The notes beneath the pieces were generated by a model that was given only the letters and a program-made list of their open reading frames with translations, was not told where the DNA came from and did no database searches. A stretch of DNA of 64,000 nt from Microbotryomycetes sp. JL201 (taxonomy: Eukaryota; Basidiomycota; Microbotryomycetes), in contig JAQYUZ010000013.1 in assembly GCA_033819885.1 (NCBI GenBank), forward strand, positions 62,001 through 126,000, read 5' to 3'. Shown one piece after another: positions 1-64,000 of this stretch (position 1 is the stretch's first letter; each line of letters begins with the position of its first letter). The translations under genes and the position numbers were made by a program.

Positions 1-679
1 GGCTGTAGCCTGTGACGAAGCTGACGAGATTCCACTTTGCGCCAAACGCAAGGATGAATGGGAACAGTCCCACCGCAAACATGCCCGTGCGAATTGCCAG
101 CGGTGGGGAACCGACGTTCCAACGCGAGCGGTAGTAAGGCTGTTGAGCCAGCGACCAGATGATGGCAAACATCCATACGATGGCTAGAAGAATCATGACG
201 CCGCGGGTTGGGAAAGTGATCCACTTTGCCGCCTGAGGCTGGGCCGTGGCGATCCACCGGAAAAAGGCCGTCTGGCGCTGCTTGTATGGCGTCTGGGCTG
301 TCCGACGACCGGCACTATGGACGAAGAACGAATAAATTGTGTGCTTAGCTACACGAGAGTTCCGAGATTGCGAAATGGAGTCCTCTACCGCAGGAAGAGC
401 GGGCTTACCGAGTTTTCCTGAATTGGGCCAGCACGTGCAACAAACCAAAGAAGGCGATGCCACTGCAGATCAAAATGACCATGGCTTTCGAGTCTGAGTT
501 TATCGAATGCGATGACGCCTGTCAGCTGAAGCAATACTCCTGCTCAAGCGGTGCAAATCAGCCTCACACTTCATGGCCTCGTCCCACGGGTCGACCTCCA
601 TTTCTGCAATCTCGGACGGCGTAAAGTCCGACATGTCATGGCTGTGCAGCTGTACGACACGTGGAGAGCCGAATGCCAT
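1..679 (-). CDS. Ferric reductase-like transmembrane protein, 5' part (runs off left edge)
   Basis: Membrane flavocytochrome of the FRE family, which reduces extracellular Fe3+ (or Cu2+) before uptake. The first exon begins at the ATG at 679 with MAFGSPRVVQLHSHDMSDF and ends near 565 at a GTGAGG donor. A second exon (about 410-500) encodes a hydrophobic segment (MVILICSGIAFFGLLH). A third exon (about 345 to the edge) encodes two further hydrophobic stretches and ends in KWNLVSFVTGYS, which matches the family signature just before the haem-binding ferric-reductase core. The core, FAD and NADPH domains lie outside the window. The exon 2/3 junction does not resolve cleanly: the GGTAAG donor leaves a phase that neither nearby acceptor fits, so that boundary is provisional. 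The family is clear; the substrate is inferred. Confidence 0.8.
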
Positions 680-1227
680 GATGCAGACGCGCGGGAACTA
701 GTCTTGTGGACAAGGCGATAGCAGCGCGCGCTAGGAAGGCAAGCCGAGGGGGGCGCTCACGAGGGGTCCACGTCGATGGAATTCCCGATTGGACCCGACT
801 GGGCTCAACAGCATTACATGGCAGTAGCTCTCCTGGGTCGTCTGGAAGAGCGGCAACGGCCGCAACGGATCACGAACGGCGAAAACTTTGACGTTGGTCG
901 CCTGACTCGACACCGACGCCTGTTCAGCTGCAGAATGCGCCATTTGCGCGACGACGAGACTTCTTACGGCTGTGTAAGCAGCTCTAGAGGGCATGTAGCT
1001 GTACACTGTGTCGTCCATATCCGATGTCAGCACTTTGACAGGGACCGGCGCGAGTCGGCGCATTTGTTTGCGATGGCGCGGCCGACGAGCGGGACTCGCA
1101 TTTGAGATTTGCGCGACTTTCGCCAAAGATACAAGGATTCTAATGCGAATTGGGTACATCAACGAAAAGAGAAAGCACAACACACTGTAGTCAACAGGTA
1201 GTAATCTCAAATGTCTAAGACCAGATA
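680..1227. other. Intergenic, upstream of the ferric reductase and downstream of SARAF
   Basis: About 550 bases between two minus-strand genes. An open minus frame (731-1210) has no recognisable domain, overlaps plus-strand frames of similar length and lacks a convincing splice or start context. I treat the stretch as 5' leader and promoter of the ferric reductase plus the 3' region of the SARAF gene. No clear GATA-type iron box was found by eye. Confidence 0.5.
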
Positions 1228-2310
1228 CTATCTGTTCCTGGTTCCTCCGAACCCAGTACTCTCACGCATCTCACCCATCGACGCCGAGCTTGATGACGAA
1301 GGCCGACCCCAGCTGCCACTGCCGCCAACTCCGCGATCAAAGTCATTGTCTCTCAGCCATCCTCTTGCGCCACCCCTGTCGTATGCATCGAATCGGTTGC
1401 GATTGCGGTACCTCGACGCGGCTTCGGAGGCAAAAGCGCCGGCAAGCGCCCCGGACCAGAAGCCAGGTCTCCAGCCCTGATCTGCCTGTTGCGCGGATGT
1501 TGACTTGGGAGTGTACGGTGGAGGAGGACCACTAGCTGGTCCGCCCCCGAAACCTGGTCCGCCGCCTCCCGGACCCCAGCCGCCAGGCCAGCCCCAGCCT
1601 CCGCCACCTGGGCCACGCGTCAAGAACGTTTGAACACTCTGTCTGTGCGAGAACAGCCAGCCGAGAGCCTTGTAAAATGCCCAGGCTGATGCCAAAATCA
1701 GGGCAAGAGATACGATTGCTGTCCAGCGGCGGTGGCAAATAGGCGTCAGTTGGCGGCAGGGCATGCTCTGCTTCTCCAGCAGAGCTACTGAGAAGCACTC
1801 ACGATGGAAGGGCTGGGGAGTCTGCCATGGCTTAGAGTACACACCCCCATCGTCAAGTGCGGATGGCGTCTTGACCAGATTGTAAGTTAGACCGCAAGAA
1901 CCCTTGAGGATGTACGGATCGTCTGGGCCAGACTATTGCAAGGTTTAGTTAGACAGGGGCTGCTGTGTACTGTGGCGCCTGTAGGAATACTTGCCCATCC
2001 TTCACAGCCGACTTCGACAGAGCCAAAGCGCATCCCGCGAGGCAACTCTGCCGTGCACGCCCATTCCAAGCCGCCTGAGCCATCCTCTCCGACAGCTTGA
2101 CATTGCACAACGTCTGGCTGGTATTGCTTGCACAGTTTGCCCTGACAAGTCAGCTGAGGAACGGGGTTTGATCGTCTGGCGGTCGTCAGTTGGCCCTTGT
2201 GCAGCGTCAACGCCTTGATTGACGTCACTGCAAAGAATCGTCAACTTCGGTAACGGTCTCAGTCGTAGCTGATGGCTCACTCGGTACGCGCTGTGACCGT
2301 GTCATAGTTG
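1228..2310 (-). CDS. SARAF-type regulator of store-operated calcium entry (ER membrane protein)
   Basis: In animals SARAF is a single-pass ER membrane protein that damps store-operated Ca2+ entry; fungal members are little studied. The lumenal domain begins SIKALTLHKGQLTTARR and carries the family cysteines (PQLTC, VVQCQ, WACTAEL, VGCEGW, LKGSCGLTYNL). A transmembrane segment follows (IVSLALILASAWAFY), then a Gly/Pro-rich cytosolic tail ending STGFGGTRNR, the conserved family end. Three exons are clear. The intron at 1994-1933 starts with GCAAGT: exon ...GGATGG joins TCTGGCCCAGAC in frame, restoring the conserved SGPDDPYILKGSCG stretch. A GT-AG intron then joins PFH to PIVSL. The first exon is uncertain. 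Splicing a short upstream exon to TGACGTC gives a start near 2300, but no good signal peptide is visible, so the true N-terminus may lie further upstream. Confidence 0.82.
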
Positions 2311-2696
2311 CAGCCTGTCGTGGCGGAGGCAGAGACGTTGCTCGGACTTCGGCGATGACCTCTTGCTGCCACGTGTCATATGTAGCCAGACAAGCGAGCA
2401 CAGACTATTATTATTCTGATGACACACTTTCTGATCTCGGTCCTATTCGGGGTGCACAAGAGTGTTCGCAGTGCCTGAGAGTTCCATCAAGTTTGAGCTC
2501 GGGCCTCTCGGTGCAGCTGCCGCACGCGGGCCACCATGCCCACGTTCCCACAGTGACCGAACAATCGCCAAACCACGCGCGCACAACCGGATTGTCACGG
2601 CTGACTGAGTCGACGCTGTATCCAGCGTCTGTGAGCGTGCACGTAGTGGGGCCGAGCCTGCCTGAGCGCGCGCGGCAGAAACAGCAATCAGGCGCC

Positions 2697-5600
2697 ATGG
2701 CTACACCGTCGACGGCTCTGCTGCAAGCCGATTACCAATCACTCTCAAAAGAAGCAGGCAGGCGGGATGGCAACGTCAGAGATGTTGGTTCCTCGTTCCA
2801 GGGCCGCGTGACGGTGAATCGCTCAACTGACACGCAATGCAGGCCGCAGACAAGGCGTACCACCTGCTCAAGACGGCAGAAGAGCACACTTTGGCCCAAG
2901 CTCGGTCTGGTGAGCGCATCCGTGCCAGCAAGCACACGCCCAAGGCACAACACCTTGGCTGAACAGCCTAATTTGCCCGTTGCTCAGATCCTCCGCCAGA
3001 GCAACAACCATTATACCAGCCTATCTTCTTGGCTGCAGCGACACGCAACGTCAAAGTCATCGCGCTCGCCGTCTCGGCCCTTCAACGCCTCATTGCCATC
3101 GGTGCAGTTCCAAAGGTTAGGCAGACTGCCAGCTTCGCCTTTGATAGGTCTGAACCTCAACATTGGCACAGACCCTTGTCAAGCAAATCATAGACATGTT
3201 GGAGCACGTCACTCCGCAAGGCGTCGAGATCCAGCTCAAAGTCTTGCAAACGCTCGTCAGTCTACTGACAACGAAATCACCGGCCGCCGCCTCGGCAACA
3301 GGCGTCGCACATGGAGAAGCGCTCGCACAAGGGGACGACTTGAGTCAGGTGAAGCTCCAAACGCTCAATTGCGTCTTGAAGAATCCTCGCTGACCGAGCC
3401 GACGGTGCAGGCTCTAGAGCTGACCCATCAGCTCTCGACATCGCGGACACCCGTCGTCGCATCGACTGCGTCAGCAACACTTCGTCAGATGTTCATGTTT
3501 GTCTTTGAGCGTGTCGCAGAAGAAGACGCGTCCGTGCAGTCGGCAGAAGCAACTGGCGATGACGCGCGAATCAGGACACTGCCTCCGCCTTTGCTCGACT
3601 TGGACATCCCGCCAAGAGAGCAAAGGACTGGAGCTGGGTACAGTCTACCAGATGAACCTGCTAGGTCAGAACAAGCTGCTCCACCTCACAAGGTGTCGCT
3701 GCGACCGGCAGCTCGAGACGCCTATCTCTTGCTCGAAGACCTGTGCCTGCTCATCGCTGCGACGGCCGATGGGAACAAAGAAGGCGAACCGTCATTCCTA
3801 AGGTGGGGCAGGCTGAGCCGGACATTCGGTCTTGAGCTCGTCGAGAGCATCGTCAGCGGATTCGGGACCGTTGTTCGCGGCGTAAGTTTGATGCATGAGA
3901 ACTGGGCTCACATTCGAGGTCACTAAGAGCTCAGGCTATTTTCAGCACGCCGAACTTCTGCTCGTCCTTCGAGCGCATCTCTGCCCGCTCCTGATTCGCT
4001 TTCTGTCGTCGACGCATAGCAGCAGCTCGACATTTTCATTCCCGCTTACCGTGCGGCTCACACGGGTGGCTTTCCTTCTTCTCAAGCAGTTTTCCGACTT
4101 GCTCACGCTTGAATCCGAAACATTCTTGACTATGTTCATCCGCATTATCGGTCCTGGGGACAAAGGCGAAGGAGAAGGCGGCCATCCCGCCGGCACCGGC
4201 GGCAACAGCCCGATCTGGATGCGAGTATTGGCTCTCGAGATTTTCCGAGGCCTCTGCGGCGACTTTCCGCTGATGATCAAGTTCTACGAGCGGTACGACG
4301 TAGTCAAAGCTCAAAGCGGCTCTGGTTCGAGCGTGTTCAGCGATTTAATGACGGCTTTCAACCGTCTGGCGACAGAGCGACCAAGTGCTCTCGGGACTGG
4401 AGCTGCTGTCATCTACGGTAGCTCAATGGCACCAATCATCCCGCATTCGCAGTCGAGCTCGATCGGTACAAGCGCGACGAACCAGAGCACTGGCGGCGGC
4501 GGCATGCTTGACAGCGCCATGGAGACGGGCGCGTGGTTAGCAGGTGCAGCCGGAAGCGTCGTAGGCAGCAGTGTAGGAGCAGTTGCAGGCGTCCAACCTG
4601 CTGGACTGAACTCGACAACCTCGTCGCTCAAACTGCAGTGCATCGACCAGCTGGACAAGGCGGATGCTCCACCCATACCCGACACTTACATTTTTCTGCT
4701 TGCACTACAATGTCTTGCGTCGTTAACGGAAGGCTTTGCTTCATATGCGCTGTCGGCGTACAGTACTGTCATGCAGTCCCGACCGGAGCAGTCAACCGCA
4801 AGCCATGTCGCTAGGGCCCTGCCTGCCGTAGACTGGACGACCGTCAAAGAGGACTCTACCATCGATGCAAAGCCATTGTTTGTCTGCAAGCAAATGGCCG
4901 AAGTATCGTGGCCGGCTTTACTCGCGTCTTTTTCGTTCTTTATCGCCACCAACCTCGACGACGACTTGTTCGCCGATGTCGTATCTTCTTTACAGAACTT
5001 TACATCGGTCTGCGGGGTGCTCGGCTTGCGGACGCCAAGAGAAGCATTCCTCACGTCGCTGTGCAAATTTGCGATGCCGCCAGCGGTCGTGTCTCACCTT
5101 GCCTCTTCGACGAATGCTTCATCGGCCCAGACCGGCGGACCAGACAGTGCTGCGACAGCCCTCAAGACTGCCACGTCGTCCGTAATTAGTGCCGGTGCCG
5201 AATCACTCGGCTTGACATCGGCAGCTTTGCCCGTTGGCTTGTCGTCTCGCAACCTCATTTGCTTGAAAGCATTGATCGGCGTCTCTCTGTACCTCGCTGG
5301 CAGTCTCGACAGTCTATGGCTCACGGTCTTCGAGACGGTTCAAAATGCTGATTTCGTTCTGCGGGTCGGCGCCGCTAGAGGCAAAAAGCGAGCCGTTGCC
5401 GGAGCATCGACGCCGTCAACGCCGGCAAAAGGCGCGCCGGCTCATACTAGCGCCACGCCGTCAAAACTGGCCGTTATACCCACCGAATCTGACGAGCAAG
5501 CTGTCCAAACCAGCATTTCCAAATTGTTTGAGGTATCCAAGACTCTGGACGACGAAGCTTTTCATTGGTTTATCGTGGCGCTATGTAGGTTGAGCGGAGA

Positions 5601-8600
5601 GATGATTGGTTTGGCGATGAGTGAAGATGGCTTGCCGTCGGACATTCAGTCTTCTGCTGCGAGCTCGTCTACACTGCCTAATGACAGTTCAGTAACGGGT
5701 GAGCAGAGGAGCCGACGACGAGTCAGCGGAATGACGACAACGAGGTCGCTTGTGAGTCGCACAAAGCATTCTGGCTAGCGTAGGGCTGAGCTGAATCGTT
5801 TTCCCTTCCAGAAATACGGCGAAAAATCCTTCTCGCTCTCAAAGCTTGGCGCAGTTTCGTTGCTTAATATTCAGCGAATTGCCACACACGATGCCGGCGT
5901 CGGCTGGGAACCCATCACCTCGCATCTACTGCTTGTCTTGCACTACACGATGGCGCCCCACACGATCCGCCTCCAGGCAGCTGAAGTCTTAGACCAGATC
6001 CTTGTTGCCGCGCCCCGCAATGTTGCGGCGGACGATATCCTCATACAAAGGGAACTGCAGTCGAGGGTGCTTTCAGCGCTAGTAGACCAGTCCGAACCGA
6101 GTTTGAGGCTGCAGTCATCCACCGACATTGAAATTAGACGAACGGCGCTCGACACCCTCTTCAAGGTGTTGGAGACGGAAGGTCACTCGTTCACGACCGG
6201 CTGGGACAAAATATTCCACATTCTCAGAACCGCCTGCCCTCCTTTGTCGACCAGCTTACAACCTGTCACGCCGCGCGAGAGCTCTCACACAAATCTCGAC
6301 ACGATTACGGAAGACGACAGCCGTCAAGACTCGACGGCCAACGCGAGCATTCTCGCGGCGCAAGCCGATCAAAAATCTATCAAGAGTGTTGTGCTCGTCA
6401 GGACGAGCTTTCCTTCTTTGCAATTGATTTGCACAGACTTTTTATCGGCGCTGACGGCAGACGATTTGAAGGATTGTATCGGGACGTTGTCAGAGTTCGG
6501 CAGGCAACAAGAGGATGTCAACGTGGCTCTCACGGTGAGTTCACCCCTCATTCGAGTTTTGCACGTGCGCCGAGCTGAGCTCTGTCGTCTCAGGCGGGGG
6601 GCTTGCTGTGGGGCGTTTCGGACCACCTCCAAGCAAAGCAGCGAGAGGACGTCGGCGGTTCCGTTCACAGAGACATCTGGATGTACTTGCTCCGGCAACT
6701 GCTCGTGTTGTGCGGCGATACTCGGCAAGAAGTACGCGACGGTGCGCTCGCCACCATCTTTAGGTCAATCTCATTGTACGGATCAACATTGACCGAAGAG
6801 ACGTGGCACGCAACGTTGTGGGAGATTGTGTTTCCGCTGATTGATTCGTTAAGCACGGCGATCGCAGAGAGGAATATTTTGCCGACAGAGGGACGTGAGC
6901 ACGAGGACGTGGTGCCGCAACCTAACGGCGCGCCCATTCGCTTGATCGACAAGCAGTGGGATGATTCAAAGACACTCGCACTCAAGTCAATGGGTGATAT
7001 CTTCTACGAGTTTTTACCGAGCATTGTCAAAACCGAACGGTACGAGCACACTTGGTCCAAGTTTGTGGACCAACTACGGACGAGCTTCGTGCGGGACAGG
7101 CCGGTCCCGGCGACAGCGGCGATGCAAGCGTTGGACAAGGTCTTGAGTATCTCTTTGGACGGCAGCGAAGCGAGTAGGATAGCTTCTTCGTGGGAAGTGG
7201 CGTGGCAAAGTTGGTTTCAAATTGGGCAAGATATCGCAAAAAATGGACTGGACGTAGACGGGACACAGCACTCTAAGACATACACGCAAGCAAACCTGGA
7301 AGCCTACGTCCGGTGCATCTTGCCTATTTACACTCCGCCGTACATCTCGTTTGATGTGGCTCGCATCAAACAAATGCTGTCGATGCTCAAAGCCGTTTTG
7401 ACATATCGAAACTCGCCAGACTTCAAGCCCGACATTGATGGCTTGTCGCCTTTGCAGACGGCCACGCTCGAGGCGATTGCAGTGGTCGATTTGGATGTGC
7501 CTGGTGCTGCGTCTGCTGTGTTGGCAGACATGTCGGATTACATGACTTTGGCATTCAAATCCGCATTCGAGACAAAGCCTGACCCGGGGGCACTTTACGG
7601 TGGGCGAGGACAGCAAGTCACGTACATTGCTTTGAGCAAGGAAACGATGCCGCACATATTGTGGCTGTTTCAACGGTACAAGGACGACATGCTCGTCTAC
7701 GAGCAAGGGGCCGTCGAAAAGATGTTGCAGGCTTACTCGACTCCAATGCACCTCAAGTACGCTTGCCCTGCGCCTTCAAAATACAGTTCGGCCGAGGCAC
7801 TGTGGAAGACGGCGACTGTCAACTTTTTGAAGACGGTCAAGATATGCGTCGCATCTCTCAAAACATTTGGATCAGGTGCGCGAGCGAGTCGCAAAGCATC
7901 GCGAAACGCAATGAGCTTACCAACGATAGTTGCAGATTTGCCTCGTGAAAGCTTTGAAGGCATCTGGACACGAATCGTTGACGGGTTTGAAGGAGCGGTG
8001 TTGGCCGACGTGTTCGTTCGGTCACACCATTCGGCGTTTCATCTTGCTTACTCGTAGTCCCTGCAGCAACCTCGGCGCGGATCGATCGTACGAAGACAGA
8101 CGGCTCGAGGAGAGTTTCGACTTGAGCTTGTTAGGTAAGCAACGTTTGAGATGCTTGGTCCCTCGTGTCACTCACATTCTGTACAGTGTCACTCGAACAG
8201 GACATCTTGCCCTGCGCTGGATGTGAAGGCGTTCCTGATGGCCTGTTGCGCCAACTTGGCAAAGCTCTGCAAATTGGCAGTCGCCTGTACGAGTTGAATT
8301 TGCCTGGTTTTGATACCTCAGGCGGTTCCAGTCAAACAGATGACGATTCGCTTGGCCCCGTCGAAACTCGATTCAGCCCAGACTTTGATGTGCTGGCAAC
8401 CGGCCAGGAGTTGTTTGGAACGACAGCCGACATCATCGAGGCCAGAAGGGAGCGATTCGCGTATTGGTGTTTCGAATTACTGTTCTTGATGTGTTCCGAT
8501 CAGCTTGAAGGTGAGTTTGACTGCTTGATCTATTGAGCTAGCATGCTGACCTGGGATGCCTTTTTCAGACTTTGACGGTCAGCGCAGTCGAGTAGCAGCG

Positions 8601-9199
8601 TTGTGCCTGCCGATGCTGCTCAATCGATGCGCAGCTGTGCTGAGAACGTACATTGCTGATGCACCTCTCAGAGGCAAGATGCCATTCCCTCGGTAAGCTT
8701 GCCTGCTGCTATGCCTAATCTCATTGTTCTTGTCTAACACACACGTTTACACCTGTACAGCGTCCGGCAAGAGGAGCTCGTGTTCGTTTTGCAAAGACTC
8801 ATCGCCTGCCGACTGAGGCCAAAGACTCTGTGGGCCAGCTATGAAGCTGAACCTTCAATGGCCATCAAGTCCGAGCCGACCCCGACATTTGTTGATGTCG
8901 TCAGGTCGACACTGCTGTGCTCGCCCATCGCTCATCTTTACGAACTTCATCAATTGTTGACGAGCTTGCTCGGCTTGTCCGTTTCGTCGCCTTCTGTCGT
9001 TTCAGCGTATGTGCCTTCGCGGCGGTCATCTGGTGGCGGCAACGAGCTCAAGGGGCTTCCAGAGGGCGTGCAAGTTGGTTTGATCGGCAGTTCTGCCGAC
9101 GCGAGCCTGTCTGAAGCAGACAAGGACGTGATGTCGCTCGTGACGAAATGTTTGGTTCTGGTTGGGCAAGCGATTGGAGCGACTCGACTCACAATGTAA
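2697..9199 (+). CDS. MON2: MON2-like large Golgi/endosome trafficking scaffold
   Basis: Relative of the Sec7/BIG Arf-GEFs that lacks the catalytic Sec7 domain and works with DOP1 and Neo1 at the trans-Golgi and endosomes. The protein is about 1,900 residues from roughly 12 exons. It begins MATPSTALLQADYQSLSKE, the typical MON2 DCB start, and continues through the HUS-type block (TLVKQIIDMLEHVTPQG, DAYLLLEDLCLL, IWMRVLALEIFRGLCGDFP) and the C-terminal Mon2 repeats (NIQRIATHDAGVGWEPI, IFYEFLPSIVKTERYEHTW). Introns include 2784-2842, one joining GAVPK to TLVKQ near 3115-3170, and others near 3350, 3880, 5750, 6535, 8135, 8510 and 8695, nearly all GTRAGT-like. The splice near 8010-8090 is uncertain in exact position. 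The stop is TAA at 9197-9199. Confidence 0.93.
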
Positions 9200-9446
9200 T
9201 AGCAGTAGGACTTTGTGTCTAGACAAGATTCAGATCCATGAGGGCCAAAACAAAAAGAAAGTCGGATGCCCTTCGCGCTGCGTTCGTTGGCTTTTGATCT
9301 ATCTGACGACAGACATTGCGAGCTTCGACCTTCCGTGAATCACCCGCTCGGACTCTAGCCGTTACTTGGTCAATCGACCTCATACATACACGCTCTCCCG
9401 CTCGTATTGCCATCAACTGTTCGGACGCGCGCGCGCCGCCGACGTC

Positions 9447-10681
9447 ATGGCAAGTCATTCACCCTTGTATCGCCTTCTCGCGCCCGAAATACTATGGCTG
9501 CTGGTCCAAGGCACTGTTTTGAAGCTGTCTGACACGGTTTTTGGCTTGCTTGTGTCATCTCGTGTAGTCGTTCATCGCCAAGAAAGTCGCGCGCAAGGTT
9601 GTGTCGGGCAGGGTCCAAGTGTAAGTATTGCAAGGACCAAATATGTCCAAGTGTCAACATAGAGGCTGACGTCCCCATGATTCACAGTATGGAGCCGAAT
9701 GACCCTCATTACGAAGTACGTCTTGTCGTGCATTGCCCACGGCGGCGAATGTCACCTTGTTATACGCAACATAGCTAACACACTCGATAATAACGCTGCA
9801 GCAATACACGGACGAGACGACTGGTCAACTGCGAAAGCGTAAACGTGCGATGCCGCAGGGTTTGAGCAAGCGCGACGAGCGAATCCTCGTGCGTTGAACG
9901 ACAGATCGCAGGCATCGCTCCGCTTGCTTTGGGACTGATGGCAGCTTGCCCAACATGACAGCGTTCAGTCCGGCGCCGTGCCCATTACCTTGACAAAGGC
10001 ATGAACTTGTGCGGCTTCAGGGTCGGATGGACTTTCTGGCTTGGTCTGATCCCGCTCGCGGGCGACATTGCTTCAATGTTGCTCGGTTACACCCTCGTTT
10101 TGCGCAAATGTCGTCAAGCAGAGCTTCCAGCAATGCTCAGCCAGAGAATGGCATTCAATCAAGCCGTCGCATTCGGTATCGGGTCCGTCTATGCCTCCTC
10201 GCTTGAGCCTTTTCTGTGCGCAACTGCAACTGATTTGTACTCGTGGCGTAGACTCGTCCCATTTGTCGGGGATCTGCTCGCAGCAGTGTGGAAAGCCAAT
10301 AGCCGCAATGCTGCTCTGCTCGAGGCTTTCCTTATCGAACGGGCTAAAAAACAATCTTCTGGCAACGCCAATGTCGAAGACGCCGACGCTCGCAAGGTCA
10401 TTGATTCGAGTCGTATCGATCGTATGACCGGTGAGCCGACGGGTACGGGCACCTACACACCTCCGCCGGGATCGATCGGTGGTGGCAATGCTGCATCGTC
10501 AACAATTTCGACTGGGCCCGGCAAGACTCCGGCGCGCGGACGCAGCTGGTATGGCTGGGGAGGCGCCAAGCGTGATGCCACCCAAGGAACCGGACACATG
10601 GATGAGACCCAGCCTCTAACTGCACAGACTGCTTATCAGCCCGTCTCCAACGGCCCAAGTTCAACTACGCCTCGACGTTGA
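9447..10681 (+). CDS. DUF4112 membrane protein
   Basis: Member of the DUF4112 family of small fungal and bacterial membrane proteins of unknown function. The spliced protein begins M|SFIAKKVARKVVSGRVQ, then MEPNDPHYE, QYTDETTGQLRKRKR and MPQGLSKRDERIL, matching the usual fungal N-terminus. The conserved core follows: FWLGLIPLAGDIASMLLGY, then LVPFVGDLLAAVWKANSRN, then a Ser/Pro/Gly-rich tail. The first coding exon is the start codon alone: ATG (9447-9449) is followed directly by an intron opening GCAAGT (9450-9567) that ends GTGTAG and has a CTGAC branch site. No GT donor gives the conserved MSFIAKKVARK start in frame. Three further introns have GT donors. It lies tandem after MON2 and convergent with COX10, about 115 bases away. 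The biochemical role is unknown. Confidence 0.82.
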
Positions 10682-10795
10682 GCAATGGAGTAGCCGAACC
10701 GATATCACATATACAATCTATTGCGTTTCGTAGTCATCAAAGTGTCTTTCGTCCGCTCCTGTACAACTTTTGAAACACGCTGTCTGAATTCCATT

Positions 10796-12502
10796 TCACA
10801 CGAGCTTGCTGGCTGTGTCAGCCGTCGACAGCCTTCCATTTTCTGATGTTGACACTGATTGACTCGAAGGCGTCTCCTTGCCAGCATCTGCACCCACCGC
10901 CAACGCCTCGTCTTCTGCCAACTCGTCAGAACCCCACAAACCGTTCTTGCACAACATGGCCATGATTAAAACGACCGGCAATTGAACCAAACTTGCCCAA
11001 AACAAGACTTTGGCCGTCCTGTCCGACCTGTGTGTCCAAAATTTCCATGCGGCGACCGTCATCAAACCGTTTGGAACGAGTGAGAGGAACGGGAAAATTG
11101 CGTTTGTCAAACCCAAATAAGGGAAGCTTAGACACAATGGGATCATGGCGAGGGTATAACGCAGAGCGACGAGGGCGTTCTTGCGTGGGTCGACCGCGGC
11201 GAGCATGTGGTAGCCTGAAGAAGCGTATGACGACCGGACCGTGTGCGCCAACGCCATAAAATGAGGAAATTGCCAGAAGAATAGCAAGGCAAATAAGGCA
11301 TAGGCACCAGGCTGGGTCATGGGAGACAACGAGTCTGTGCATGCGGCCCAACCGATCATAGGGGGCAGAGCTCCAACGACTGCGCCGAGCCAGGTGTTCC
11401 AGATAGTGTGCCGCTTCATAATCGTATAGACCGGACAATACAAGAGTATTGTTCCGAGACCAATGCCGGCGCAAAGCGGATTAATGGCGTAAAGTGTGGC
11501 GACGCCAATTGATCCGGTGAGGGCACCGAATGTGGCGGCTTGCAGTGGACTGACATATCTGCGAGGTAGTGGTCGACCTCGAGTGCGCGCCATCTGTGCG
11601 TCATATGGCGCCTCGATGATCTCGTTGAACGTTGCAGCTGAAGCCGAGCACAGCCCAGTGCCGACGGTTGCCGGCAGCAGCACTGACAGAGCGAGGTTAT
11701 TGGCAGGTGATGACGGCGTGCTAGGGGCTGTCACAGCAAGCGCTTCGAGCGACGTGCCGGACGGCAGCGTCGATATTGTCTGAGCAAGCACATCCATAGC
11801 GGCCTGCGTCGACGTGGGATCGACCGGGCACATGGCATATCCAGACATGGCCGTCAAGACGACTAACACGGTCAGTCGGAATTTACCGAGTGCTTGATAT
11901 TGGGCGAGGTCGTGGGCCAACGTGGAGTCTGGTTTTGGTCGCCATCGGATTTCAGGGTTGGGCATGCCGTTTGACAGCACAGGCGACGGTAGAGGTGCCG
12001 GTATCGGCGTGAACACTGGGACCAGAGGTGATGTTGAGGGTGGAGCTTGAGATGCTGCAGCTAGCGCTGGAGACGCTGTACCTCTTGATTTGGAAAAGAA
12101 GCCGGCTTTGGACATTGAAGACCTCGAATCCTCGGGTGCTCGCGACAGCAAGTCTTCGTGGGCGTAATGATACACTTTTGGCTCGCTCGAAAAGTCTTCT
12201 GAGCCCCTCGCCTTTCTGGATGCGCTTGACGATGCATAGCGGCGTGAGAGACGTTGAGCCAAACTTGTCGAACGCCGTCCTGACGGATCCAAGCATTCTG
12301 GAGGCCTCGGGTACCTCAATATTGAGGGCAATGATACTTGTTTGATGTTGCGCTTGCTTTGTTCGAGTGCTGTGGCCGTCAGCGAGGCTGTCGACAGCGA
12401 TCGCGACTCGTTCGCCTGCTTTGCGGCAGCCGCCAGCGGTCGCGCGTCTCTAGCGTGGCGACATATGCAGCAAAACGTCGGTGCTACCCTCGTGCCAGAC
12501 AT
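10796..12502 (-). CDS. COX10: Protohaem IX farnesyltransferase (haem O synthase), mitochondrial
   Basis: Adds a farnesyl group to haem B, giving haem O on the route to haem A for cytochrome c oxidase; acts in the inner mitochondrial membrane. One uninterrupted exon, notable in this intron-rich window. The ATG at 12502 opens MSGTRVAPTFCCICRHARD; the first ~150 residues are Arg/Ser-rich and look like a targeting and linker region. The UbiA-type core carries both signature loops: NEIIEAPYDAQMARTRGRPL (the N-x3-E-x3-D motif with RT-RPL) and YTIMKRHTIWNTWLGAVVGA followed by LPPMIGW. Several hydrophobic helices follow. The ~60-residue polar tail and the insertion between the first helices (about residues 230-265) are longer than in yeast. 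The frame remains open upstream to 12538 but has no earlier ATG. Confidence 0.95.
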   Translation of the reverse strand: MSGTRVAPTFCCICRHARDARPLAAAAKQANESRSLSTASLTATALEQSKRNIKQVSLPSILRYPRPPECLDPSGRRSTSLAQRLSRRYASSSASRKARGSEDFSSEPKVYHYAHEDLLSRAPEDSRSSMSKAGFFSKSRGTASPALAAASQAPPSTSPLVPVFTPIPAPLPSPVLSNGMPNPEIRWRPKPDSTLAHDLAQYQALGKFRLTVLVVLTAMSGYAMCPVDPTSTQAAMDVLAQTISTLPSGTSLEALAVTAPSTPSSPANNLALSVLLPATVGTGLCSASAATFNEIIEAPYDAQMARTRGRPLPRRYVSPLQAATFGALTGSIGVATLYAINPLCAGIGLGTILLYCPVYTIMKRHTIWNTWLGAVVGALPPMIGWAACTDSLSPMTQPGAYALFALLFFWQFPHFMALAHTVRSSYASSGYHMLAAVDPRKNALVALRYTLAMIPLCLSFPYLGLTNAIFPFLSLVPNGLMTVAAWKFWTHRSDRTAKVLFWASLVQLPVVLIMAMLCKNGLWGSDELAEDEALAVGADAGKETPSSQSVSTSENGRLSTADTASKLV

Positions 12503-13011
12503 GCTGGTCTGTTTGCCTTTCGAGAGGAGAATCGTCAAAATAGCCGCTTTGCACCCTGTAGGGACCGGCTTACGCCTTCAAGCAGCTAACAGAGCAGTCC
12601 TTCACCGTACGAGGTGTGCTTGTCGGCAGATTGCGGAGGATGGAAGGTCGAAAAGGAAAGGTCGTGGCGCCGGCGCAGCTAGCGAATCAAATAGCGGGAG
12701 AAACGTGATGCTATCCATCACAGTATAGCTACACACGATGCATCAACATACGATGGCTTGTCTTTTGCGAGGATACAATGAAATGAAAGCAGCCTGAAGA
12801 ATTTCGGTCACGTGCTCGGACTCCTTGCCTGCGACAAAGATACACGTGAGAACTATACACTCGCTCAGGACCGTCAAGAAGGGACGGAGCTCACAGAGAG
12901 TTGTCAATTTTGCACCTGCAGCTTCTCGAACGGCTCTGCTTCAGGCGACAAGGGCGTGAGCGCGATCACGCTCACATAGTCCAGACGCAGGCGACTGGAT
13001 GATCATACAAT
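12503..13011. promoter_or_regulatory. Divergent intergenic region between COX10 and the 969-residue orphan
   Basis: About 510 bases between two start codons facing apart, so it should hold both promoters. A plus frame at 12342-12728 overlaps the COX10 5' end and looks like a shadow. I see no RNA gene or repeat here. Confidence 0.5.
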
Positions 13012-16000
13012 ATGGCACTTGATGTGGCATTATCGCCCCCGCCCCGCAGACGCAGGCGCCCTGCCAACTCGACGCTGGTCGTGCGACAGCATCCTGGCAC
13101 CTCACAGGCGACGGCTGCAGCGCGTAGGACAGCCCTGGCAAGCATATCAGACACGGTCAGGACTTTGTCGCCTGCACATTCAGATACTGGTCGTCAGGAA
13201 GGGAGATGCCGATCGCGGAGCTCACGTGACCTGGCCAGCGATGTCGAATGTGACAGACCGGAAAATAGGGTGTTCAAGAGCGCAACGAACGACCAGGACG
13301 CGCCAATCGGCTCGAAGATCGTCTGCCATGAGTCGGCTTCGCATCTGACGTCGGTGGCACAAGCTCAAGATGAAGCCAGTATGTCTGAACTCCATGCCTT
13401 ACACTGCGCTTGCGTCAATCTTGTTATCTGCAGCATCATCCAGCGTTGCCAAGGCCACTGCAAATGGTCTCAGCAAGCCTTCGCTCGAAAGGGCCGTTCG
13501 GTTTCATTCGCCACCGCTGAAAGCGGCGCGTGCTCCCCGGCAGAAGATTGCACTCGTCCGCGGCAGTGAACTTTCTGAGCGATCGAGCAGATTACTAAGG
13601 CGCTGTTCCGAAGAATCAGACGAGTCCAGCCAAAACGTGACGGCGCCTGTGTCTCACAAACGAAGAATGCCTCGCACAGTGCCACAAGCATCTAGTGACG
13701 AGGATGAACCGGTCGGAGATCCTTGTACAATTGGCATGAGGGTAAAGCAGCGAAGGCGAAAGCAGGCGACTGAGGCACCGCCTGGGCTTCATCCTCAGCT
13801 TTGTGCCGAGGCAGGTGATTTCACCGAAGATCATCGCAACTTGCGTCAAGAGCTTTTTCAGGCGCGTGCTAACCAGACAAAGTTGTTGCAACAATGCAAG
13901 GCACGTGCTAGAGCGGTGCTGCGACCGGTTCAGCCACCGCCTGCAAAGACCTTTGTCACTCCACCGTACCCGATTGCCAAGCGTGCGCCACCTCTCGCTC
14001 TGCACACAGTGTCACAATGTTCGTCAAGCGACGGGAGTGAGTTGCGGTCAGACGTCAAGCCGAGGCCCCGAATGGCTCGCCTGAATCAAGCTCAGCGTAA
14101 CCACTTTCTCGACTCTATCGCGTCGACAGCTTTTCGCACCTCTCCAACCGAACATAACGTTCCAGCTGTTCCATCGCGTCGTCGAGACGCGCCCTTGCCT
14201 CTAAGCAAACGTTTGCCAGGTCGTTCGGTAGTGAAGGACGCGGCGATGCAAGCTTCGGCACGCGCCGTCGAAAGTGGACGCAAGATGCTTGAGCTGGTTC
14301 CTCTTGAAGAGCTGGTCTCCGAAGAGCACGAAAGGTGTGTTTCTGGTGCTGTCTTGCAGTAACTTGTGCTAAAATCGACTTCCAGCACGGACGAGAGGGT
14401 CGCACGTTCGGATCGCCGAGCAATGGCATATGACACGCCAAAAGAGTCCCCTCACCCGTTTCAAATTCATTCTGAGCGTCCCTGCAATGTAAAGGTAGAA
14501 GCACGTGCCACAAATCGACGGGTGGTGAGTCCCAGGAATCAGCAGATTCTTGTTTCGGATTCCGAAAAGTCGGATGGGCCACGAGATCCTAGAGAAGCGC
14601 AGATGGAAGAACTCAGGCGGCTACCTACTCCGCCAGAGTCGAAGTTTCGCTTCGTCACGAACGTCTATCGGTCGGACACGATGTCATGTCTGCGACCTCC
14701 GCTCCTCACGCCATCGGATGCGCCAAGTCGTACTCGACCTCCTGCGCAGCGAGATACGGCTCGCATACAGGTCCTGCAACAACTTTACGAGTCCGAAGAT
14801 TACGGAGTTGGTGGCAATGTAGCTCGTCCCTCGCTACTCTTAAAAAGCTCCGAGCCCAGCGAGATTGAAGCCGCGGACAGTTCCCCTTGCGACAGTGCAG
14901 ATATTGTGCCAAGCGATGTTTTCGAATGTGATCTAGCTCCGAATTCGAAACGAACAATGTTCAACGGTCTCCCACACGCAAGACCTCGAATTCAGCGGTC
15001 GCGAACGATACACATTCAGCCGCCGCGGCGCTGCCTCGGTGCCATTCGACGAGTCAACACCACCTCTTTACCGTATCGACCTTCTTCCAGCGTCGTACCT
15101 CGTGCAGGTGGCGTCGCCAAGCCTTTGCGCAGACTGTCAACGCGGCCGCAATTCCGAATGCCGCATTCTCCGACCCCTGTCCTGCACGGCTCACAATCTG
15201 CTCGCCTCCCTGCACTCGACAACCGCGTCATTGGACAAGGTGATCTCGAATCAGAGTCTCCTGACAAAATCGACTTCGAGCCAGAGCCGGAATGGAAATC
15301 CGGATGCATCGTAGATGATCTTGTACCGGCGCAGCAAAGAGCAATGTTCGATTCCAGCAGACGGTCATCCAGCGAACTCGTCGGTGGTGCCGCCAGCCCA
15401 GCTGATGGCAAACCACTGACATACGAGAATCCGCGCCTCACTCCGACCTCTATGGCCAGCATCAGTAGTGGAGACTTTGTCAACCCCGCGACAATTGACC
15501 TTGAACTGCGCCGGCGGAGCAAGCTCGTGGACTCTTTGCCACAGTCCTCGCACGAAGTTCAGTATCGGATCAACTCTACGGCAGAGCGCATTGCAGAAGC
15601 AGAGAGACAAGCCAAGCAAGACTCGACAAGTTCGATTCATGCCCAAAGCAAGAAGTACGATGTGGCAATGAGCCAGATCGGAGTCGAACTGTCTGCTCCA
15701 CGGTCAACATTTGAGGGCTCGTTTGAGCTTCAGGAGCAAGATTTTGACATCGTTGACCGGCTCGCACAGCAAATGCCAATCAGTACAGACAACGGTGGAC
15801 ATCAAACACGGGCCCCGGCGTCGGTGGCGAGAACTACGAAACGTCGATTGAGAGGTCCGCCACCGCCTTCCGATCCGACTGCTCTAGTGTCTCTGCCATC
15901 CACTTTTGCTTCTGGCTCCAAGCGGGGACGGATACCTAGCATCAAGAGAGCCACGACAGTGTGGGGAGGTCACAGGGTTGACTCGCTTGGTATTGTCGAA

Positions 16001-16027
16001 TTGCACACGTTAGTGTCGGAGCGGTGA
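13012..16027 (+). CDS. Large disordered orphan protein (969 residues)
   Basis: Not recognised. Three exons join cleanly in phase: 13012-13378, 13434-14334 and 14386-16027, giving exactly 970 codons with the stop. The introns are GTATGT...CTGCAG and GTGTGT...TTCCAG. The product is rich in Ser, Arg and Pro and almost free of hydrophobic segments. It has basic clusters (PPPRRRRRPA, KQRRRKQ, TTKRRLRGPPPP) and acidic-serine clusters (EESDESSQN, SSDEDEPVGD, SDSEKSDGP) that resemble CK2-type phosphorylation sites. A short helical stretch near EDHRNLRQELFQARANQTK may form a coiled coil. The composition suggests a nuclear, phosphorylated scaffold (chromatin, telomere, kinetochore or repair), but that is inference only. 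The clean splicing and long open frames argue that it is real. Confidence 0.72.
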
Positions 16028-16369
16028 CTCGATCCAAAATCTTGAGATACTACTAGTTGTGCCAAAGAGATTGTTGCATGTCAAGTTGGTCCCTTTCGTG
16101 ACACATGAGCGGCTCGCATCCGTGTTTCACGCGCCAAGCCCACCGGAACCGCTTGGTCATGTGACCGGAATAATACAAGGAAAAAAGCTATGCTCGGCAC
16201 CTACTGCTGTCACTCGAGTTCAAGCAGACCTCGGATGCGTAAGTGCTGTTCTGCAGAGTGGCGCAGAAAAAGATCGCCGCGCTCGGCAACTTGAACTTTC
16301 AACGCCGCCCGCTGCGCAGCCGAGAGTCTCATTGTTCGCAAGACTTGGCAAGGCTCTTGACGTGCAACC

Positions 16370-19300
16370 ATGGCAAAGTCGATGTTGCCCACCAAGAATG
16401 GATCCGTCGAGGTACGTGCTTGCGCATAACAGTGTGTAAATTCCTGCATGGCAGACCCCTCCTGCCTCAAAGTTGGCTGATCGCCGAGAGCTTGCGCTCA
16501 AGGCTCTCAAGCCACGAGAGGCACGGCACGGCACTCGACGGGTTCTCCGCCGCGGGCCTCAGATCCTCAAAGGCTTGGGTCAACCTCCAGTGCATGCCAT
16601 ACTGACCCGTGTTTGCTTCTCGATTGCGCCTTGTCCGGTACCCGGCCTGTCCGTCGGCCTTCTTGCGTTCCAACGGCATTTGCCTGGCAATTACCAACCT
16701 TGGTTCGCTTTATCGTCCCACAAACATCGACAACAATGACATGCAGGTTGGTCCCGAAACAAAGGGTGAAGGACGCATCCGCAGGTTTGTCAATACGGCA
16801 GACAAGCTCGTCGAGAGGCCGTCCGAAGGCGTGAATGTCGTCGCAGACATCCTCAAGCAGTCTTCTGTCAAGTATGCCAACCAAAAGGCAGTAGGGTGGC
16901 GCGATTTGGTGAAAATGCACTCCGAGACGAAAGACGTCAAAAAGAAAGTCGACGGCAAGGAAGTGACGGAACAAAAGACGTGGCAGTATTTCGAGTTGAC
17001 GGATTACAAGTACATGACATACAAAGAGTTGTATGAAGTGTCAAAGCAGGCCGGCTCGGCTTTGATCGAGACGGGTCATTCGAAAGAGACAATCTTCAAC
17101 ATTTACTCGCAGACGTCGAAAAATTGGCAAATCATGGCTCAAGGTGAGCCTTGAAATTGATCGGGGAGAGTATAACAGCATTTTTGACTCGCCTGGGTGT
17201 GCCTAGGATGCGCCATGCACGGCATCACATTTGCCACCGCGTACGACTCACTCGGCGAATCTGGCGTCAGTCTTTGCAGTGCTTATCTGGGCAGCGGTCT
17301 GACTCTTGCTCATAGTTGCAACACTCGCTTGCCGAGCCCGACGTCTATGGTTTGTTCACGAATGCCAACCTGCTGTCTACCGTCTCGAACGTGATCGAAA
17401 AGACACCGAGCGTCAAGGTTCTAGTCTACGACGGCAAGCAGGACGACGTCAAGGCCGGTGCTATCGACAAGATTCAAGGTGCTGGCGTCAAGGTGTACCA
17501 ATTTGACGAGTTCTTACAGCTCGGAAAGTCAAAGGCGCGTGAGCCAAACCACCCTCAGCCGGATGACATTGCTTGCTTGATGTGAGTTTTTGACCAGTCG
17601 GCTCACATCACGGATCACATGTAACAAGTTCCTCTTTCACGCGCAGGTACACGTCCGGCTCTACTGGCGCACCGAAGGGTGTCCAAATTACCAATAGGAA
17701 CGTCATCGCTGCAAGTAAGTCACCTTTTGGCGGGCGCATCGCAATGTGCTCACTCGTTTGGCCAGTCGCCGGCGCCGAATTGCTCTTGGGCGAGCTCATT
17801 TTCCCTGGTGCTCGCTACATTGCTTTCCTGCCGCTGGCGCACATTTTCGAGTTTGCTGTGGTGAGTGGCGCTGATCCAGCCGGAGATGAAAGTGTGCTGA
17901 CAGCTCGTCATGTAGGAAATGACACTGCTGTACACTGGCGTACGTTTCCTGGACTCGTACGTCAAGGGCAAAGCTAACCTCTCGAGTTGTAGATCCCGAT
18001 GGGATACGGAACAGTCAAGTGAGCACGAATATTCGCTCTACTAGAGCCACTTCTGACGTTGTTGAGCCGCCCAGGACCCTGACTGACACGTCCGTCCGAA
18101 ACTGTGTGGGCGACATGCGCGCGTTCAAGCCGACGTTGATGTGCGGTGTGCCGGCCGTTTGGGAACAAATTCGCAAGGGAATTCTGGCCAAGGTCCGAGC
18201 GGGAGGCAAGGAAAAAATCTTCAATTGGGCATTCGCGACCAAGTCGTCGATGGGCAACCGAGGTCTCGTTGCGAGATTGTTGGACGCGATCGTGTTTAGC
18301 AAGGTCAAAGAGGCGACAGGTGGAGCCTTGAAGTACGCCGTCAATGGTGAGTTATCCCCTGCTTGCTGCCGTCCTGACCTTGGCTCACAAGGCGACGTAG
18401 GCGGTGCCGCTATCTCCAAGGACACGCAGACTTTTTTGCAGACCGCTCTCGTGCCGACCTTCATTCAAGGCTACGGTGAGTCAAAGGTCTGAAGTCAAAT
18501 GGCCTTTTGTAGCTGACACTGTTGACGATCAGGCATGACCGAAAGTTGCGCGTAAGTGTACAAAACGAGAAATAGGTTCGCGGTGCTGACGCTTCGGTGT
18601 GAAAGTCTTTCGTTCATCTTGCCGCCGACCATGTTGCAAACTGGTGTTGTCGGCGTGCCCTCGCCTGCAATCGAAGCCAAGTTGGTTGATTACCCCGAGG
18701 CAAACTACTTTTCCACTAGCAACCCGCCGCAGGGTGAAGTTTGGATTCGTGGCGGCACAATCACCAAGGGATACTACAAACGTACTGATGAAACCAAGGA
18801 GGCTTACACCGACGACGGTTGGCTCAAGACCGGAGACATCGGACAGTGGAACGCTGTATGTTGCGGCAAAGCTGCCCGGGAGGAGCAATATTGAATTCTT
18901 GTTACGTCAGGACGGCACGCTGAGCATCATTGACCGTAAGAAGAACCTGGTCAAGCTGTCTGGTGGCGAATATATTGCGCTGGAGCGTCTCGAGTGAGTC
19001 TAACTGGCACTGTCTCCGAGTTCTTGCAAGCTCTGATGCGGTGTCCACAGGTCCGTATACAAGTCTTGTGCTCTTGTTGCGAATATCTGCATTATTGCCG
19101 ACCCTGATGCCAATCGCCCGATGGCAGTGAGTGCTCTTATCCTTACGTGGAGTCGCGTCGCGCTACAGACGCTGACAGTGTACGGGGCCGATTCAGATCA
19201 TTTTCCCTCACGAGGTCAACCTCAAGAGTTACATCACCGAGAAAGGTGTTTCTGGCGCGTCGGCAGACTCTGACCTCGAAACGCTGTGCAAGAGCGACGA

Positions 19301-19565
19301 TATTCGCAAGGTCGTTTTGAAAGAGACGAACGATGTCGGCAAGCGAGCTGGCCTCAAACCGTTGGAGGTGGGTTTGTTAGGAGTTGTATTTGCGGCATCA
19401 TTGGAATCGCTGACCTGTCGATTCGCGGCTCAGCAACTGCAAACGATTCTGCTCGACCCGACGGAGTGGACGCCGCAAAGTGGCATGTTGACCGCTGCTC
19501 AAAAGTTGCAGCGCAAGACGATTCACGACAAGTTCAAAGATCAGATCAAGGCCGTGTACCCTTGA
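16370..19565 (+). CDS. Long-chain fatty acid-CoA ligase (FAA1/FAA4 type)
   Basis: Activates long-chain fatty acids to acyl-CoA in two steps through an acyl-AMP intermediate. All adenylate-forming signatures are present: YTSGSTGAPKGVQITNRNV (P-loop), FLPLAHIFEF, IQGYGMTES, GWLKTGDIG and DRKKNLVKLSGGEYIALE, the fungal fatty-acyl signature. The product ends KDQIKAVYP. About ten short introns interrupt it. I place the start at the ATG at 16370. The 14-codon first exon (MAKSMLPTKNGSVE, donor GTACGT at 16412) joins in phase to VGPETKGEGRIRRF at 16747, matching the usual fungal N-terminus, across a 335-base intron. The ATG at 16741 lies inside that intron's acceptor and could start a shorter form beginning MQVGPETK. 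No peroxisomal C-terminal signal is seen. A role in importing or activating exogenous fatty acids is inferred from family. Confidence 0.94.
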
Positions 19566-19847
19566 ATGTTTTCGAATAAGTTTTTTTTTGGCCTCTCCCA
19601 AGCGCAACCCGGTTGGGCCATCATGACCACCAGCTTTTTCTGTGTCTTCTATATGGCGTTTGATAATATTGCTACTTGTCGTGTGATTGAAATTGCTCTT
19701 GACTCTGTGTTTGCTATAGCCGTACAGCCCGTACTTCGCACGTGCAGCGCCCATCGACAAGCGCGAATTTAGTTGAATTGCCCCGGGGCACGCTGTGGCG
19801 GGGCGTCTGCTCCTCCCTGTCCAAACCAGATCACGGTCTCAAAACTC
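19566..19847. other. Intergenic between the acyl-CoA ligase and the cation transporter
   Basis: About 280 bases holding the 3' region of the ligase, including a T-rich run near 19580, and the promoter of the transporter. No other feature seen. Confidence 0.5.
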
Positions 19848-21573
19848 ATGGAGCATCCTCTGGCTTCGACGAGCATTTCGCCGCAGCGTCTGCCGACGCC
19901 GCCGTTGACAGCGCAAGATGCGCAGCGCGCTGGCGTTGGTGGTCACTCGTCCATAATGTCCTCGCCAGAGCTCGACGCGGCAAAAGCGACAGGCACAGAC
20001 TATGACGAGCATGTGACAGACCCAATTGTCCGTCGACGAGGCTACTTGGCCCGAGCCGTCAGCAGTAGCGGCGACGGCGAGCACGACCCGCTGCTGCTCA
20101 AAAGCAAGATCCAGTCGCCAGAGACACTGTCACAGCTCAAGAGACGCACCACGGGCAAGCGTCACATTGGCAACTTTTACACGTGAGCACGCGCGACGGC
20201 ATTTCGAGCTTGTGCCACCGATTCGTTGTGGCAAATGCGCGACCGCACGTAGACAAGCACGTCACTGATCCTATACGCTGAATCCGACAGTCAACAGAAC
20301 GAGCAGATTGAGGCCTTGCTCAAGTCGCTCGACAAGCACGTCGAAGACGCCCAAGCTGAGGAAGACACGAACCGGATGAGCGTTAGTACCTGTCCTCCTG
20401 AGCGTGTCAAGCAGTGACGCTACTGACCGTAGTCAACGGATGCGTTTCAACAGATCAAGATCGCCATCTATGGCAGTCTCATTGCCAATTGTATCCTCGC
20501 CGTCTTGCAACTCTACGCCGCCATCTCGTCTCTGTCGCTCTCGTTCTTCGGAACTATGATCGACTCAGTCTTTGATCCGGCCGCCAACTTGATCCTACAC
20601 TACTGCCACCGAAAAGCGCAGCGTGTCGACCTGAAAAAATTTCCTTCTGGCGGCAGCAGATTCGAGACGATTGGTGACATTGTATACTCTGTCACGATGG
20701 CCGCGGTCTCGCTCGTTCTCGTCGCCTTTTCAATTCAGGATTTGGCTGCCGGAAGTGGAGACAAAGAGTTCCACGTTCCAGCCGTCGTCGCAGTTGGTAT
20801 CGCGTTCTTGACGAAGTTGTGCTTGTTCTTGTACTGTTTCTCGATCCGCGGCAAGAGTTCGCAAGTCCGTGTGTTGTGGGAAGATCAGTCAGTCGATCAT
20901 CGATTGCGTCGCTTCCGGATGGTCGGAAATTAACACGATTGCTTACTCGGTGCAGCCGCAATGACCTGTTCATCAATGGTCTTGGCATCATTACTTCTTC
21001 TCTCGGCGCCAAACTAGCAGGTTGGGTCGATCCTGCAGGCGCTCTCGTCATTTCTGCCATCTTGATCTACTCTTGGGGATCGACGTGCTACAGGCTGTTC
21101 ACGTACTTGGCCGGCATCGCTGCTCCGCCAGAGTTCCAGCGCCTCGTCATCTACAAAGTCGTTCACTTTAGTGACGACATTGAAAAGATTGACTCTTGCG
21201 TTGTGTATCACTCTGGACCGAATTATGTTGTAGAAGGTGAGGAAAGGACGGAACGATAGCAGGCGCAACGAAGCTGACTTGCTTGATCGTCCTAGTCGAT
21301 ATTGTCATGGCTGGAGACACTCCTCTATGGAAGGCTCACGACCTGTCAGTTGGATATGACGTCGTTCATCGCGTTTTAGAACTGACGCCAGTTTTACCCA
21401 GTTCGCAAGCCTTGCAAGACAAACTTGAGGAACTGCCGCATGTCGACCGAGGTGCGTCATCTTTGTGCTATAGAGTGAATCATTCCGAGTTGACACGGAA
21501 CCGGTTTCTAGCGTTTGTTCACGTTGACCACGAGGTCGATCACCGACCAGAACACACACGCAAGCGCGACTAG
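19848..21573 (+). CDS. Cation diffusion facilitator, manganese-type
   Basis: Proton-coupled divalent metal exporter that moves ions from the cytosol into organelles or out of the cell. A polar ~150-residue cytosolic N-terminus starts MEHPLASTSISPQ. The membrane domain follows (IKIAIYGSLIANCILAVLQ, FFGTMIDSVFDPAANLIL, FPSGGSRFETIGDIVYSV, HRNDLFINGLGIITSSLG, GWVDPAGALVISAILIYSW), then a cytosolic domain (YHSGPNYVVEVDIVM, HVDRAFVHVDHEVDH). The second helix has D-S-V-F-D, the DxxxD pattern of Mn-CDFs, rather than the HxxxD of zinc transporters. About five short GT-AG introns are supported by the restored frame. Which membrane it serves is not visible. Confidence 0.9.
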
Positions 21574-21762
21574 CTCCGCACGAAAAGATCTCGCCCGGAT
21601 TATTCAAATCTTGTTATTATACATGTGCACATAGCGCGTAGATGTCCTTGCCATTCGTTTTAGAAAGACTGCAAAGCTCGTTGCAAGAGTACAAAGCGCG
21701 CTCAAGACGCAGTCGAGAACATGAGGATAATACACAAGAAAGAAGGAAAGTGTGATGCACTT

Positions 21763-23385
21763 CAGTACCTTGGTCGTTTGCTGTCGCCATATCCGCCGGC
21801 CGGGTTGTCGAAACCACGCTTTTCTCCGCCGAACCCACCTCCGCCGCCTCCAGCTCTGGAACCATAACCGCTGTCTGGTCCGCTCTGTCCCTGTCGTAGG
21901 CACGTAGATAAGCATCTTTGCCTGCTTTAAGCTTGAACTAGCTCACCTGGAAACCACCTCGGCCACCACCGCCACCACCAAAGCCTCCTCTGAAGCCGCC
22001 GCCCCCTCCACGAGGTCCGCCAAACCCACCTCTTTGGACAAAGCCGCCACGTCCACCACCACGTCCACCGAAACCTCCTCTGAACCCTCCCCTGAAACCA
22101 CCCATCGGCGGACCCATGTCCATCGGAACTGCGCATCACAGCCCGTTCAGTCTTGTTACGTGATAGTCAGTCGCAAAAAAGCTTTCACTGACCAGGCACA
22201 GCCTTTTTCGGTCGACCTCCCAATCCACCACCGAGGCGACGCGGCTTCCAGTCCTTGACTGTCCGCCCTCGCTCGACGTCAATCATGAGGCGCTTGCCAT
22301 GCAGCTTGAGTCCGTCTGCATCCTTGTAAGCCGCTGTACCGAGCAGGAACAACAATGCTTATGAGCGAAACTAGCTCGGATGGAACAGGTTGGCACGTAC
22401 CTTTCATGTCTCGTTCTCGCTCGTACACAATGAACGCGTACCCCTTGCTCTTGCCTTCAGCGTCTCTGACGAGTCTCAACCTCTCGAGAGGTCCGTACAG
22501 GTCAAATTCGCGGCGCAGCTCAGACTCGCTTACGTCTTTCGGAATGCGAGACACGAACAGCGTCTTGTACGGATCGCCTACAACTTCACGGTCCTCGTGC
22601 GGGTTGTCTGTCAATGACAGCGTCTGTCAGCCTTTTTCTAGTGACGAGACTCGGCCAATACGACTTGCAGTTTTTAATGCCGTCTGCGAGCAACTGTTCA
22701 TGGCGTTTCTTTTTCAATTCGCGCCTCGCCTGCGGCCTGTCGTTGACAGGCAGTTTCTCGATCGCTTCCACCTCAGGATCGCGTCTCTTCTTGGCGTCTG
22801 CAACTGCCTTCGCTGCCGTAGCGTGCGTAGCCTCTGGGATCTCGCCGTCCTCTTCGGGCTTTGGTTTTGCGCCGTCCTCCTCCTTTTTGACAGCATCGGT
22901 CGTGACGACTCCGTTTGTGTTTGCTGCATGCTGATCCTGCTCCGTCGTCGTCGCCGTCGCTGCTGATGCGGCAGCGTCTTCGTCCTCCTTGGCCTTTCTA
23001 GTGGCCGCACGTGCCGCGCGCTTTGATTGCGTCGATTGGCCCTTGCCCTGTGCCAGTTCGGCTTCTTGTTTAGTCTTGTCGTCTGTTACCTCGTCCGGGT
23101 TGTCGCCCTGTTCGAACGCGGCGTTCTCTGCGCGTTCGCGCTCTGTGCGAATCATCTGCAGCGCATCGGCGACAGACAGAGTGCTCGGCTTGGTCGCTTT
23201 GTTCTTCAAAGGCACATCTGGGTCCCTGCCAAGCGGTTTGGCGTACGGCAATGGCGGTCGCGGCGCAAAGAGCCGCAGCAGCTGCGGTGGCAGCATGTGC
23301 GTCTGCAGGAGCAACGCAGACGTGTCAGCGCGTCTGGCCGTGTACTCAAGGTGCTTGCTGTGAGCGCGGGACTGACTCCGACCAT
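21763..23385 (-). CDS. U1 snRNP 70 kDa protein
   Basis: Core U1 snRNP protein that binds U1 stem-loop I and helps recognise 5' splice sites. The N-terminus ([20 protein letters not shown]) is the conserved tail that wraps U1 snRNP. A ~170-residue Lys/Glu/Ala-rich region follows, longer than usual. The RRM has RNP2 (LFVSRI) and RNP1 (KGYAFIVY), followed by [20 protein letters not shown]. The C-terminus is Gly/Arg-rich ([20 protein letters not shown]) and ends DSKRPRY. The start is deduced: frame and family need Met before THMLPP. The ATG at 23385, followed by an 80-base intron (23382-23303, donor GTCGGA, CTGAC branch), supplies it, leaving only the start codon in exon 1. The ATG at 23296 is an alternative. 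Only about 146 bases separate it from the divergent PDI gene. Confidence 0.93.
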
Positions 23386-23531
23386 GGCGACTGAAGCTGC
23401 GGCTCGCTGTGGACGAGTTGCGAGGCAGTCAAAGCGCCGCGCAACGTTCGTCTCGCTCCTGCTTTCGAAGCTCAGGCGACACATCCTCCTGCTCCCCCGA
23501 CTCGATTCATCAGGTCAACCCGCAGGTAGCA
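23386..23531. promoter_or_regulatory. Compact divergent promoter (U1-70K / PDI-like)
   Basis: Only 146 bases separate the two presumed start codons, so the 5' leaders and promoters of both genes must share or overlap this stretch. No TATA box was recognised by eye. Confidence 0.5.
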
Positions 23532-24707
23532 ATGAGATCATCAGTCCTCGGCTTGCTCGTCTTGGCCGCGACCGCGTTGGCCGGGTTGGAGGATGCGCAG
23601 CATTCAGTACGTGGCCGGGCCACCATACTTCTTCAAGTCGTGACTCGATCTAACAACGCTCTTTGGGTTTGTTCGTACGCAACGATAGATCCCTTTGACG
23701 CCGGCGAACTTTCAGTCGACGGTCAACTCTGCCAGCAAGGGCACGCTCGTCGCTTTCTTTGCGCCTTGGGTGAGCAGAAACATGCGCGAACGATCAACAA
23801 CTACCGCATGACGATTACTGACCACTGGCCCTGCCTTGCCGCGCAAACAGTGCGGCCACTGCAAGAGCATGGCCTCCGCTTATGACGCCGTTGCGAAAGC
23901 GTGAGTGGCGTTCAGACTTTCATGAGACCTTTTCTGGGCTGACCTCACCCTGCGACAGCTTTGAGGGCGATGACCGGTGCAAGGTTGCGCACTTGAACGC
24001 CGACGACCCAGAAGGTCGGCCTCTGGCTCAGCAGTATGAAGTTCGAGGTTATCCTACAATCAAATTTGTCAGGCCCGGAGGACAAGCGCCAGTCGACTAC
24101 AGTGGCGCGCGCACCGAAGCAGCATTCCTAGAGTTCCTGAACGAAAAGTGTGGCACGAACCGCGTGCCAGGTGGCGGTTTGAACGAATTTGTCAGTCGGG
24201 CTTGCGTCACACTCAAGCTGTTTATTTTACTATTTCAGACTAACCTTTTGGGACGCGCTGGATACCGATCAGGCCGGTCGAATTCCTTCGCTTGACTCTA
24301 TCGCTTCAGCGTTCATGAACCCGACCGCCACTCGACCGAGTCTCGTCGAGTCGGCTTCGGCCGTCGCTTCTTCATTGACAGACAAGTCTTCTGCGCTCGC
24401 TTCCTATTATATCAAGGTCATGACCAAGTTCGCGTCGTCGACCGTCGAAGACGCACAAGCTTGGATCGACAAGGAGACGACGAGGTTGGGCAAACTGATG
24501 TCAAACAAGGGCGCCATCACGGGTGCCAAACGTGACGAACTCAAGATGAAGCAAAACGTAAGCTAGTTTTTGAAGCTTTGATCTCGACGCAATCGATTCG
24601 CGTGAGCTGAATTCTTTTTTCCATTCGTCGTGTAGATCCTCTCTGCGTTCAAGTATGTCGAGAAATCGGCTGAAGACGTTGTCGATCACATCAAGCAAGA
24701 GCTGTAG
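23532..24707 (+). CDS. Protein disulfide isomerase with one thioredoxin domain and an ERp29-like C-terminus
   Basis: ER thiol oxidoreductase. The ATG at 23532 begins a signal peptide (MRSSVLGLLVLAATALAGLE). The thioredoxin domain reads TLVAFFAPW|CGHCKSMASAYD, with the CGHC active site and an intron placed exactly between the conserved Trp and the CGHC motif. YPTIKF supplies the cis-proline. An ERp29c-type helical domain follows (SIASAFMNPTATRPSLVE to FKYVEKSAEDVVDHIKQEL). The last four residues, KQEL, resemble an HDEL/KDEL retention signal. After FLNEKCGTNRVPGGGLNEF an intron with a CTAAC branch joins in phase to AGRIPSLDS. Fungal ERp38-type PDIs usually have two thioredoxin domains before this C-terminal domain; only one is visible here, and no second CxxC is found. 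Client proteins are unknown. Confidence 0.9.
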
Positions 24708-25069
24708 ACTGTTATACATTGCTGCAACCTCACGACCGGCATCGTTTCGGATCCCCCATGCCGTCTCGCTCAGAACTGCTGAATACTTCAGTGCAAAATA
24801 GCTACATGACTGATACAAGCAAGTCTGGTGCGGAATAAGAAGCGGCTTGGGCAGATAACACGTGTGTATGGCAGTGCCGTCACAATCAAGACGACGACAA
24901 CGAGAGAGAGAGAGCAAGACTGTTCTACTTCTGTACGCGAACGACTTCCAAGTTCCACAAACAAGTGTTCTCGCTATATTAGGTGGGCAAAGGTTATGTA
25001 CAATAAAGATGGTGGAAGGGACAAAGTGGAGCGAGAAGTCCCGTTCGAGGTTTTGCCGCTTGATGGTAA
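24708..25069. other. Convergent intergenic region (PDI / SUR7-like)
   Basis: About 360 bases between two stop codons. It holds a GA dinucleotide run (near 24902-24914) and AT-rich 3'-end-like sequence (AATAAA-like at about 25004). No gene is supported. Confidence 0.5.
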
Positions 25070-26200
25070 TTAGTAGGCAGGTTGAGCCTTGCGTCGGCCA
25101 AAGAAGCCCCGCTTCTCGGTCATGACGGGCGTGCCATCGGCGTACACTTCAGGCTCGTTGCGACGGCCAAAGAAGCCACGGCGGCGAGCAGGTGCGGGCT
25201 CGCCCGTGGTCAAACCGCGAGTCTCGACGTCACGTTGGCGGCGCTTGCGCGACGATGTGCACGTGCAGCAAACGAGCATTGATGCGAGGAGCAACAAGCC
25301 GGCGGCGACGATGACCATGTACCATGCTGGGCCATACATGACGCTGTTGGCGTTGCGGTCTTCGAGGCGCTTCTTTGTCGTGATAAACAAGCCAAGGTCG
25401 ATCGCCATGGCCGCGAGAGTGACGATGAAAGCCCAGAATGCCAACAACGAGGCGAAGATACCGCAAGCAGTGTTGGAGAAGACGGCGGCGAGCAATGCCA
25501 ATGCGGCAAATCCACTGTTTGTAATCAACATTAGTCAGGCTCGATTCGGCATGACGATAAAGTCTTCGGCGACTTACGCAGCAATCGGGTTCAACACGAG
25601 AGCGTCTGCATGATATTCTTTCTCAGTCAGTAATGTGGAGAGCTTTAAACCAACGGCGGCACTGACAGGTGAGGCCCTCAACGACAGTATCGCCAAAGTT
25701 GAAGTTGCCAATGTTGACATTGCTGTTACCAATAGCAGAACCTTGGGTGATAAAGTCGAGGTTACTGCAAGAGCGCGAGCAGACATGTCAGTTATGGAAT
25801 TGTGGTTTGGCGAGGAGAACGTCAGACTCACTATCCGAGCTTGGAGCTTGTGCATGCGTTGCCGTAGCAGTATCCCCAGTTACCCATGCGCAATAGGTCG
25901 CCGCCTACATGTGGTGCGTGTCAGCCTGCGACAGACCGAAATTGCGCTTGAAACGAATGACGCACCGGCCGTCAACCGCGCCCTCAAAAAGTCCATCTCA
26001 TTCCAAATAGGTGTGCCAACCGACACCAAGATGAGCAGCACCTGTCAAAGTGAAGCGACGAGGCAATGCGTGAGTGGTCAGTAACATTTCGTATTTATCG
26101 AGTTCGGACGAGTGAGCGTCATCGACACTCGTTCCGCCTGTGCGCCGTCACTCACTGTGGCCGCCAAAATGAAGAGGAACCCAATCCAGTGGAGGAACAT
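25070..26200 (-). CDS. SUR7/PalI-family four-helix membrane protein
   Basis: Claudin-like fungal family that includes eisosome-associated Sur7 and the pH-signalling protein PalI/Rim9. The spliced protein starts MFLHWIGFLFILAAT (first helix), then VLLILVSVGTPIWNEMDFL. The extracellular loop contains LLRMGNWGYCYGNACTSSKLGY, the expected G-x-W-G-x-C...C pattern. Three more helices follow (GFAALALLAAVFS, LLAFWAFIVTLAAMAIDLG, WYMVIVAAGLLLLASMLVCC). A short cytosolic tail rich in Arg carries a duplicated RGFFGRR motif (EPAPARRRGFFGRR and MTEKRGFFGRR) and ends KAQPAY. Four or five short introns interrupt the first half; the last exon is 25531-25070. The tail is too short for a typical PalI, so a Sur7-like role at the plasma membrane is more likely. 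The subfamily is not certain. Confidence 0.82.
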
Positions 26201-26881
26201 TGTTGCTCGTCTCGAGAACTGAAAACAAGGGCTGAGAGGAGAGGCTGACCTGGTCGAGCAAGGCGGAAAGCGTCAGAGTCCGCGCTGCTCCAGAGCATTT
26301 CTGCCGGTGGCTCCTGCGCTGCGACGAGGCTGTGCCACTTCGCAGTCACAGGCGCACGAGCGCTGCACCGTCGTACTCACTGTGATTGAGTCGTTCAAAT
26401 TGCTGGCCTAGCAGTACGGTGCTCGATGTCAAGCTGAAAAGGATTAGTTGCCCCTTGCCAGACCCCAGGCCCAGTCGAGTCGATGACGTCGCCAAGCCGC
26501 AAACTACGTCACGCCTCGAAAGACGCCCACTGGACCGCACATGCGCATCAAGGGGACCCTTACGGGGCTGTGCAACGGGGGACCGCGTCAGAGTGACTGC
26601 AGACAGGAGCTTCATCACGTGACTTTTATCTATCTTCCCTCTCTTCAAAGTCATCATGCGCGGCTCGGATCAGGTTAGTGCAGAGACGACTGTTTCTTGA
26701 GCACAACCCACCAACACTGCGAGTTTGACGATATACGCGGCCCAGCAACCTCCTTAGTCAACACTAAAGCGAGGCTCGGACGGGCATCGCTGAGCCAAGT
26801 GCCGAGTCGTCTTGCTCACGACATTCGAGATGCTGCCGGAAGACTGATGCCTCTCTGCTCTCTTGCAAATATCCTCGTCGA
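26201..26881. promoter_or_regulatory. Divergent intergenic region between the SUR7-like and DHA1 transporter genes
   Basis: About 680 bases between facing-apart start codons. Short frames on both strands (for example 26386-26622 plus and 26346-26657 minus) have no recognisable protein signature. I read it as two promoters plus 5' leaders. Confidence 0.45.
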
Positions 26882-28816
26882 ATGGAAATGAATTCGTCAA
26901 GCTCGACGCTCGCCAAACGGGACGACATGGAACCTTCGGAGCCCCACACAGCCGACGACGGAGAATCCCGCCAGACGACCGAGCCGCTCGACGATCGGGA
27001 TATAGAAAAGCAGGTGCTCGGCAAGTTCGTGTCTCCAAGATCGCCATCAAGTGTCTGCCATGGGCGATCATCCACGGCTTCGCCACAGAATGAAAAGCCG
27101 GGGCAGGCTGCGACTGGTCTGCCACTTGATGACTCGCAGCGTATGTCACATCTCGTGTGCGGCGCAATGTACAAAATAGACTGACTTGTTCGTATGTGAT
27201 TGTTAGACCCCGTCAATTTTGCCCACGGCACCAAAATCGTGAGTGCACTTGGTTGAAATTCCCTACCCGCTTCACCTTGCGAGGCCGCATGTTATTTCTA
27301 TTTTGGCAAGAGCTGAGGCTGACAGGCGAACTGAAAACAGCTCATCAACATTGTCCTAAACATATGGGTCCTTTCGCTTACGTACTCGTCTACGGCATAT
27401 GTCGCAAGCGTACCGGCCATCATGCAACGCTTCGGCCTCGGACGAACGGCTGCGATCGTCGGAGTGACGCTCACTGTCCTTGGCTTCGCGGCCGGACCTC
27501 TCTGCTGGGGCCCTATGAGTGAAGTCCTTGGCAGGCGTCGGGTCTACGTTCTCTCAGGCGTCGGCTACATTGCTTTTGCCTGGGGCATGGCTTGTGCCAA
27601 TGACGCAGCCACTCTTCTCGTTGCACGGTTCTTTGTCGGCTTCTTTGGTGCAAGCTCGATTAACAATGTGCCGGCCAGCATTGGCGACTTCACGACCCTC
27701 GTCCAACGAGGGCCTTTTACTATACTATACGCCTTGTGCGCGTTCGCCGGACCAGTGACAGGACCTCTCGTATCGTCTTTCATCGAGGTGCACGCAGGCT
27801 ATAGGTGGAATTTCCGAGTGATGGCTATCTTCATCACTGTGTCGACGATTGCCGCTGCTCTCGTGCCAGAAACGCATGCGCCCACTATATTTAAGCGCAA
27901 GCTGGTCCGTCAGGGTCAGTCGCCACCGAAGCTGTCGCCTTCGCAAGTCATCGCAGTCTACAAAGTAGCTATCAGCCGCCCTCTCGTCTTTCTCTTCACG
28001 GAACCGATAGTGACACTAGTCAGCATTTACCTCTCATTCCTTTACTCGCTGCTCTACGGCTTCTTTGCTGCCTTCGAGGTCGTGTTTGTTGAACGCCGTG
28101 GAATGTCTCTGACCTCTTTCGGCCTCACGTGTGAGTGCCAGCCATGACTATCTATGCATCCGTTTCAAATTGCACGTCACGTCATTGACTTTGCGTTTCG
28201 ACATCTCTTCGTGCAAATGTTTCGCTATTCTCACAGATATCGCTCTTGGTTTGGGCTTCTTCATCGGCTGTGCTCTCCTGGCGACTGTCGGCACAAAATA
28301 CTATACCAAAGAGTCAATCAAAGCTAAGCAAGCCAACGAGAGGACACCTGCCGAAGCACGCCTCATCCTGTCGTACTTTGGCGCAATTCTCTGCCCAATA
28401 TCTCTCATTGTTTTTGCTTGGACGGCTCCCTTCACGCATGTGCACTGGGCGGCTCCGCTCGTCGGCGAAATGCTCTTTGGCTGGAGCATGCTCTCCATTT
28501 TCACATCGTTCGTTCCCTACTTGATTGACACGTATCGTGAGTGTAAAGAATTGAGATGATTGACGTGTCGCTGACCCTCGTATGCGACTTTGTAGAACAA
28601 ACGGCCGCATCGGCATTGGCAGCTGGCATGGCCAGCAGAGCCCTCTGCGGCAGCGTCTTTCCTCTCTTCACTATACAGATGTATCACAGCTTGACGATTC
28701 AATGGGCAACGATGCTCCTTGCGTTCTTATCTCTCTTGCTTGCACCTATTCCCTTTTGCTTCAAGCAGTATGGTCCTCGTCTTCGTGCCATGAGTAAGAA
28801 CGCTGCTTGTACTTAG
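26882..28816 (+). CDS. DHA1-type major facilitator (drug or polyamine:H+ antiporter)
   Basis: Twelve-helix MFS exporter of the fungal DHA1 (TPO/FLR-like) group. It has a ~95-residue polar N-terminus (MEMNSSSSTLAKRDDMEPSE...). The first helix starts NPVNFAHGTKI|LINIVLNIWVLSL. Motif A is GPMSEVLGRRRVY, typical of this group, and the antiporter motif C region is FAGPVTGPLVSSF. A central loop (FKRKLVRQGQSPPKLSP) leads into the second half (PLVFLFTEPIVTLVSIYLSF, WMLLAFLSLLLAPIPF-like end). Introns near 27140, 27240, 28130 and 28540 are GT-AG and restore the frame (SQ-HPVNFAHG, GLT-YIALGLGFF, DTY-EQTAASALA). The product ends MSKNAACT. The substrate is not deducible. The polar tail may take phosphorylation. 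Confidence 0.9.
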
Positions 28817-29291
28817 GCTCGCACGCTTGCAGATATATTGGTTGTAATTATAGAATCCCACCGTACCCGATCCGGTCGAAGTCTCATTTGCCGACCTGGT
28901 GGGCCCTCCATGATGCAGGGCGGCGCAGTCCTTTCATGGCACAGATCGAATTGTACGCTCAACCATGACGCGGAGCGTACTTATTCTCGACCCGTCTTCC
29001 GGGTCATGTGGGGCCGATTACCCCCCCTATTCGATGTGGGGGATGGCTTCGGTTTCACGTGGGCTTCGCTTTTGACTTGCTTTCTTATAGCGCCTCGTCT
29101 CGCTTACCTTTCTGAACGATCGCTACTCGCCTCCTTGACCCTCCCCAGGTAGGTCTTTTGCCATGCATGTGCTGGCCCGCTTTCTCGGTGCCCCGCAATT
29201 TGGCTCCTCAAGAGTTCTCAAGGCTCGACGCGGACGCGCAATGCAGTGCACAGAGTGCTGACTTTGATCAAGTGACACAACAGACATTACC
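28817..29291. other. Intergenic upstream of the B12D-type gene
   Basis: About 475 bases with no supported gene. The plus frame 28838-29152 has low-complexity, unfamiliar translation and no splice logic. It probably holds the transporter's 3' end and the promoter of the next gene. Confidence 0.45.
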
Positions 29292-29709
29292 ATGTCCCGC
29301 ATCTTTGCCCAAGTTGCTCGTGAACCTGCACTTTTGCCTCTCGTCGCCGCAGTAAGTTTCGAATGCAGGCTGTAGCGGCGTGTAGGAACACTTGCTTGAA
29401 TTCCTACGCTCATAGGTCGGAGCTGGTTGCGTCGGCGCCGGAGCGTTCGCAGTTCACTACCTTCGCAGCTCGCCAGACGTAGTCATTGCCAAGAGCAAGT
29501 CGCGAGACCCATGGAACCAAATCACCCAGGGACAAAACACAAAATTGTTTTCGTACCAGCCCGATTTTTGGGCCGGTCGTGCAAACATGCCTGACCCACG
29601 TGCCATGTTCAAGCAAGATGGTGCCAACGACCAAGCTGCCGTCGAGCGCGCAAAGGCCATCAAGGACGCCAAGCTGCGCGCTGCAAAAGACGACTTGGCC
29701 GCTCATTGA
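29292..29709 (+). CDS. B12D/NDUFA4-like small mitochondrial protein
   Basis: Small single-helix protein of the B12D/NDUFA4 (MLRQ) family, which associates with respiratory complexes in the inner mitochondrial membrane. Two exons: MSRIFAQVAREPALLPLVAA (29292-29351, donor GTAAGT) joins GTCGGAGCTGGT to give VGAGCVGAGAFAVHYLRSSP, the membrane helix and typical end. The family DPWNQ stretch and a charged C-terminus (KAIKDAKLRAAKDDLAAH) follow. Length is about 115 residues, slightly longer than animal NDUFA4. It converges with the AIG2-aminotransferase gene, only about 70 bases separating the stops. Whether it belongs to complex I or complex IV is not visible. Confidence 0.82.
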
Positions 29710-29779
29710 ATTACTTGTTGTTTTGGTTCCACTTTGCTTGTTGAAATAACGAAATGGCTTGCAGTGCATTCCTATCCGT

Positions 29780-32380
29780 CTAATCTTGGCTCGCATTGAG
29801 CTGTTCACATACTTGCTTGACAATATTTGCCACGTCGACAAAGTCTTGCACCTCGGTGTACACCTGGGCCGACAGCCTCGTCCACGGCTTGTCGTCGTGA
29901 CTGTTCTTGAATCGTCAGCATGCAATGCCAGCGAGAGAGAGATCGTTCGAAGGCTCACATGAAGAAAGGCACCATCGTCTTGCGTTTGCATTGCTCGGCG
30001 TGGAACGTTGTACGAATATGTGCAATGCGCTTCAGTCGCTCCTTGGGCTCCAAATCAGCCGAAGGCAAGTCGATAGGCAAGCGAACATTGATCTGGTCCC
30101 ACAAACGGTCAATGCCACCTTTGGTTCCAACGACGGAGAAACCGGCAAACTCACCATGTTGGCTACGAGTTGTCCGTCTTTTTCAGGGTCTTTGTTCTCC
30201 ATCGTCTCGGTTCCGAGAATCTCTGCAAAAGCGCGACCACCTTCGAGAGCCAATTCGTGACAGTATTTGGTAATGCGTTCCTCGCCACCGAGAACATCTT
30301 TTCTGAAATCCAAAGCGTCGACCGTCGACAAGATGGGTGAAAAGTCAATAGTTCCGTTCCACTGAAAAGCAAGATTAGTTATACGCGCACCTTCTCAATG
30401 ACAGCTACTGCGCGATTACCTCGAATTCGAGATGCCATGCCGGATCCTCTGCTGCTTTGCCTTCAAGTCGGTTTCTGTAGTAATGACCTGTCGGGATCGA
30501 ATGCACGAGGTGCTGATATCTATTCACGGAAAACAGTTGGGTAACGTCACGGAAGGCGTGAAAACCGAACGTACGGTTTTGAAACGTAAAGGACGGCGCA
30601 GCCTCGGTGCGCGAGCAACCACTTGTGACAGTTAGATACCCAGAAATCAGGCTTTGACTCTCGCAAATTGACTGGCATTTGACCAATCTCGTGTGCGGCG
30701 TCGACGAGACTGCAGTCAAAAGTTAGTGGGTTCGGAACAAAAGATTCGAGTCCTTGGCTCACCTCAGAATGTCATGCTCCTTAAACAATTTGACGAGGTC
30801 GTGCCAAGGTACAACGACGCCAGGGTTTGACGAGATTGCATCGACTAGGGCGAGTCTGATCTTGCCGCCACCTTTGCGTTCGTTGTCGAGAATGGCTTGC
30901 TTGGTTGCTTCGATTACGTCTCCGTGAGACATGGGGTACTTTAGGACAACGGGGACGGTTTCGAGCTCCAAGTGAGGATGAGAGTCGATGATGTATCTGA
31001 TTGTGGCCGAGCAAGCCTCGTAGCTGAGCAAAGGACAATCAGCGCGCGGCGCGGACGAACTTTGGGGCACACTGACATGGTTGTCGAGTAGTACAGGATC
31101 TTGTCTCCTTTCTGCCAGTGTGTGGTCAAACCTCGCATGACAGAGTTGACGCCCATTGACGCGTTGCTGACTCTGTTTTGATAAAATGGGATTAGATCCG
31201 TGGCTCGGGGAGACCAAGCGAGCGAGAGACTGACATGGCTAGATCGTCCATATCGCAATGAACGAAATCGGCGAGCCTACCACGCATTCTGTCCAAATCT
31301 TTCATGTATTCGAAGCGCATGAACTGGTCCGGCATCGAGTTTGAGCGGTCCTGATGCCGACGGAACGAGTCAAGGACGGGCTTTGGCGCAACACCGTAGG
31401 ACCCTGCCGACAGCACAAGTGAGGAATATTGTTTCAGAAACTGAGCAGCTCGGCTCACCATGATTCAAGTTGATCCAACCGCGCTGGAAATTGAAGTACT
31501 TGCGCGCGAGGCTGCGACCGAACTCTTCGACAACAAGGGTGCCGTTCTCGTGCTTGCCATTCGTCAACTCTGCCTTGACCTTTTCCGCGACTTGCTTGAC
31601 GCCGGTGGGCGTAATGTTGCCGTTCATGGCCCTTCTGCGATCTACCTCTTTGTACTCGCCGCGGTCCTCGCCTTCCTTGCCAATCCACTTGTGCGCCGAG
31701 TCGCGCAAGAAGTCTTCAAAAGTCCAGAGCGATTGCTCAAGTCTCGAGAGTGGATCCGTCCACACGTATACCTCGGCGTTCTCCAGCTCTCCGGTGGCGA
31801 GTTGGACGTGGACGGGCAAACGCTTGTATTCCTGTGAGTGCACAGTGAGCTGCGACACGGTGAAGCATGTGGCGCACGAATACTCACGTTGCCTTCAAAC
31901 TCGTCGAGGAGTGCGACGTCCGAATCTGTCAAGCCTTTGACGAGGCTGCCTTGAACTCGTGACTCTTCTCGAGTCAAGTGGCGACCCATGACGAGCCTGC
32001 CGTCCTTTGCTGAGACGACCGCCGGATAATCTGCATTCCCGGTTCAAATCGATTGTGGGGCAAATTGAGAAATGAGTCAGCCATGGTAAAAATGGACTTC
32101 GGCCCGTCGGACCGCGAGGAGCCTAACCTTCGCCTGTGACGTGATGACGGGTGTGTTCAGGTAGGATCGCGTCGCAGTTCGTCAGATGGGTGCAGTCGTT
32201 GCCAATGACGCGTGCCAAAATGGCTGGATGTACCTGTCGGCGACAGAGTTTGTCGTCAGCAATCGTTCATCCCGAGAAGTGGGGGCTCAATCCTAAGAAA
32301 GAGGCAACGAGAACACCAGAAGCGGAACAGAGTATGTCACTTGCCAATGTGCCATAGAAGAAGAGGCTGTGAGTACCCAT
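29780..32380 (-). CDS. Fusion of an AIG2/gamma-glutamyl-cyclotransferase-like domain and a class V PLP aminotransferase/lyase
   Basis: Two-domain enzyme of about 630 residues. N-terminal AIG2-like domain: [12 protein letters not shown] (substrate-binding YGTL turn), [29 protein letters not shown], the catalytic-Glu motif [17 protein letters not shown] and the closing [17 protein letters not shown] ~35-residue linker leads in the same exon (31858-31370) to the aminotransferase: [37 protein letters not shown] (Asp for the pyridine nitrogen) and [18 protein letters not shown] (PLP-binding Lys). It resembles isopenicillin-N-epimerase-like and C-S lyase-like enzymes and ends [11 protein letters not shown]. 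The first intron (32344-32234) opens GCAAGT; joining YGTL to VHPAIL is exactly what AIG2 proteins show. About eight introns. Family knowledge: AIG2 enzymes release 5-oxoproline from gamma-glutamyl groups, and class V lyases often cleave C-S bonds. A sequential role on gamma-glutamyl-cysteine compounds is inference. Confidence 0.85.
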
Positions 32381-32620
32381 CGCGGTCGATGTGAAGCGAG
32401 TCGAAGCAGTCGACGAGGCCCGAGCTCGACTCGTCCTACTAATACATTGTAATCGGACTAAATGAGACCAGAATCTAGACTTTTGTGACATTTGAAGCTG
32501 TCCGTTAATAGTCAGACTAAATATAATGACCCCTGTGATCCGGTGAAAAGGGCCCGAGCGGTCGCCGAGCAAGTCTCGGACCTGCAACCAGCGGCCGGAT
32601 TGCGATCGCTTGTGTCGAAC
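32381..32620. promoter_or_regulatory. Divergent promoter (AIG2-aminotransferase / SWD2)
   Basis: About 240 bases between two facing-apart start codons. Contains AT-rich patches near 32445-32530. No specific site is recognised. Confidence 0.45.
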
Positions 32621-34299
32621 ATGGCTGCTACAGTCGGCGCCCAAGAGGCAGAACCCGGCGCGGCTGCCGCTCACGCTGCTGCGTCACAAGCAGCAACGCC
32701 TTCGTCGCCGCTGACACTCACACCGTCCGTCATGGCAAGTGAACTTTCGCCCGTGCCTATCAAATATACCATGCTTATTCGCAGCGCGATGCTTTATAGA
32801 GCTCGTTCAAACCTGCGCGCGTCTTTAAACCAGAGGACGAGCCAGACTCGTTCACGTCAATCTCATTCACCGACGACGGCAAATTTGCGGTCGCAGCAGC
32901 AGACGACGAAGAATTACACATTCTTGACGCGTACTCGGGAACGTGAGCCAGCGCAGAGACTGTCTTAATTGTCAACAAAGGCCCGAGCTCAAACTATCGA
33001 TTATTCGACAGGTACAAGCGCAAAATTGCAGTGCATCAACATGGAGTCGGTCTGGTCAGGTGCACCCACTCGAACTCTGCTGTGCTACACACAAGCACGA
33101 GAGCCCAGTGTGAGTTTGAAGCGTCGACAACCCTCGCGTATGCTCAAGTATTGGCTATCCAGTCAACGTGCAATACCTCGCACTAGACGAGCACAAATAC
33201 GTCAGGTCGTTTCGAGGTCACGAGGGACCGTGAGTCAATCGTCGACGCCGTCCGAGCTAGAGCTCAACCTGTCTCCCTTTGCAGTATAGTGTCGCTGGCC
33301 GTTTGTCCAAAAGACGACACGTTTTTGACCGGAGGCGACAATGACGCTGTTAAAGTATGGGATCTACGCAAGCCAACCGCAGTGGTATGTATCGTGCGGC
33401 TCGAATGTGCCTGTCAGCTGACAAAAGGGTTCGGACAGGGATCTCTCGAGATTGCGAATCATTCATGCGTCGCGTACGACCCTGCCGGCATGATTTTTGC
33501 CGTTGGGTTGAACCTCAAGATGAGCGTGTCCCTGTATGATCGACGCGCGTTCAATCAGCAACCGTTCTTGACGTTCGTGATTGACGACATGATTGGAAAG
33601 ACGTCCGAACCAGGTCGCACGCCAATCTTGACTAGCCTACAATTCTCAAACGATGGAAGTTGCTTGCTCGTGGGAACAAGTTCGGACCTGCATTTTGTTT
33701 TAGATGCGTTCGACGGACGAATTCTGGCGAGGCTTGTCAGTAAGTGACGCATTGTCGGTACTATGCAGGCACGAACGTTTGTAATGACTGCTCTCCACCA
33801 CAGCGGAAGAGCAAACGCAAGGATTCATGAGAGCTGGACCCGGACTTGAAAGAGCTACCGAGTCACCTCACACACTGCCGATCGAGCCTACTGCCGGTAT
33901 CAGTGGCGAAGAGCTGTCGTGGTCACCTGACGGTCGCTTCATTGTCAGCGGTCAGTCTGGTTCATAGTTTGATCATCGACAGCCCGTCAGCTGATGAAGA
34001 CGACGATTTGCAACAGGCTCCATTGACGGCAAGCTCAACATATGGGATATGCAAACAACAGACGAGCGCGCCCAATCTGGGTCACCGTACGGTCCAATGC
34101 ACAATCTGTTTCCCCTCAAGACACTCGATGCGCACGGCAGTCCAAGCCGGGCCGTTCAGTTCAACCCGCAGAGGGCCATGTTTGCGTCCGCCGGACGAGA
34201 AGTTGTACGTCAGAGGCACGGATGTCGTATGCGTGCGCCCCTTTCTGACCGATTGTTTCGTAAATCAAGGCATTCTGGCTGCCGGACTTGACTGCGTGA
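32621..34299 (+). CDS. SWD2: SWD2/WDR82-type WD40 protein (COMPASS and 3'-end processing)
   Basis: WD40 protein shared by the Set1/COMPASS H3K4 methyltransferase and the cleavage/polyadenylation factor; nuclear. Exon 1 (32621-32734, 38 codons, Ala/Ser-rich) ends TPSVM and joins SSFKPARVFKPEDEPDSF, a near-perfect match to the conserved SWD2 start. The intron (32735-32799) opens GCAAGT; the available GT alternative breaks the frame. Repeats follow: ISFTDDGKFAVAAADD, YVRSFRGHEGP, VSLAVCPKDDTFLTGGDND and VKVWDLRKP, LTSLQFSNDGSCLLVGTSSD, LSWSPDGRFIVSGSIDGKLN. The protein ends FASAGREVAFWLPDLTA, again typical. About seven exons. The Ala-rich N-terminal extension before the first repeat is longer than in yeast. 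Confidence 0.92.
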
Positions 34300-34329
34300 T
34301 CTTGCCTCGGCGAGCAAAATCCTTCTTCT

Positions 34330-34731
34330 TTAATTGTTGTTTGTAAAGTTATGTGTCGGCATAGATTTGCTTGCAAGGCAGTCATCGAGCCTGTTGATCC
34401 AGATCGTCAGGCGGACATGTCCTTTCGGCCTGCGAGCAGTCTTTAGCGCGTTTTCGCCTGTTGCGAAGTCCAGTGTCATCTCGGATTCGCGAATGCCGCC
34501 ACTTTTGATCGAAGAAACCCTAGAAGAACGCAAGCATCTTGCACAAATTTCGGGCAAGGAATAATCACGGCAAACAGTGACAAGTTGCCTATACTCGGAT
34601 GCGGTGAGGGAGGTGGTCAAACAATCGAATGAAACGAGCCTTGCTCCGTTCAACACATCCTTGATGCACATGTCAACATTATAAGGAGGTGGTGCAGCAG
34701 CGACACCGTCCGAAGGACTACTCTTTGGCAT
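34330..34731 (-). CDS. Small orphan protein (133 residues, uncertain)
   Basis: Open minus frame with an ATG at 34731, read as one exon: MPKSSPSDGVAAAPPPYNVD..., then a Cys-bearing stretch (CIKDVLNGA, VTVCRDY, ICARCLRS), ending in a more regular part (SEMTLDFATGENALKTARR, then PKGHVRLTIWINRLDD). Composition is protein-like and no better frame exists on the other strand. I recognise no domain. It may contain an unrecognised intron. It lies between the 3' ends of SWD2 and the enoyl-CoA hydratase gene. Confidence 0.35.
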   Translation of the reverse strand: MPKSSPSDGVAAAPPPYNVDMCIKDVLNGARLVSFDCLTTSLTASEYRQLVTVCRDYSLPEICARCLRSSRVSSIKSGGIRESEMTLDFATGENALKTARRPKGHVRLTIWINRLDDCLASKSMPTHNFTNNN

Positions 34732-34854
34732 TGGGCAGGTGCCTTTCCGTACCGAGTTTGGACGTTGGCTTCATCAAAAGGTCGAAACTTTTGCTTGGTT
34801 ACTACTATTCATTCCAAAGCTTTACTTTCAGACTTTCAAAAACATCACAGTCCA

Positions 34855-35878
34855 TTACAGCTTTGCCGTCGCTGCGGCGGCCAGCAACGTCTTGAGACGC
34901 TCATCGTGCTTGTCAATAGGCGAGTACATGGTTTCGTCCTGATACAAATCCTTGATCGTTTTGGCATACAACGTTTCTTTCATAGCTTGTACGACCTAAG
35001 GTGAGCACAGCGTCGTCAATGTCTGAGAGCAGTTGTGAGAACAAGTGCAAAGGAGACTCACGTTTGATTGGGAAAATTGCATTCTTTCCCTCGCTACTTG
35101 CAAAGCTCTCTCGACGACCTGAGAACCATCGGTTCCGGGTACGATTTCGTCTACAATACCACTTTGTAAAGCTTCTTGAGCGACGAATCGATGTCCTGTC
35201 AAGAGGATTTTGTCGACGACAGGTTGCGACAGTTTGGCTTGCAAGACGCTCGCCATGCCTGCTGGGATCGGAGCTCCAAACGCGATCTCGTTCATGCAGC
35301 ACCAAGCTCGTTCGCCCTGAGTTCGATAGATCAGCATTCCATCGCAGAGTATCGGGTCAGGGGCCGCTAACGCACCTTGATAATTCGCTGATCGCAAGCG
35401 AGCATGAGGCAAAAGCCTCCAGCAAAACTGTGTCCATTGACGGCGGCAACAGTGTGCATCGGAAACGTGAGCAATCGACGCAAAACGGCGTAATAGTAAT
35501 CCGGCCAGAACCGAGGACAATCTGGAACGAGTTCGAGTTGAAGACCGTTTGAAAAGAATTTGTGTGCGCCCGTTTCGCCAGTCAAGACGAGTGCAGCTTG
35601 CCTTTGACCGGCGTCCCACGCTTTGCGAAACGACAATTCGATGTAGTCGAGCGCCGGAATCAGCTGAAAGTGGAGCGCCAGACAACACGTGATCAGCAAA
35701 CTCGACACGGATAAGCAAGAGCGAGATCAGCACTGACGGCAAGTTTGAGAAAGTCTGGCGTGAGCCTATTGTCGGGCAAGTTGTGCATGCTCAACTGCCA
35801 CAAGCCCGGCTCGGCCGGTTCGGACACGGTGCATAGCGCGATCGAAGCGCCTCGAGGAAATGTCACAGGCGCAGTCAT
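34855..35878 (-). CDS. Enoyl-CoA hydratase/isomerase family enzyme, probably peroxisomal
   Basis: Crotonase-fold enzyme acting on acyl-CoA during beta-oxidation (hydratase or delta3,delta2-isomerase). The start is the ATG at 35878 (MTAPVTFPRGASIALCTVSE). Exons carry FRKAWDAGQRQAALVLTGE, FFSNGLQLE (CoA-binding turn) and HTVAAVNGHSFAGGFCLMLA followed by CDQRI (oxyanion-hole region). The tail DKHDERLKTLLAAAATAKL ends in AKL, an accepted variant of the C-terminal peroxisomal signal SKL. Three short introns. The AKL ending and the crotonase core together suggest a peroxisomal fatty-acid role. The acyl-CoA ligase at 16.4 kb could supply substrate, though the two are not adjacent. Hydratase and isomerase cannot be told apart from what is visible. 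Confidence 0.88.
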
Positions 35879-36068
35879 ATTGAACCTTTTTCTTTGAGAG
35901 TGTGCGGTTAAGCTCAGACCTGGACAGAGTAGCCCTGAACGGAAGACAAAGCTCGTCGCCCGTTTCGGCTCGGACCCTGATAATTACCGGCTGGGCTGCT
36001 TCGATCAAAAGGCTTGTCATTCACGACGAGTTTGTTGTGCTACATGTTCTCAGCTGTCTGCTTTTTCT

Positions 36069-37444
36069 CTACAATGGTCTTGCCCACCAAATGACCGCCA
36101 TAGCCGTCGCCGCCGCGCTCATCAAGTTGACGCCATTGTTGGAAAGAATGTTAAAACCTGATCCTGGCACATTGACGACTTTGTCATCCTTGTCTGTTGC
36201 ATCATTAGAGTGCACAATCCTGCGCCGAGTTGTCGAATACAAGCTTTGTTGCAGTGTGGCGCCCAGGACCGAATCAATCTGCGCGGCGTCATCTTTCGCG
36301 TCAGCGTTGAACAACAAAGCGCCAGGATTCATTGCTCACCAGACTACCGACGAGACCACTCCATGCTCCAATGCCAATGACGACAGCCCAGAATGGCAGA
36401 CCGCGCTCGACGTGGTCGCGACACACTGAATTCTCTAGATACAATGTGACGGCAGCGCTGGTTCCAACTAGCACTCCTCCAGCTAATGATACAAAGAGTC
36501 CCCAAGCAGAGACACCTCCGTTCGTGCCTCTGGGGCACGGCTTGAGCGTTGTGATCAAGACTGGTGGCGATCGCGAGAGCATACCAAGCTGGTCACCCGA
36601 AGGAGCGCATTTGTCAGAGGAGTTGAAGCATCCGGCGATCTATCCGAGGCTTACCTCGCTCGCGAACTGCGTACTCAGTATGGAAGAGGAAACGGCGTTA
36701 GACGGCTTTTCGTGCGACATTCCGGGCTAATGCGAGCGCACCGTGTCTCCGGCACATGCGCTCCAAAAAGCGACTGCGCCCAGCACAAGCGCTCGTGACC
36801 AACCCCACTGATGCTCGAGCGTGCACCAACTGGGCTGAGCCTCGGACGTCGTTTGTGGCAACCACAGTCTGCCCGTCCAGGCTTTGCCGTCTTGGTATTC
36901 ACCCGAGTACAGCAGGCGCCATGTGACTGCACACATTGTTCCTACCCACGCATTACATGCCACTTGGATTGCATTCCGGTTGCCTCCAGGCTTGGACGGT
37001 GACTTTGCCTGTTGCGGATGCTGATGCGGGCCGTGTTGATCCTCGAGTGATGCCTTGACGTGTGCTTTATACTTTGTTGCTGTTGCCAGAGCAGTCAGTG
37101 CCTGATTTGCTGCACGTGACTAACGAGGAAGCGGGGCTGACCGCGTGACCCGCTCACGTAAAACACGAGGAGCGCGACGCCAAAGACATGCAAAGGATTG
37201 GCGAGAGTGCAATATCCGAGTATGCCTGCAGCAATAGCTCCACTCGTCGAGAGTGAGCCGGATCGGCGTCCGTGCAGCCCTGTGGTTTGAGCCGCGCGTG
37301 TCTTGTTCAGTCAACTGCGTGACATGTGACGCAGGCAGAGAGAGTGAGCTCGAGAAACTGACCGAGCAGCGTCGCCAAGGCTAGCGTCCAAGGGTACGCC
37401 ACAATCTTGGGCTCGTGCAGCCACGCCGAGCTCGTGAGTGCCAT
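36069..37444 (-). CDS. TMEM19/DUF92 membrane protein
   Basis: Member of the DUF92 family (animal TMEM19; the plant relative VTE6 is a phytyl-phosphate kinase). The ATG at 37444 opens MALTSSAWLHEPKIVAYPWT. Downstream exons read SGSLSTSGAIAAGILGYCTL-like helix, then GGNRNAIQVACNAWVGTMCA, FWSACAGDTVRSH (the conserved GDT), CPRGTNGGVSAWGLFVSLAG followed by GVLVGT (GTNGG motif), GLVGSL|IDSVLGATLQ, and a final helix near VNLMSAAATAMAVIWWARPL. All family landmarks occur in order. About five or six introns; that at LVGSL/IDSV is phase 0. Function in fungi is unknown; a lipid-phosphate role by analogy with VTE6 is inference. It diverges from HEN1 across about 210 bases. Confidence 0.87.
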
Positions 37445-37657
37445 GAGCCAGAATGTGCAAAGTCACGTGCCGCGCGGAGGATTAATCTGGATACTCGACT
37501 GGCGCAAATACAGGCGAGGAAAGAGTAAACATGATGTAGTTGATGGGATGGCATTGCCGGGCAGGCCCTATGAATGTCAGTCCCGGTTGGCTCTTGTCGT
37601 CTGCTTCGCGCGCTCGATCCTCTCGCTCGCACCGCAACGCCAAACGCGCGCCAGTAC

Positions 37658-39907
37658 ATGGTCGACGACGACCTAGTGTCTGGATGGGTGTCCAAGCTTG
37701 GCATCAACGGTAGCGGCGCTGCCGCTGCGACTGCGACTGCGAGGGCGAGTAGTGCAACGCGAGCTCACGAGGCCCGCGCTCAGCCGCCGCCACCGCCGCC
37801 GCCGCACACACAGCCACAGGACCACTCTGCTATCGACAGCTCGATGCCATCAAAGCTCGAGCAGCCTTACTTTCTGCCGCAGCTGTGGCTTGCCCGGCGC
37901 ACGCACTGCGTCGAGCTCTTGCGCGCACACGGCGTCAGAAGCGTAAGTTTGCGACAGACGCGTCGTGCCAGGCACAGGCATACGATCCGAACTAGCAGTC
38001 TCGACTGCATGTCTCAGCCTCAGAGCTTCTCGGGCTACAACTACTGCGCTCGGAACCCCCAACGAGCGCGCTCGCTTTCCTCCGTGTTTGAACCCCGCAC
38101 TCCGCAGAAATGTGCACTCCTCGCGCGCGCACGCGCGCACACAGAATCAATCCGCCGAGCTGACTGCGACTCGTCGCTCATTTCCGGCCTGCCACACAAC
38201 AGGTAGCAGACTTGGGATGCGGGCAAGGAGCCATCATATCATTGCTCACAATCCCGTCAGACTCCATTGACGACTTTCCGTCGCTCTACCCGCCGCCAGA
38301 GGTCCTGCCGTCATCGCCCTCGTCGCCGAGCGTCACGGCTCCGAGCGCGGTTCATCGATCGGCAAAGCTCGACACACTCAGGCGCGTGCCGCGCAAACCT
38401 CTCAAAGAACAACAACTACACCTCACCAGACTCGTCGGCGTCGACATTGACAAGCGCAGCCTCGCCAGAGCCGTCGAGGTAACCGCCCCTCCGCCACCGG
38501 ATGGCGACGTGGCATCAACGTCGGTGCCTGCATTCAAGGACAAGGAGAGATGGGAGGACTTGTCGGTTGACCTGTACGAAGGCGGCGTCGAAGTGTACAA
38601 CCCGGCACTCGAACGCATTGAAGCAATGGTCTCCAGCGAGGTCAGTCACGGACCGCCAAGACGTTTTCAGCCGTCTGACACTGCACTTTTGCACGCACGC
38701 ACAGGTCATTGAGCACATGACACCGAGCGCGTTCACCAAGTTTGGCTCTACCGTGCTCGGTTTGTACGGACCTCGCTTGCTCATCGTCACCACACCGAAT
38801 CACGAGTTTAATCCGTACTTTATGCCGAGCTCAGCGGTCGAAAGCACCTTGAATCAAGTACTAGATCCGACAGCACGCACAAACAGAAGGTTCCGAGACG
38901 ACGATCATAAATTTGAATGGACGCGAGCCGAATTTGAGGAATGGGCCACGCAGCAGGCAGACGAGTGGGACTACCAAGTAAAGTTCAGCGGCGTTGGCAG
39001 CTTGGCCAACTATTTTGGCACGCAAGATCGCAGCAAGATTCCGTTTCCACCGCCCAGTCTTGCAGCGCATCCAGACCTGGCCAACGCCCCAGCCTCGCTT
39101 GCCGTGCCAGACGACCCGTCGACGTTTTACTCGACACAGGTAGCTGTGTTTACCAAGATTATACCAAACGAAGCTGAGCGGTCACCACGGTCACACAAGC
39201 CGACACCGCTTCCGTTCTTCTATTCTCCGTCGACCTCGAATAATTTGCCGCTGCCTGGCACGCCACCGACACCGACTTCGGTCGTCTCGATCGACGATTC
39301 TGGAACGAGCGGGCAGACCCAAGCGAGACCCAAGCTGTACGGTAGAACCATGACGTCTCCGACGCCCCATCACCTCGTCCAGACGCATTTGCACCATGCC
39401 CATCCTTCAGCGTCCGTCCCAGCGCCACCTCAGATCATCTTACGGGACGTTCGCAAGATTTTGCGCACGTGTTCGGACGAAAGAGATCGCCATACGATCG
39501 TATTGAACCGGTTGTGGCACCAATTTGAACAGGTTCGAGAAGCATGTGGAGGCATCATGGGCAGTCTGATTGAAGCGTTGCTCGACGACGACCGGGACCT
39601 CGAGTTTGAATTCGAGCTGATTGAAGGGAAAAGTGGTGACGAAGCTTTAAAGGTCGTTTGGAAACCTGTGACGGAATCGGAATCGGATGATGAACGTGGC
39701 GACGAGTTGACGCCGAACAGTTCGGCTACGCCCCTGGACGATGGAGAGGATGACCATGACGGTTACGATCAAGTGGATGAAATTGTTGGTGGATGGCAAA
39801 ATGATGACGATGATGATGACAATTGGTCGGCGCCCCCTGCTTCGCCTCCTGCGATGAACCCGTTGGTGAACGGTATTGCGCCGCACACATACGCTGGCGC
39901 GTGGTGA
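37658..39907 (+). CDS. HEN1: HEN1-type small RNA 3'-terminal 2'-O-methyltransferase
   Basis: Methylates the 2'-OH of the 3' terminal nucleotide of small RNAs, protecting them in RNA interference. Exon 1 encodes MVDDDLVSGWVSKLG, an Ala/Pro-rich linker and YFLPQLWLARRTHCVELLRA. Exon 2 begins VADLGCGQGAIISLL (SAM-binding) and carries LVGVDIDKRSLARAVE. Exon 3 gives the metal-binding signature EVIEHM, then VTTPNHEFNPYF and FRDDDHKFEWTRAEFEEW, so the E-x2-E-H...H set is intact. A ~60-residue Ser/Pro-rich insertion separates the SAM motif from GVDID. A ~250-residue C-terminal extension ends in an acidic Asp run before SAPPASPPA. No La-like or dsRNA-binding domain is seen, so this is the minimal fungal/animal form with added disordered parts. 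Confidence 0.93.
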
Positions 39908-40162
39908 CCACTACTTGGAAGAATCTCCAGTGATGCTCGTCTCTCGCTCTTTCAGATTTGTTCATTCGAACCTTTCGTTGTAGAATAGTTGCATGCTTGA
40001 AGCAATCCAGAAGGACAGCCATGTGCGCTTGACGGGATGCTTGCGTTGTGTTGAAGCATTGTATTTTCGTCAGACCGACATGTGAGCGGTGAAAATTGCC
40101 TCATGACGACGGTGCGTGCGTGGGGTTTTGAGCTTTGACCACTCGCGGTCACGACGCCCACG

Positions 40163-42471
40163 ATGGAGGCCTTCCGCACACTGACGGGCGGAATAAGGTT
40201 TGACAAGTCCAAGCTCAAACCAGAAACGAATTTGATTGCACCTGTACGTCACTGTTTTGCTTTTGCATCGCTCTTTCAAGGCTCGTTTTGAGAAAACCGA
40301 CGAGCTCTTGTCCTGACGCTATGCTCGCTCGTCCAGGCAAGGGATGTTGGCAAGAACGTTGCAAAAGCTGTAGACGGATCGACTGTGCCCGCTGAACTGG
40401 ACTTTTTCGGCCTCGTCAAGCGTCAAGACGCCAACGCCGAGCAAGATTACGCGACAACGCCGAGCTCGTCAAACAAGCGCAAGCGACAGCGCGAAACCGA
40501 CCAGCGACCTCTGTGTGAGCTCATTTTCGATCCTTTCGTCCGCCGTCCTCCTCCCTGACACGGCGTGCGTTGAGCAGCATCATCAAGTCGAGTGTCGATC
40601 GAGGACTTGAACGCCGTCCTCAAGAAACACAAGATCAAGCTGACAGGGATCGACGTGCCCAATCCATGCCTGTCAATTCAAGACCTAGTCACCGAGACCA
40701 ACAGCACGTCGCTGCTCTCAGAAAATTGGCGAACGGCCGGATTTGAACAGTCGACCGGCGTGCAGATGGCCAGTTGGGGCATCATGGCGGCAGTCAGTCC
40801 ATGATGAGGTACCGTCAAGTCATACAACCCATGCCTGACATTGGTTTCTACTAATTGTAACAGAAACGAGACATTCTCGCTTGCGCGCCTACTGGATCGG
40901 GCAAGACTTTATCGTTCATTGTCCCTTTGCTAGCAATGTATCCGCCACGACCCGATTCGACTGATCGAACAAAGGCACTGAAGCCAAAGACGATCGTGAT
41001 TGAACCGACAAGAGAATTGGCGATGCAGGTATTGAGGGAGACTGAAAGTTTAAGCAAGGGAGGAGGTTGGAGGGTGACAGTATTGGGTGAGCACGAGGAA
41101 AACAAAACTACCAAAAAACAAAAAGACAAGAAGAAGCACGGCAAGGCGAAACAGCAAGATGATCAGGAAGAAGAGGAAGTAGAGGAGAAGCAAGCGCCGC
41201 TCGTTGGTGCGTCATGCCGAGGCTCGACGCCACTCTTCATCCGTGTGACTGACTTTGACGATACTTCAGACATGCTCATCTCAACGCCGTTGCGCCTAAT
41301 TTACGCGATCAAGAATGGTGCCGTCGATGTCTCCGAGTAGGTTGCTCGCCCAAATGACTTTATTCAACGGTATTGACAACGTTTTCACACAGTGTCCGAC
41401 ATCTCATTCTGGACGAAGCCGACAAATTGTTTGAACTCAACTTTGTCGAGCAAACGGACGAGATCCTTGCCGCATGCACGCACCCTAATCTCAGAAAGGG
41501 AATGTTTTCCGCAACAATGCCTTCTAGCGTCGAAGAGATGGCAAAGAGCGTCATGAGTGGTGGAGGCACGGGTGCCGTGCGCGCCATCGTTGGCCACAAA
41601 GACTCGGCCACCGAGACAATCGACCAGAAACTCATGTTTGTCGGCACGGAAGACCACAAGCTGTTATCATTGAGGAGTATAATCAGCGATGGACAGTTCA
41701 CGCCACCTGTACTCATCTTTGTCCAATCAATCCTGAGGGCAAAAGAGTTGGCCAACGAGCTGCTGTTTGACGGCATCAATGTTGATGCGATTCATGCCGA
41801 GCGGACTCCAGAAGAACGTGACAAAGTGGTGAAAGGTTTTGCGGATGGCAGAATTTGGTGTTTGATCGCGACGGACGTGATGGGCCGAGGTGTGGATTTC
41901 AAAGGCGTCAAGCTCGTGATCAATTATGATTTTCCGCAATCGGCTGGCAGTTACATTCATAGGATAGGTGAGCCCGCGATGCCACAGCCTTGTCCCGAAT
42001 TATGACTGACAGATGTGTGGCGTTGTTTTCAAAGGTCGGACTGGGCGAGCAGGTAAAAAGGGTCGCGCAATCACTTTTTTCACAAAAGCCGATGCTGCTT
42101 ACCTCAAGACGTATGCCCATTATTGGTCTTGGTCCGACTTTCGTGTGCTGATTTGATGCGCACACAGGATCGTCAATGTCATGCGGGCGTCAGGATGCGA
42201 AGTGCCCGAATGGATGCTTCAACTCAAGAACCCTTCCAAGAAAGAAAAGAAGAAATTGCAGCTCAAGCCAATTGCACGCAAAGACGTTTCAAAGACGAGT
42301 GGCGCCGGCAGTGAGCTAGAAGTAGACACTAAAAGGAGCAAACGAAAGCGTGTGATGGGCGGTGGAAGTGGTGCAGATGGAAAAGACAAAGGCAAGAAGA
42401 ATGTTGACAAGGCGGACAAGAGGCCAGTGAAGCGGAGCAAAGCAGACAAGCAAATTGCAATGGACGAGTAG
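40163..42471 (+). CDS. ROK1: DEAD-box RNA helicase of the ROK1/DDX52 type
   Basis: Nucleolar helicase needed for 18S rRNA maturation. It starts [20 protein letters not shown]. The Q-motif region ([20 protein letters not shown]) precedes [10 protein letters not shown] (motif I), PTRELAMQ (Ia), [17 protein letters not shown] (DEAD), FSATMPS (III), LIFVQS (IV), [13 protein letters not shown] (V) and HRIG|RTGRAG (VI, split by an intron). A Lys/Glu-rich insertion ([19 protein letters not shown] and on) between motifs Ia and Ib enlarges domain 1. The Lys-rich tail ([18 protein letters not shown]) is typical of nucleolar proteins. Seven or so introns. [20 protein letters not shown] and [15 protein letters not shown] match the ROK1 subgroup. 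Confidence 0.93.
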
Positions 42472-42679
42472 CTTATTATTGGCTCAACTGTATAGCTGCA
42501 CAGGGTCATGAAACGCAGAACCTTTCAGAACTCCTTTTGCACCGCGAACAAAGTGTGAAACAGCGTAGTGCTTGCTATTAAGTCACGTGACTCCGGGAAA
42601 AGCTGTCCCGCTCCCGCATAGTTTGCAATTCGGGTGGGGCCCACCGTCCGAGGCTGGTTCTTCACTCTCTCTGCACACA

Positions 42680-43987
42680 ATGTCCTACGTGAAACCTTCG
42701 GCCGAAGTGAGTGAAGTATGCACAATTGCTTGTTGCATTAGTGACGTCTTATCCCTAGTGTCAAGTGTTTTTGGACAACTTTCCTCTGCCTCTGCCGACA
42801 GGCGACCATCCTGACAAAGCCCTCCGACCTTTCCTGGCGGCCGCACCACCTCCTCCCGCGCCAGATCCAAAACTGTGCAAAGTGGAAACGTTCACCATTC
42901 CGGGACCGGCATCGACAGATTTGAGGTTGTTTGTTGTCAGACCCAACAACGATGAATCTGTTCCGGTCGTGATGGTCTTTCATGGCGGCGGAGCAATCTG
43001 TGGCGTACCAGAGTAAGCGTCTTCAACATCATATCGGGATGCGAGCGCGCTGTTAAAGTCTTGAAAACGACTTCAGGATGGATCTGCCGCTGCTTGAACA
43101 TTTGGCAAAGGCTGGTTTCGCTGCTGTTGCAGTAGACTATCGGTGAGAACAATGGAACCCTCACCATCACATTTCATCCATTACTCACTAAGAGGAAACC
43201 TGTAGGTTGGCACCCGAATACCCATTCCCTGCCCAGTTTGACGACGCCGAAACTGCGTGGAACTACGTCCAGTCGAAAGAAGCTGTATCCAAACTCAACA
43301 TTGACCACTCAAAAGTCATTCTGTATGGATCGAGCGCAGGGTCTTGGATCAGCCAAGGTCTGACGCATCGCCTGTGCAAGAGCGGAAAGTCTTCTTTGCC
43401 TCGGCTTGTAGCCTTGGATTCGTGAGTCAAAGCGCATCCTAAACATTGCGATCGCGCTGATTGACTCGATGTTCTGGCTAGAACTCTGGCAGACGATCGC
43501 CTGATATACCCTATGCAAGCGGACAATCATCCGCTGGCCAAGTTCTACGTGAATGCCTATCCTTCCTGATGCCGAATGAACACTGACAGGGCACGTCTGA
43601 CCAGGTTTGGTCGGTTCAAAACTCGCGAGATTCTCATCGCTACGTTCACAATGATGGCGAGGCGCCACTCGAGGCAGCATTACTTCGCTCGACCGATCCA
43701 AAAGATTTTGCCGGGTTTCCGCCGTTCTGTGAGTTTTGTCAAAATTCAAGTATACGGTCGAACATTTCCTCACGAGTGAGTCAATAGACGTCAACTCGTG
43801 CGAGCTCGATTCACTGGCGGATCACGGACCACTGCTCGCGACCAAATTGAGAGAGGCGGGAGTCTCTGTCGAACAACACATATACCGAGGCGCGACGCAT
43901 GCTTTCAGCTCGCTTATGCCAGCATCAAGTATTGCTCAGGCGTTGTACGCTGAACTCGTGAGGGTGTTCAAGCAGGCTCTGGAGTAG
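42680..43987 (+). CDS. HSL-family alpha/beta hydrolase (esterase/lipase)
   Basis: Serine hydrolase of the hormone-sensitive-lipase group. It starts MSYVKPSAE|CQVFLDNFPLP. The oxyanion HGGG motif is VVMVFHGGGAICG; YRLAPEYPFPAQ follows, then the nucleophile elbow YGSSAGSW (Ser). Near the end, CELDSLADHGPL offers the acidic residue and RGATHAFSSL the His. The product ends YAELVRVFKQALE. About seven short exons; the segment between HPLAKFY and the final exon (about 43560-43790) is harder to join with certainty. Likely acts on short-chain esters or xenobiotics; natural substrate unknown. Confidence 0.85.
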
Positions 43988-44641
43988 GCTTGGAGTCTCT
44001 CATTGAAACTGAGATTACGACGACCCATAAAATGACATGATAGCACATGCAAGAACCAGAAACTTGATGCAAATACTGTGGTGACCATGCGCCTCGCAGT
44101 CTTCACCGCTGAAATTGTCCTTGACTTTCAAATCACATTGCTCCACGACTGACTGAACTTTTCTCTTGGTGCCGTGTTCCCGCGTCGCGCCGCGCTCGTA
44201 TTGCCACCATCCCTCTCGCCGCCAGAGTTGCCGGCTGTATGTATCGCAATGCTCTGAGCGCCTTCGAGAAGATTGTCATTTAGCTCTGACTTGCTCAGAG
44301 TTCGGCACAAGGTATGCGAGCGAGACGGCTACCCGAGTTTGAATCACTCCTTCAACATGGCGAACTTGGGCGATGTCATGTGTTACTTATTGGCGCTTTC
44401 TTGGTTGTCAGCTGCGTAACCAGAAAGCTTTTTGATACTGGCCAATTACGAGCTGCACACCACATCTTGAGGACGCACTCCGTATGGCAATTGGCGAGTA
44501 TGTGCTTGATAACAATGAAAGAGCCGCTAAAGACGTGTACGACAGAAAGTCTACAAGAGAGAAACCAGACCTCGACAGACAGACTAGGTGTACAGAGAAT
44601 GCGGAAAATGATAGGAAAGCGCCGATGTCCACTACTGTGGC
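43988..44641. other. Unassigned stretch between the esterase and RNR small subunit
   Basis: About 650 bases between two converging 3' ends. Several short plus frames occur: one at about 44240, MYRNALSAFEKIVI; one at about 44355, MANLGDVMCYLLALSWLSAA; and one near 44470-44642 with a polar, protein-like reading, MAIGEYVLDNNERAAKDVYD. I could not join them into a recognised family. A small mitochondrial or membrane protein gene is possible. Confidence 0.25.
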
Positions 44642-46172
44642 TTAGAAGTCTTCGTCGAAAGTGAAAGCTGATTTGACTTCGCCTCCATTTTCTCGCGAAG
44701 CTTGGTGCTCCGAGACGGACGCCTTTTGGTCTGTAGATAGAGTGGCTGTCAGCACATGATCCCCTCAAGCTCATTTGCAAACGTACAGGCCGAGACTCGT
44801 GACTCGAAAAAGTTTGCCTTGTTCTCCAATGAGATGAACGTCATAAAGTCGAACGGATTCTCCACGTTGTAAGCCTTCTCGTTGCCGAGTGCGACAAGCA
44901 GCCTGTCTGCGACAAACTCGATGTATTGGCACATCAATGTCGCGTTCATGCCGATGAGCGACACGGGCAATGCTTCCGTCAAAAACTCTTTCTCGATCTC
45001 GACGGCCTCTGTGATGATAGAGGCGACAATGTCGGGGTGCGGTCGTCGCTCAAGGTGAGAAAACAAGAGGCAGGCAAAGTCGGTGTGCAAACCCTCGTCG
45101 CGAGAAATGAGCTCGTTGGAGAAGGTGAGGCCAGGCATAAGACCGCGCTTCTTCAGCCAGAAAATGGCGGCAAATGAGCCTATTGAAAAGGCTCGTCAGC
45201 GTCGATGGCAACATCATCATGCTGGCCATTCAAAACGCACCAGAGAAAAAGATGCCCTCGACGGCGGCAAAGGCAATCAAGCGCTCGCCAAAGACAGAGT
45301 TCTTGTCAGAGATCCACTTGAGTGCCCACTCGGCCTTCTTCCTGATGCAGGGGACTGTTGCAGAGGGTCAGTCAGATTTGCTCTGACATCAGTTCCGTGC
45401 GCGACTCACTCGTGTCGATGGCTTGGAACAGCTTGAGGCGCTGCTCGGGCTCACGAACGTATGTGTCGATGAGGAGCGAGTAGACTTCCGAGTGAATGTT
45501 CTCCCTGACATTGTTGCGCGTACAAAGTCAATGTCTGGCCGACATTACAAGGATGCGATGCCAATCTCACATCATGATTTGGAAACCGTAAAAGCAGCGG
45601 GCCTCTGCGGCCTGCACTTCATTCGAGAATCGCTCGAGCAGGTTCTCGTTGACGATACCGTCTGAGGCGGCGAAGAAGGCGAGAACATGCTGGACAAAGT
45701 AACGCTCCTCCTCTTTGAGCTTGTTGTCCCAGTCGTGCATGTCTTTCGAAAGGTCCATCTCTTCTGCAGTCCAGAAGGATGCCTCTGCTTTCTTGTACAT
45801 TCCCCAGATCTGCAATCGGGTGACAGTGTCAGTATCAGTGAACGCGTCGCCACCGTGACGGCACGCGTCTGCGCTCACCTCGTGGTACTGGATCGGGAAC
45901 AAGACGAAACGGCGCTGCGTCTCCTTCAGCAAGGGCTCATCGGCGTCTGACTTGATCTCGAGGTTGCCGACAAAGCGTGGCTTGCCGTTGCGCGTCGTCT
46001 CGTCAACGCGGGCGACCTCGCCAGTCGACGCGTCGGCGACGTCAGACGCGTCAGTGGCAGCTGCCTTGCCGAGCTTGTCCTTGATAGACGTGGGCTTGGT
46101 CAGGTCAAGCTTCTCGAGCGATGCTGCCGTGGCAGATCGGGGCGTCTCTTGGATGACGGGAGCGGCAACCAT
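44642..46172 (-). CDS. RNR2: Ribonucleotide reductase small subunit (class Ia R2)
   Basis: Houses the di-iron/tyrosyl-radical cofactor that drives dNTP synthesis. The ATG at 46172 opens [20 protein letters not shown]. Core landmarks: [30 protein letters not shown] (Asp ligand), [33 protein letters not shown] (Glu and His ligands and radical Tyr), [34 protein letters not shown] (Glu/His ligands) and [17 protein letters not shown]. It ends SAFTFDEDF, the conserved tail that docks on the large subunit. The junction [17 protein letters not shown] matches the family. Five or six GT-AG introns. All ligands are present, so this is the active R2 rather than an inactive Rnr4-like partner. Probable S-phase control elements lie upstream. 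Confidence 0.95.
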
Positions 46173-46274
46173 TTTCTCTGGGCGGCGGCGACGGGGCAGA
46201 AAGGCGGGCGACGACGGGCAAGGGGTGGTACGCGCGAAGAAACGAGTGTTGACGTGTATGAAAGCCGAGTACCC

Positions 46275-46291
46275 TGTGTGTGTGTGTGTGT
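46275..46291. repeat. (TG)n microsatellite in the RNR2 leader
   Basis: Seventeen bases of alternating T and G, about 105 bases upstream of the RNR2 start codon. Confidence 0.9.
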
Positions 46292-46380
46292 CTTTCGGGC
46301 GCGACGAGAGCGAGGTGTGATGAGGAGAAGAGAGGAAAGGCGTGGCGGCCGAGGGGCGCAAAGAGCCTTGACGTGACGAG

Positions 46381-46400
46381 ACGCGTCGATGCGCGAAAAA
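46381..46400 (-). promoter_or_regulatory. MCB box plus E2F/MBF-like site upstream of RNR2
   Basis: ACGCGT (46381-46386) is a perfect MluI cell-cycle box. Five bases on, GCGCGAAAAA (46391-46400) reads TTTTTCGCGC on the minus strand, the E2F/MBF-type core. They lie about 210-230 bases upstream of the RNR2 start. Fungal MBF binds ACGCGT and drives RNR genes at G1/S, so the pair is a credible S-phase element, though binding is inferred. Confidence 0.55.
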
Positions 46401-46410
46401 CAACACAGAC

Positions 46411-46436
46411 GCGACTGATTTCAAAGAAATCAGCGC
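46411..46436. repeat. Inverted repeat next to the MCB/E2F pair
   Basis: CTGATTTC (46415-46422) and GAAATCAG (46426-46433) are perfect 8-base arms around AAA. GCG/CGC flanks extend pairing by three bases with a single bulged A. Could be a dimeric regulator site or a leader hairpin. Confidence 0.5.
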
Positions 46437-46670
46437 GACGCGAGCGCCCTTTCTGCCATCCAATACATGTCTCACAAAGTACCATCGCGATCAGGTGGGA
46501 TGCACCAGAATGCTACACGCAAGGCAAGTTGCGCTTGTTGACTACAGAAGTGCGGTGAATTAGCTGTTGGCTCACATCCACCAGGAATGTGCGGTCCTTC
46601 TGCGGAATCTTGTCACGACATGAGTCATATTACAGTGCCAACACGCATGTGCGTTTGCCGTTCGCTCCGT

Positions 46671-47338
46671 TTAATCGTCTTCAACGCGATAAGCTGCGCT
46701 TTGCCTCTTGCCAATTGGATACGTCACTGGCATCCTTGGCGACGTGAACCCACTTGATCTGACCTCCTCGGTCAATGGCAAATCCTCCCGAATTTTGCCA
46801 TCGATTGCTCCCGTCTCGAGTTGCCGTATTGACAATGCCTTCGCTCGCCAATCCGCGTAAACTTTTCAGAGTTTCAAGGCCAAAAAGTGCGCCAAACGAC
46901 AATGTACCAAGTCCGAATTGGCCATACAAGGTTCTGTCGGGGTCCGATATGAGCCTGACCCTGTCTCGGTGTTGAAAGTCCTTGCCACTGTGCACAAACT
47001 CGCGTTAAACTTGCCGCGATAGTCAGTGACGAGTCTCCATCAACGCACCCAACGTTGTCGAACCATTCCATTGATACAGCCTCCGAGCTCATAGTGACTA
47101 CGACGACCCTCAGCTCGCGGCCACCTGACCAGGCGTCATTCGCCTCTGCAGCCAACGTCTTGACTTCCTTTTCTGCGAAAGGGCAACCGCAATGTCGAAC
47201 GAATGCTACTATTGTTGAGGTGTCAAAACCTGGCTCCCCAGGCAAGAGAGGCGCTGTCGAGCCAACTTTCAGCGGTGGCGCAACGGTTGGGTGCTGTGAT
47301 GGCAGCAACGACTTGAGATCGTTGAGCAGTGGCGGCAT
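46671..47338 (-). CDS. PRXL2/AhpC-TSA-type thioredoxin-fold protein
   Basis: Peroxiredoxin-like protein of the AhpC/TSA antioxidant family (animal PRXL2/FAM213). The start chosen is the ATG at 47338 (MPPLLNDLKSLLPSQHP); the frame is open a little further without an ATG. The redox segment reads IVAFVRHCGCPFAEKEVKTL, with two close cysteines in C-G-C-P. Later landmarks are VRLISDPDRTLYGQFGLGTL and GGFAIDRGGQIKWVHVAKDA, the usual family end. One GT-AG intron splits WFDNVG|GKDFQHRDR. It ends VEDD, about 205 residues. Family members use NADPH or thioredoxin to reduce targets; no specific partner is visible. Confidence 0.87.
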
Positions 47339-47652
47339 GTCTTGACTTGAGGTGTATATGTCCACCTCCAAACTTCAGGAAAGCAACCCGAACTTGCTCT
47401 GCGCAAGACGACTTGCTTATGACGTAAAATAGGGGCTCCACTTACCAGAGCTTTGCTGGGCATAGTGAGGAAGCTGGATTGAAAGCAAACAGAAAGCGCC
47501 CTGCTCTGCAGCGGATGCTTTGATGGGTGAAGTGCCTTCGAGACCCCCGCCGGTTCGGACGTGCCTATGCGTTCTGGTACTGCACGCTTCCGTATCATCT
47601 TTCGGCAAACCCGATCTGATAACTTATAATCGAGTGACTCTTAAGGTGGACC

Positions 47653-50077
47653 ATGACGCTGAGTTATGGAGCGAGGCAAGTCGTACAGCACAGCCTGCAA
47701 GCAGCTGATGCTCAACGCGGCTTTATCCTGCCACTGCAAGCCAACAATGAGAACTGACGTGGTTCATCATTGCTCTTGCACAGTCTGCCCGACTCGGAAC
47801 ACCTTGTCAATGGCAATACTGAAGCGTTAATCGCCCTCTTGCCATCCTTCGCCGACTTCCTGGCCATTCGATCTTCATTAGAACGTGAATATTCTCGCAA
47901 GTTGTCCGAAGCTGCAGGTAAAGCTCGTGTTCAAGCCAATAAGGACGCTACAAATCGTTTCGGACCCGACTCCAGTCTCGAGGTCGCATTCAGCAAAGTT
48001 TTAGAATTGTGTGACGTTGACGCAAGGGAACATGCGACATTGGCCGATCATCTGGACAAACTCGTTGTGCAACCTTTGCAGACCGCAGGAGCCAAGCTCG
48101 AAACTGTACGCAAAAAGGTCAGTGGCGCGCCATCGGGATAGGTGGCCAGAGTCTGACCAAGTTCGCGGAAGGTAGCATCACGCATTTGCCGGAAAGCTAC
48201 TGGCTGAAAGAGACAATACCTATACTGAACGCGAGAAAGCACGAAGCAAGTACTTTGAGGCGTGCGAAGCCGTCGAAGCGGCCCGACAAAAGAAGGCTTC
48301 GGCCAGCGAGCGAAGTGCAGACAAGGCAGAACGGACGTATCAAGCTGCGCACGAAGAGATGGAACGCCTCAAGGATCAGTTCCTGATTGATACGGACCGC
48401 TGTAACGTAGCCAAACGCAGGCTATACGAAGTTGATCTGCCAGCCGTCCACGATGATTATCAGATGCTGTCGGCCTCGACGGTGCGCAAGTTTGCGCACT
48501 TGACGTCGGTGTTTTGCGGAGTGCAAAGAGAAAGCTTGGCACGACTGCAGCAGAGCGTTGATCAGGCAGAGAGCGTGGGTTCGACTATCGATGTCGATCG
48601 GGACCAGCTCGTGTTCGTCAATGCCCACAGCGCGTCAAAGCTTGCCTCGTGGGAGCTCCCAGCCGACGTTCATTTTGAAGAATGCCCAGTGTGGCACGAC
48701 ACGGTGCGCTTCTCTCCACGTGCAATGTTTATCAGTGTGGCTGACGCGTCTGTGGACAGGATGAAATGTCTGTCACTCCACCGTCTGTTGTCTACCTACA
48801 GAACGTGAAAGTCAGAGCCTTGTCTCGGTTACAGGAAGTATCACCGGTCATTGAAAGTAAGCAGCGCGAAATTGGAGGTTTGCGAAATTTGCGAGACGCA
48901 TACGACAAGGATCGCAAGCTTGGAGACACGGTCGCGCTACTAGAAGTCAGTCACGAGAGCAAGAAAGGAACAAGGACGCTGACGAGGTAGTGCGCAGCAA
49001 TACTTCGATCTCACGCACGAGGTCACCCTCCTGGAGATTGCGGCGACCGAATGCAAGGCGCAAGCAGAATTGATTGATGCTACGTTGGGCGGCGAGTTTG
49101 TATCTAACCAGCTTGAGCCATTTGGCCTGACCAATCGTGAACAGATCAAAGCAACGTGGAACTGCGTCCACATGACTTCAAATCATCGTCTTTCGTCAAG
49201 CCTCACACATGTGCTGTATGCGGCGATTCCGTGTGGGGCAAAGGCATGTCCTGCAAGGTATGCCAGCTACCAATACACGTCAAGTGCGAGCTCAAAGTCA
49301 GTCATTGAGCCTTTTAAACTCGTTGGTCCGCCTGCTGATTTGCTTCACAGGCTCCAGCGAATTGTTCAGGCCGGACCGGATCAGGTCTCGCTAGAACCGG
49401 ATCGAGGCACAGTCAGACATCTACAATGACGACGTCGACGTCTGCCACCTCCACAACAAGCGCCGGACCACCTCGACGGTCCATTCCACCTGCTTTCGGC
49501 GCGTCAAAAAAGACCTCTTCATCAGCGACAACTACCACTTCAGCGTCTTCGACGCAGACTGAACAAACTGCGACACTGTTGTACGACTATGCTGCCGCCA
49601 CTCCAGCCGAATTGAGCGTCTCTACGGGCGAAGTCGTTGTTGTCGTCGAACCAGAAGACGCAGCCGGATGGATCAAAGCCAGATCAACAAGTAGCGGTCA
49701 AACAGGACTGGTGCCTGCCTCTTATGTTCAGTCAGGTGGATCCGTCGCAAGTGCCACCGGGGAGCGTTCGAACGGCGGCAAGAACGGTGAGTTTATCGAG
49801 CGAGTCGCTTCATTTGCAAACCGGTCAACTGACCAGAACGACTAGTTGGAGTCCTGTATGCGTACGAGGCACAGAGTGGCGACGAACTGTCTGTCAACGC
49901 AGGGGACACGCTCGAATTAACATCGCTGGGAATGGATGCAGGTCAGGGTTGGGCAGAGGTTGGTTGGTTCCAAGTTGCTTCCTCGCCCGTACGAGTCTGC
50001 TGACGTGAATGCTGTGGCAGTGTCGAGACGCAAGCGGCAGGACAGGCCTGGTGCCTATATCCTACTTGCAGACCTGA
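47653..50077 (+). CDS. BZZ1: BZZ1-like F-BAR, C1 and double SH3 protein
   Basis: Membrane-bending adaptor that recruits Las17/WASP and type I myosin to endocytic actin patches. The F-BAR domain starts MTLSYGA|SLPDSEHLVNG, with LEREYSRKLSEAAGKA and long helices. A C1-type zinc-binding domain follows near 49165-49300 (HDFKSSSFVKPHTCAVCGDS, then WGKGMSCKVCQLPIHVKC). SH3-1 reads ATLLYDYAAATPAELSVSTG; SH3-2 reads GVLYAYEAQSGDELSVNAGD, ending SGRTGLVPISYLQT. The first intron (47676-47783) opens GCAAGT after a 23-base exon; joining AG to TCTGCCC gives the family SLPD in frame. About eight exons. The C1 domain is known in some fungal Bzz1 proteins but not in S. cerevisiae, in line with a basidiomycete. 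Confidence 0.9.
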
Positions 50078-50279
50078 TTGGCACCGCCGGAAAATTCTGC
50101 TCTGTTCAGCACGGCTGTCCCGAATCTTTGTTGTAGTACCAGAGAGCTTTGAGTCATTGACGAGCAAGAAGTGAAGCAAAAAGTGTCTTTCAGAGCAATT
50201 TACACACAACGTGACAGAACACAGATAACCAAGTCAATACAACGAGATCAGAGCGAGAAAGAAAGGGCCTTCTCTCCGT
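50078..50279. other. Convergent 3' ends (BZZ1 / GPI-type protein)
   Basis: About 200 bases between stop codons, A-rich (near 50150-50260). No further gene seen. Confidence 0.5.
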
Positions 50280-51230
50280 CTATAGCACGGCAGCTGCACC
50301 AACGAAGCCGCCGAGGACAGCGATGGCTCCTGCCACAACCCAAGCGCGATCTGCCAAAGTGACCACAGCGGGTGCTGCCGCGGACCGTTGGTTGATTCGC
50401 TTGCCGGCGGGAGTCGAGACGCCGGAGGCGTACGTCGTGATGTCTGGGCAAGAGGTCATCGTCAGCAATTTGGGCCAGCACAGAACGTTGCTAAGAAAGC
50501 TGATTCACAATTGCTGGCGGCCAGAATTGATCCGGTAGACCATGCGGATGGCGTCGGGGTGATGGGTGTAGTCGCTGTCCAGGTGAAGAGCATTGACGAT
50601 TCTTGGCCACTATGAACGGGGTTGTTAGTCTGACATAGTGCCGAGCCTGTCGTTTGGCAGAACTGCTTACGCAATAGTGGTGACTTGAGTATACGTTGCT
50701 GAACAAAAAGATAGCTCGATGTCAGTGGCACCAGAACATCGCAAGACCTTGCACTGCGGAGTAACTGACTTGGTGCGACGGGGCAGCCCGCTGTCGTGCA
50801 GGTGGAATGGTCAAAGTCTTGGCCGTTGTTTTGTACTGTGGTTTGCGTCGGGGTCGCAACTGCGCCCGTCAAGCGCAAGAGCGTGCGTGTGCTTGTAGGG
50901 TCGCCGTCGGCGTCTGTCGCAACCGACGCGACGACCGTCATGTCCTCGCTGGATTTGGAAGGCATAGAATCAGCGTCTGTAGCGAGGCCTGCTGCGATCC
51001 GACATTCTCCCACAGTGAGGTGGACAGACGCGCGCGCGCGCGCACGCCAAGGCGGTGCGGCGCAGACGACCCGTCTGATGCCAGAAGGACGCGCGCAACT
51101 GGGGGGACGTCCAGGCGAGCAGGGCAACAAAGACTCACTCTGGGTCGTACGAGGTCGTCCGCTGCGCCTGAGCAGCCGTGGCAACGAGGCCAACGGCGAG
51201 CAGCGCCGCAAACATCCGCGAACGAAACAT
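50280..51230 (-). CDS. Secreted, probably GPI-anchored Ser/Thr-rich surface protein
   Basis: Not assigned to a named family. The ATG at 51230 opens MFRSRMFAALLAVGLVATAA followed by QAQRTTSYDPE, a classic signal peptide with an AQA cleavage site. The mature part is Ser/Thr/Ala-rich (ATPTQTTVQNNGQDFDHSTC, CPVAPSQ) and contains a stretch SSMLFTWTATTPITPTPSAW. The last exon ends SAAAPAVVTLADRAWVVAGA, then IAVLGGFVGAAAVL, a hydrophobic tail with small residues upstream as expected for GPI addition. Four or five short exons; inner joints are approximate. A CG dinucleotide run occurs inside the gene (51029-51043). Probable cell-wall or plasma-membrane protein. It diverges from NDUFS5 across about 165 bases. 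Confidence 0.7.
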
Positions 51231-51394
51231 GACGGGGCGGGCGTACTGCGATGTACAGAACAAAGAAGCGCTCTACAAAGGCTGCCTTGTTGTACTCAGA
51301 GGAGACCCGGATGCGGCGTTGGCCGGGATTGAGATTGGTCAAGGGCAGAGGACAGCTGGCCCGGTTTGCCCTCTCGCCAGCACATCGCAGCACC

Positions 51395-52123
51395 ATGGCT
51401 GTAAGCACACATGCGCCCGACAGCATCTTTGTTGTGCTGTTTCGCTTCTGCGAGTGCTAAACACAGCATTGACAGTCTGGATTCGGGTACGAGGGCGGAC
51501 GGTCAAGATGCTTTCCCTTCTGGCAAGGTGAGCAGCATGGCACGAACACGAGCACCGGATGGATAGCCATGTGATTTTGGTCAAAGACCACATTCGCATG
51601 CGCTCACTCTAGAGCAGCGGGCATTGCGCCTCACTGGCCGGAACACTTCCATGCGCTGTCTCATCCCCGATACGAGCTCGATGCAGCCTCAATTTGCAGA
51701 CCCATCATACTGATTCAATGCTGTTTCGCCTTCGCTTGCCTGTGTAGACTTCCAAAAGTGCTACGCGAGCGCAGACGTGCCGACGCAGTGCGTCGCTCAG
51801 AAGGAGGATTACCTAGAATGCTTGCACCACACCAAAGAGGTCAGTGAAAGCTCAAAAGATTACAAAGGGTCGCCGACTGCCGCGAATCAAGAGCTGTTGG
51901 GCGGCCTTCCGTCAGCTCAAATCGGGACGCCAGTGATTGACTGCGAGTGCGCCATCTACAGATCACACGAGCGATGCAAATCAAGGCACAATACCTGAAG
52001 AAGACAGCCCACGAGGTCGAGCAAAAGAAGAATCAAACAAACTCTGCAGCAGACAGCGGAATTTTGGGACTTGGCCTGCTCCAGTCGAGTACGGATGCGG
52101 ACGGAGGAGCACGAAAAGAGTAG
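51395..52123 (+). CDS. Complex I 15 kDa subunit (NDUFS5-type twin Cx9C protein)
   Basis: Accessory subunit of mitochondrial complex I on the intermembrane-space side, imported by the Mia40 pathway. Exon 1 is only ATGGCT (51395-51400). Exon 2 (SGFGYEGGRSRCFPFWQ) and exon 3 (DFQKCYASADVPTQCVAQKE, then DYLECLHHTKE) carry a perfect twin Cx9C: C-FPFWQDFQK-C and C-VAQKEDYLE-C. The last exon reads ITRAMQIKAQYLKKTAHEVE and ends SSTDADGGARKE. All three introns are GT-AG and in phase. The length of about 110 residues fits the family. Its presence indicates a functional complex I. Confidence 0.9.
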
Positions 52124-52594
52124 CTAGGGATTGGGCATGTAATGCAGAGCTGTGAATCGTACGGATGCGCGCTCGTGCCAGTCTGAGCACTCTGAGTGCT
52201 TTTCTTGGCTCGAAAGCTCATGTTCTGTACAGTTCAAGCTGCGATAGGACATGCATTGATTCATGCGTGCCCTGTGGTCATCTCTTGAAGGCTGAAAGCC
52301 GACTCGATCGATCTTCTTGGCTCCTGACACTGGACAGCACATGCACGTGACAGGATCCTACCGACCGTAGAAGGACAGCTCGGGAATTTTCGATGATGAC
52401 AATGATGTTCTTTACGCGTCAAAGGTCTGCGTGATGCTGAAAGATGTCAAGCGCAGATTGCCTCGGCGTTTGCTTCTGATGCGTCGAAACAAGCTCGGCC
52501 TTTGTGTTACGAAGCTCCACTTCGGGTTGCGAGCTCGCCGTGAGCCCGCGCCGTTTTCCATAGCCCGTCACATGGTTCGGATACGTCGCGTCGC
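52124..52594. other. Intergenic upstream of the WD40 gene
   Basis: About 470 bases. Short frames on either strand show no signature. Probably the NDUFS5 3' end and the WD40 gene promoter. Confidence 0.45.
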
Positions 52595-55500
52595 ATGACG
52601 AGTCGGCCAGAGACCACGTCGCCCGGCCGGTATGGCTTGGCTCCTCTGCAACTGGACGATCGCACGGGGCGAATGCCCGGTGGCACGGGCCTCGCGCGGG
52701 CCCGCAGTCACACAGATTCCGTCGTCGTGCCAGAGATCGTCCTGTCGCCGTCAAGTCCAACTCAAGGGGACGACGTACAAACGCTGTCGCGCACGTCGAG
52801 CGATTCCCAGCAGCGTAGACCGACGATGCCGCTCGAACGACGAGGCTCGGACAGCGACAGCGCAACAACTGCGCTACAACACGTGAATCATGAGCTTGAT
52901 CACAGCAACTCGGATGACAACACACCGCTTGCGACGCCAACCATGTCGCAAGACGTGCACACGAAGCGTTTTAGCTATCTCGGCTCCGCGTCGGAACTAC
53001 GCGACCGAACACAATATGACGAAGACACGCCAACGAACACATCGTTACCGTCTACGGTTGCAACAGATATCGAACCAGTATTTGAGCAATTGACGATCAA
53101 GACAAGGGCCGCGCCGCCACCGCCAGCCAATAACTCCAGCTCGTCTGGCTCTGGTTTCTCGTTCGGATCGTTGTTGCCGTCAATATCAATGCCGACGTTC
53201 AATCTCAGCTTGAGCAACTTTGTCCCGAGGACTTTGACGTCAGGACCGGCACTGACTCTCGTTTCGGACGAGACACGTGAAAAGGGATCGGCCGATGGCT
53301 CGGACAGCGAAGGCGAGCAATTCGACGCCGAGGTGGACGCACTTGAGCAGGTACGAACGCAGCGTCGCGCAGGACCCAAAGTAGAAACAGCGAGCAAGTG
53401 GGGCGTCAACCTCGACATTGCAGCAGGTCAGCGGTGACCTTGATCGTGATTGCCTTTGGCTCTATGCTAACCTGAAACCTTCGTCCATGAGCAGCTCAGT
53501 CCCCCGGTCCAGCATCAGATGATACTGTCAGACCAAATTCACCAGGAACGCCATCTTCTCAACGGCCTGGTGCCACACTTATTCGCACCGTCTCATCGGC
53601 AGAGTTTGTGGCGGCATCACAAGATTCGGGTATTCATCCGATGACATTGCATGCCATTGCACGGCGGGAATCAGAAGCAGATGCCCTCAAGCTTGTTCGA
53701 GACTGGGACCGGACCGAACGCAGTCGAGGGTCTCGAGCCGACGATTTTCTAGAAGAAGAGAACAGCGACAGTGATGCAGAAGAAGGGGCGCCGCGAAGAC
53801 CGCCGGTTCTCAAACGCAAAGAGAGCTGGTCAAGGGGCATGTTCTCGCTCAATGGTCAACCATCGTTATCGAGGAGCGAGAGCCCAACGGGCAGTGGCAC
53901 GAAGACCCCAAGGAGGTTGGCGACAACCGGAGCTTTGGGTTCCGTGAGAGAGGCGGAGCAGGCTGAGAACGATGTGCGACAGACGCACCAAGACTTGCCT
54001 CAAAGGAGACGCAACAGTGTGTCGAGCTTGGGCGAGTTGGCTGCTTCGTCAACACTTGTGGAATCGCCAGTGTCCACTGCCATGCCTTACACCATCGAAG
54101 CCAGCCCAGTCACGTCTGAGAATGGCGCTGGACCTTCGCCTACGAAGAAGAAAGGTTTCTTCAGCAGACTGAGTGGCGGCAATCGCAAAGGACGCGCCGT
54201 GTCAATGTCATCCCTCAAATCTGAAGTGTCTGCGGCACCACTAGCTACGCCCCCGTTGTCTGTAAACGGCAATGGTTTCGACTTGCCTGCCACTCCGACT
54301 TCAACAGGCAAAGGTGACAAAGGCAAAGACAAGAGCGCGATAAGAATGGCGAAGGTGAGTTGAGCGCATGGTGTGCTTTGTATCACGTACTGAAAGATTG
54401 TCATTCTTGCTTAGGTCAAAACTCGAAACAAGTCTCACAAAGACTTTGGCAAGCTGTTCTTGGCTCAGGAACTCGTCGTGAACGAAGCGGCGGACGCAAA
54501 CTCGACTTTGCCGCCGCCCACACCATCCAAAACATCGTTCAGCAGAGACGGAGCTGACAGCGCTTCTATGCACTCGCAAGATGATGTCTCGATGCATTCA
54601 AACCAGGACGGACAGGCGAGGCACAGTAAGCCTAGCGCGGCTGGCCCTGGTCGCAAGAAGAATGCAGTTTGGGCGATAAAGTTTTCGGAAGACGGGCGAT
54701 ATCTTGCTGTTGGAGGCAAGGACGGAGTTGTTAGAGGTGAGTGCGTTGTGGAGTGCTCGATCGAAGGTTGACGCTTCGTGCTCGACAGTCTGGGAAGTGC
54801 TGTCGACACCGGAAGATCGCAAGAAAGCCGCCGAGGCGCCTCTCGACCCGAGTGCACCTCTGACGTCTCCTACAGGCTCGCAATTCTCTGCGCAGTCTGC
54901 GCCCGGAGCTACTGAAAATCCCTCAGCCGCACCGCCTGCCAAGCTCGCCACGAAACGTAAGATGACGACAGAGTCCCGATCGAGTGCGAATGGGGCCACT
55001 GCAACGAAGCCGGGGTCTGTCAAAGTGCCATGTAACGTCCTTCCCGTGTTTAGTCGTAAGCCGTTGCACGAATATCGTGGCCACAGCGCAGACGTGCTGG
55101 ATTTGAGCTGGAGCAAAGTGAGTGCGCCTGTGTCTGGTCCGTCTCTGCCTGTGCTGATCTGGCGTTCCGATAAGAACAACTTTCTTCTGTCTTCATCTAT
55201 GGACAAGACTGTCCGGTTATGGCACGTCTCGCGGCCAGAGTGCTTGTGCGCGTTCCAGGTGCGATCAATACTTGCGCAATCCTAGGCATACTCTGGCTCA
55301 CGGCGGATCTTGCAGCATCTCGATTTCGTCACCTCTATCGCGTTCCATCCGAAAGACGATAGATTCTTCCTGTCTGGCTCGCTCGATTGCAAGCTGAGGC
55401 TGTGGAATGTGAGCTTGACGACAGTGACATCATTATGATGATTGACTTTGCCGGGCCTGTAGATACCAGAGAAGCGCGTTCAAGTGGGTGGTTCTTGTCG

Positions 55501-56607
55501 AATGCTAAAACGTAAAGCTGTCCTAAATCTTTCCGCTCAACAGATCTGGACAGAGCTACCGGAACTCATCACTGCTGTTGCGTTCACGCGAGATGGCAAT
55601 CTTGCAATAGCTGGCAGTTTTGTTGGAGTCTGCGTGAGCCCAGAGTCGGATTCGGGCGTGGATTAATCTCACTGTTTGCCTCTGACAGATGTTTTTTGAG
55701 GTCGAGACCTTTCGATATCACTCTCAATTTGCGGCAAAGTCGACTCGAGGCAAAAATGCCAAAGGTCGCAAAGTGACGAGCATGACTCCGTTTCCCATTC
55801 CATCGAGCGCTGGCGAGAGATTGCTCGTTACAAGCAACGACTCTCGCATGAGGCTGTATCACTTGATCGACAAGGTCGTCGAGGCAAAGTACTCGGGCCA
55901 TGAAAACACGTCGTCACAGATTAGGGCGAGCTTTAGTGATGATGGCAGATGGGTCATTTCGGGCAGTGAAGATGGCAGCGTTTACAGTGAGTCGTCGATA
56001 TCATCGCTTGGAAGTCTAATCCTCTGACTCTGCTGCAGTATGGGACTCCGGCATGGCTGCCAAAGAGGACGGCAAATGGTCACTTTCCAAACCCAAAAAC
56101 AAGGACAGTGTTGGCTATGAATATTTCTCTAGTGAGTTTTCTGCCTACCTTTGTTCGATGCGCAGTCTTACCGTCTGCGACTTCAGTGCCTGCACACATC
56201 ATCACGTGCGCGACTTTTGCACCAACGCACATACGCGAGACGTTAGCCAAATCGGGTGACCCCGTTTTCGGAGACGGACACACTCATTACACGCCACTGA
56301 CGGCGACTCTCAGTGGAGCAAGTCTGACGAATGTCGACACGGGCGGCAGTTCGATTGCTCTCGCTCCCGTCAACACGACGACGAGCGTTCAATCGTCGCC
56401 GAGCGCCGATGTCATCATTGCGATCGCAGACGGTGAGCTACGTGTGCAAGCCAGGATCATCTGGTTCCTGATGAAGATATCTTGGCAGACGAGACCGGCG
56501 TCGTGTCCATTTTTCGCAACAGCGATCTGCCAATAGAGCTGCTCCCGCCGTCGTCTTCCAAAAAGTCGAAACGCGCCAGCAGGTTATCGAGTGATCAGCG
56601 GCGTTAG
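52595..56607 (+). CDS. WDR44/Dgr2-like WD40 protein with a long disordered N-terminus
   Basis: Large WD40 protein (about 1,100 residues) similar to yeast Dgr2 and animal WDR44, a Rab11 partner. The first ~600 residues are Ser/Thr/Pro-rich ([20 protein letters not shown]..., [39 protein letters not shown]). The WD part starts [20 protein letters not shown] and [20 protein letters not shown], a WDR44 hallmark, with a linker before [77 protein letters not shown] and [20 protein letters not shown]. It ends [11 protein letters not shown]. About ten introns. Yeast Dgr2 mutants resist 2-deoxyglucose, but a molecular role is not established. A trafficking function is inferred from WDR44. Confidence 0.85.
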
Positions 56608-56843
56608 TGAAGGGCCATTCTCACATCTCAAGCGCACTTTATTTGTAATTTCTGTACACGTATGAATTACCATCCAGGTGGAGTGTCGCAGCGGCCTGAA
56701 ATACCGTATGCCGGTCGGGACTTCGGAAAAACTCTTTGGAGTCTGGACCGGATGATGTGGGGCACCACCGAAGCGCGCGGACGAATGCGAGACGATCGTA
56801 CCCTTGCTTTTTTTTTCTCTGCCACACGTCACGCACGCACGCA

Positions 56844-58831
56844 ATGGGTTCCAAGCCAACGTTCAACATTGAAACTCGTCTGTGGATCAACGGCGACTTT
56901 GTCGAACCTGCCGACGCACAGACTTTCGTACTGCGCAGTCCCGCGACGGACGAAGATGTCGCTCATGTGCACGTAGCGGGACCAAAGGACGTTAATCGGG
57001 CTGTGGCTTGTGCTAAAGCCGCTCAACCTGCTTGTGAGTGACCTTGTGTCGCGATTATCCACATGCTCTTCTCGGCCGTGCCTTTAAAGTTGTTAGCCGG
57101 CCTCGCTTGGCAGTCACGTGTCGTCAGTCAGCTTGGAATCAAGGCTCTGATCATTGTCTATTGACTAGTGCAGGGGCAGAGCTGCCAGCTGCTGTGCGCG
57201 CCTCAAAGTTGCTCAAGCTTGCCGACTTGATCGAGCGCGATGCAGAAAAGATCACTCGTGTTAGTTTGTCCTTTCCGGTCATGTATTCTTCTATGCTGAT
57301 CGTGTGATTTGGGGCGGTTTTGACAGCTTGACGCGATTGCCATGGGCCGTCCGGTCGGAACTCAGGTATGATCAAAATATTCATTGTACAAGCTTTCGAC
57401 CGCTGACGAGGCATGCTTTCAGGGGATTGACATTGCAGTATCTGCCGCACGCTTGCGCTACGAGGCTGGCCTTGCGCAGACACTTGTGGGCGAATCGAGT
57501 TTACTTTCGCCCGGTCAACTCAATCTAGTCTTGCGTCAGCCACTCGGTGTCACGGCAGGCATTCTGCCATTCAATGTTCCGATCATCATGATGGTCGGCA
57601 AGATGGGACCTGCAATCGCCGCCGGAAATGCCATCATCATCAAGTCGTCGGAAAAGGCACCTCTTGCTGTTTTGCACATTGTCAGCTTGACGAAAGAAGC
57701 GGGAATACCAGACGGTATCGTCAGTTGCTTGTCTGGACTGGGACAGACTGGTGCTTTACTCGCTTCGCACATGGAGATTCGCAAGATTTCGTTCACGGGT
57801 TCGACGAGAACGGGCAGATTGATCGCAAAGGCTGCAGCAGAGAGCAACCTCAAAGACGTTGCTCTTGAATTGGGTGGCAAATCGCCAGCGATCGTCTTTG
57901 ACGATGCGGATCTCGACACGGCTATCCCTGCGTGCGACTTTTCAATCAGGTGGAACTCGGGTGTGTCCAAACCTCACTCGTACTCGTAGCTTTGATATCG
58001 ACTGACCCTTTTTCTCGCTCTAGGACAAATTTGCATGGCAAACTCGCGCATTTACGTCCACAAGAATATTGCCGAAGAATTCAAAAAGCGCTTCATTGCT
58101 TCGTTTGGCAGCTACAAGCATGGCGACCCTCTCGACCCAGAGACTGGTATGGGACCTCAAGCCGACGCAATCCAAGGCAAAATTGTTCAATCGTACATTG
58201 ACATTGGCAAGCAAGACGGCAAGCTTCTATTGGGAGGAGAACGAGTCGGCGACAAGGGCAACTTTTTCACCCCTACCGTGTTTTCAAACGTGCCTGAAGA
58301 TTCGAGGATTAATAAAGAGGAAGTCTTTGGTCCGGTCGTTGTGATTCACGAGTTCGAGGACGAGCGAGACGTTATTCGTCGGGCGAACGATACCGAATGT
58401 GAGTGCCGCTTGCGTTGCAAATGCCTTTGAAAGATACTGATCGTTTGCATGGGGCGTGTACATGCTCAGATGGACTCTGTAAGCCCTCTTGAACCTACTT
58501 TCGCTCGGAAAAGCTCTGATCCTGACCTCGTACGACGCCCAGACGCAGCTGTTTTCACCAAAGACATTGACCGCGCCATCCGCGTTGCCAAGAAACTCGA
58601 GGCAAGTTCTCTCCTTTACTCTCTTGTCTGACTGGCCACCACTTTCGTCTCATGAAACTGACGAGCCGTGTGAGCGCAGGCCGGAACTGTCGGCGTCAAT
58701 GCCACTTCACCCAGCACCGCCAACGAACTTACATTTGGTGGGTTCAAATCCAGCGGTATGGGTCGCGAACAAGGTATAGAGTCTTTGAAACGCTGGACAG
58801 AAGAAAAGTCTGTCGTCATCAAGTTTGCTTA
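56844..58831 (+). CDS. NAD(P)-dependent aldehyde dehydrogenase
   Basis: Oxidises aldehydes to acids. It starts MGSKPTFNIETRLWINGDFV. Landmarks: GVTAGILPFNVPIIMMVGKM (active-site Asn), SSEKAPLA, ISFTGSTRTGRLIAKAA (dinucleotide fold), ALELGGKSPAIVFDDAD (general-base Glu), G|QICMANSRIYVH (catalytic Cys), EEVFGPVVVIHEFEDE and FGGFKSSGMGREQGIESLKR. About 490 residues from nine or so exons; all visible introns are GT-AG with phases that restore these motifs. It resembles salicylaldehyde/vanillin-type and other fungal class 3-like ALDHs more than the mitochondrial ethanol-related ones; the exact substrate is unknown. No targeting signal is seen at either end. Confidence 0.9.
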
Positions 58832-58972
58832 AGATGTGGCTTGCGGCTTTTGAAAACTTTGAATTGTGCATAAAAATGGTAGTGATATGGGAAGAGTGCT
58901 TTCGAATATAAATTTGGCAATGCAAGTGCTAGCAATACAATCATGGTGTCGCAGAAGGATCAGTCGGCGAAA

Positions 58973-60760
58973 CTAAGCCGTTTGACGCGGCGGAGATCTC
59001 AGGTTGCCCAATCTTGAGGGCGGACCGGCGTGAGCTGTTGATAACGGCATCGTCGACGATGAGGGTGGCGGTGGTGGATGTGTATTGAAGCCAGTCTGTG
59101 GCATAGGTGACATGAACCCTCTCGGTCCTCCTTTAGCTCCGGCGGGTACCTGCATCGTATTGGCGCTCGCATAAGTGTCTGCAGGGACGGCAAACGACGA
59201 AAAATCGACGACTGAATTGTCACCATTGAACGAATCGTCGTCCGCTGACGGAATGACAGACACGCCGTGCGATGTTGCGTACTCGCCTTGTGGCGAGTAT
59301 GTCGCTTCTTCGTACGCGTCCCGATCTTGCTGTTGTTGATGCCTAGGCGGAGACAAAGCGGCTTGCCGCCTCGTAGGTGGTGGCGGAGACACGATCGCAC
59401 GGCCTCCGGCTGCTGTGCGTTGAGGGCTTGTTACGGAAGAAGTCGCCGGCGGTTGGGCCGTTCTCTTTGGGCTCGTCAGGGAAGAAATCGACTGAGGAGG
59501 CGGCGGAACGCTTGCTCTTGGCGGACTGCTATAAGTTGAAGCCTGATGAGGAGGTGGTGGTGGTGGTTGAAACGCTGGAGCCTTTCGTCCGCCACCGTAC
59601 GCCGGAACTGGCGAGTTGGTCGCCGACTCTTCATTGTCCGTCTCCTCATCTTGAGGTATCCTCGTCCTATCCTGAGGCCTTGGTATCCGATGAAGCAAAC
59701 CGTAACCGACTCCGCAACCGAGCAAGCCTTCGCCACCCCAATTCCGATTTGGCACGAGGATCGCCTCTCGCGTGACGTCATAGTCGGCGTTGTATACGAA
59801 CAGCCGTAGCGGCTTGTCAATATGCTGCCATCCGTCCGTGTCAGTAGACTAGAACACGAGTATGCTCGATCCGAGCGCGAGACTGACTGATTCGACCACG
59901 TCGTAGAAATCGCCTTCGCCTCTGAGAACTCCGCCTGCGTATCCAACGATCCAATCTCCGAACGGAACAAGTCCTTTGGTTGACGATGTCAGTCCTTTCG
60001 CTCACTCGCTCTCAACTCGCGGCCGTACCTGCATCCTGAGCCGGACTGCCTTCAAGAATCTCTAAAACGTGCCAGACCTGTGTATGGGATTCGATGAGCA
60101 TCAAGCCCAGAGCACCGTCAGCTGAGACGACTGACTTGTTCTAGAGCATGTTGCGGGTTGCACAACCTCAATGACAAGCCAAGCAATGACGGCTGAGCTC
60201 CACCAGTGTCTTTATTCTGACCCGTCGACGCTGACCATGACCGAGAAGGTACAACCTGCACTTCTGTAAAAGGACATGAGCATGAGCAATCTCCTATCTG
60301 GTGGTCAAGTGTGACATCGGAGACAGGAACGAGCCCGCACGGACCTCTGATCTCTTTGCGCTTTGTGCTGTACAGTTGCAATGTGATCTGTCTACCCTCG
60401 TTCTGCTCCAACGTCTCTGTGAGTAGGTCAATATCGTCTCCCTGCGCGTGCATAGAGTCAGCATGTCTCGGCGTCGCCCCTCGTCCGCGATCTAAAACAC
60501 CACACAGTACGCGCACGTACCAGACCATGACCGTCAACGCCGACAACAAAGTCAAAGAACGGATCTACGCCAGCGTGACTGGCTGGCGAGTTGTCTGCGA
60601 CTCTCAACACGTGAAAGGCTTGTTGTTGTTGCTGCTGCTGCGAGGATGTACCCGATCGAGGACCGTATCCGGATGGAGAGTTGGCATAAGAGCCGTTTGA
60701 TTGATTGTTGTATGGGTCATCGAACTGGCCAGCGCCGTCAGTCGACTCGGCTTGGCCCAT
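58973..60760 (-). CDS. GRH1: GRASP55/65-type Golgi protein (GRH1-like)
   Basis: Peripheral Golgi/ER-exit-site protein with two PDZ-like GRASP repeats; acts in ER-Golgi traffic and unconventional secretion. It starts [12 protein letters not shown]; Gly2 and Ser6 fit an N-myristoylation signal, as in animal GRASP65 (yeast Grh1 is acetylated instead). A Gln-rich insert (seven Q) precedes PDZ1 ([30 protein letters not shown]). PDZ2 has [29 protein letters not shown] and the conserved [21 protein letters not shown] ~230-residue Pro/Ser-rich tail ([17 protein letters not shown]) follows, the usual phosphoregulated SPR region. Five or so introns in the first half. Confidence 0.92.
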
Positions 60761-60925
60761 CGCGCCAGGCGAAACGCGAACGAACCGTCTGCGCGCGCCA
60801 CTTTGGTCTCGTCTGACACGTCAATGCGTATACAACAACATACTTGTTTCGTCAAGAAAGCAGCCAGCGATAAAGAAACACTGAAACCACGTGAAAAAAA
60901 AAAAAACATCGAACACGCACGTACA
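60761..60925. other. Short intergenic with poly-A tract
   Basis: About 165 bases between the GRASP start and the kinase stop, both minus. Contains 13 consecutive A (about 60894-60906). Confidence 0.5.
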
Positions 60926-63900
60926 TCAACTCGCCAACACTGGCACACCCGCACTCTGTCCGCCACCGTCATCGCTCTGAACAACTTTTGCCAGCCCTCG
61001 ATCGATCCCGTCCAACCATTGACCGAGTTGTTCGAGCGTGTCATTCAATGCTTCCTGGACCTGTTCCTTTGTCGCCAAACACGAGTAATCCAGCTGGTTC
61101 AAGCTAGGTCCGAGGGGCCAAACATTTGAAAAGGACGCTTCTTGTTCATCCACGTCAATTTCGTCATCCTGCTCTCGTTGTTGCCGATGTGAATCGTTGA
61201 CCTCTACAAAATCGTCTTCTTCATCCTCGTCAACTTGGTCAAACACGGCTTGATCGCTGCTGCCCCTTTGACCAGACGACAAACTCAAATCCAACACTGC
61301 TCCACCCGGTCGGCCAATCACGCTCGCCCGGAAATTTGGTGCACTGACCGTGCTCATCGCCGATTGCTTCACCTGTATAATCGAACCCGAAGGCGTAGAC
61401 ACATGATGGGTTTGGTGCGCAAGAGGTGTCGCAGACGGGAAAGGAAACGAATTCGGTTCGGCAGACACACCAGACGCGGCGAGGGCCAACGGCGTTCGAA
61501 TATGAGAAGGTCCGCCCGCAGCTTGTATGAAAGCTTCGTCTGTCCAATGCGAAGGTGGGGAGACATCGGGTCCGCCGTCGATGACCGGTGTCGTAACCGC
61601 AGTCACTGGCGCAGACCAAGCATGAATCGAGGTCGGGGGCTGCGGAGGAAGTTGAACAGTCGTGTTTGACGGCGAAAGCTTGTAAGCAAGGATTCCAGAT
61701 CCTGTGCGAGAGTGCGATCTCGAGTGTTGGCGCGAGTGCTGGCGAGAGTGCGACACGGTCGAAACGGAAGGCGAAATGCCCGAACCGTTGGCCTGCGTTG
61801 TCGAGTCAGTGCGACAGCATTGAGGCTCTGCTTGCGTACAAAACATCACCTTTGTGCCCTGCTTCCTATTCATACTGGCATCGCTGCCCGTTCGAGATCG
61901 ACTGTCTCCGTTGACGCCTACAAGCGACCCGCCGGACGCTGGAGGCAGCGGCGGATGACCACTGCCGAGCTTGAGCTGGCGTGCAGCATCACTACTTTGT
62001 CTTCCCTTGAAGGGTCTGTTGGCATCTTGATCAAACGGACGCATTCGTCCGAATGGCGCCGGACTGTTTGTTCCAGCCGCAGCTGCGAACGGTTTCGACA
62101 TTGTCGGAGGACTCGAGCTTAGCTGAGACGACGCAAATGAGCCATTCGAGAACAGGCTGTTGCTGGTATTTGAGCTTTGTGATGACACGCTTGTCTGGTT
62201 CGAATGGGCTTGAAAGAACGCAGGAATGCCCGGACCAAGCGGCGGGTAGTCGGATGACGGTGCCGTGTCGGCCCGTTTCCTGTTGGGTGACTGAAGAGGA
62301 CGGTCGAGCGGAATCGTCGGAAGTGAAGGCGACGTCGGCACTGGGACTGGATTGGACGTGGGCGGCACTTCTCGCGAATCGTGGCTCATGAACGAAGACG
62401 AGCCCCAGTCTTCGTCACCGAATGGTGCCGAAGTGCCAGCACTCGCTCCACCGAAATTCAGCTTGGTCGGTTGCTGCTGCTGTAGCCAGCTGAAAGGTTG
62501 CGACCGGATCGTTGCCGGGGTCATCAAATCTTCGACAATGGCCAGATTGATTCCACTCGACGGGTTCGAATCGTAGAAATCATTGGCGTCGTCGAGCGAC
62601 GGAATCGATATAGTCGGACGGACGGTGTCTACCGGTCCACTGGGCAGGTTAATCGTCATTTCTAGTTTGGGCGCCGAGTATGCATTCGAATCTTCGTCAA
62701 AGAGTCTCATAAGCGGATGACTGCGGGGCAGGACTGGACGAGGCGTATGGTCAGTTGGACGGTAATGCTTTTCGAGTCTCTGACTCACTTTGCTTTGGCG
62801 GTCGCTTGTTGTTGGCAGCTGCTTGCGCGTCGAGCGATCGTGGCGGCTCATCTCCCAGCGTTTCGACGGGTGCAAAAGGCTCGTCCTGCCCGTAATGCCG
62901 TGAGCTGTGCCCTTTCAGGCTCGAAAACGCATTTGTGGGCTGACCTGTACGTCATCAAAGTCCCACGAGTCCTCCTCGATGTCGAACGTGTCTTCTCTCG
63001 CGAGACTCTCTACGCCTGCCAGACTTGCTCGCTGACCACCCCTCTGGACCCAATTGACGTATCGGTTGATGAGCTCTCTCATGATTGTCATTGGCACTTT
63101 TGAAGCCGCTTTAATCCACTTGTGACGAGCGAGTTCGTCTGCCGTTGGTCGCTGCGTGATGTCAAATTGTTTTGAGTGCCCGCTTGATCAACAAGTGGTG
63201 CATCGAGAGTCGAGCTCACCGAGGTAGGGTCAATCTGTAAGCATTGAGCCAAAAAGTCTCTCATCGGAGTCGACCATGAGCCGCCTTCGAGTCTCGCCGG
63301 TGTGCTCCGTGGGATTAAAGCGCAAGCCCTCAATGGTTCCATGCCAAAGTAAGGCGGATTGCCCGTCGCGATCTCGTAGCACGTAATTCCCAGACTCCAA
63401 ATGTCTGCTTTTGTGTCGTACAGCTTGCCGTCGGTGATGACTTCGGGTGCCATCCACAGAGGCGTGCCGATAAAGGTCGACCGTTTGTTGTTTGTTTGCA
63501 AGTGAGCGGCGACGCCAAAATCGCACAAAAGGATTTGACCCGCTTGAGTGAGCAAGACGTTTGCGGCTGTCGAAAGAGGAAAGGATTAGCATGAGCGTTC
63601 CAGACGGTGATCGGCGAGGTGGTACATGCCTTTGACGTCTCTGTGAATGATACCTTGCCTGTCCAGGAACGACAACGCGACGAGAACTTCTCTGATGATG
63701 ACGACAATGTACTTTTCCTCGATTGAGCCCGACTTCATCTGCAGGACTCGCACCTGATCAGCAGTCTGGTTGTCGGTTGCTTTGCCTTTGTTTGGCTGAC
63801 CAATGTTCTTATGCTGCCGCCACTGGCAAAGTCCATTGCAATCCAAAGCTCATGACCGGATAGGTAGCAGCCATGGTAGAGTGTGATGTTGTGTCTGGCC

Positions 63901-64000
63901 GCGTCTCTCATCTCGCTCAGCAAGGCGACTTCTTTTTGGATCTCGCTAATGTCATCGTCGGGCGTGTCGAGGTCGATGACCTAGAGATGAAAGTGTCCCG
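60926..64000 (-). CDS. Ste20-type (germinal-centre) protein kinase, 5' end beyond window
   Basis: GCK-family Ser/Thr kinase like Nak1/Kic1 of the morphogenesis (RAM/MOR) network. Its N-terminus is outside. Visible kinase parts: EVALLSEMRDAARHNITLYH, LWIAMDFASGGSIRTL, GIIHRDVK|AANVLL (catalytic loop split by an intron), ILLCDFGVAAHL, FIGTPLWMAPEVI, ADIWSLGITCYEIATGNPPY and the end RPTADELARHKWIKAASK. The ~750-residue C-terminus is Ser/Pro-rich (GSGISPSVSTVSHSRQHSRQ, SLDDANDFYDSNPSSGINLA) and closes with a conserved-looking helix, LSCLATKEQVQEALNDTLEQ-like, before GVPVLAS. The intron in HRDVK|AANVLL (63629-63567) begins GCATGT; only this donor gives K-A-A-N in frame. The helix-rich end may bind an Mo25/Pmo25-type partner, but that is inference. 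Confidence 0.9.

What the first reader, a model, noticed from the sequence alone, without database searches (positions are those of the whole stretch)
29780..32380. An AIG2/gamma-glutamyl-cyclotransferase-like domain fused to a class V PLP enzyme
Seen: one frame (31858-31370) runs from the end of a complete AIG2-like domain ([16 protein letters not shown]) through a ~35-residue linker into the PLP enzyme ([11 protein letters not shown]). Both halves keep their key residues: YGTL and the LLDEFEGN glutamate in AIG2; the Asp of [11 protein letters not shown] and the Lys of SNCHKWL in the PLP fold. Known: AIG2/GGCT enzymes release 5-oxoproline from gamma-glutamyl groups; class V relatives include C-S lyases. 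Inferred: the fusion may remove gamma-glutamate and then cleave a C-S bond of a gamma-glutamyl-cysteine conjugate (glutathione breakdown, sulfur recovery or thiohistidine-type chemistry) in one polypeptide. I do not know of a described enzyme with this pairing.
Basis: partly seen in the sequence, partly recalled or inferred. Interest (0 to 1): 0.72.

Follow-up and report, generated by a model that had tools for sequence, protein, structure and literature searches.

The report
Gamma-glutamyl enzyme fused to ergothioneine lyase
A fungal gene joins, in one protein, an enzyme domain of the kind that strips gamma-glutamyl groups and a close relative of the enzyme that finishes the antioxidant ergothioneine, which raises the testable idea that this fungus feeds or trims that pathway through gamma-glutamyl compounds as some bacteria do.

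Summary
On the minus strand, 32380-29780, a 12-exon gene model encodes one 626-residue protein: an AIG2/GGACT domain (PF06094, E 1.6e-14) and a class V PLP domain (PF00266, E 4.7e-18). One exon, 31831-31459, runs from the AIG2 end through the linker into the PLP start; the linker has coding codon usage, and 103 of 20,000 shuffles of that exon stay open. The PLP half is specifically Egt2-like, a hercynylcysteine sulfoxide lyase relative (N. crassa Egt2, E 9.5e-82, 40% identity), with 11 of 16 functional residues identical. No second copy of either half was found in the 17.15 Mb fungal genome, and an Egt1 gene lies about 75 kb away on the same contig. So the fusion is probably this fungus's Egt2. 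The AIG2 domain keeps catalytic residues, but its substrate is unknown. An EgtC-like step on a gamma-glutamyl intermediate is possible; the reported cysteine use of fungal Egt1 weakens it. My searches found no paper on the pairing, but no eukaryotic sequence collection was available, so its distribution is untested.

The parts
29780..32380 (-). whole fusion gene, 12 exons, 626 aa
   Evidence: manual splice model, frame intact to TAG
32345..32380 (-). exon 1, aa 1-12, [12 protein letters not shown] (AIG2 start)
   Evidence: GC-AG intron follows in the model
32234..32344 (-). intron 1, GC-AG, 111 bases
   Evidence: joins YGTL to [11 protein letters not shown] in frame; an alternative GT-AG splice is possible by eye
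32128..32233 (-). exon 2 (AIG2)
31888..32030 (-). exon 3 (AIG2, with catalytic-type Glu E93 in DEFEGN)
31459..31831 (-). exon 4, the bridging exon: AIG2 C-terminal part, linker aa about 166-197, start of the Egt2-like domain ([21 protein letters not shown])
31235..31403 (-). exon 5 (Egt2-like; Y222, R249)
31077..31172 (-). exon 6 (Egt2-like; A280, S281)
30763..31023 (-). exon 7 (Egt2-like; Y309, T330, S373)
30575..30709 (-). exon 8 (PLP site: D398, H401, N421, H423, K424)
   Evidence: the PF00266 match of this locus (E 5.2e-4) lies here
30420..30519 (-). exon 9 (Egt2-like; H452)
30155..30361 (-). exon 10 (Egt2-like; W474, T477)
29959..30092 (-). exon 11 (Egt2-like)
29780..29900 (-). exon 12 (Egt2-like C-terminus; R595; stop TAG)

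Best explanation
The gene encodes a two-domain enzyme of ergothioneine biosynthesis. Shown by sequence: an N-terminal AIG2/GGACT-family domain with the catalytic-type residues is joined through a linker of about 32 residues to an Egt2-like PLP C-S lyase domain. It is the only Egt2 relative found in a genome that also has Egt1. Inferred step 1 (likely): Lys424 holds PLP, and the domain cleaves hercynylcysteine sulfoxide made by Egt1 into ergothioneine sulfenic acid (then reduced by a thiol), pyruvate and ammonia. Inferred step 2 (moderate): the AIG2 domain is an active gamma-glutamyl cyclotransferase that releases 5-oxoproline from a gamma-glutamyl-cysteine-type compound of the same route. This would be gamma-glutamyl-hercynylcysteine sulfoxide formed when Egt1 takes gamma-Glu-Cys, or gamma-Glu-Cys itself as a cysteine source, so that thiol held as gamma-glutamyl compounds can flow into ergothioneine. 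My odds by step: one fused gene 0.93; PLP half is the functional Egt2 0.85; AIG2 half catalytically active 0.7; it acts on a gamma-glutamyl thiol of the ergothioneine route 0.4.
For: Spliced frame intact over 12 exons. Pfam GGACT aa 6-121 and Aminotran_5 aa 226-535, both over the cut-off. Best solved relative of the PLP half is N. crassa Egt2 (5uts, E 9.5e-82), then 5v12/5v1x; the next distinct protein is 8dl5 (E 9.9e-54). Identity 40% to NcEgt2 and 32% to 8dl5. Of 16 NcEgt2 functional residues (numbers from passages of PMC10805701; K247 recalled), 11 are identical in the fusion against 9 of 16 in 8dl5; R75, N244 and H276 are shared with Egt2 and absent in 8dl5. AIG2 half: nearest solved relatives 2jqv ('AIG2 protein-like', E 4.3e-11) and 2g0q ('AT5G39720.1 protein', E 7.8e-7); Y9, G10, E93, Y97 and Y117 are shared with both, and YGTL equals mouse GGACT Tyr7-Leu10 (site list in passages of PMC2954230). 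PHROGs gives one weak match, a gamma-glutamyl cyclotransferase family, E 0.0016. No second copy: 9 of 9 matches of the Egt2 half at E <= 0.01 are this gene; for the AIG2 half 3 of 4 matches at E <= 10 are this gene and the fourth has E 0.73. Egt1: PF10017 has 3 matches, all at C5:13698-14680, and PF03781 has 1, C5:15590-15916; one 901-aa frame over 14 exons, C5:12841-16440.
Against: No activity data. Five of 16 Egt2 residues differ: F48Y, T107S and F304W are mild; Q224H and C156T are not. Q224 is reported conserved between NcEgt2 and MsEgtE, and 8dl5 also has His there. Fungal Egt1 is reported or presumed to use cysteine, and this Egt1 has Tyr at the NWD position of 4x8b, so a gamma-glutamyl intermediate may not form. 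Score ranks do not settle the Egt1 type: EgtB-IV 8vih E 1.6e-21, 4x8b E 1.7e-13, and the C. thermophilum EgtB 6o6l E 1.1e-9, although the last is described as cysteine-using (passage of PMC11993508). Egt2 homologues occur without Egt1 in flowering plants (passages of PMC13358676), so such a domain need not make ergothioneine, and an A. fumigatus candidate, egt2a, lowered ergothioneine in yeast (passage of PMC9502471). The NCBIfam scores of Egt1 are below their cut-offs.
Confidence: 0.45

Rival explanations
1. Bifunctional by tethering only: the PLP half is Egt2, and the AIG2 half is a general gamma-glutamyl cyclotransferase (gamma-Glu dipeptides or gamma-glutamylamines) with no substrate in common; the fusion gives co-expression, stability or localisation.
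For: Both halves keep catalytic-type residues. The genome has separate ChaC and gamma-glutamyltranspeptidase exon matches for glutathione turnover, so this AIG2 domain may have another job. Fungal Egt1 is reported to use cysteine.
Against: The pairing is the only AIG2-like and the only Egt2-like copy found, and gamma-glutamyl thiol chemistry is next to ergothioneine chemistry in bacteria (EgtB/EgtC; passages).
Confidence: 0.35
2. The AIG2 domain is a non-catalytic appendage (dimerisation, regulation, redox sensing) of an ordinary Egt2.
For: NcEgt2 works without such a domain; it has only some additional sequence before its N-terminal domain (passages of PMC10805701).
Against: YGTL, E93, Y97 and Y117 are all kept; a decayed domain would be expected to lose some of them.
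Confidence: 0.12
3. The PLP half is not Egt2 but a sister C-S lyase or cysteine desulfhydrase, and the protein belongs to glutathione-conjugate or sulfur-recovery metabolism.
For: Q224H and C156T differ from NcEgt2; Pfam and NCBIfam see only a generic class V enzyme, and EgtE TIGR04343 scores 24.4 bits against a cut-off of 400; Egt2 homologues without Egt1 exist in flowering plants (passages).
Against: Strong match to NcEgt2 over most of its length, H276 and R75 kept, and Egt1 present without any other Egt2 candidate found.
Confidence: 0.12
4. Artefact: two genes run together by misassembly, or separate transcripts (for instance a downstream start at Met164).
For: No transcript data; in-frame Met164 could start an unfused Egt2.
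Against: The bridging exon is open and coding on both sides and in the linker; in this model the AIG2 frame meets a stop before the PLP domain only if intron 4 is retained.
Confidence: 0.05

Closest known systems
Neurospora crassa Egt2, hercynylcysteine sulfoxide lyase (PDB 5uts, 5v12, 5v1x)
   Same: 40% identity over about 430 residues; PLP Lys, catalytic Tyr134, R438, S196, R75 and H276 positions kept
   Different: NcEgt2 has no AIG2 domain; fusion has F48Y, T107S, Q224H, F304W, C156T
AIG2-like / gamma-glutamylamine cyclotransferase family (PF06094; 2jqv, 2g0q; mouse A2LD1/GGACT)
   Same: Domain passes the Pfam cut-off; YGTL motif, Glu and Tyr positions kept
   Different: Members recalled are single-domain proteins; here it is N-terminal to a PLP enzyme; substrate unknown
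Bacterial EgtC then EgtE (mycobacterial ergothioneine route)
   Same: Would be the same order of steps: gamma-Glu removal, then C-S cleavage (passages)
   Different: EgtC is described as a glutamine amidotransferase, not an AIG2 protein; the two are separate proteins; role here not shown
GliK of gliotoxin biosynthesis (gamma-glutamyl cyclotransferase)
   Same: A fungal cyclotransferase strips gamma-Glu from a thiol conjugate before later steps; gliK deletion raises ergothioneine (passages of PMC6923255; PMC5066259); that a C-S lyase, GliI, follows is recalled
   Different: Separate proteins, different pathway; similarity of GliK to this domain was not tested

Membership tests
Egt2 (fungal hercynylcysteine sulfoxide lyase) | PLP-binding Lys in SNCHKW, with Asp and Tyr of the PLP site | tested here: met
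   K424, D398, Y309
Egt2 (fungal hercynylcysteine sulfoxide lyase) | Published NcEgt2 PLP and substrate contacts | tested here: inconclusive
   11 of 16 identical, 3 mild changes, Q224H and C156T (site list)
Egt2 (fungal hercynylcysteine sulfoxide lyase) | Occurs with Egt1 in the same genome | tested here: met
   901-aa EgtD-EgtB frame at C5:12841-16440; NCBIfam EgtD and EgtB matches E 2.1e-45 and 2.1e-35, below those models' cut-offs
Egt2 (fungal hercynylcysteine sulfoxide lyase) | Cleaves hercynylcysteine sulfoxide to ergothioneine | not testable with these tools
   needs assay
AIG2/GGACT (PF06094) | Score over the curated Pfam cut-off | tested here: met
   54.9 bits against 22.8, profile 1-104 of 120
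AIG2/GGACT (PF06094) | YG(T/S)x motif, catalytic Glu and following Tyr | tested here: met
   Y9 G10 T11 L12, E93, Y97; catalytic-site list of mouse GGACT in passages, compared by motif only
AIG2/GGACT (PF06094) | Releases 5-oxoproline from a gamma-glutamyl substrate | not testable with these tools
   needs assay
EgtC (bacterial gamma-Glu amidohydrolase) | Class II glutamine amidotransferase domain | tested here: not met
   the N-terminal domain is PF06094; PF13230 finds nothing in the genome at E <= 0.1, a weak negative because introns split genes
EgtE equivalog TIGR04343 | Score over 400 bits | tested here: not met
   24.4 bits
Gamma-Glu-Cys-using EgtB (4x8b type) for the partner Egt1 | Asp of the FRNWD motif | tested here: not met
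   aligned residue is Tyr in FQNWYQA; that this Asp binds gamma-Glu-Cys is recalled

The most novel reading that the evidence does not exclude
A fungal gamma-glutamyl branch of ergothioneine biosynthesis: the AIG2 domain acts as a non-homologous replacement of bacterial EgtC, cyclising gamma-Glu off gamma-glutamyl-hercynylcysteine sulfoxide and handing hercynylcysteine sulfoxide to the fused Egt2, so that some fungi do have the de-glutamylation step that the literature says they appear to lack.
Probability: 0.2. Interest if true: 0.75.

Novelty: new variant of a known kind. Interest (0 to 1): 0.52.

Why it matters
The passages read say fungi make ergothioneine from cysteine with Egt1 and Egt2 and appear to lack an enzyme that removes a glutamyl group (PMC4020840, for S. 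pombe; PMC5066259). A gamma-glutamyl cyclotransferase-family domain fused to the last enzyme of the route is a natural candidate for such a step. It would tie glutathione-type thiol pools to ergothioneine in one polypeptide, makes the question testable with a single purified protein, and may matter for yeast ergothioneine production.

Tried and rejected
Searches that led nowhere: PF06094 in the own genome found 0 matches and missed even the window's own AIG2 exons, so that negative was not used; the protein query replaced it. Scans of genome contigs with the Egt2 half and with alignment A1 gave 29 and 34 pattern matches, none a relative; both used narrow peptide patterns, so this does not show absence. 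One viral-contig scan with the AIG2 half: 3 pattern matches, none a relative. tblastn of the whole fusion in plasmids: 78 records matched, 0 covering at least 80% of the query; the 20 rows shown of 78 all match from residue 169 or later, that is the PLP half; the other 58 were not seen. The best one (S. meliloti, 29.4%) lies among phosphonate and lipid genes, with no AIG2 or ergothioneine gene among the 15 features listed, in a gene table that is incomplete. A profile of three AIG2 domains did not reach GGACT in the PDB set, so GGACT residues were compared by motif only. NCBIfam gives only sub-cut-off matches for the fusion in the 25 of 28 families shown.

Other class V enzymes of the genome: 10 of 11 PF00266 matches lie elsewhere; the Egt2 half did not match them at E <= 0.01, with 4 first-look candidates scored.

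Literature: no paper holds AIG2 with aminotransferase class V and fusion, none holds ergothioneine with AIG2. Searches (20 of 33 listed; 8 of 8; 20 of 28) showed no title or abstract start that describes the pairing. The library is open-licence PubMed Central only. The Rhodotorula toruloides paper names RtEGT2 (RHTO_04309); the passages seen give no domain layout and the words domain and fusion do not occur in it. PMC11677154: outline and abstract only. PMC10858013: searched for five terms, none found. PMC10531809: one reference-list passage.

Full report
The finding describes a gene on the minus strand of the window. I built a splice model by eye and checked it by script. It has 12 exons from 32380 to 29780, 11 introns of 53-111 bases, and one frame of 626 residues ending in TAG. 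Ten introns are GT-AG. Intron 1 is GC-AG in the model, which joins FFYGTL to [11 protein letters not shown] without loss of frame; by eye a GT-AG alternative there also keeps the frame. In my Egt1 model from the same contig 4 of 13 introns are GC-AG. The genome is fungal: 36 matches to the fungal transcription factor domain PF04082, 32 of them over the cut-off, with 0 of 14 control prokaryote genomes matching. It holds 17,152,241 bases in 92 contigs, and the window is C5:62001-126000.

The fusion is real at the level of the genome sequence. Pfam finds GGACT (AIG2-like, PF06094) at aa 6-121 with 54.9 bits against a cut-off of 22.8, and Aminotran_5 (PF00266) at aa 226-535 with 65.7 bits against 21.5. 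Exon 4, 31831-31459, carries the end of the first domain, a linker, and the start of the second. Its codon usage, scored with codon frequencies from the Egt1 gene, is positive in frame all along: 0.25 bits per codon for aa 1-145, 0.31 for 146-165, 0.37 for the linker 166-197, and 0.23 for 198-626. The other two frames are negative in each of these segments. The 11 introns reach at most 0.19 in their best frame. Of 20,000 shuffles of exon 4, 103 stayed open.

The PLP half is Egt2-like. By phmmer against the PDB set, the best chain is N. crassa C-S lyase Egt2, 5uts (E 9.5e-82), then 5v12/5v1x (E 3.3e-81). A distinct class V protein, 8dl5 with 9aza and 9azb, comes next (E 9.9e-54 to 7.1e-52), and the remaining 15 of 20 sequences have E 6.1e-11 or worse. 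What 8dl5 does was not looked up. Identity is 40% to NcEgt2 and 32% to 8dl5. The paper on the mycobacterial enzyme (passages of PMC10805701) lists NcEgt2 contacts. Mapping 16 positions (K247 added from recall) gave 11 identical in the fusion: R75, A106, Y134, S196, D221, N244, H246, K247, H276, T307, R438. F48Y, T107S and F304W are mild changes. Q224H and C156T are not. R75, N244 and H276 are not shared by 8dl5; the His at Q224 is. C156 is also absent in the mycobacterial enzyme, so its loss does not exclude the function; the sulfenic acid product would then be reduced by a cellular thiol, as proposed for EgtE (passages of PMC4493562).

The AIG2 half is closest, among solved structures, to 2jqv ('AIG2 protein-like', E 4.3e-11) and 2g0q ('AT5G39720.1 protein', E 7.8e-7); the third and last listed hit, E 0.11, is a ribosomal protein. 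Invariant in the three-way alignment are Y9, G10, E93, Y97 and Y117 among others. The mouse GGACT catalytic site is given as Tyr7, Gly8, Thr9, Leu10, Ile50, Glu82, Tyr88, Tyr115 and Tyr143 (passages of PMC2954230); YGTL and the Glu and Tyr positions have counterparts here by motif. Ile50 and Tyr143 were not mapped. A profile search did not reach GGACT itself. PHROGs gives one match, gamma-glutamyl cyclotransferase, E 0.0016.

Surroundings in the genome support an ergothioneine role. The Egt2 half finds only this gene (9 of 9 matches at E <= 0.01). The AIG2 half finds this gene (3 matches) and one match at E 0.73. EgtD-type PF10017 has 3 matches, all at C5:13698-14680; FGE-type PF03781 has 1 match, C5:15590-15916. 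Splicing that stretch gives one 901-residue frame over 14 exons. NCBIfam matches it to EasF-family methyltransferase (205.5 bits, cut-off 205.55), EgtD (155.2, cut-off 290.9) and EgtB (122.6, cut-off 360), all below the cut-offs, which are set for prokaryote annotation. Egt1 and the fusion thus lie on one contig about 75 kb apart; this was noticed after the fact and may be chance. The genome also has ChaC (2 exon matches) and a gamma-glutamyltranspeptidase (3 exon matches), so general glutathione turnover can be served elsewhere. PF13772 and PF13230 gave no match, but these family searches read exon by exon and PF06094 missed the window gene itself, so they are weak negatives.

What the pair does is the open point. 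In mycobacteria, EgtB couples hercynine to gamma-Glu-Cys, EgtC removes Glu, and EgtE cleaves the C-S bond; fungi are said to use cysteine and to appear to lack a de-glutamylating enzyme (passages). A cyclotransferase fused to the fungal lyase would fit an EgtC-like step, and GliK gives a fungal precedent for a cyclotransferase stripping gamma-Glu from a thiol conjugate in a biosynthetic route; its deletion raises ergothioneine (passages of PMC6923255, and PMC5066259). Against it, the Egt1 of this genome has Tyr where 4x8b has Asp in FRNWD, and EgtB-IV 8vih has Phe. Score ranks do not decide: 8vih E 1.6e-21, 4x8b E 1.7e-13, C. thermophilum EgtB 6o6l E 1.1e-9, the last described as cysteine-using (passage). 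Egt2 homologues also occur without Egt1 in flowering plants (passages of PMC13358676), and an A. fumigatus candidate lowered ergothioneine in yeast, so homology alone is not proof. I therefore hold the Egt2 assignment as likely, the activity of the AIG2 domain as probable, and its place in the route as a hypothesis.

Novelty. Searches of the open-licence library found no paper with the pairing (by the rows listed). No eukaryotic sequence collection was offered, so I cannot say whether the fusion is a lineage-wide feature already visible in public proteomes; I would expect relatives of this fungus to share it. Both domains are known families, so this is a new variant of a known kind: an Egt2-like enzyme with an added gamma-glutamyl cyclotransferase-family domain.

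Noticed in passing
window 32344-32234; L024 (C5:10000-19999) introns: GC-AG introns appear in both genes modelled by hand: 1 of 11 in the fusion and 4 of 13 in Egt1 (donors GCGAGT, GCAAGT twice, GCAGGT). A U1-70K N-terminal domain (PF12220, E 9.2e-10) lies in the same window at 22589-23428, minus strand.
   Followed up: partly
window 29416-29706 (+): Convergent neighbour of the fusion: small frame matching PF06522 (B12D, NADH-ubiquinone reductase MLRQ subunit), E 1.7e-8.
   Followed up: no
window about 32621-34300 (+): Divergent neighbour with WD40 matches in two frames, one over the cut-off (28.5 bits) and one just below (25.8 against 27). Its likely ATG, read by eye, is about 240 bases from the start of the fusion, a possible shared promoter.
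   Followed up: no
window 27338-28144 (+): Major facilitator transporter frame (PF07690, E 3e-26) close to the fusion gene; substrate unknown.
   Followed up: no
G000 C21:44306-44530 (+) and C21:174323-174547 (-): Two PF00266 matches with identical scores (E 3.5e-6, 28.8 bits) on opposite strands of one contig, possibly an inverted duplication.
   Followed up: no
window 14366-16024 (+), 38486-39904 (+), 50465-51295 (-), 52547-53434 (+), 60929-62914 (-): Five stop-to-stop frames (277-662 aa) without any Pfam match at E <= 1e-4, of ten scanned; 13 of the 20 frames of 230 aa or more were scanned together. They need not be genes.
   Followed up: no
whole window: No tRNA by ARAGORN and no Rfam family at gathering score.
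   Followed up: yes
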